Of a stretch of DNA of 33,757 bases, positions 1 to 33,757 are shown piece by piece. A program made the translations under genes and the position numbers. The DNA lies in contig NYTS01000099.1 of assembly GCA_002683655.1 (NCBI GenBank), positions 1 through 33,757 on the forward strand. The letters run 5' to 3'. Source of the DNA: Deltaproteobacteria bacterium (GTDB taxonomy: Bacteria > SAR324 > NAC60-12). The notes beneath the pieces are model-generated. The model saw nothing but the letters and a program-made list of their open reading frames with translations. It did not search any database and was not told the DNA's origin. The stretch's first letter is position 1; the number at the start of each line of letters is the position of its first letter.

Positions 1-55
1 GAGCAAATGACTGTTAATCATTGGGTCGCTGGTTCGAGTCCAGCTTGGGGAGCCA
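1..55 (+). tRNA. tRNA-Asn(GTT), 5' end cut off by the window edge
   Basis: The 3' part of a tRNA is visible. The anticodon stem AATGA/TCATT (6-10 and 18-22) encloses a seven-base loop, CTGTTAA, whose central triplet GTT reads asparagine codons. The T arm GCTGG-TTCGAGT-CCAGC occupies 28-44, followed by the acceptor strand TTGGGGA, discriminator G and an encoded CCA at 53-55. The acceptor 5' strand and most of the D arm lie outside the window. Confidence 0.93.
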
Positions 56-159
56 GTCGAAAGCCCACCTCACTCATGCCTAATCAAAACTCCACTTTCT
101 AGCTGATCGTTTTCATCTGATCTATCCTGTAATCTCAGTCTTTATTGCCATTCCACTTT

Positions 160-336
160 CTACTGCGCTACTTCTTCGAGGCTTTGAATCCAATCCCAGA
201 GTTGAAGTCCACCCATCTCAATGATTGCCACTAAAGCTAGTACAATCCCGATGACAACCGCACTTGTGATCAAGGGTTGATGATTTCCACTCTCATTATT
301 TTCCTCTTCGGTCTCATTTTGTCTAACTGGTTCCAT
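160..336 (-). CDS. Small single-pass membrane protein, unknown function
   Basis: A 58-codon ORF runs from an ATG at 336 to a TAG at 160. I do not recognise the family. The first 20 residues are acidic and polar (several Glu and Asn). Residues about 21-40 form one hydrophobic segment (ITSAVVIGIVLALVAII), and a Trp-containing amphipathic tail ends acidic. The layout suits a small N-in or N-out membrane peptide. A purine stretch (AGAG) lies about 10 bases upstream of the ATG and is only a weak ribosome binding site. It faces the tRNA gene and is divergent from glnS. The coherent TM topology supports it being real, but its short length leaves room for doubt. Confidence 0.45.
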   Translation of the reverse strand: MEPVRQNETEEENNESGNHQPLITSAVVIGIVLALVAIIEMGGLQLWDWIQSLEEVAQ

Positions 337-625
337 TAGTTAATTGCTCTCTGTGGTTTGAAATTGTGAACCCAATATGATTTAGAATCGCTAACTCTGA
401 AGATTTGATCAAATAATCCCACTCTATTGAGTATGCTTGCTTTGGATAGAAACAAGTCCCGAATGAACCTCACCGATACCGAATAGCGATTAATCTACCC
501 TTATCGATTTGTAGAAATTTAATTTTTTGAGAAAGCTCGTTAATCATGGCACTTGCACATCTTGGCAGTTCTCAGGAAATTTGTTAGCTTTTCTTTTTTT
601 CCCAACCTCGCAGCAAACGTTCAGA

Positions 626-2302
626 ATGTCATCGCCCGAACCTGTCCGCTCCACTCACTTCATTCGCAATATCATCCAGGAAGACCTCCAATCGGGCAAG
701 CATCAAGAAATCGTCACCCGATTTCCTCCCGAACCAAATGGCTATCTCCACATCGGGCACGCCAAGTCGATTTTTCTGAATTTTGGCCTAGTGCAGGAAT
801 TTACCGGACACTGCTTCATGCGTTTTGATGACACGAATCCCATCAATGAGGATGAAGAGTATGTGCAAGCAATTCTCGAAGACGTGCACTGGCTAGGCTT
901 TGACTGGCAAGATCGATTGACCCATGCCTCCGACTACTTCCAAAGATTGTATGACTTCGCTGAGGATTTAATCCAGCAGGGTAGGGCCTATGTGGATAGC
1001 CAATCGCAGGAAAGCATTCGGGAACAGCGTGGAACTCTCACTGAACCGGGAACGGCGAGCCCTTTTCGCGAGCGCTCCACAGCAGAGAATTTAGAATTAT
1101 TTCGTAGGATGAAATCAGGTGAATTTGAAGACGGGGCCCATGTCCTTCGTGCCAAGATCGATATGGTTTCCCCGAACATCAACCTGCGTGATCCAGTAAT
1201 TTATCGAATCCGCAAGGTGACTCATCAGCGAACAGGTAACAAATGGTGCCTTTACCCGATGTACGATTACACGCATTGCCTCTCTGATGCTCTTGAAGGC
1301 ATCACCCATTCTCTATGCACTCTCGAGTTTGAGGATCATCGGCCTCTCTATGACTGGGTGTTGGACCAACTGGACGTGCCTTGTCACCCTCGTCAGATCG
1401 AATTCAGTCGCCTAAACCTACAATATACTGTGCTCAGCAAACGGCGATTGATTCAGCTCGTTGAAGAAGGTCACGTCTCTGATTGGGATGACCCACGCAT
1501 GCCCACCATCTCAGGCTTGCGACGACGTGGATACACCCCTGAAAGTCTGAAACTGTTTGCAGAACGTATTGGCATCTCCAAGGCTGAAAACAACATCTAC
1601 ATGAGCGTCTTGGAAGACTGTATCCGTGAAGATCTGCACTCCAAGGCCCCCAGAGCCATGGCGGTCCTGCGCCCGCTGAAGGTTGTTCTCCTTAACTGTC
1701 CGGAAGATCAGGAAGAGGAGTTGGATGCCCCAGTTCATCAGCAATTTCCGGATCGTGGACGACGGCCTATCCCTTTGAGTCGTGAAATTTTTATCGAAGA
1801 GGATGATTTCGACGAAGATCCACCGGAGGGCTTCCATCGGTTGGTTCCAGGTGGAGAAGTGCGTCTGCGAAACGCCTACGTCATTCGTTGTGAAGAAGTC
1901 ATCAAGGATGCTTCCGGGAAGGTCATCGAGCTTCGTTGCATCTACGACCCCAACACCAGCCGAGGACGGAAACCTGAGGGACGCAAGGTTAAGGGGATTA
2001 TTCACTGGGTCTCTGCTGCCCATGCCGTCCAAGCTGAGATCCGACTTTATGATCGTTTATTCTCCCAACCCACACCGGGAAGTGATTACCCAGACAAGAA
2101 CTTCCTGCTCGACCTCAATCCCAACTCGATGGAGATCCTCTCGCAAGCCTGGCTGGAACCCAATTTGATAAACGCTGAAGTAGGAATTGCCTATCAATTC
2201 GAACGGCTTGGCTACTTCTGTCTCGATTCTCGGGACTCCAAAACAGATTCCTTGGTTTTCAATCGCATCGTCACTTTGCGTGATTCTTGGGGAGGTAAGT
2301 GA
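626..2302 (+). CDS. glnS: Glutaminyl-tRNA synthetase (GlnRS)
   Basis: This cytoplasmic class I aminoacyl-tRNA synthetase charges tRNA-Gln with glutamine. Starting at the ATG at 626 gives 558 residues, close to the roughly 554 of the E. coli enzyme. An in-frame TTG at 527 would add 33 residues unlike the family N-terminus, so I reject it. The HIGH-type motif is clear at residues 35-45 ([11 protein letters not shown]), followed by the FDDTNP segment. The KMSKS-type motif appears as VLSKR near residue 270, after the conserved FSRLNLQYT. The C-terminal anticodon-binding beta-barrel region contains the conserved GWVSAAHA-like stretch (here HWVSAAHA). GlnRS instead of a Gln-specific amidotransferase route is typical of gamma- and some other proteobacteria. 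No frameshift is visible. Confidence 0.97.
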
Positions 2303-2332
2303 GTTGAGCTTTGGTTTTATGCTAACACTTCC

Positions 2333-2867
2333 TTGAAAATCCGACCTCTTGTTGCTGACGATCTGCCTCAGATTCAGCAGATTTACGCCCACCATGTATT
2401 GCATGGAACCGGATCTTGGGAATGGGAAGCCCCCCAGCCTTGCGGAGATAACCGACCGGGCTCAATCTGTTCAAGAAAAGGGTCTGCCCTACCTTGTTGC
2501 GGAAGTCGCAGAATAAATTGCGGGTTATGCCTACGCGAGCCACTATCGTCCTCGGGCAGGTTATCGCTTCACCCTAGAAGATTCAGTTTATCTTCATCCT
2601 GAATTCAGCAAACAGGGTATTGGGCTGCAGCTCCTGAAGAAGCTACAGGCGCAGTGTGGAGCCTTGGGCTATCGGGAGATGATCGCCGTGATCGGAGACT
2701 CGGCCAACTACGCTTCCATTCGGTTGCATGAGCGGGCTGGCTTCATTGAGGTGGGGGTGTTTCACAACATCGGTTTCAAGTTTGGACACTTCCTGGATTC
2801 CGTTTATATGCAGGCTCAGCTGAAAGCATCGGGAATCACTCCATTGCACCCATCCATTATCCCCTGA
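2333..2867 (+). pseudogene. GNAT acetyltransferase (phosphinothricin/amino-acid N-acetyltransferase type), frameshifted and with a stop
   Basis: Reading starts with TTG-AAA-ATC at 2333 (KIRPLVADDLPQIQQIYAHH). After WEWE the homologous reading moves into another frame at a run of six C at 2430-2435, where PPSLAEITDRAQ continues the family pattern. That second frame carries a TAA at 2514-2516 in place of a residue between VAEVAE and IAGYAYAS. Beyond it the frame is open to a TGA at 2865-2867. It includes the acetyl-CoA-binding segment FSKQGIGLQLLKKL and the family C-terminus (GFIEVGVFHNIGFKFGHFLD). One net +1 insertion and one nonsense change therefore break an otherwise complete gene of about 177 codons. 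It follows glnS by 30 bases. The intact family acetylates small amines such as phosphinothricin or methionine sulfoximine. Confidence 0.85.
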
Positions 2868-3014
2868 TTTATTTCCCCTCAAAGGATTTGTCTGAGTTGG
2901 TCTAAAAACCTCGTTCATTTGCAAATAAATTTGGATTCAATGCAGTCTGAAAACCCCCGCCCAACTAAGATTGGAGGGACTACGTCAGTGGTGGTTGACT
3001 GATTTGCAGACGAC

Positions 3015-3932
3015 TCAACAATTGGACAGCGTCTGCAATTCTCCGGCACTGAGCTCAACGACAGGCAGAATTTCCTTGAGTTGCTCAAGGTTACGAGCCG
3101 AGGCAATCGGAGCAGCGACTGTAGGCTGAGCGCGCAACCAGGCCAAGGCCACTGCCGAAACCGTAGTTTGATGTTGCTGGGCTAGTTCATCCAGCTTAGT
3201 TAATAGGTTCCAGCCACGAGTATTTTGGTAGCCAGCCACTCCTCCAGAGCGTACAGAATTGACTTTTTGCCCAGGCCGATACTTGCCTGTCAAAAAGCCA
3301 CGAGCCAAGCCAAAGTAGGGCAGCTGACTAAGTAAATTTTTGGATAGTGTGGGACGAAGGAAGGTTTCATAGTCTCGCTCCAGCAGGTTGTAGTGATCCT
3401 GGGCAGCCACATAGCCAACCAGCCCTGCTTTTTTGGCAATGTCTAGTGATTCCTGTAGGCGAGGAGCCATAAAGTTGGAAGCCGCGATGAAGCGCACCTT
3501 TCCCTCCCGAACCAGCGAATCAAAGGCCCCCAGGGTCTCTTCAATCGGGGTCTTCGGGTCATCCTCGTGAGCATAGTACAAGTCGATGTAATCTGTTTGA
3601 AGTCGCTGCAGCGACTCTTCACAAGCGGCACAGATGTTATGCGCAGACAACCCACGGCGTTTGTCCATTTTGGCAACCTTGGTAGCAATCACCAAGGAGC
3701 TGCGGTCTCCTCTCGTCTTGAGCCAGTTGCCAATGATACTCTCTGATTCTCCACCCACGTGTCCGTTGCCCCATTGTGAGTACATATCGGCTGTATCAAT
3801 GAAGTTTCCCCCATTATCAACGAAGTGACTGAGCACAGCCTCTGAATTGGTGACATCAGCGGTCCAGCCAAAGACGTTTCCACCAAGACAGAGTGGTGAT
3901 ATTTGTAAATCGGTGTTTGCAAGATTGATCAT
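3015..3932 (-). CDS. Aldo/keto reductase
   Basis: This is a cytosolic NAD(P)H-dependent oxidoreductase of the aldo/keto reductase superfamily, with a (beta/alpha)8 barrel and 305 residues. The catalytic tetrad is visible with this start: D46 and Y51 in FIDTADMYS, K85 in IATKVAK and H122 in YYAHEDD. The substrate-shaping segment GLARGFLTGKYRPGQ and the C-terminal cofactor-binding stretch APIASARNLEQL also fit the family. The ATG at 3932 was chosen because MINLANTDLQISPLCLGG is the usual N-terminus. The open frame extends to 4145, but those residues look like translated spacer. It is convergent with the broken acetyltransferase and monocistronic. The substrate cannot be told from sequence; the fold is certain, the physiological role is not. 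Confidence 0.92.
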   Translation of the reverse strand: MINLANTDLQISPLCLGGNVFGWTADVTNSEAVLSHFVDNGGNFIDTADMYSQWGNGHVGGESESIIGNWLKTRGDRSSLVIATKVAKMDKRRGLSAHNICAACEESLQRLQTDYIDLYYAHEDDPKTPIEETLGAFDSLVREGKVRFIAASNFMAPRLQESLDIAKKAGLVGYVAAQDHYNLLERDYETFLRPTLSKNLLSQLPYFGLARGFLTGKYRPGQKVNSVRSGGVAGYQNTRGWNLLTKLDELAQQHQTTVSAVALAWLRAQPTVAAPIASARNLEQLKEILPVVELSAGELQTLSNC

Positions 3933-4154
3933 GATTGAAACTTTCTGATGGAGAGACCTGCCTTCTGATCCTGGAAGCCAAGTGAGAACAAGAGACAACG
4001 GAACTTGTCCCAGGTGAATTTTCAATGCCCAGCTTCCTAGCCCAGCCCTTAAAAATCTGCCAGTGCAAGCTTCGACATTGCACAATCGAAGATTTTTCAC
4101 GTCCAGCAGCACGGCTACCTTCACTGCAAAAGGGGAAGCAGCCAATTTCCATCT

Positions 4155-4412
4155 CTATCTATCCCTTGCGGAAACACCCTGAGTTGGATGATTCTCAAGC
4201 CAAGGATTCGCAAATGTGGGGTCAGTAAGAAATCCTTGATCCGTCAAACCTTCCAAAAACGCAATCACAGCAGAAGTTTTCTGCTGGTTGGCCCGTAAAG
4301 GTCGGATCAGCTCAGACTTGAGCGGACTCTCTCTGCCATCCCCAGCATCCTACGTAACGATACCTTCATTGACAATCAAAGGGAGCATTGCCGACAACCA
4401 GGCATGATTTGT
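4155..4412 (-). pseudogene. C-terminal remnant of a di-heme cytochrome c peroxidase/MauG-like protein
   Basis: Reading the minus strand, an open stretch ends at a TAG at 4155-4157. It encodes IRPLRANQQKTSAVIAFL and then LTDQGFLTDPTFANPW, matching the C-terminal consensus of the MauG/CcpA family (LxPLxLTxxEkxdLvaFLxaLTDexfltDPrFanP). The same frame continues upstream as TNHAWLSAMLPLIVNEGIVT but is broken by a TAG at 4350-4352. No heme-binding CXXCH is present, and no start codon or ribosome binding site fits. I infer a decayed 3' fragment of a periplasmic di-heme enzyme gene. The family call rests on about 50 residues, so it is moderate at best. Confidence 0.42.
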
Positions 4413-4813
4413 TGAACCAAACGTTTTTTTACAAAGACCAAGATTGCGTTTGCTCTCAGACTTCCTTACAACCATCAACTCTACAACAAACCAACTCTCA
4501 CTTGGAGTAAGAACTGGCGCAGAGGAACCGGGTACAAACTCACAATTTTGAGAAGACTGGATTTAGTATGTGTTTCCTGAATGCAAAGTGGAAAGTTGTT
4601 GTTTTAGAAAAAGGCTGGCTATCAGAAATCGGAGTAGAAAGCAAAAAGCAACCTGAAAATTTGCAATGGATGTGAAGTGGCCACCGTGTCAAGCTTTGAA
4701 GTACCAGGGAATCAGAAACTACATTAATGATTTAGGGAGTTCGCAGCTCCACGTGCTCAAGGATGTTTTCTCCAGAAATCTCTGAACTGACCCAACCTGT
4801 AAAAGGAATGATC
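4413..4813. other. Intergenic region upstream of the dpp operon
   Basis: About 400 bases without a convincing gene. It is AT-rich and presumably holds the dppA promoter and leader. I see no confident -35/-10 pair, riboswitch-like structure or long palindrome. The ribosome binding site of dppA (AAAGGA at 4802-4807) lies at its right edge. The left edge may contain further decayed sequence of the peroxidase-like remnant. Confidence 0.4.
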
Positions 4814-6406
4814 ATGAAGAACACACTGAAACTAGCAACTGGCCTGATGCTGGGAGCCGTCTTTGCAGGCTCCGTCTCTGCAAAGACGCTGGTCTATTGC
4901 TCCGAAGGATCCCCAGAAGGTTTTGATCCAGCTCTTTACACTGCTGGAACGACTTTTGATGCTTCATCGCATCCAATCTACAATCGACTGGCCGAATTTG
5001 AAGTCGGTACCACAAACGTCATTCCTGGATTGGCAGAACGCTGGGAAGCCTCAAACGATGGCCTTTCCTACACTTTTTATCTAAGAAAGGGAGTAGAATT
5101 CCATTCAAATAAGAACTTCACACCATCAAGAAATTTCAATGCAGACGATGTGATTTTCTCCTTTGAGCGCCAGCGATTAGAAAGCCATCCCTACCATAAG
5201 GTCTCTGGTGGAACCTGGGAATACTTTGGCGGGATGGATATGCCTTCGCTGATCAAGTCAGTCGAAAAGGTGAATGACTATACCGTCCGGTTCAACCTGA
5301 ACCGACCTGAAGCTCCCTTCATTGCCAACATGGCGATGGACTTTGCCTCCATTCTCTCAGCAGAGTATGGCGATAAAATGATGTCAGCTGGCACGCCAGA
5401 GATGCTGAACCAGGCCCCAATTGGAACAGGTCCTTTCCGGTTTGTAGGATACCAAAAAGATGCTGTAATCCGTTACAAGACAAACAAAGACTATTGGCGA
5501 GGAGCTTCCAGACTAGACAACCTGGTTTTTGCGATCACTCCGGACAACTCAGTGCGCTACCAGAAGCTAAAAGCTGGGGAATGCCACATAATGCCCTATC
5601 CAAACCCAGCGGACATTGATGCAATGAAAGCTGATCCATCCATCACAATGATGGAGCAGGAAGGCCTGAACGTTGGTTATCTTGCCTATAACTCGACCCA
5701 AAAGCCATTTGACAATCCAAAAGTCCGCAAGGCTTTGAACATGGCGATCGACAAGAAAGCAATCATCGACGTGGTCTTCCAGGGGTCTGGTCAAGCAGCT
5801 AAGAATCCAATTCCCCCAACCATGTGGTCCTACAATAATTCGATTCAGGATGACCCCTACGATCCAGACGGAGCGAAGAAGATGTTGGCCGCCGAAGGAG
5901 TCAGCGATCTGAGTATGAAGGTTTGGGCGATGCCGGTGCAACGTCCCTACAATCCCAATGCACGGCGAATGGCTGAGTTAATCCAGGCAGACTTTGCCAA
6001 AATTGGGGTGAACGTGGAGATCATTAGCTACGAGTGGGGTGAGTATCTCAGCCGTTCAAGGGCATTGGATCGTGATGGCGCAATTCTATTGGGCTGGACC
6101 GGAGACAACGGGGATCCTGATAACTTCCTTGCTGTCTTATTGGGTTGTGCTGGAGTGGAAAAATCTAATCGGGCGCAGTGGTGTCACAAGCCTTTTGATG
6201 ATCTGATCCAGAAGGCCAAGGTAATTACGGACGTAAACGAGCGCACTCGTCTATACCAGGAAGCTCAGGTGATCTTCAAGGACCAGGCACCCTGGGCGAC
6301 GATCGCACATTCTGTAGTTTTCATGCCGATGCGCAGTGAAGTGAAGGGCTACACGGTTCATCCCTTAGGTGGCCACATCTTCTATGGCGTCGACATCGCC
6401 AACTAA
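4814..6406 (+). CDS. dppA: Periplasmic dipeptide-binding protein DppA (SBP family 5)
   Basis: This protein captures dipeptides in the periplasm and delivers them to the DppBCDF importer. With the ATG at 4814 it has 530 residues (E. coli DppA has 535). It begins with a Sec signal peptide, MKNTLKLATGLMLGAVFAG, cleaved near SVSA-KT. The mature start KTLVYCSEGSPEGFDP closely follows DppA, as do NPIPPTMW, AMPVQRPYNPNARRMAE and GWTGDNGDPDNF. Cys pairs typical of DppA are retained (YCSEG; the GCAG...WCHK region). AAAGGA at 4802-4807 abuts an ATG at 4808 but is well spaced for the ATG at 4814, which decides the start; 4763 would put residues before the signal peptide. It is the first gene of the operon, followed after 53 bases by a peptidase gene. 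Confidence 0.96.
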   Translation: MKNTLKLATGLMLGAVFAGSVSAKTLVYCSEGSPEGFDPALYTAGTTFDASSHPIYNRLAEFEVGTTNVIPGLAERWEASNDGLSYTFYLRKGVEFHSNKNFTPSRNFNADDVIFSFERQRLESHPYHKVSGGTWEYFGGMDMPSLIKSVEKVNDYTVRFNLNRPEAPFIANMAMDFASILSAEYGDKMMSAGTPEMLNQAPIGTGPFRFVGYQKDAVIRYKTNKDYWRGASRLDNLVFAITPDNSVRYQKLKAGECHIMPYPNPADIDAMKADPSITMMEQEGLNVGYLAYNSTQKPFDNPKVRKALNMAIDKKAIIDVVFQGSGQAAKNPIPPTMWSYNNSIQDDPYDPDGAKKMLAAEGVSDLSMKVWAMPVQRPYNPNARRMAELIQADFAKIGVNVEIISYEWGEYLSRSRALDRDGAILLGWTGDNGDPDNFLAVLLGCAGVEKSNRAQWCHKPFDDLIQKAKVITDVNERTRLYQEAQVIFKDQAPWATIAHSVVFMPMRSEVKGYTVHPLGGHIFYGVDIAN

Positions 6407-6459
6407 TCCACAAAACTGCAGAGCTTTTGGGCTCTGCCCCTCCCCATCAAGGAGATCCC

Positions 6460-7560
6460 TTGACCGATCGATACCTACCCTTTCGCCAGGTTGCCAAAGA
6501 TCTTGGCGTCGAAGCTTTGGCGCTGGTGCCTGGCTGTAATTTTGAGCGTCTTTATCGCAAGAGCTTCTCCAGTCACGAACGTCCACTGGTTGTGTTCATT
6601 CCAGCACAGGGAGATCCTGCTGCGTTGGTGCCCAACCTAGAGTTGCGTTCCTTTGATCTGCTCAACTTTGAGGGAGCAGTGTTTGACTGGCGAGATCAAA
6701 CAGGCTATCAAGGTGCTTTTGAAGCCTTAGCCGCTCACCTGCCGATGCAATCTGTGGCCGTGGAAGGCCAGGTGATGAGAGTGTTCGTTCACCATGCGAT
6801 GGCCAAAGCATGGCCTCAACTGACCATCGTGGATGCTGAAAAACAAATCTCTGGTTTGCGGCTTCGCAAAAATGCTGAAGAAATCGAAGCCCTTGAGCAG
6901 GCCATCCGAATTTCACAGAATGCTCTGGCAGACGTCATCAAAAAGGTCCGTCCCGGATTAACTGAGACCGAAGTGGAGACTCAATTGGTGCAAGCACTTT
7001 TTGCAAATGGTGCCAAGGAGCAGTCCTTTCGGCCAATTGTAGCCGCTGGTGAGAATTCAGCTCGACCTCATGCCCACGCCCGACCTGACTACCAGATCCA
7101 AGCTGGTGATGCTTTGCTGATTGACTTTGGGGCTCGTTGGAGTGGTCTCTGCGCTGACATCACGCGGACTTTTTTTGTAGGACACGCCAGTGACGAAGCG
7201 CAGGAAGTCTACCAGACCGTTCTGAATGCGAACCAAGCTGGTCATGCCCTCGCTTCTCCAAAAGTGACCGCACACCAAGTGGATGATGAGGTCACCTCTT
7301 TATTGGAAGCTTCCTCGTATGCAGACCGAATTCGCACCAAGACTGGTCATGGATTAGGTCGCGCAGTTCATGAAGATCCCTATATCATGCGTGGTAATCA
7401 CCAGCAGTTGGATACTGGAATGGTCTTCACGATTGAACCTGGTCTGTACCGAGTGGCTCCCGATGGCTTTGGTGTCCGTATCGAGGATGATGTTTTGGTC
7501 ACCGAAGATGGTTGCCGATCCTTGACCACCTTCTCCCGAAGCCTGACCGTGATTGGCTGA
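6460..7560 (+). CDS. M24 family metallopeptidase (Xaa-Pro dipeptidase/aminopeptidase type)
   Basis: This is a cytoplasmic dinuclear-metal peptidase of the pita-bread fold, probably cleaving imported Xaa-Pro or other dipeptides. The start is TTG at 6460, set by a strong AAGGAG at 6449-6454 with five-base spacing; this gives 366 residues. Residues 1-130 form the creatinase/prolidase N-terminal domain. The catalytic domain shows all five metal ligands: D222 (IDFGA), D233 (CADITRT), H297 (TGHGLG), E326 (TIEPGLY) and E342 (RIEDD). The auxiliary HAHARPD loop is also present. It sits between dppA and dppB, and its stop overlaps the dppB start (TGATG), so uptake and hydrolysis are likely translationally coupled. 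Prolidase or aminopeptidase P specificity cannot be separated from sequence. Confidence 0.93.
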   Translation: MTDRYLPFRQVAKDLGVEALALVPGCNFERLYRKSFSSHERPLVVFIPAQGDPAALVPNLELRSFDLLNFEGAVFDWRDQTGYQGAFEALAAHLPMQSVAVEGQVMRVFVHHAMAKAWPQLTIVDAEKQISGLRLRKNAEEIEALEQAIRISQNALADVIKKVRPGLTETEVETQLVQALFANGAKEQSFRPIVAAGENSARPHAHARPDYQIQAGDALLIDFGARWSGLCADITRTFFVGHASDEAQEVYQTVLNANQAGHALASPKVTAHQVDDEVTSLLEASSYADRIRTKTGHGLGRAVHEDPYIMRGNHQQLDTGMVFTIEPGLYRVAPDGFGVRIEDDVLVTEDGCRSLTTFSRSLTVIG

Positions 7561-8567
7561 TGCTCCGCTACCTGCTCTCCAAGCTGCTAACCTTCCTGCC
7601 GACTTTTTTTGGGGTAACCCTGATCTCCTTCTCCTTCATTCGTGTGCTTCCCGGCGATCCGATCATCGTGATGGCTGGTGAGCGAGGGTTGAGTGACGAA
7701 CGCTACCAGGAGTTGCTCAAGCAGTTCGGCTTTGACCGTCCCTTAATGGAGCAATACTTCGATTATCTCTCCGGAGTACTGCAAGGCGATCTTGGTCAAA
7801 GCTTTGTTACCAAGCGTCCAGTCTGGGATGAATTTTTCGCATTGTTTCCCGCCACGCTGGAGCTTTCTCTTTGTGCCATGATCTTTGCGTTATTGCTGGG
7901 CTTACCAGCCGGAATCATCGCAGCTGTCAATCGGGGAAAACTGTTCGATCGTGTATTGATGTCATCAGCCCTGATTGGCTATTCGATGCCAATCTTCTGG
8001 TGGGCCTTGCTGCTGATCATCCTGATGTCCGGCTGGTTGGGGCTGACACCGGTTTCCGGACGAATCAGCCTGCTTTACTTCTTTGATGATCCAACCGGCT
8101 TCATGATCTGGGATGCACTACAGTCTGAAGAATCAGGGGCCCTAGGTTCAGCGCTGCATCACTTGATTCTGCCAACCATCGTACTTGGAACGATCCCACT
8201 GGCGGTGATTGCCAGGCAGACCCGATCTGCAATGCTGGAAGTGCTTTCTGAAGACTACATCCGAACCGCCAAAGCCAAGGGACTGGCTCCCTTTCGGATC
8301 AATGGAATTCATGCGCTACGAAATGCAATGATTCCGGTGATCACAGTGATTGGGCTCTCTGTCGGAACATTGCTGGCTGGAGCCATCCTCACTGAGACCA
8401 TCTTCAGCTGGCCAGGCATTGGGAAGTGGATGGTTGATTCCATCTTCCGTCGAGATTATCCAGTAGTCCAGGGAGGCTTGTTACTGATTGCCGTGATGGT
8501 GATTATCGTCAACCTGTCGGTCGATGTGCTTTATGGCCTGATCAACCCAAAAATCCGGAAGCGCTGA
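7560..8567 (+). CDS. dppB: Dipeptide ABC transporter permease DppB
   Basis: This inner-membrane permease of the peptide/nickel importer family has 335 residues (E. coli DppB has 339). The N-terminus MLRYLLSKLLTFLPTFFGVT and the segment SFIRVLPGDPI are typical. Several further hydrophobic spans follow, and the cytoplasmic EAA-type loop that contacts the ATPases appears as EDYIRTAKAKGLAPFRI. The C-terminal IFSWPGIGKWMVDSI and the ending YGLINPKIR are family hallmarks. The ATG at 7560 overlaps the peptidase stop by one base (TGATG). The ORF is open from 7512, but those upstream residues are out-of-family translation of the peptidase gene. It pairs with DppC to form the membrane channel. Confidence 0.95.
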   Translation: MLRYLLSKLLTFLPTFFGVTLISFSFIRVLPGDPIIVMAGERGLSDERYQELLKQFGFDRPLMEQYFDYLSGVLQGDLGQSFVTKRPVWDEFFALFPATLELSLCAMIFALLLGLPAGIIAAVNRGKLFDRVLMSSALIGYSMPIFWWALLLIILMSGWLGLTPVSGRISLLYFFDDPTGFMIWDALQSEESGALGSALHHLILPTIVLGTIPLAVIARQTRSAMLEVLSEDYIRTAKAKGLAPFRINGIHALRNAMIPVITVIGLSVGTLLAGAILTETIFSWPGIGKWMVDSIFRRDYPVVQGGLLLIAVMVIIVNLSVDVLYGLINPKIRKR

Positions 8568-9457
8568 TGAATACGGTCGCCCAAGCCGCAGAGCGTCCCG
8601 GACGGTTTCAAGAATTTTGGTATTACTTCCAAGAAAACCGAGGTGCTGTCTTTGGGCTCTGGATTTTTGGGCTATTTGTTGTCGTTGCATTATTGGCTGA
8701 TTGGATCGCCCCCTATGACCCAACCGTTCAGTATCGAGAGCATCTGCTCCAACCTCCATTCTGGCAAGCAGGGGGTAGTCTGGCTTTTCCATTGGGAACA
8801 GACGCAGTGGGAAGGGATATGCTCTCAAGAATACTGTATGGAGCACGCTACTCCTTTTACGTTGGAATCGTGGTCGTAATGGTATCGGCAGCTGGAGGCA
8901 TTGTAGTGGGGTTGCTCTCCGGTTTTGCTCCCAAATGGCTAGACACGATCCTGATGCGGGTGATGGATATCATTCTCGCTTTTCCATCCCTGCTGCTAGC
9001 GTTGGTGCTGGTCGCAATTCTGGGCCCCTCACTGACCAATGCAATGATCGCAATTGCGATTGTTCTGCAACCCCACTACGTCAGGCTAACCCGTTCCTCA
9101 GTACTTGCGGAGTGTTCCAAGGACTACGTGACTGCTGCCAAGGTCACTGGTGCCAAGCTGCCACGGCTGATGTTCATCACAGTCCTCCCAAACTGCCTCT
9201 CACCAATCATTGTTCAGGCAGCCTTGTCCTTCTCCACTGCAATTTTAGATGCTGCTGCCCTCGGTTTTCTGGGGATGGGCGCACAACCTCCAACTCCTGA
9301 ATGGGGAACGATGCTGGCCGAAGCCCGAGAGTTTATCCTACGAGCCTGGTGGGTGGTGACTTTCCCCGGCCTAGCGATTCTGATTACCGTACTGGCAATC
9401 AATCTGATGGGGGACGGACTCAGGGATGCCCTCGACCCCAAGTTGCGGAGGAGTTGA
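8567..9457 (+). CDS. dppC: Dipeptide ABC transporter permease DppC
   Basis: This is the second inner-membrane permease of the dipeptide importer, with 296 residues (E. coli DppC has 300). The N-terminal OppC-type domain covers about residues 10-60 (YYFQENRGAVFGLWIFG). PLGTDAVGRDMLSRILYGAR is the family signature preceding the channel domain. The ATPase-contact loop reads KDYVTAAKVTGAKLPRLMF. The C-terminus GWVVTFPGLAI-like stretch (here WWVVTFPGLAI) and DGLRDALDPKLR are typical. The ATG overlaps the dppB stop by one base, and dppD starts three bases after its end, so coordinated expression is expected. Confidence 0.95.
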   Translation: MNTVAQAAERPGRFQEFWYYFQENRGAVFGLWIFGLFVVVALLADWIAPYDPTVQYREHLLQPPFWQAGGSLAFPLGTDAVGRDMLSRILYGARYSFYVGIVVVMVSAAGGIVVGLLSGFAPKWLDTILMRVMDIILAFPSLLLALVLVAILGPSLTNAMIAIAIVLQPHYVRLTRSSVLAECSKDYVTAAKVTGAKLPRLMFITVLPNCLSPIIVQAALSFSTAILDAAALGFLGMGAQPPTPEWGTMLAEAREFILRAWWVVTFPGLAILITVLAINLMGDGLRDALDPKLRRS

Positions 9458-9460
9458 CGA

Positions 9461-10435
9461 ATGTCCCTGCTCGAAATTCGCAACCTGTCTGTTGATTTTG
9501 CTACTTCGTTGGGAGCTTTCCGAGCCGTCGATGCAGTTGATGTAACGATTGAACAGGGCGAGATTCTAGCAATTGTGGGAGAGTCTGGTTCTGGGAAATC
9601 CGTCGCGATGCTTGCTGTGATGGGACTCCTTCCCTGGACGGCAACCATCACCGCAGATCAGCTAATTTTTGACGGAAAGGACCTTCGACAGCTGACCCCC
9701 AAGCAAAGGCGGAAGCTGATTGGCAAGGACCTGGCGATGATTTTTCAGGAGCCAATGTCTTCGCTGAATCCCTGCTTCACAGTTGGATTTCAGCTCAAGG
9801 AAGCCTTGCGTCAGCATCTTGGTCTTGATCGAAAAGAGAGGCAGCAGCGCGCAGTCGAGATCATAGAGATGGTTGGCATCCCAGCCCCGGCAGAGCGTTT
9901 GAACCTATTTCCCCATCAGCTCTCTGGGGGAATGAATCAACGGGTGATGATTGCGATGGCTATCGCCTGCAATCCTAAACTCCTAATTGCTGATGAGCCA
10001 ACCACGGCATTAGATGTGACGATTCAAGCCCAGATTCTGGACTTGCTTTCTGATTTGCAGAAAAACTTTGGAATGGCCTTGATTCTAATCACTCATGACA
10101 TGGGAGTCGTTGCGGAAACAGCTGAGCAGGTGCAGGTGCAGTACGCAGGACAGAAAGTGGAAGAGCAACCCGTCTCATCCTTGTTTGAAACTCCACGACA
10201 CCCCTACACAGCTGCCTTGTTGGCAGCGCTTCCAGAGCGTGCGACCGGTAGGCATCTACTGACAATTCCAGGAGTCGTACCGGGGCAATTTGATCGGCCG
10301 GCAGGTTGTCTCTTCGCACCGCGATGTCAGTTCGCCAATCAGAGATGCCAGGAAACAAAACCTACTCCGCTAGGGGTCGAAGCTGCTTTTGCCCGCTGCC
10401 ACTTTCCTCTAGCGCTTGAGGGGGTTGTCAAATGA
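9461..10435 (+). CDS. dppD: Dipeptide ABC transporter ATP-binding protein DppD
   Basis: One of the two cytoplasmic ATPases energising the dipeptide importer, with 324 residues. Walker A is GESGSGKS (residues 40-47), the Q-loop lies in MIFQEPMSSLNP, the ABC signature is LSGGM (154-158), Walker B is LLIADEP (174-180) and the switch histidine is in LITHDMG. The C-terminal oligopeptide-transporter domain carries the cysteine pattern CLFAPRCQFANQRCQ followed by ARCHFP. In family members this region is known to bind an iron-sulfur cluster; whether it does here is inference. The gene starts three bases after dppC and its stop overlaps dppF by four bases (ATGA). Confidence 0.95.
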   Translation: MSLLEIRNLSVDFATSLGAFRAVDAVDVTIEQGEILAIVGESGSGKSVAMLAVMGLLPWTATITADQLIFDGKDLRQLTPKQRRKLIGKDLAMIFQEPMSSLNPCFTVGFQLKEALRQHLGLDRKERQQRAVEIIEMVGIPAPAERLNLFPHQLSGGMNQRVMIAMAIACNPKLLIADEPTTALDVTIQAQILDLLSDLQKNFGMALILITHDMGVVAETAEQVQVQYAGQKVEEQPVSSLFETPRHPYTAALLAALPERATGRHLLTIPGVVPGQFDRPAGCLFAPRCQFANQRCQETKPTPLGVEAAFARCHFPLALEGVVK

Positions 10436-11403
10436 ACACGGATACCGTCGTAGTGGCGCAGGGACTCTCTCGACATTATGAAGTCAAGAGCCACCTGTTC
10501 AGTCCACCCAGGATCACTCAAGCATTGACGGAGGCCAACTTCCGTCTGCAAGCTGGCAAGACTCTGGCGGTGGTGGGGGAATCAGGTTGTGGAAAATCAA
10601 CCTTGGCGCGGTTGGTGACGATGATTGAGGAACCCACAGCAGGAGCATTGGAAATCAACGGGGAGCCAGCCACTCCGGAAAGCTGGGGACGTTTGCGAGA
10701 CAGCGTGCAGATTGTCTTTCAAGATCCCTACGGTTCCTTGAATCCGCGACAACGAATCGGTTCGATTTTAGAAGAACCGCTGAAGATCAATCGCCCGGAG
10801 TTGTCTGCATTCGAGCGAACGCAACAAGCACGGGAGACGATGCAGCGGGTGGGTCTGCGACCAGAACACTTTGAGCGCTACCCACACATGTTTTCAGGGG
10901 GTCAACGCCAGCGGATTGCAGTGGCCCGAGCGCTGATGCTCAATCCCAAGGTGCTGGTACTTGATGAGCCTGTCTCTGCCTTGGATCTCTCCATTCAGAG
11001 CCAGATTTTGAACCTGTTGACCGACCTCCAGGATCAGTTTGGTCTGGCGTACCTGTTCATTAGTCACGATCTATCTGTGGTGCGTCACATGGCCGATGAG
11101 GTGATCGTCATGTATCTAGGGCGACCCGTGGAACACGGTACCAAGGACGACATCTTCCAACGTCCTCAACACCCTTACACCAAGGCCCTGCTCTCAGCGA
11201 CACCGATTGCTGATCCAAAAGCCAAAAAACAACGGATCAAGCTCGAAGGAGAGCTTCCCTCCCCGCTCGATGTGCCACACGGCTGTGCCTTTGCCCCTAG
11301 ATGTTGGAAAGCACAAGATCGCTGCCGTCAAGAACGTCCGCTCCTCCCTGAAAACCTTCCTGCCGCTGCTTGTTTCTTTCCAGAAGAAGCGGATCAGCAC
11401 TAA
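10432..11403 (+). CDS. dppF: Dipeptide ABC transporter ATP-binding protein DppF
   Basis: The second ATPase of the dipeptide importer, with 323 residues (E. coli DppF has about 334). Walker A is GESGCGKS (residues 49-56). The Q-loop segment is IVFQDPYGSLNPRQ, the signature is FSGGQRQRIAVARAL, Walker B is VLVLDEPVSALD and the switch histidine is in FISHDLSVVRHMAD. The C-terminal oligopeptide-type domain ends with HGCAFAPRCWKAQDRC and AACFFP, again with paired cysteines. It is the last gene of the operon; after it about 190 bases separate it from the next gene, with no obvious Rho-independent terminator. Confidence 0.95.
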   Translation: MNTDTVVVAQGLSRHYEVKSHLFSPPRITQALTEANFRLQAGKTLAVVGESGCGKSTLARLVTMIEEPTAGALEINGEPATPESWGRLRDSVQIVFQDPYGSLNPRQRIGSILEEPLKINRPELSAFERTQQARETMQRVGLRPEHFERYPHMFSGGQRQRIAVARALMLNPKVLVLDEPVSALDLSIQSQILNLLTDLQDQFGLAYLFISHDLSVVRHMADEVIVMYLGRPVEHGTKDDIFQRPQHPYTKALLSATPIADPKAKKQRIKLEGELPSPLDVPHGCAFAPRCWKAQDRCRQERPLLPENLPAAACFFPEEADQH

Positions 11404-11597
11404 CCTACCAAATTTAACATAATCTGATCACCGGCAAGACCCATGATGGAGTTTGATGATCCGGCATCTCCCCAAAGGCTGATGTCTTTGTGTCATTTTA
11501 ATGACCTGAGCAGGTTGTTTTTGCGGGCTTATTTGCTGCATGAGGATGTAATACTTCAATTTTACTCAAGGGTTAACTCGTTTCATTAGTCAACTGA

Positions 11598-12326
11598 ATG
11601 AATCTCGTCTGGCTTTTCCGCTGGCTTTTCCGCACCCCATTAACTTTTTTTGTAGCTATGATCTTCCTGCTGTCAGCTCAACGTGAGGCACAAGGCATCA
11701 TTTCAAACGAGAGAGAGTTGAGTTGGCTGGGGTTTGGAGAAACCCAGGCTAGTTTTTCAATTCAAGATCACGATCTTGCAGTTGGTCTGGATGGTTCTCA
11801 ACAGGAACTGACCTTTTGGCAGGAGCGCAATGCCAAAACAAACCTATTCAGTGGGCTACACCTGATCAATCAGGAATTTTCAATCATGGGAGGGCATAGC
11901 AATAGCCAAACCTACGATTTGGAGTATCGCAGTCTCAGCCTTTTTTATTCGTTTGGTTATGACTGGTTGATCGGTGATTTTCTGCATATTCAGCCCTATG
12001 CCGCCTATGGCCTTGGGCAAAGCAGCTTCCGCTTGGCTCACACGGCGAAAGACGGAACCCAAAGAGCTTTCCCGAAAAAAACAGGGTTCACAGATATCGC
12101 AGCCTACGGGGCCAACATTCTCCTTGAGATCTCCAAACGATTCTGGATCGGTTTTTCTCAAAATTATTTTCTGGAAACTCGGTCATTTGCCTATGACGGT
12201 TTAGGAAAGACTGAGCTCCAGCTTGAACAGAGCAACATGTTACTGCTGATCTGGAACTGGAACCCAGTCTCTTCATCGATAAAACTTCCCGTTGAATTCA
12301 TTCGCCTTGAGGATCTGGAAGGTTAA
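11598..12326 (+). CDS. Putative outer-membrane beta-barrel protein, unknown function
   Basis: A 242-residue protein of no family I can name. It has a Sec signal-like N-terminus (hydrophobic TPLTFFVAMIFLLSA after two Arg). The body consists of alternating hydrophobic/polar strands rich in aromatic residues: LSLFYSFGYDWLIGD, LHIQPYAAYGLGQSSF, FWIGFSQNYFLET and MLLLIWNWNP. This resembles a small eight-stranded outer-membrane barrel or OmpW/YfaZ-like porin. No lipobox is seen. The 5' coding region contains a 12-base tandem duplication giving WLFRWLFR. A partial, decayed paralogue of its C-terminal 45 residues lies just downstream at 12361-12504. The ATG at 11598 has no strong ribosome binding site. 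The gene is certain from coding pattern and the paralogue; the function is not. Confidence 0.72.
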   Translation: MNLVWLFRWLFRTPLTFFVAMIFLLSAQREAQGIISNERELSWLGFGETQASFSIQDHDLAVGLDGSQQELTFWQERNAKTNLFSGLHLINQEFSIMGGHSNSQTYDLEYRSLSLFYSFGYDWLIGDFLHIQPYAAYGLGQSSFRLAHTAKDGTQRAFPKKTGFTDIAAYGANILLEISKRFWIGFSQNYFLETRSFAYDGLGKTELQLEQSNMLLLIWNWNPVSSSIKLPVEFIRLEDLEG

Positions 12327-12360
12327 GCAACCCGAACATTTTACGATTCGCTAGGTATGA

Positions 12361-12504
12361 TTAGAGAGCCAAACGTACAACTATGAAAATCTGGGCCAGA
12401 CACGCTTGGAACCAGCCGCAAGTACAATGTTCATGCTTGTTTGGAATTGGGAGAGAGTTCCCATCACTCCTATCGACCCGAGGGCGAGTTTTTTTAACTT
12501 TTGA
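12361..12504 (+). pseudogene. Decayed C-terminal fragment of a paralogue of the preceding barrel protein
   Basis: Translation from 12361 gives LESQTYNYENLGQT, then a stretch ending MFMLVWNW, and stops at a TGA at 12502-12504. It lines up without gaps with LETRSFAYDGLGKT and MLLLIWNW near the C-terminus of the 11598-12326 protein. Stops lie immediately upstream in this frame, and no start or upstream homologous sequence remains. I infer an old tandem duplication of which only the last two beta strands survive. The last residues diverge. Confidence 0.7.
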
Positions 12505-12873
12505 AAAGCCAATTTCAACTTGGAATTCTCAGCGTTTCATTGACTTCCTTCCGGCAATTTTGCCAAATTCTTCCTGCTTTTTTTGATCCTCTTCCGCCCA
12601 AAAAACGTCGATTTCTGCTGATCACACTTTTCGGTATGAATTTGGGATTAATTCGTTTCAATTGAACCAGAGAGTCCAGATTCTCAGCTGAAAAATGAGA
12701 ATTCATTGCGAATTTTTGTCAGATTATGGTAGAGAATAAGAAATATGTTACATTATTTAGACAAAATACGTTTTTCTTACAACGAATCTCAGCAACTCAA
12801 TAGGTTAAATCAGCACTATCCTAAGTCACTGTTGCCTAGGCTAGAAGACCAAATCCAAAGTTTGAAAAGAGGT
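12505..12873. other. Intergenic region before the tandem lipoproteins
   Basis: About 370 bases. An open frame in phase with the lipoprotein begins at 12745, but its translation (many polar residues, no family resemblance) precedes the signal sequence, so I treat it as leader. The stretch 12700-12760 is AT-rich and could hold the promoter. No clear -35/-10 pair, terminator or palindrome was found. Confidence 0.35.
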
Positions 12874-14919
12874 ATGGTGAATGTGGGAATGAGCAATAAA
12901 GTTGCTCAAATATTCAAGAAGCTGGGACCAATCCTGCTCCTCACCAGTCTTTGTTGGCTGCCAGTTGGCTGCTTTGTGCCTGATGATCTGGAAACTATCG
13001 CTGCTGAGAGCACCATTTATCCACCCCCACCTCCTGCTCCTGGCGTTAGCCTCTCCAAAACTACAGCAAGCGTCAGCGAAACTCTCACTACAGACAGCTT
13101 TACGATCAAGATGGACTCAGAACCTGAGAGCAATGTCGTGATTAATCTTTCTGATGATGACACTGGCGAAGCTACTATCTCTGCAAGTACGCTCACATTT
13201 ACATCGAGTAACTGGTCAGCAGCTCAAACCGTCACCATCACCGGAGTAGATGATGATTTTGCAGACGGTTCTCAAACAGTATTGATCACGATCTACGTAG
13301 ATAACTCCTCCGACGCCACCTACGCTGCATTAGATAATCAAACTGTTACCGTCACCAATACGGATGCTGGAGAATCACTGGGATTCACAATCACAGAAAC
13401 GAACAGTTCTACTTCCGTTACTGAATCGGGAGGCACTGACAATCTTTCTATTGTTTTAACCAGTGAACCGTTGGCAAATGTTGTCCTGAGCATTGCCTCT
13501 ACAGACACTGGAGAAGTTACCATATCGCCAAGTTCCTTAACCTTTACAGCTAGTGATTGGTCAACCCCTCAAGAGGTCACCATCACTGCTGCAGAAGATA
13601 ATATTATTGATGGTGTTCGTTGGTCAGGTGTGATGGTATCGGTTTCAAGCTCTGTCGATGCTTCTTATGCGGCTTTGGGAAGCCAATCCATTACAGCTAC
13701 CATCAATGACTCTAGAACAGGTCGTCAACAAGACAGCCGTATTTCTGCGGGTCTCAAGTATTATATCGCTGTGGATAATACGACAGGGACTGTTTACGCA
13801 TGGGGTGATGATACTTGTGGCGGAGATAACTATGGGAAATGCGATACCAATTTACAAAATTCGGCAGCAGTCACAGTTGGATCAGGGCCAATCTATCCAA
13901 GAATCTCAGATACTACTCCAGAGAACACAACACATCTAGGAGACAACTCAACTTCGACACCGATTGCAATGCCTTCAGTGGTTCCTACAAGTCCATTTCA
14001 AGTGCAATCCAAACGAAATACTAATTGTGTGATGAATTCAACTAGAGACAACGTGACTTGTTGGGGGAGAATCAACTACGACAATGGTTACGGGACAATG
14101 AACAGTTCAAGCATTTGGAATCTATTACATTCTGCTGGAGCCTTCTATGATTTAGTAATTCATCGAGAGGGTGGATGTGCCTTGAATGCAGATCGAACTG
14201 TCAGTTGCTGGGGATATGGACAGTATGGGGCATATGGAGATGGAACGTTAGGATATACTGCGGGCCTTAAAACACCGAGCATCACAAATGTTGTTGATCT
14301 GGCGGCAGGGCAAGATCATCTCTGTACTGTAGTTGATAATGGTACTGCTTGGTGCTGGGGTAGAGATCAGCAAGATCAGCTTGGAGACAATGCTGCCAAT
14401 AGTAATAACCGCTCTTCATTGCCTGTTGCTGTAGTTGGTGGTATCAGCAATTTCATTCAGATTGAAGCTTACTCTCAAACAACATGCGCTTTGACTGATA
14501 ATGGAACCATTTGGTGTTGGGGAGCCAATACCAATAGACAGCTTGGAGATGGGACAACAACAGACAGAGACTATCCCGTCCAAGTTCAAAACATCACTGA
14601 TGCCTTGGATGTCTATGTCGGAGACGGGACAGCTTGTGCTGCTGTAAATAAACGTTTGGATCTGAAATGTTGGGGGAACTACTACTTGGGCGATGATTCT
14701 TCAACTGCTTCTTCAACCCCAGTTACAGTAACAGAAACGAATGGCTGGGGTTCAACTTATACTTTTGATGATGTAGCGATTGGTCAAGCTTCTGTTTGTG
14801 CTTACAACTTAGTGAACAATCAGGTTTTTTGTTGGGGTGCGAATGCAGAAGGTCAATTGGGATTAGGCAATGTGCTTACACCTTACCGCACAATGCAAAA
14901 CACGGGAAGTCCGTTTTAA
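12874..14919 (+). CDS. Secreted lipoprotein with two Calx-beta-like domains and seven RCC1-like repeats (copy A)
   Basis: Predicted envelope lipoprotein: a hydrophobic signal (KLGPILLLTSLCWLPVG) ends at Cys33 when started at 12874. A proline-rich linker (PPPPPAPG) follows, then two Calx-beta-like modules at about 58-164 and 168-280 (DTGEATIS..LTFTSSNW..VTITGVDDD, a possible Ca2+ site). The C-terminal 390 residues contain seven repeats of an RCC1/alpha-tubulin-suppressor type, each ending in CWG, as in CALTDNGTIWCWG, and probably folding as a seven-bladed propeller. In repeat 1 both cysteines are replaced (YYIAVDN, YAWG). The start is ambiguous: ATG 12874, GTG 12877, ATG 12889 and an open frame from 12745 all remain possible; AAGAGG at 12867-12872 favours this cluster. 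It is tandem to copy B. Binding or adhesion is a guess. Confidence 0.85.
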   Translation: MVNVGMSNKVAQIFKKLGPILLLTSLCWLPVGCFVPDDLETIAAESTIYPPPPPAPGVSLSKTTASVSETLTTDSFTIKMDSEPESNVVINLSDDDTGEATISASTLTFTSSNWSAAQTVTITGVDDDFADGSQTVLITIYVDNSSDATYAALDNQTVTVTNTDAGESLGFTITETNSSTSVTESGGTDNLSIVLTSEPLANVVLSIASTDTGEVTISPSSLTFTASDWSTPQEVTITAAEDNIIDGVRWSGVMVSVSSSVDASYAALGSQSITATINDSRTGRQQDSRISAGLKYYIAVDNTTGTVYAWGDDTCGGDNYGKCDTNLQNSAAVTVGSGPIYPRISDTTPENTTHLGDNSTSTPIAMPSVVPTSPFQVQSKRNTNCVMNSTRDNVTCWGRINYDNGYGTMNSSSIWNLLHSAGAFYDLVIHREGGCALNADRTVSCWGYGQYGAYGDGTLGYTAGLKTPSITNVVDLAAGQDHLCTVVDNGTAWCWGRDQQDQLGDNAANSNNRSSLPVAVVGGISNFIQIEAYSQTTCALTDNGTIWCWGANTNRQLGDGTTTDRDYPVQVQNITDALDVYVGDGTACAAVNKRLDLKCWGNYYLGDDSSTASSTPVTVTETNGWGSTYTFDDVAIGQASVCAYNLVNNQVFCWGANAEGQLGLGNVLTPYRTMQNTGSPF

Positions 14920-14988
14920 CAACAAGAAAAAATCATATTGAAACTGGTTACGGATTAACGAATATTTTCAACCCCATTACATATCTTA

Positions 14989-17382
14989 ATGATGAGTAAA
15001 TCAAAGCTTCTTATCTCGGTTATACTACTATTCATAGCAGCTTGTAGTCCTCCTAGCCCATGCGATATGGGAGCTTCAGCACTGTCCTGTGATAATGAAG
15101 TCACTACAAAAAAACCAATTGGCTCTTGGACAGTTACAGAAACCAGTAGCAGCACGTCGGTTAGCGAATCTGGATCAACAGACACCTTTATTGTCGAGTT
15201 GGCAACACGAGTACCCGACGGTAATGTGATCGTTGATATCAGTTCAAGTGATACAGGTGAAGTGACTGTCTCTCCAAGTTCACTGACTTTTTCTTCAGAT
15301 AATTACACCACTACTCAGACAGTGACGGTCACAGGGATCAATGACAATTTAGACGATGGAAACATTACTTCTATAATTACTCTGACTTTCAATGATTCAC
15401 AGAGTGCTGATGAAAGTTATGAGGCACTTACTGATAAGACCATCTCTGTCACAACTACTGATGATGATACAGTCGGCATTACTGTTACAGAATCTAGTAG
15501 CTCTACAACGGTTGCAGAATCAGGTTCTACCGATAATTTTAGTGTTACTTTAGCGTCTCAACCTCTAGATAATGTCACGCTATTGATTAGTTCTGCAGAT
15601 ACAGGTGAAGTTACCATTTCTCCCAATAACCTGACTTTTACAACTGGGAATTGGTCAATTGCTCAGGAAGTTACTGTGACAGGTATTGATGATTACATTG
15701 TTGACGGGTCTCAAAGTGTTTTGATCACAATTACCGTGGATAATACATCTGATAATAATTATTCCAATCTTGCAGATAAAACTATAACTGTTTCTAACAC
15801 TGATTCTGGTGATACAGTTGGCATTAATGTTTCAGAAACGAACAGTTCTACTTCCGTTACTGAATCAGGAGCTACAGACAATCTGAGCATTACCTTCAAC
15901 AGCGAACCACTAGCTGATGTCATTTTGAATATTGTCTCTGCAGATACAGGGGAAGTTACTGTTTCACCAAGCTCGCTCACCTTTTCATCGGGCAACTGGT
16001 CTACTGCCCAAGAGATCACTTTGACTGCAGTAGAAGACAACATCATCGATGGCATTCAATGGAAAGGTGTTAGCGTATCTGTTTCAAGCTCTGTGGATGC
16101 TTCTTATGCGGCTTTGGGAAGCCAATCTATTACAGCTACCATCAATGACTCCAGAACAGGCAGACAGAGAAACAATTACATTTCTGCAGGATTGAAGCAC
16201 TACTGTGCCTTGGACAATTCTTCTGGAATCGTCTACTGCTGGGGTGATGACACTTGTCAGGATGACACTTTTGGGAACTGTGATTATGACCTGCAGAATT
16301 TAAATGTCTCAACAAAAGGATCTGGCCCAATTTATCCCAGAGTTTCAGGCACTGCCCCAGATAACACAACACATCTTGGAGATAACTCAACCAGTGCGCC
16401 ATTGGCAATGCCTTCGGTGGTGCCTTCTAGTCCAACACTTATTGCTTCTTCTAGAAACACAAATTGCGTTACCAATTCAACAATGGACAACGTGACTTGT
16501 TGGGGAAGGTATCGAATGAACAATTATGGAATTGATTCTGGGTCTAGCATCTGGAGGCAGTCTAATGCAGCCAATTCTATTCTAGATATGGAAATTGGTA
16601 GAGAACACGGTTGTGTGATTTGGAGTGACCGAACTGTCAAATGTTGGGGTTATGCCAGAATGGGGGCCATTGGCGATGGTAATTCCACTTACTATACAGA
16701 CCCCGGTACAGCAGCTACTGGAATCACAAATGCTGTAGATCTAGCAGTAGGCCAAGATCACTCCTGTGTCTTGATTGACAATGGCACAGTCCAATGTTGG
16801 GGCAGAGATCAATCTGGGCAACTAGGAGATAATACTTTTAATACAGGAGGAGTTAATGGTGGTGCTGATGACGGATCACATAGTCCTGTTTCAGTTTCTG
16901 GAGGTATCACAAACTTTATTCAGATCTCTGCCTACTCAGGTTCAACCTGTGGCTTGACTGACAATGGCACGATCTGGTGTTGGGGATCCAATGCTGATGG
17001 TCAATTAGGGGATGGAACAACTACAAATAGAGATTACCCTGTACAGGTGTCAGGAATTGATAATGCCTTAGATGTCTATCTTGGAACAGCAATTGGCTGT
17101 GCTGCAATAGACAACCGAACCAATCTCAAGTGTTGGGGTAATTACTATTTAGGTGATGGGTCAACAACTGGTTCTACTACGTCTGTCACGGTTACGGAGA
17201 CAAACGGCTGGGGGTCAGATTACACCTTTGATGATGTAGCCATCGGTCAATCTTCTGCGTGTGCTTACAATTTAGCGACCAATCAGTTGTTTTGTTGGGG
17301 ACTCAATGCTGATGGGCAGTTAGGACTGGGCAATACCTTGACCCCATACAGTACGATGCAAAACACGGGAAGTCCGTTTTGA
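14989..17382 (+). CDS. Secreted lipoprotein with three Calx-beta-like domains and seven RCC1-like repeats (copy B)
   Basis: A 797-residue paralogue of the preceding gene, 69 bases downstream. The signal peptide MSKSKLLISVILLFIAAC has a good lipobox (IAAC, Cys19). Three Calx-beta-like modules occupy about 46-157, 161-270 and 277-385, each with DTGEVT(V/I)SP..LTF and a following acidic loop such as TGIDDYIVDG; copy A has two. Residues about 395-797 hold seven RCC1-like repeats, all with a C-x(8-11)-CWG pair (CVLIDNGTVQCWG, CGLTDNGTIWCWG). The start is ATG-ATG at 14989/14992, without a strong ribosome binding site. Both copies end in the same residues (MQNTGSPF). Surface-exposed ligand binding is likely from the architecture, but no enzymatic motif is seen. 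Confidence 0.88.
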   Translation: MMSKSKLLISVILLFIAACSPPSPCDMGASALSCDNEVTTKKPIGSWTVTETSSSTSVSESGSTDTFIVELATRVPDGNVIVDISSSDTGEVTVSPSSLTFSSDNYTTTQTVTVTGINDNLDDGNITSIITLTFNDSQSADESYEALTDKTISVTTTDDDTVGITVTESSSSTTVAESGSTDNFSVTLASQPLDNVTLLISSADTGEVTISPNNLTFTTGNWSIAQEVTVTGIDDYIVDGSQSVLITITVDNTSDNNYSNLADKTITVSNTDSGDTVGINVSETNSSTSVTESGATDNLSITFNSEPLADVILNIVSADTGEVTVSPSSLTFSSGNWSTAQEITLTAVEDNIIDGIQWKGVSVSVSSSVDASYAALGSQSITATINDSRTGRQRNNYISAGLKHYCALDNSSGIVYCWGDDTCQDDTFGNCDYDLQNLNVSTKGSGPIYPRVSGTAPDNTTHLGDNSTSAPLAMPSVVPSSPTLIASSRNTNCVTNSTMDNVTCWGRYRMNNYGIDSGSSIWRQSNAANSILDMEIGREHGCVIWSDRTVKCWGYARMGAIGDGNSTYYTDPGTAATGITNAVDLAVGQDHSCVLIDNGTVQCWGRDQSGQLGDNTFNTGGVNGGADDGSHSPVSVSGGITNFIQISAYSGSTCGLTDNGTIWCWGSNADGQLGDGTTTNRDYPVQVSGIDNALDVYLGTAIGCAAIDNRTNLKCWGNYYLGDGSTTGSTTSVTVTETNGWGSDYTFDDVAIGQSSACAYNLATNQLFCWGLNADGQLGLGNTLTPYSTMQNTGSPF

Positions 17383-17495
17383 GGCGGAACGCAGAAGTGG
17401 AGGGTTGACGCTTATAATCGGAATTTTGGAACTGTGCCTGCAAATTTAATTATCAAGAAAAAAGATATTCTGAATATTATCCAAAATGAGAAAGC

Positions 17496-18056
17496 ATGTT
17501 CAATCAAGATGATCTGCAACGCCTCAAGGAAACCAACGCTTGTCCAGAGGGGAACTTGTCGGAGGCTTTACTAGTCGGGGCCAACTTAGAGGGAGCGCAT
17601 CTGACGGGAGCCAACTTGTTCATCGCAGTTTTGAAGGAAGCCAACCTGCAACAAGCTTTGCTGAGCGATGCCAAGCTGGAGCTGGCGATGTTGCAGAAGG
17701 CAAATCTACGAGAGGCTCATCTTTGATATGCCAACCTTTCATATCCCAACATGCAGGGAACTTCAATGCAAGGGGCGGATCTGACGGGAGCCAATCTCGA
17801 AGGGGCCGATTTGGAGGGAGCTAATCTAGAAGGGGCCAATCTACAAAAAGCTCATCTGGAAGGGGCCAACCTGAGCTACGTAAATCAGCAACGTGCCAAT
17901 CTGGACGGGGCCAGTCTGATCTATGCAAGAACCATCAAGACGCTGCTCGGAGGAGCCCGTCTTTGCAACACGACCATGCCGGACGGACATATTGAGTACA
18001 GCGGTTGCGCTTACCATCCCTTCTTTGACGAAAAAGTCGAATCTCCAGACGAATAA
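17496..18056 (+). pseudogene. Pentapeptide-repeat protein gene interrupted by one in-frame TGA
   Basis: One frame runs from ATG 17496 to TAA at 18054-18056 and is broken only by TGA at 17724-17726. Before the stop: the N-terminal LQRLKETNACPEGNLSEA motif, common in this family, then A(N/D)LxxA pentapeptides ending NLREAHL. After it: YANLSYPNMQG and then ADLTGANLEG-type repeats and the usual C-terminal cap LCNTTMPDG. The interrupting codon sits where an Arg or similar residue would be expected (a CGA-to-TGA change would explain it). Pentapeptide repeats form a right-handed quadrilateral beta-helix of generally unknown function. Except for this codon the gene of 186 codons is intact, so recent inactivation, readthrough or sequencing error are all possible. 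A restart at ATG 17751 is conceivable. Confidence 0.85.
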
Positions 18057-18118
18057 GCCCTGCCGATTTCTTCAATTGAACGGGTTCACTCCTGCAGCGC
18101 CTTGAATCAAACGTTTTC

Positions 18119-19609
18119 TTACCTCTGCAGACGGTTCGGATAGACCTTCAATAATTTGAACAGATCGGGTCGGTCCAAGTTGACTAGATCCGCATTCAAG
18201 GCCTCAATCTGCTGAAGTTTCGACAAATCGTGGGTGAGGCTGAAAGCCATCGCTCTCACTCCCAAGGCTTGGCATCTTGCAATCTCGGTCAAGTCATCTC
18301 GCCCCAATTCGTACTCGACGATGTCAGCCTGGTATTCAGCAATTGCTGCTTCTAAGCTCGGATACATCCAGCGGGTGGCCATCAATTGGGCTTTCGGCTC
18401 AAGGTTTCGAATTCTTTGAAGGACTTCCGTTTTGCGGCACCAGAAAAACACATCATCCAGCATTGCGTGAGCAACTACCAGCTCCAGCACCCGATCCGGA
18501 TCAGCGTCCTTGATCTCGACATAGGCCCCACACCGACTACGACAATGCACCAGAAATTCATCAAGGGTGGGGACCCTCGTTCCAGCATAAATCTCTGAAT
18601 AAGATGACCCTGCATCCAACTGACGGACCTGCTCCAGCGACAATTCTCGGACTAGGCCCTTGCCATTTGTTGTTCGATCCACAGTGTCATCATGCATCAA
18701 GACAATCTCACCATCCGCCGTGGTCCGCACATCGATCTCGACTAGATCAAAGCCCTGTGAAATGCAGATACTGGCAGCAGGCAGGGTGTTTTCAGGTGCC
18801 AGAAAGTTGGCTCCACGATGGCAAACCATCTTGGGGATACCCTGTGAAGCACGAGGCCAAGGTTTGAGAATTTCAGGACAGTCCGAGCAAATCCCCAAGA
18901 TGGGCAAATCATCGAGTCCTCGAAGGACCTCCACTCGTTCTTCATCCCAGGTCACCAACGCCATGCCTTGTTGCTGACAGCGGCTCACCAGTTCCTCAGT
19001 CACTAACTCATGAGGAGTGGAAGAGGCTCGTTTCCAACAAAGATGAATGATGTCTGGCGAAGCAACAGCGCTGTATTCGAAGGGATCCACACCAATTGGT
19101 ATCAGCACAGAGAGCGGATACGAACACTTTGCCCGACGCAGTTGAGCAATCCAGTCCGCATAAAAGGATCCGATGACAGCATATTGGAAGTCATGTTCTT
19201 GCAGAATTTGCCAAGTGGATTCTGCAGCTTCAGCTGCCTTCAGTTCAATGTAAAGTCCAGAGTGGGTTCGTCGGGCTAGTTCAATCACCTCCTCCAGTCG
19301 GGGTACTCGCTGGTTTCCCAGCAGTTCGACTGCACTGATCTCTGCCCAAGTGGCATTTTGTATTAGCAGTGGAATTGCCCCCACTCGCTCCAAGCTTTCA
19401 TCATGACAAACCACCACGACCCCATCTCTGGACAATCGCACATCCAGTTCCCACATTTCAGCGCCCAACTCCCCAGCCAGTTGAAACGCCTCCAGCGTGT
19501 TCTCCGTCCGATAATTACTGGCACCTCGGTGAGCAATTGCTAGTGGTAAGTGCAAATCTTCAACACTAGGCCACCCGAAGCGCGCCATCCATTTTTGATT
19601 AAAGTTCAT
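18119..19609 (-). CDS. Glycerophosphodiester phosphodiesterase, two fused GDPD domains
   Basis: This 496-residue protein hydrolyses glycerophosphodiesters to glycerol 3-phosphate and an alcohol. Unusually it contains two GDPD barrels. Domain 1 (about 20-250) has H27-R28 (AHRGAS), E36 (ENTLEAF), E54/D56 (WELDVR) and H69 (CHDESLERV). Domain 2 (about 258-490) has H264-R265 (CHRGAN), E273 (ENTLPA), E291/D293 (EIDVR) and H307 (MHDDTVDRTTNGKG). Both keep the metal and acid/base residues, so both could be active; domain 2 is nearer the consensus. No signal peptide is seen, so a cytoplasmic role is likely. It is divergent from the ABC importer starting at 20080, whose ATPase is of the UgpC type, consistent with uptake and hydrolysis of glycerophosphodiesters or related sugar phosphates. 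Confidence 0.94.
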   Translation of the reverse strand: MNFNQKWMARFGWPSVEDLHLPLAIAHRGASNYRTENTLEAFQLAGELGAEMWELDVRLSRDGVVVVCHDESLERVGAIPLLIQNATWAEISAVELLGNQRVPRLEEVIELARRTHSGLYIELKAAEAAESTWQILQEHDFQYAVIGSFYADWIAQLRRAKCSYPLSVLIPIGVDPFEYSAVASPDIIHLCWKRASSTPHELVTEELVSRCQQQGMALVTWDEERVEVLRGLDDLPILGICSDCPEILKPWPRASQGIPKMVCHRGANFLAPENTLPAASICISQGFDLVEIDVRTTADGEIVLMHDDTVDRTTNGKGLVRELSLEQVRQLDAGSSYSEIYAGTRVPTLDEFLVHCRSRCGAYVEIKDADPDRVLELVVAHAMLDDVFFWCRKTEVLQRIRNLEPKAQLMATRWMYPSLEAAIAEYQADIVEYELGRDDLTEIARCQALGVRAMAFSLTHDLSKLQQIEALNADLVNLDRPDLFKLLKVYPNRLQR

Positions 19610-19652
19610 TTTGCCTATTTGACATGGTTAATCCGAAGAGATTTTTTTACTG

Positions 19653-19668
19653 ATTTTATTAATAAAAT
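19653..19668. promoter_or_regulatory. Perfect 16-base AT palindrome
   Basis: ATTTTATTAATAAAAT is its own reverse complement. It lies about 45 bases upstream of the GDPD start, where an operator could act on that gene. In AT-rich DNA such palindromes arise by chance fairly easily, so the operator reading is weak. Confidence 0.3.
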
Positions 19669-19939
19669 AACATGTTTTTTTGATGTAAATTTTATAATTT
19701 TATTTTCGTTAAATTAAAATACGTCATTTCAGAGCAAGAATAAAATTCAACCGAAAATAAATGTTATCTATTACCTTTTCATTTTTGTTTGACTGTATTA
19801 AAAATTTGGCCCGTGGTAATTGACTCTCTTCAGAGAGCTTTGGGTTGCCAATCCTGCCTTGATTACGATGGCATTGTTTTCATCATGCTAACATTCTCAA
19901 AACAATCAGCTATTATGATTGAGTGGTAGAAGATTCTGT

Positions 19940-19958
19940 CTGGAAAATAGTTTTCCAG
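19940..19958. promoter_or_regulatory. Candidate operator: 8-bp perfect inverted repeat with 3-base centre
   Basis: CTGGAAAA-TAG-TTTTCCAG is an exact inverted repeat, 122 bases before the ATG of the binding-protein gene. Length and symmetry suit a dimeric regulator site; it is followed by neither a T tract nor a gene end, so a terminator is less likely. The regulator is not encoded in this window. Confidence 0.5.
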
Positions 19959-20079
19959 GCTCGTTTACTTTAAATAAATGAATGATCAAGAATCTTGAGA
20001 ACAAGGCATGTGAATTTGCCAGTTTATGTTAGGGCTTTGTCATGAAGGCAAAATTCCTTAATCAGCTTGGAGGTTTGTT

Positions 20080-21447
20080 ATGTTGAAAGTGAGTTTGAAA
20101 CGCGCATTGACTGGATTTGTGATGCTTGCCACAGCAGCCAGTTTGCCTTTTAGTCAAGCAATCGCTAGGGATTTGACCATACAGGTATGGGCAGGTGGCT
20201 CTAACGTCGCCGACGCCTACCGTGTTGACGCTATTACCATGGCAGCAGACATCCTCGAAAGAGAGGCGGCTATTCGTGGTGAAGAGTTAAACATCACTGT
20301 TGAGACGAAGTACGACTTTGATGGATGGGGTGGTTTTAAGCAGGCAGTGACACTGGCCGCAGAAGCCAATAATGCCCCACACATCGTAGTAACAGGCCAC
20401 GAAGATATCGCGCCATGGTCTCAGTCTGGTTTGATTCGGCCAATCGAAGATTATGTTGATTTCGACAGCTGGCCTCTTAGCGATCTGTTCGAGAATCTAA
20501 TTGAGATTTCATCTTTTGAGGGAGTCATTTATGGAGTCCCTCAAGATGCGGAATCACGGCCGTTCTTTGCTTGGATCCCTCACCTCAAGGCCATTGGCTA
20601 CAGCGATGCTGATATTCGTGCTATGCCAGAAAAGGTGCAGAGTGGTCAATACACCTTGGACGATGTATTGAATGATGCCAAGAAAATGCAAGATGCAGGT
20701 CTTGTCGAAGCAGGATATGGTTGGTATCCCCGTGTTTCGAAGGGTGGCGACTACTGGCAGTTCTATCTCTCCTATGGTGGAGAGATGCTGGATAGCTCCA
20801 CTGGAAAATTGGTCTTCAATAAGGCCGCGATGCAAAAAGTTTATGAATTTTTTGCAAAAGCTGTCGAAATGGGAATTACCCGTAAAAACCATATCGGAAC
20901 CCCCTGGGATCAATGGTACTCCGAGGTCGCTTCCGGTAAAGCTGGTTTGTGGCATGGAGGTACCTGGCACTATGCGCGATATACCGGCAAAGAGGGGCTT
21001 CAAGACTTCTTTGGCAGTGTGATGTTTAGCTTGATTCCAGCCGGGGACAGCAACGGTAGCGCGAATACCATTACTCACCCCTTGGTCTATCTGGTGACAA
21101 ACCGAGGAAGTGATGATGATGCAGCAGTAGCCGCCCAATTGATAGCTATTGCTTCAGAGCCTCGCATCAACACGCTGCATGCAATCAAGTCTGCACATCT
21201 TGGCATTGCCAAGTCACAGCAGTCTGTACCTCTTTACGCTAATGATCGCTGGGCTAGTGAAGCGACCGTTCGCCTGTTGCCCTATGCCAGTGCTCAACCC
21301 AACCACACAGGTTTCTCACCCTATTTTGATGCAATGTGGAAGGGACTTGAAGCCAGTTGGACTGGTCAGAAATCTCCTGCAGAAGCTATTGCTGATGTGG
21401 AGTCTGAGCTGAAAGCCCAACTCGGAGGTGACATCCTCATCCGCTAA
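20080..21447 (+). CDS. Extracellular solute-binding protein family 1 (sugar or glycerophosphodiester type)
   Basis: This is the periplasmic binding protein of the ABC importer that follows, with 455 residues. The start is ATG 20080, with GGAGG at 20069-20073. The Sec signal peptide (KRALTGFVMLATAASLPFSQAIA) is cleaved near AIA-RD. The mature protein opens DLTIQVWAGG and continues with the family-1 hallmarks: a hinge-region stretch APHIVVTGHEDIAPW, YGVPQDAESRPFFAW, and WYSEVASGKAGLWHGGTWHY near the ligand cleft. It is aromatic-rich there, as in carbohydrate-binding members. It is the first gene of the cluster, and a stem-loop follows its stop. The neighbouring GDPD and UgpC-like ATPase suggest glycerol-phosphate-containing substrates, but the ligand is inference. 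Confidence 0.93.
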   Translation: MLKVSLKRALTGFVMLATAASLPFSQAIARDLTIQVWAGGSNVADAYRVDAITMAADILEREAAIRGEELNITVETKYDFDGWGGFKQAVTLAAEANNAPHIVVTGHEDIAPWSQSGLIRPIEDYVDFDSWPLSDLFENLIEISSFEGVIYGVPQDAESRPFFAWIPHLKAIGYSDADIRAMPEKVQSGQYTLDDVLNDAKKMQDAGLVEAGYGWYPRVSKGGDYWQFYLSYGGEMLDSSTGKLVFNKAAMQKVYEFFAKAVEMGITRKNHIGTPWDQWYSEVASGKAGLWHGGTWHYARYTGKEGLQDFFGSVMFSLIPAGDSNGSANTITHPLVYLVTNRGSDDDAAVAAQLIAIASEPRINTLHAIKSAHLGIAKSQQSVPLYANDRWASEATVRLLPYASAQPNHTGFSPYFDAMWKGLEASWTGQKSPAEAIADVESELKAQLGGDILIR

Positions 21448-21460
21448 TTCTCTCTGTCAT

Positions 21461-21482
21461 CTCCCCGGATCATTCTGGGGGG
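21461..21482 (+). terminator. GC-rich stem-loop between binding-protein and permease genes
   Basis: Bases 21461-21469 pair with 21474-21482 around a TCAT loop (CCCCGGA with TCTGGGG, one G-T wobble, extended by further pairs). It begins 13 bases after the binding-protein stop and has no T tract behind it. Such hairpins after binding-protein genes commonly stabilise the upstream mRNA or partly terminate transcription, giving an excess of binding protein over permease. Confidence 0.6.
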
Positions 21483-21520
21483 GTGCCCTTCCTTCAAATT
21501 CTGATTCGCTTGATTGGCCA

Positions 21521-22832
21521 ATGAGTTTATCTGCAAAACTTGGCTATGTTTTTATCGCCCCTGCGCTTATATTAGTTGCTGTCTTTTTTTTGACGCCAGT
21601 GGTACTCACAGGCATCTTCTCCTTCACAAATATGAGTACAGCCACCGGGATTACAGGTGGTGCCTATCAAATCACACCCTCACTCCTTAGGGATCTCTCT
21701 GACCAAGGCTTCGAAAAAGCAAATCTGGATAGCATTGGTTCCGAGAGTTACGAAATTGCTCAAGCCACTTTACAGATTGCCCGTAACGCTGGTACAGAGC
21801 CTTCCTTACTAGCAGAACTTGAAGAAGAACATCTTGGGCAGAACTTCAAGAGCCGTAGAGAATTCGAACGTTTCCTAAAAAAAACTACAAAACCGACCAC
21901 GTAGTACACGTGAACTGAAATCAACCTCACCATACTTCAGAAAATCGCTGATCAATGAGCGGTTTGAGACAGAAACTGATTTGAAAGCTGCGCTTGCTGA
22001 GCTGCAAATTGAGCTTACTCCTTATCAAATCAATACGCTCAGCCAGGCTGCCTACACTGGATGGGTATGGACAACAGATAATTTCCACAAGATGACGATC
22101 CTCCCAGAGACAAAGCAAATACTCTTCAACACGATCATCTATGTCACCTTCACCTTGCTGCTCTTCAACGTGGGCTTTGCGCTAGTCCTGGCTATCGCCA
22201 CCTTTTATTTACCGAAGGGGCAAGCAGGAATTTTTAGAGCTCTATGGCTTCTACCCCGCATTTCACCCTCTGTGCTTTATGTTGTGCTCTGGAAGTGGCT
22301 GACTTGGGACACAGGATTTTTGAACGCCATCCTGAATCCTCTAGGTGTCGCACAGCGCAACTGGATGTTGGATACAACTCTGAATGCATGGGTCTTTGTT
22401 GTGCTGATCAACGGATTCATTGGTGCTTCGATGGGAATGATTCTGTTCTCCAGTGCCATCACAGCGATTCCCAAACCATTGCTTTATGCGAGTGAGGTTG
22501 ACGGAGCCAATCGCTGGCAACAGATTCGCTTCATCATCTTGCCACAGTTAAAGTGGCCGATCCTCTTTGTGACGGTCTATCAGTGTCTTTCCTTATTGAC
22601 ATCCTTTGAACAAATTCTGCTCTCTACAGATGGAGGACCCGGCTCTACAACGGAAGTCTGGGCTCTAGCGGCTTACCATAACGCTTTGGACAATTATTGG
22701 GGCAATTTACAATATGGATATGGAGCAGCCCTGGCTCTTGTGCTGGTTGTTATTGGTGTGATCATGTCTTTCATTTTTCTACGTTTTTTCCGCTTTCAAG
22801 AGTTGGTGCGTCAACCACGAATTGAGCAATAA
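21521..22832 (+). pseudogene. ABC sugar-type permease (MalF/UgpA class) split by a one-base homopolymer frameshift
   Basis: The first part, from ATG 21521, encodes MSLSAKLGYVFIAPALI and a charged periplasmic insertion, and runs into a stop at 21902-21904. The remainder, to 22832, is open in another frame (from TTG 21981 or further upstream). It carries the permease core, including the ATPase-contact EAA loop (ASEVDGANRWQQIRFIILP). The frames meet at eight As, 21877-21884: with seven As the reading would be FLKKLQNRPRSTRELKS without any stop, giving 436 residues. All other genes of this importer are intact. Possible readings are a sequencing error, a recent mutation, or slippage at the A run that yields some full-length protein. 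The insertion of about 150 residues between membrane spans 1 and 2 resembles the long MalF periplasmic loop. Confidence 0.85.
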
Positions 22833-22840
22833 GGGTTCTG

Positions 22841-23665
22841 GTGTCTCAAAACTTCAAAAATTGGCCTATTCTCACCGCTTTGGTGTTGGCAACCGTGCCG
22901 ATCGTGCTGATGTATTCCTATCTGGTGTTGGATACCGTCACTAATACGGAACCTGGAGGAATCCTGCCAAGCAGCTTTACCCTGGAACACTGGCGCTTTC
23001 TTTACGAGAACATTGAGGGGAAAGCAAACATCTGGCAGGTGACCCTAAACACTCTCGTTTTTGCCAGCTCCGTGATGTTACTGGTGCTCTCTGTTTCTTC
23101 AACAGCAGGGTACGCTCTCTCCCGCCTAAACATTCCTTTTCGTCGGGAATTTCTTGCAGGAGTTTTGATTTTACACGCTTTTCCTTCGATCACTTTGATC
23201 ATTGCAATCTTTCTGATTCTGCAGTTGATTGGGCTCTACAACACGCTCATCGGAGTGATTATTGTGATGACATCGCTCCAACTCCCACTCGGTATTTGGA
23301 TTATGAAAGGATTCTATGACTCCGTGCCTTGGGAGATCGAGATGGCAGGATTGCAGGATGGTGCTAGTCGTTTCACGGTTTGGTATCATCTTGTCCTCCC
23401 CCAGGTCCGTCCGGGGATTATCGCCTTAGGTGTGTTCTCTTTTCTCTCTGGCTGGGGAGAGTACATCCTACCAACCGTTTTGGCGCCAGCGAATAATGTT
23501 CAGGTACTTTCTGGCTACTTGGCTTCCCTTATCGCAGATGATCGAAATTTTGAATTCAATCTCTTCAAATCAGTGGGGCTCTTCTATGCGACTCCCGTTG
23601 TAATCATGTATCTGTTCTTTCAAGACAAATTGATGAACATCTACGGAGGAGGAACCAAAGGCTAA
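22841..23665 (+). CDS. ABC sugar-type permease, second subunit (MalG/UgpE class)
   Basis: This inner-membrane permease partner has 274 residues. It starts at GTG 22841, nine bases after the first permease ends, with AAGGG about ten bases upstream. Six hydrophobic spans are visible, the first at LTALVLATVPIVLMYSYLVL. The EAA loop that docks on the ATPase is EIEMAGLQDGASRFTVWYHLVLPQVRPGI, of which the EMAGLQDGAS part is typical of this class. The protein lacks a long periplasmic loop, as expected of MalG-type subunits. Its stop overlaps the ATPase start (TAATG). The open frame and coupling suggest the cluster is still translated. Confidence 0.93.
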   Translation: MSQNFKNWPILTALVLATVPIVLMYSYLVLDTVTNTEPGGILPSSFTLEHWRFLYENIEGKANIWQVTLNTLVFASSVMLLVLSVSSTAGYALSRLNIPFRREFLAGVLILHAFPSITLIIAIFLILQLIGLYNTLIGVIIVMTSLQLPLGIWIMKGFYDSVPWEIEMAGLQDGASRFTVWYHLVLPQVRPGIIALGVFSFLSGWGEYILPTVLAPANNVQVLSGYLASLIADDRNFEFNLFKSVGLFYATPVVIMYLFFQDKLMNIYGGGTKG

Positions 23666-24723
23666 TGGAAATCATTCTTGAAGATTTCACCAAACGCTTT
23701 GGTGAGGTGACCGTCATCGAAAAAATGAACCTGAAGATTCGGGAAGGTGAACTGCTCGCACTTCTGGGTCCATCCGGATGTGGCAAATCAACCACTCTCT
23801 TCACAATTTGTGGAATTCATCGGGTTGATGGTGGACGTGTCCTATTTGGAGATCAGGATGTCAGTCGTGTTCCAGCCCAGCAACGCAACGTGGGTGTCGT
23901 GTTCCAGTCGTATGCGCTCTATCCTCATATGAGTGTTTTTGAAAACATTGCTTTTCCATTGACTGTCCGCAAAGAGCACAAAAACACAATCCGTGAGAAA
24001 GTCGCTGAGATTGCTGAGTTAGTTCATATTGGAGAATTATTAAAGCGACGACCCGAGCAGCTCTCTGGCGGTCAACAGCAGCGTGTTGCTCTTGCAAGAG
24101 CATTGGTGCGCAAACCTAGTATCTTGCTTCTGGATGAACCCTTGGCAAACCTGGATGCCAAGCTCCGTCTTGAAATGCGATCTGAAATCCGGCGGATTCA
24201 GTTGGAAACTAGAATCTCCGCAGTACTGGTGACTCATGATCAGGTTGAAGCGATGAGCATGAGTGACCGGATTGCAATCATGAAGGAGGGTGAGATTCTA
24301 CAAGTTGCTTCTCCCACAGAAATGTATCAACAACCGATCAATGATTTTGTAGCTGGTTTCTTGGGTAACCCACCAATCGCTTTTCTGGATGCACATGTGC
24401 AGGAGGGTGAAATTCATCTTTTGAACAGAAAAATTCAATTTAATTTTCCAGGCAGCTCCATGCCTACAAATGGGACGAAGATTCGCTTGGGTATTCGGCC
24501 AGAACACTACCAGCCCAACAACCCTATTCAAATCCCTGGAACCATCTCTTTCGTTGAAACCCAAGGACGTGAAAATCTATATGATGTGATGCTTGATGAC
24601 GGCAGCATCCTTCGCTCCATTCAATCCTCCGCTACGGAAAGCATTGAAAAAAGCGCTCAGGTCCTTTGGGGAATCCAGCCCGACAAAGTGCTGATTTTCG
24701 ATCAGGCAGGCAATCGAATCTGA
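23665..24723 (+). CDS. ABC transporter ATP-binding protein (UgpC/MalK type)
   Basis: This cytoplasmic ATPase of a carbohydrate or glycerol-phosphate importer has 352 residues. Walker A is GPSGCGKS (residues 35-42). The Q-loop is VVFQSYALYPHMSVFENIAFPL, the signature LSGGQQQRVALARALVRKP, Walker B ILLLDEPLANLDAKLR and the switch histidine VTHDQVEAM. The C-terminal 110 residues are the regulatory MalK-type OB/TOBE domain (RLGIRPEHY). The start overlaps the preceding stop. This class is often shared among importers, so it could serve others. The nearby GDPD gene makes a Ugp-like role attractive, but the symbol is withheld. Confidence 0.94.
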   Translation: MEIILEDFTKRFGEVTVIEKMNLKIREGELLALLGPSGCGKSTTLFTICGIHRVDGGRVLFGDQDVSRVPAQQRNVGVVFQSYALYPHMSVFENIAFPLTVRKEHKNTIREKVAEIAELVHIGELLKRRPEQLSGGQQQRVALARALVRKPSILLLDEPLANLDAKLRLEMRSEIRRIQLETRISAVLVTHDQVEAMSMSDRIAIMKEGEILQVASPTEMYQQPINDFVAGFLGNPPIAFLDAHVQEGEIHLLNRKIQFNFPGSSMPTNGTKIRLGIRPEHYQPNNPIQIPGTISFVETQGRENLYDVMLDDGSILRSIQSSATESIEKSAQVLWGIQPDKVLIFDQAGNRI

Positions 24724-24988
24724 TCTTTATTCAAGAAAGCTCTCGCCCCATTCTCTGTTTTCCAAAGTAAATTCAAACTTAGAAGTCGATCTCCGAATTC
24801 AATTCTGAAAATGGAATGCGCACTGTAGTTCACAAAACCGTCAACCAGTTACAACCACCTTCTCAAGAAGATCGTAGCCAAGCTGCAACTGTGGTAGTTC
24901 AGCTTCTCATGAGCATTGGATGCGAAGCTGGCCTTGCCTCAACGAGGTGGAAGTGAGGCGACCTCAAGCTTCCAGTGATTTTCCAGAA

Positions 24989-25830
24989 AAGATCATCCTG
25001 GGAGCCTCGAACCTTGAACGCTGCAAGGGAGTCTGAGAAAGCGCTTAGGTCATCCGTATAGCAAAAATTGGTGTTTTGTTGGCAACCGAAGTGGACTGGG
25101 GAATGGCTCGCTCCAAACATCACCACACCACCAAGGAACTGGCAGAACGATTGGGCTGGGGCTACGCTTTTAGAGTGGAGTTCGTCGAATTGGGATTGGG
25201 AGATCCGCCGGAGACAGCTGAGTTTAACGGAGTACCGAATGAGCATGGTCTCCATGGCAATGCCATCCTATCTCGGTGACCATTGCGAAAAATCAAACTG
25301 ATTGCGCTGGACAAAGGAGGTTTGTCGTTTGTCCTGTCACCTAAATAAGACGGGCAGCATAGAGTCGGTGGTCAAATGGCGATCGCTGCGCTTCTTGATA
25401 CGGAGAAAGGCCCACTTGGTTGTGTCGCTGTTCATTATGAAAGTGAAAGTAATCCAGATCATCGGAATCAGCAGACTCAGCGATTGATGAAATTGTTGGT
25501 GCAGGAATATGGAACGATTCCCATGGTGATTGGAGGCGACCTGAACACCAACACTCTCTCCGAAGCTCACACCAGTCAAACACAACGAAGAAATCAGCCA
25601 GAGTCTTGGGAGCCCAGCTTCTCCACTTTTGCAAATTACAATTTTCCATGGGAAACCACCAATACTGGCCAGACCACCACTCGTGGAGGCCCTCATGCAC
25701 CACACCAAACTCTCGACTGGTTACTGCTCAGATCCTGTCTGGGGAGTCAATCCCATGTTGTTCCCGCTCTCTTAAAATCAGGGAACTGCTGTCTGATCAT
25801 GAAATGGTTGTAACAACCGTCTCCTGCTAG
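24989..25830 (+). pseudogene. Endonuclease/exonuclease/phosphatase (EEP) family protein, multiply disrupted
   Basis: A single frame shows the family along its length: NLERCKGV, VLLATEVDWGMARSKHHHTT, NEHGLHGNAILSR, VAVHYESESNP and VIGGDLNT (metal-binding Asp/Asn), followed by the LDW segment. The final LLSDHEMVV (catalytic Asp-His) is in another frame. In-frame stops lie at 25034 (TGA), 25046 (TAG), 25277 (TGA) and 25346 (TAA), and a frameshift lies near 25765-25790. This amount of damage cannot be sequencing error. EEP proteins are Mg2+-dependent phosphodiesterases (nucleases, sphingomyelinases, inositol phosphatases). Lying directly after the ABC importer and near a GDPD, the ancestor may have hydrolysed a phosphodiester taken up by it. 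Its start is not recognisable. Confidence 0.86.
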
Positions 25831-26016
25831 ATCGCCCACTTCACTTCCTTACCTATCAGAATTCATTGCATCCAATGACTGATTTTTGAATGGGTTCGTG
25901 GAGTAGACCATTTCTAGAATGCTCAACTTTTTCTCCTAATATAAAGGTGCCACTTGATAAACTGGGACGCTTCCCCCCACCTAGATCGGTTTGATCCTTT
26001 ACCGAATGAAAAGACC

Positions 26017-27084
26017 ATGAAAGCTGTTGTGACAGCGAGTAATGGGGGATTCGAACAATTGCAGTGTCGTGTGGTCAAACGTCCCCAACCTGGAGACGAA
26101 GAGGTATTGATCCGAGTACTAGCTGCTGGGATGAACAATACGGAAATCAACACTCGTGTCGGCTGGTATTCTGATTCTATGACCCAAAGCACCTCAGCAG
26201 TAGCCAGTTTCCAAGTTCAACAAAAAGAAATTCCTATAGATGGAGGTTGGAATGAGATTACCCCTTTCCCTTTCGTCCAGGGAACTGACTGCTGTGGTGA
26301 AGTGATCCAGCTTGGTTCGAACGCAGAATCAAAACTACTAAGCAAGCAAGTGTTGGTAAGGTCCTGTATGCGACCACTGGGGTTCTCATCAATGGAAAAT
26401 TTGTGGATGGGCTCTGACTTCGATGGGGCCTTTGCGCAATATGTCAAAGTTCCTCAATCAGAAGTTTTTGAAGTCAAATGCGACTGGAGTGCTGCTGAGT
26501 TAGCTACCATTCCATGTGCTTATGGAACTGCAGAAAACATGATTCATCGAGCAGGGATTCAGTCTGGAGAAAAGGTCTTGATCACTGGAGCCTCAGGTGG
26601 AGTTGGCTCTGCTGCCGTTCAATTAGCAAAACTTCGGAAGGCACAGATCATTGCTGTTGTAGCCCCTGAGAAGCAACAAAAAATCTCGGATCTCGGTGCA
26701 GAACAAACCATGGCACGTGATGAGAATGTGTTGGAAGTGCTGAGAGAAGAATCTGTAGATGTAGTGATCGATCTGGTGGCTGGCGATTCCTTTACGGCAC
26801 TATTGAAAGTTTTGAAGCGTGGTGGGCGGTACGTTTCTGCGGGCGCAATTGGAGGACCTGTAGTCTCTTTTGATACACGCACCTTCTACCTGAAGGACTT
26901 GCAGTTGATTGGTTGTACTGCCTGGGATGAAGGCGTCTTCCCAAGCCTGATTGCTTACCTTGAAAACAAACAACTTCGACCTCTACTCGCACAGACCTTT
27001 CCTCTAGAGCAAATTGTCGAGGCCCAACAAGAGTTCTTGCTGAAAAAGCATGTTGGGAATTTCGTACTCATTCCTCCAAATTAG
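26017..27084 (+). CDS. Zinc-type alcohol dehydrogenase-like oxidoreductase (MDR superfamily)
   Basis: A cytosolic NAD(P)H-dependent medium-chain dehydrogenase/reductase. From ATG 26017 it has 355 residues. The N-terminal GroES-like domain (MKAVVTASNGGFEQL, EVLIRVLAAGMNNTEINTR, GTDCCGEV) is followed by the Rossmann domain with VLITGASGGVGSAAVQLAKL. The segment FDGAFAQYVKVP is typical of quinone-reductase-like members. The GHE zinc-ligand motif of classical alcohol dehydrogenases is absent, so a zinc-free mechanism is possible. An in-frame TTG at 25954 preceded by AAGGTG would add 21 residues (including NWDASPHLDRF); either start is possible. The substrate is unknown. It stands alone between a pseudogene and the convergent monooxygenase. 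Confidence 0.9.
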   Translation: MKAVVTASNGGFEQLQCRVVKRPQPGDEEVLIRVLAAGMNNTEINTRVGWYSDSMTQSTSAVASFQVQQKEIPIDGGWNEITPFPFVQGTDCCGEVIQLGSNAESKLLSKQVLVRSCMRPLGFSSMENLWMGSDFDGAFAQYVKVPQSEVFEVKCDWSAAELATIPCAYGTAENMIHRAGIQSGEKVLITGASGGVGSAAVQLAKLRKAQIIAVVAPEKQQKISDLGAEQTMARDENVLEVLREESVDVVIDLVAGDSFTALLKVLKRGGRYVSAGAIGGPVVSFDTRTFYLKDLQLIGCTAWDEGVFPSLIAYLENKQLRPLLAQTFPLEQIVEAQQEFLLKKHVGNFVLIPPN

Positions 27085-27332
27085 ATTCTGGGCTTTAATA
27101 AGGTTTACTTATTTGAACATCATCAATGCTCAAAAAGCCTTCAATGATCCGATACGAACCAGGAGGCTTCAAGCAAAACTTATCAGACAATCATCTGATT
27201 ATCATTCAGCAGTTATACCATGCAGAGCAAAAGCCTGATCAACTAAAATCTAGAAGGGCTGGTTCCAAGAGAAAGCTGAGTGAACTTGTACGATCTAATC
27301 ACTCTTCAGAGAACCCTACCCAGATCTGCTCT

Positions 27333-29099
27333 TCAACTAGGCATGATTGGTTTCATTTTCACTTGCTCCATCCGACCCTTAATCTGCAGGGCCACATACT
27401 TGGAGTAGAATCGTGACAAGTGCAGGTTGCCCCCGTGAAACCAAAGGTTGGATTGCTTGGTTGGCTTCCAAAGATTTCGTAACTCGCCTTCCCATGGACC
27501 AGGATCTCCTTTGATTCCTGAACCAATTCCCCAGAAGCGCCCCACTTTTTCAGCAGTTTCCTTAGAAATCAATTTCTCGATGACCTTATCCATCGAGTGG
27601 TAGCCAATCGCGAAAAAGATCACGTCGGCTGCCAACTTACTGCCATCATCAAAGTAGAGAAACTGCTCATCTACGCGCTCCGGAGTAGCCCCTGTCTTGA
27701 GCTTGACCTTCTTCTGGATGATCAACTCTGAAGCACCTACATCAATGTAGTAACCTGAGGCGGTCCTCAGAGCTCGCATCAACAACCCAGAACCATCCTC
27801 TCCAAAATCAAATCTGAAGCCTGACTCCTGTAGCTGGTCATAGAACTCTTTGTCATGCTCGTACATCTGCCTGTAAACCTCTCTGTGCACATCAGGCACA
27901 AGCTTGTAAGGCAGGGAGGCAAAGAGCAAATCTGCTTTGTCCGTGGTGATCCCATTCTTCAATGCCTGCTCGGAGTAGAGTTCCCCAAATCCATACTCCA
28001 GCAAGGTTTCAGATTTGATGATGATGCTAGATGACCTTTGGACCATCGTAACCGATTTAGCACCACACTCCCAAAGATCCTGGCAGATGTCATGGGCTGA
28101 GGTTGCAGAGCCGACAACCACACACCGCTTTCCTTTGAAGGCTCGACCATCCTGGTATTCGGAGGAATGAAAGATCTGACCCTTGAATTTCTTCTTGCCC
28201 TTGATTGGAATTCCCTTGGGTGGTCCATAAGCGCCTGTAGTAAACACAAGCTGAGTGGGTTGCAGGGTTAACTTTTTTCCCTTACGCATTACTTCGACTT
28301 CCCACCGCTGCGTGCTCTCGTCAAAAGTCGCTTTCGAGCACCTGCTCTCCGTCCAGTAGTTAAGATCCATTACCTTAGTATACATCTCCAACCAGTCCCC
28401 CATCTTATTCTTGGGGGTGAAGACCGGCCAGTCATCTGGGAAGGGGATATAGGGGAAGTGGTCGTACCAGATGGGATCGTGCAAGGTGAGGAAACGGTAT
28501 CGATTGCGCCAGGAATCCCCGGCTCGCTTGTTCTTCTCCAGTACAATCGTAGAGACACCCAACTTCTTGAGCCGAGTTGCCAGCATGATCCCAGCTTGGC
28601 CCCCACCCACTACTACACAATAGGGTTGCTCTGTGTCACCAAGTGCTTGTTCTTCAGCTTGTTTTACTTCATGCCAGATTTGTCGATTCTTGTGAGCGCC
28701 GTGCCGAGTGCCAAGGATTCTTCTCTCTCCCTTTTTCTCCTCGTATCCTTGCAGTTCTTCCAGGGTAGTCAGCAGGGTCCAGGCTTTACCACATTTGAGG
28801 CGCACGTATCCTTTTCCACGACCTATCCCACTGTTGATGTCAAGAAAGCACTCCACTACACCGTCAGCCCGCTTCACATCATAATAACCTTCAATCTTTA
28901 GTGGGAAAGCAGCCTTGTTTTGCTTGAGGGCTCCCAGCACCTCTTGATGAGTTTCAAAAGTATTCAAACTCCACGAAATGCAGAGGATGTCCCGCCAGAG
29001 GAACTCTTCCTGAAAGATGCTATCTAAATCAACACTCTTAGCACTTGTAAAAGAGACATTGAATTGCTCAATCCATTGCTCGACAGCTTTATTTGTCAT
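27333..29099 (-). CDS. Flavin-containing monooxygenase with N-terminal SnoaL/NTF2-like domain
   Basis: A 588-residue FAD- and NADPH-dependent monooxygenase of the FMO/YUCCA-like group (often named 'putative flavoprotein involved in K+ transport'). Residues about 1-130 resemble a SnoaL/NTF2-like domain. The FAD Rossmann motif is VVVGGGQAG (162-170). The FMO fingerprint FKGQIFHSSEYQ spans 305-316. The NADPH-binding site, VVVGSATSAHD (327-337), is a GxGxxG variant common in this subgroup. It starts nine bases after the dehydrogenase gene ends and is the last gene of the minus-strand operon. Alternatives are Baeyer-Villiger or N/S-oxygenation of a small substrate. Since an importer leads the operon, oxidation of an imported nitrogen or sulfur compound is likely. 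Confidence 0.92.
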   Translation of the reverse strand: MTNKAVEQWIEQFNVSFTSAKSVDLDSIFQEEFLWRDILCISWSLNTFETHQEVLGALKQNKAAFPLKIEGYYDVKRADGVVECFLDINSGIGRGKGYVRLKCGKAWTLLTTLEELQGYEEKKGERRILGTRHGAHKNRQIWHEVKQAEEQALGDTEQPYCVVVGGGQAGIMLATRLKKLGVSTIVLEKNKRAGDSWRNRYRFLTLHDPIWYDHFPYIPFPDDWPVFTPKNKMGDWLEMYTKVMDLNYWTESRCSKATFDESTQRWEVEVMRKGKKLTLQPTQLVFTTGAYGPPKGIPIKGKKKFKGQIFHSSEYQDGRAFKGKRCVVVGSATSAHDICQDLWECGAKSVTMVQRSSSIIIKSETLLEYGFGELYSEQALKNGITTDKADLLFASLPYKLVPDVHREVYRQMYEHDKEFYDQLQESGFRFDFGEDGSGLLMRALRTASGYYIDVGASELIIQKKVKLKTGATPERVDEQFLYFDDGSKLAADVIFFAIGYHSMDKVIEKLISKETAEKVGRFWGIGSGIKGDPGPWEGELRNLWKPTKQSNLWFHGGNLHLSRFYSKYVALQIKGRMEQVKMKPIMPS

Positions 29100-29108
29100 G
29101 CTGAAATC

Positions 29109-30191
29109 CTAGAAGTAAATGGCTTGGCCTGTTTGGATGCTCTCCTCTGCAGCCAGTACAATCTTGAGACTATTGACAGCTGCTTCCATGGATTCAGATA
29201 AATCAAAATCCTGTTGGATCGCATCTAGGAACATCTGCTGCTCAAGGTTGCAAAGTTCCTGGTGGGAAGGTTCGTCGAGAGTATCAACAAACTCATCTTT
29301 CTTACGGAATTTTTTGCTGGTTGAATCCACTTCGGCATGGTGGATCTGGATCAGATTGGTTTTCGTATGCCGATCTATGTTTGCAGAATCAGTGACCTCT
29401 GTATCCTCCGAGGGCTGCTCTGAAGGAACGATCATCGAAACACACCCCTTCGGTCCGACAATATCCTTCACGAAGTAGGCGACTTCACTCATCATGGGCC
29501 CCCAACCTGCTTCATACCAGCCCACTGAGCCATCGTCAAACGTGACATGCAGATGACCATAGTTCTGTTTGTTAGCTTCTGCCCATAGCTTGGCTCCAAT
29601 TCCATGTACTCGAACGGGCTTGGCATCCGTCAACTGGCACATCACGTCAACATAGTGCACCCCACAGTCGACAATCGGAATCAGTGAGTCAATCAGGTTC
29701 TTATGCCAAAACCAAGTCTCTCCACTGCTCTGTTGATTGAGATTCAATCGCATCACCAACGGTTTGCCCAAGGTCTTACCGGCTTTAATAAATTTTACCC
29801 AAGACGGATGAACTCGAAGTATGTAACCTAGTACCAACTTTTTTTGGTGTTTTTTGGCTAATTCCACAACCTTGACTGCATCCTCTACATTCGTAGCCAA
29901 CGGTTTTTCCATGAAAACATGACAACCCTGCTCAATAGCCTGTGATGCGTAGCTTGCATGAGTGTTTGGCCAAGTATTGATGGAGACCGCATCTGGCTGA
30001 GAATCTTGGAGCGCCTTGCTGTAGTCTTCATAGATTGGATATCCCAGCAACTCCTTGGGGAGCTTGTCAAGCTTCTCGCGCAGGGTTCTGCTCATTAGGC
30101 CAACAATTTCGAAGCCAGGATTATTGTGGTAAGCCAGCGCATGAGAAGTCCCCATGTTCCCAAGCCCCACCACCAAGACTTTCACTGACAT
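29109..30191 (-). CDS. Gfo/Idh/MocA-family NAD(P)-dependent oxidoreductase
   Basis: A 360-residue cytosolic dehydrogenase. The N-terminal Rossmann motif is VLVVGLGNMGTSHA. The typical VSINTWPNTHASYASQAIEQGCHVFMEKPLA region contains the EKP motif whose Lys is catalytic. The C-terminal alpha/beta domain includes DCGVHYVDVMCQLTDAKP with the conserved Asp/His (DxGxHxxD type). The start ATG at 30191 has TGAGG upstream, which lies inside a short hairpin (annotated). It forms a pair with the monooxygenase (nine-base gap) and follows the binding-protein gene by 204 bases. Family members act on sugars, inositols or their derivatives; the substrate here is unknown. Confidence 0.92.
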   Translation of the reverse strand: MSVKVLVVGLGNMGTSHALAYHNNPGFEIVGLMSRTLREKLDKLPKELLGYPIYEDYSKALQDSQPDAVSINTWPNTHASYASQAIEQGCHVFMEKPLATNVEDAVKVVELAKKHQKKLVLGYILRVHPSWVKFIKAGKTLGKPLVMRLNLNQQSSGETWFWHKNLIDSLIPIVDCGVHYVDVMCQLTDAKPVRVHGIGAKLWAEANKQNYGHLHVTFDDGSVGWYEAGWGPMMSEVAYFVKDIVGPKGCVSMIVPSEQPSEDTEVTDSANIDRHTKTNLIQIHHAEVDSTSKKFRKKDEFVDTLDEPSHQELCNLEQQMFLDAIQQDFDLSESMEAAVNSLKIVLAAEESIQTGQAIYF

Positions 30192-30196
30192 AAGAT

Positions 30197-30210
30197 CCTC
30201 ATTAGTGAGG
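30197..30210 (-). promoter_or_regulatory. Hairpin overlapping the ribosome binding site of the Gfo/Idh/MocA gene
   Basis: On the minus strand CCTCA-CTAA-TGAGG forms a five-base stem whose 3' arm TGAGG is the presumed Shine-Dalgarno sequence, followed by ATCTT-ATG. Pairing could reduce initiation at 30191. The stem is short, so the effect may be slight. Confidence 0.3.
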
Positions 30211-30321
30211 TTTAGAACAGTCTTTTGCAGTATGCTCTAACAATCTTTTGAATCCTGAAAATATCAGGTTAATTCTTCTATTTAGTGAGTTTAAGTAGTC
30301 TGAGAATCAATATTGATGAAA

Positions 30322-30356
30322 GGGTGAAACAACTCTTCCTAAAAATTGTTCCACCC
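30322..30356 (-). terminator. Intercistronic stem-loop after the NMT1-type binding-protein gene
   Basis: On the minus strand GGGTGGAACAA pairs with TTGTTTCACCC (10 pairs, one mismatch) around a 13-base loop. It starts 40 bases after the binding-protein stop, and a partial T stretch (TTTCATC) follows. It may partly terminate transcription or protect the upstream mRNA, lowering expression of the two enzyme genes relative to the binding protein. Confidence 0.55.
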
Positions 30357-30395
30357 CAATTTGGCTCCAGGAGAACGGAACCATGAAGGAATTAA

Positions 30396-31538
30396 CTACT
30401 TGACTACGTTGGCGTAAAAACGACCCTTGATCTTGTCAACATCCACCTTGGCCAGGTCAGCGGAGAGTGTATAACCTTTGGCATCCGCCATGACCTTGTT
30501 GACATCGAAATCATTGGCAGCCCCAATGAAATCATTGCTAATCACCTTGCCTACGTTCACGTCACGCTTCAATTGCCCGATTCTACGAATGGTCTTGAAG
30601 TAAGCCTTCCAGCTACCCCAATCATGGTAGCCCCAACCTTGTCGCTCATCCATATTGCCTCGGAAAACATTTGCGAGCTGTAGCATGGACTCTGTTCCCA
30701 AATCAGCCCCAAGATTGCTCTTAACAATGGGAAGTGACTTGAAAACAATGTCTGTGGCAGCTCGTGGGTCGTGCTCTCCGAATTCCAGTCCCATTGCCCA
30801 CCCTCTCAGATACTGTCCAAGAATCTTTCTCTTTTCAGGATCTTGGGTGTCAGAGCGCTTGACGACAAAGGAATTCGCTGGGAAGACTGATTGATCAACA
30901 CCCAGCCAGTACTCGAATTTCAAGCCCTTGCCTTCCCAGTCCGCGCGCAGGCCTTCCCAAGCTAGGGCTGCATCACCCTCTCCATTGGCCAGAATGGTTC
31001 CCCACTGGGGCCAACCAGCTTCGATATACTTGATCTTGGTCACATCTGCACCCGCTGCCGCAAAGATTGGGTCCGCAATAGACTGCCAGGCGGCGCTTCC
31101 CAAGAGCACGGTTTTCCCTTCCATTTGGCGTAGATCGGTGAATCCTTCCCCAGGTCTGAAAGCAAAATCGAAAACGTCACGGGCTCCCATGTTGAAGACC
31201 GAAACCAAGTCCAATTCGTTTTCGAGGGCAAAAGAAAACACTCCTGGCGAAGGATATCCCATATCTGCCTGTCCCAAGGCAACAAACTTTACGGTTGCCG
31301 TTCCATCTGAGGGGCCTGGCTCAAGCCTCGTGTCAATATTCCCGAAGTACCCCATCTCCTTGGCTACCCAGTAAGGATAGTCATCCAGCACCTCAATGGT
31401 ACCTCTTGGAGAAATCCAGGTGTAGGTGGTTGCGGCCTGTGCCGTCTTTGGTGTGAGAGCACTTGTTCCCAACACCGAGGTAGCCACTGCACCAGCAGCA
31501 GTCACCTGTAAGAACCTTCTTCGATTGAGTTCTGTCAT
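30396..31538 (-). CDS. Tat-exported NMT1/SsuA-type ABC substrate-binding protein
   Basis: A periplasmic binding protein of 380 residues for a nitrate/sulfonate/pyrimidine-type importer. The N-terminus MTELNRRRFLQVTAAGAVATS is a twin-arginine (RRRFLQ) signal, with cleavage near AQA-AT. The NMT1-like fold is seen in YWVAKEMGYF, TVKFVALGQADMGYPSPG and the interdomain MEGKTVLLGSA. The ATG at 31538 was chosen because AGGAGG stands four bases upstream; a GTG at 31541 is an alternative. Tat export suggests the protein folds or binds a cofactor before secretion, or is simply a family habit. It lies downstream of the cognate permease and ATPase genes and upstream of a dehydrogenase and monooxygenase. 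The ligand is unknown; taurine, aromatic or pyrimidine-type compounds are possible. Confidence 0.92.
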   Translation of the reverse strand: MTELNRRRFLQVTAAGAVATSVLGTSALTPKTAQAATTYTWISPRGTIEVLDDYPYWVAKEMGYFGNIDTRLEPGPSDGTATVKFVALGQADMGYPSPGVFSFALENELDLVSVFNMGARDVFDFAFRPGEGFTDLRQMEGKTVLLGSAAWQSIADPIFAAAGADVTKIKYIEAGWPQWGTILANGEGDAALAWEGLRADWEGKGLKFEYWLGVDQSVFPANSFVVKRSDTQDPEKRKILGQYLRGWAMGLEFGEHDPRAATDIVFKSLPIVKSNLGADLGTESMLQLANVFRGNMDERQGWGYHDWGSWKAYFKTIRRIGQLKRDVNVGKVISNDFIGAANDFDVNKVMADAKGYTLSADLAKVDVDKIKGRFYANVVK

Positions 31539-31602
31539 CACTCCTCCTGCTCTGCGGTTGATGGACGCAATGATTCCTTAAATTGACTGCGCCCGCGCCA
31601 AT

Positions 31603-32454
31603 TTAAGATTCCCAACTAGCCCACTTCTTACCAACGAAATAGAAGAACAAATAAATCAGAATCCCTAAGGTCGAGAGAATCAGAATGATCGCAAAGAACT
31701 GGGGCATCTTGATCGTTGCTGAATACGTTGTCAGTCGATTCCCAAGGCCAAAACCACCACCAACCATCTCTGCTCCGACTGCTGTCAAAAGGCCGAAGAT
31801 TGCACCAACCATCAAACCGACGATGATCATTGGTAACGCCATGGGTACTCTTACCTTGAGGAAAATTTGCATGGTGCTTGCGCCAAAAGATCGGGCTAAC
31901 GCGATTTTTGCGAGATCGACTCGGCGGAAACCGGTGGCCGAGTTGATCATCACCATTGGACCGGATGCCAAAGCCACTGCGATGATCCGAGGTTCATAAC
32001 CAAAGCCAAAACGTAGAATCAGTAAAGGCACTAAAGCCAGCATTGGCGTGGTAACCAGCATCAAGATGTAGGGTGCGACGATCTTTTCAACAAAGGGAAA
32101 CTGGGTGATCACTCCAGCGAGGATCAGCCCGATGGATGCCCCGATAAAGAAACCAGAAAACAGCTCAACCAAGGTGTGACCAAGGTGAGGTACAATAAAC
32201 TCAAAGTCAGTGAACAGAGCCGTGGCGATTGCACTGGGCCTCGGAAAAACAAATTGAGGGACCTCATAAATGATTACATATGCTTCCAGCCCTCCAACAA
32301 TGCAGACCGCAAAAAGGATGATCAGTATCACTTCACCCACTGTGCGCTTCTGGACCTTGGTCAGCGCTGACCAGTTTGTGAGAGAAACATCCCCTGATTC
32401 ATTGCCATGATTATCAAACTTGGGGATATTGTCCCCAAGGTACTTATCTGCCAT
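31603..32454 (-). CDS. ABC transporter permease (SsuC/TauC type)
   Basis: A 283-residue inner-membrane permease of the nitrate/sulfonate/taurine class. After an unusually polar 45-residue N-terminus come six hydrophobic spans, the first at EVILIILFAVCIVGGLEAY. The family segment PQFVFPRPSAI follows. The ATPase-docking loop is LARSFGASTMQIFLKVRVPMALPMI. Only 14 bases separate it from the ATPase gene upstream, with a weak ribosome binding site (the start is taken as the first ATG of the open frame, 32454). It forms the channel of the importer with the ATPase and the NMT1-type binding protein. Confidence 0.93.
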   Translation of the reverse strand: MADKYLGDNIPKFDNHGNESGDVSLTNWSALTKVQKRTVGEVILIILFAVCIVGGLEAYVIIYEVPQFVFPRPSAIATALFTDFEFIVPHLGHTLVELFSGFFIGASIGLILAGVITQFPFVEKIVAPYILMLVTTPMLALVPLLILRFGFGYEPRIIAVALASGPMVMINSATGFRRVDLAKIALARSFGASTMQIFLKVRVPMALPMIIVGLMVGAIFGLLTAVGAEMVGGGFGLGNRLTTYSATIKMPQFFAIILILSTLGILIYLFFYFVGKKWASWES

Positions 32455-32468
32455 TTCTACTACCCTGG

Positions 32469-33227
32469 CTAAGTGGTTTGCTCAATGATATTGCTGCGAA
32501 TTTGGTTGATTGTCTGAATGATCTTTGGATCTGAAAGCATCTCGATAGATCTTGGCCTGGCGTAGTCAATTTCGTAAACGTTTGCCAATCTCCCGGGTCT
32601 AGCTGACATCACGAAAACTTTGCTGGAGAGCAACACCGCTTCTGCAATGTTGTGTGTGATGAAGATGATCGTTTTCTTGGTTTCTAGCCAGATCTCCTGC
32701 ACCAGGAGATTCATTTCATCCCGAGTAAATGCGTCCAAGGCTCCAAATGGTTCGTCCATCAACAACACCGAAGGATCGAATGAGAGGGCCCTGACAATTG
32801 ATGCCCTTTGCTGCATTCCGCCTGACAATTCTCTTGGATACTTTGTTTCAAAACCTGAAAGACCCACTCGTTTCAATAGCTCATTGATGCGGGCTGTATT
32901 CGGTGCTTTTTTCTTAATCTCAAAGGGAAATTCAATGTTTTTAATGAGACTGCGCCAAGGCAACATGTTGGCTTCCTGGAAGACCATGCCAATTTGATCA
33001 TTGGGTCCATCAATCTTCTTTCCATCCAGCCTAATCTCACCGCTAGTCAAATCATGTAGCCCCGCAATGGACCATAACAAGGTAGACTTACCACAACCGG
33101 ATGGTCCAACAATGCTGACAAAATCTCCTGGATCAATGCCTACTGAAAACTGGTCCAGGGCATGAAGATTTCCGGATTTAGTTGTGTAGAACTTCGTTGC
33201 TTCCTTGACTTCTAACTTGATGCTCAT
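32469..33227 (-). CDS. ABC transporter ATP-binding protein (SsuB/TauB type)
   Basis: A 252-residue cytoplasmic ATPase. Walker A is GPSGCGKS (residues 41-48). Also present are the Q-loop MVFQEANMLPWRSLIKNIEFP, the signature LSGGMQQRASIVRAL, Walker B VLLMDEPFGALDAFTRDEMN and the switch histidine ITHNIAEAV. These motif variants (MLPWR, DAFTRDEM) are typical of SsuB/TauB/NrtD proteins. AAGGA precedes the ATG at 33227 with good spacing. It is the first gene of the minus-strand operon; two palindromic sites lie 150-190 bases upstream. Confidence 0.95.
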   Translation of the reverse strand: MSIKLEVKEATKFYTTKSGNLHALDQFSVGIDPGDFVSIVGPSGCGKSTLLWSIAGLHDLTSGEIRLDGKKIDGPNDQIGMVFQEANMLPWRSLIKNIEFPFEIKKKAPNTARINELLKRVGLSGFETKYPRELSGGMQQRASIVRALSFDPSVLLMDEPFGALDAFTRDEMNLLVQEIWLETKKTIIFITHNIAEAVLLSSKVFVMSARPGRLANVYEIDYARPRSIEMLSDPKIIQTINQIRSNIIEQTT

Positions 33228-33377
33228 TTTTCCTTCTCAACTGGCATACAACGAATCAGGCACGTATTTATTTGATTTCATCTCAAGCTTGGCTAGGAAT
33301 GGAAAAGAATGGGCAAGCAAATGCAAAACGCTTGAAGGAAAAATAGCTTCCAATAGCGAATTCAAAATGTATCTAGA

Positions 33378-33390
33378 TTGGTTGGACCAA
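33378..33390. promoter_or_regulatory. TGGTnnnACCA operator-like site 1 (GntR/FadR type)
   Basis: TTGGT-TGG-ACCAA fits the consensus TGGTnnnACCA recognised by many FadR-subfamily GntR regulators. It lies about 150 bases before the ATPase start, and a second such site lies 30 bases away. The regulator itself is not in the window. Confidence 0.5.
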
Positions 33391-33408
33391 TTTATGATTT
33401 AAATTTAA

Positions 33409-33419
33409 TGGTCGAACCA
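33409..33419. promoter_or_regulatory. TGGTnnnACCA operator-like site 2 (GntR/FadR type)
   Basis: TGGT-CGA-ACCA matches the same consensus as site 1. Its centre is 30 bases from the centre of site 1, about three helical turns, so two dimers could bind on the same face of the DNA. Confidence 0.5.
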
Positions 33420-33568
33420 AATAAAGTACTATTACAGCGGATTTAGAAAATCAACTATAATTTACGTAAGACAAAATAAATCTAAACAGGGTGAGGTTGT
33501 CTTGGGCAGAAGAGATAGAGTGCTGGATTAAGGAAAACTGCAGTAGATAGAATATTCGGCGTTGGAGC

Positions 33569-33757
33569 TTAAGGGTTGTTAAGTTTATGGATGAGCAGTT
33601 TCAAAGAAACTTCCAACATCGTTTTTGATTTGCTGTAGCAAAGTGTTTTTCGATGGAGCCTAGCCAGATAATGCCTCAGTCGGCAGTTGAGTGATTCGAT
33701 TTGTGTGGTGAAGGTCTTTCCCACGTAATGCTTGGTGTGTGGAATGAAATTCTCGTA
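33569..33757 (-). CDS. IS1-family transposase, C-terminal part (continues beyond the window)
   Basis: Minus-strand reading from the window edge to TAA at 33569-33571 gives 62 residues. They include IPHTKHYVGKTFTTQIES, then LRHYLARLHRKTLCYSKS. This matches the C-terminus of IS1-type DDE transposases (InsB: IPHHQHxTGKxxTQxIExxNLxLRxRLARLxRKTICFSKS). The final DDE glutamate region (ESLN) is present. The rest of the gene and the far terminal repeat lie outside. A possible insertion-sequence end is the GGTGAGGTTGTC sequence near 33490, which loosely resembles IS1 terminal repeats. Confidence 0.85.
   Translation of the reverse strand, partial: YENFIPHTKHYVGKTFTTQIESLNCRLRHYLARLHRKTLCYSKSKTMLEVSLKLLIHKLNNP

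Follow-up and report, generated by a model that had tools for sequence, protein, structure and literature searches.

Organisation of the transporter locus

The window, which is the whole of contig C99 (33,757 nucleotides) of the marine SAR324 genome G000, carries a plus-strand transporter operon in the order solute-binding protein, permease 1, permease 2 and UgpC/MalK-like ATPase. The extracellular solute-binding protein (SBP_bac_1; 20080-21447), the MalG/UgpE-like permease 2 (22841-23665) and the ATPase (23665-24723) are intact, and permease 1 is divided into a 5′ part (21521-21904) and a 3′ part (21879-22832). A two-domain glycerophosphodiester phosphodiesterase (GDPD) gene (18119-19609, minus strand) adjoins the transporter. 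In Roseibium, Parendozoicomonas and Oceanospirillaceae, the same four genes are immediately followed by a GDPD-like open reading frame (ORF), which was identified there via its N-terminal sequence and not through a family scan. In loci L038, L044 and L047 (about 3000-10300), a conserved five-gene unit was found, consisting of a solute-binding protein, an insert-bearing permease, a second permease, an ATPase and a GDPD-like gene; in L044 and L047, a LacI-type regulator stands behind this unit.

The 3′ part of permease 1 scored 34.5 bits against PF00528 (BPD_transp_1), for which the gathering threshold is 26.4 and the intact orthologue reached 31.8, identifying the gene as an ABC importer permease. 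With this core and with a solute-binding protein and a MalK/UgpC-type ATPase in the same operon, it resembles the MalF/UgpA-type permeases. It differs from them in an approximately 135-residue soluble insert between the first transmembrane helix (TM1) and the core, in its linkage to a two-domain GDPD, and in scores far under the NCBIfam equivalog cut-offs, which were missed for both MalF (47.5 versus 392) and UgpA (33.7 versus 335). A glycerophosphodiester or a similar compound can reasonably be inferred as the substrate.

An eight-A run separates the two frames of permease 1

Reading of the window sequence placed a run of eight As at exactly 21877-21884 on the plus strand. The upstream frame starts with ATG at 21521 and encodes 127 amino acids, covering TM1, the first half of the soluble insert and six out-of-frame codons, before it ends at TAG 21902-21904. 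The downstream frame has a TAA (21876-21878) just 5′ of it, is then open from 21879 to the TAA at 22832, and encodes the rest of the insert and the BPD_transp_1 core, with TTG 21981 as its first possible start codon. The two frames overlap only in the tract and about 17 bases past it; therefore, any rescue would have to occur at, or just past, the As. The first-pass annotation had described an A8 tract at these positions that splits an ABC permease, with the frames meeting exactly at the run and all partner genes intact, and it was correct on each of these points.

An AlphaFold model of the orthologue from G003, the closest relative, in which the gene is intact, maps the break near residue 119-120, in the soluble insert after TM1. 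The model was used for placement of the break only, its membrane part being poor (mean pLDDT 58) and its insert better defined (pLDDT about 80-89). The truncated product contains nothing of the transport core. Reinitiation at TTG 21981 was considered and rejected, there being neither an in-frame ATG nor an obvious ribosome site, and TM1 would be missing from the product. A second copy of permease 1 in G000 was likewise discarded, the best other match being just 30% identical.

By itself, the A8 run is unremarkable. Two A8/T8 runs were observed in the window compared to 3.7 ± 2.5 in shuffled sequences, the other one being a T8 run at 21584-21591 (plus strand) in the TM1 codons of the same gene, which is in frame and of the same length in G003 and served as an internal control. 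What goes beyond chance is that the gene is split exactly at the A8 run and is open in 20 of 20 relatives.

Permease 1 is intact in all relatives examined

Orthologues from 20 records were compared: four belong to the same genus (SAR324), two to the wider family and 14 to other bacteria. Each of the four genus members possessing the gene has a single open permease 1 frame, spanning 472 (G003), 461 (G001), 440 (G004) and 440 (G005) codons from stop to stop. The frame is also open across the site in the family genomes SAR324 G015 and G018 and in the 14 records from other bacteria, which include Roseibium, Pseudovibrio, Parendozoicomonas and Oceanospirillaceae. At the site, which encodes a conserved Lys-Lys stretch, G003 reads CCTAAAAAAACTA with A7, G001 reads CTGAAAAAACTA, and G004 and G005 read CTCAAAAAATTA; in the genus members other than G003, the tract is broken by C or G (C+A6 or G+A6). 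A7 was also found in Parendozoicomonas and SAR324 G018. Neither a tract longer than A7 nor an out-of-frame state was seen among the 20 relatives. This check of tract length in relatives, which the first-pass annotation had proposed, bears out its claim that seven As restore the gene.

Across the transporter genes, the extra A is the sole frame-breaking difference from G003. Permease 1 aligns with that orthologue free of gaps apart from A8 versus A7, as a homopolymer frameshift allele does, and no second lesion was found in the gene against G003. A8, carried by the window alone, is thus the derived state. In G002, the sixth genus member, a close permease 1 orthologue is absent; going by this absence from a genome that is 88% complete, the importer may be dispensable.

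A slippage mutation or a consensus error

The interruption is best explained by a one-base slippage mutation in the sequenced lineage or strain leading to a truncated, non-functional permease 1, to which we assign a probability of roughly 0.55. The A7 run over the conserved Lys-Lys codons would have been lengthened to A8 by single-base slippage in permease 1 of a GDPD-linked ABC importer with four genes, of the MalFGK/UgpABCE type. Translation would then end six codons past the tract, so that the product would retain TM1 and half of the soluble insert but nothing of the transport core, and the importer would most likely be inactive in the A8 genotype.

Codon changes relative to G003 reveal an operon that is otherwise clearly constrained. 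The 5′ part of permease 1 has four nonsynonymous and one synonymous change, the 3′ part two and seven, permease 2 one and 12, and the ATPase none and five, respectively. With G001 as the reference, no change in the 5′ part is unique to G000, and one nonsynonymous change, at 22023, is. Since the 3′ remainder is undecayed, the event would be recent or confined to part of the population; taken together, the codon data point to an A8 that is recent, polymorphic in the population or an artefact.

The last of these is the main rival, according to which the consensus is wrong in the assembly or in sequencing and the organism really has A7 and an intact permease. We consider it a serious candidate, if clearly the less probable one. 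The constraint on the operon, with no nonsynonymous change among the five changed ATPase codons, the undecayed remainder of permease 1 and the intact state of all examined orthologues are consistent with it, as is the incomplete and fragmented G000 assembly (81% complete, 109 contigs). Against a real mutation, it also counts that the species is represented by one genome, in which a single wrong consensus base would look alike, and that an undecayed 3′ part is equally expected from an artefact.

Evidence against an error came from the alignment with G003 (234 kb, 95.1% identity). Long runs are mostly the same in both genomes, with 36 A/T7, seven A/T8 and three A/T9 runs of equal length. Twelve indels were found at A/T runs of at least seven, of which two clearly, and four at most, lie inside ORFs; with approximately 62% of such runs sitting in ORFs, this is a deficit at P of about 0.002-0.04. 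Because random consensus errors would not spare ORFs, most of the run-length differences are probably real variation. The ORF-avoiding pattern thus favours a real mutation, although bulk statistics are no proof for an individual site. Both genomes have scattered frame-breaking indels in recognisable genes, at a low rate, and G000 does not obviously carry many more split genes than G003; these counts are rough rates only, several of the listed split genes being stop-to-stop or contig-end artefacts.

Salmonella shows variation of the same class: approximately 12% of its loci with A/T runs of eight or more carried mutations (PMC8538453). As there, a run-length change goes with disruption of a gene whose orthologues in relatives are whole; unlike there, the organism is an uncultivated SAR324 known here from a single genome. 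If the base is real, one importer has been lost in one SAR324 lineage and substrate prediction for G000 is unsafe; if it is an error, the site calls for caution in annotation. General understanding is unchanged by either outcome.

Proposed rescue or switching by slippage

The first-pass annotation had further suggested that slippage at the tract keeps full-length permease at a reduced or switchable level. This part did not hold up: one base less is the disfavoured direction, and the relatives have neither A8 nor an out-of-frame state. Taken as a whole, the proposal that SAR324 either toggles its GDPD-linked importer by A7/A8 slippage or makes some permease via −1 transcriptional slippage appears highly unlikely.

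Leaky rescue, in which loss of one A during transcription or a +1 ribosomal slip yields some full-length permease, is improbable in our estimate. The frames do overlap in the tract, the orthologous protein would result from an A7 mRNA or from Lys-tRNA slipping by +1 within the As, and IS elements of Deinococcus and Nostoc have been inferred to use eight As for productive slippage (PMC1088944). Frame restoration in the RNA, however, requires the loss of one A or the gain of two. In E. coli reporters, rescue by deletion amounted to approximately 10% at T8 and was nil for E. coli RNA polymerase at the poly(A) runs included (PMC6260861). Genome-wide, insertions make up most of the transcription indels in homopolymers, and E. 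coli shows few deletions there (PMC5574713). A ribosomal slip of the common −1 kind, considered here at A AAA AAA, enters the wrong frame, and the T8 run at 21584 is of no help as an upstream slip site, since the 3′ frame meets the TAA at 21876.

Split genes rescued by slippage (PMC1088944; Citrobacter tssM, PMC4256274) are comparable in that two frames of one gene join at an A run. Here, by contrast, a deletion is needed, the run has only eight As and the gene is in frame in every relative. An out-of-frame layout with a slippery run, conserved as would be expected of programmed or rescued slippage, was not found among the relatives, all of which are in frame with a variable run. The run length at which bacteria avoid A/T tracts in their genes is nine in many genomes and perhaps eight in some (PMC1088944).

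Replicative toggling between A7 and A8 as a selected on/off switch is the least credible reading. The run is a natural slip site, and A7 is shared by Parendozoicomonas and SAR324 G018, yet the tract is not maintained, being interrupted in other genus members. Since no relative keeps A8 or the out-of-frame state, nothing points to a selected switch. A/T runs of at least eight are common within ORFs, numbering 16 across 311 kb of G000, and an importer permease falls outside the typical phase-variable surface structures. The stable, in-frame T8 run of permease 1 shows that eight-base tracts are tolerated and do not entail switching. A one-base slippage mutation thus remains the preferred reading, with switching and rescue both unlikely.

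Other features of the window

Adjoining the operon, an apparent endonuclease/exonuclease/phosphatase-like gene (24850-25813) is a remnant that is split among several frames in G000 as well as in G003; the two differ there by a further base at 25788. It seems to be an older pseudogene and had no DNA match in G001, G004 and G005. The oxidoreductase gene at 29109-30191 is only 86% identical to that of G003 (104 synonymous and 27 nonsynonymous codon changes); its neighbours reach 96-99%, which suggests a recombination event involving a more remote lineage. A pentapeptide-repeat gene (17500-18056) is distinguished from its G003 counterpart by two one-base indels near 17573-17576 and by a 15-base repeat unit at 17797. 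Positions 12745-14919 and 14989-17382 encode two neighbouring large proteins that resemble each other, with Calx-beta-like and then RCC1-like repeats, apparently the result of a tandem duplication.
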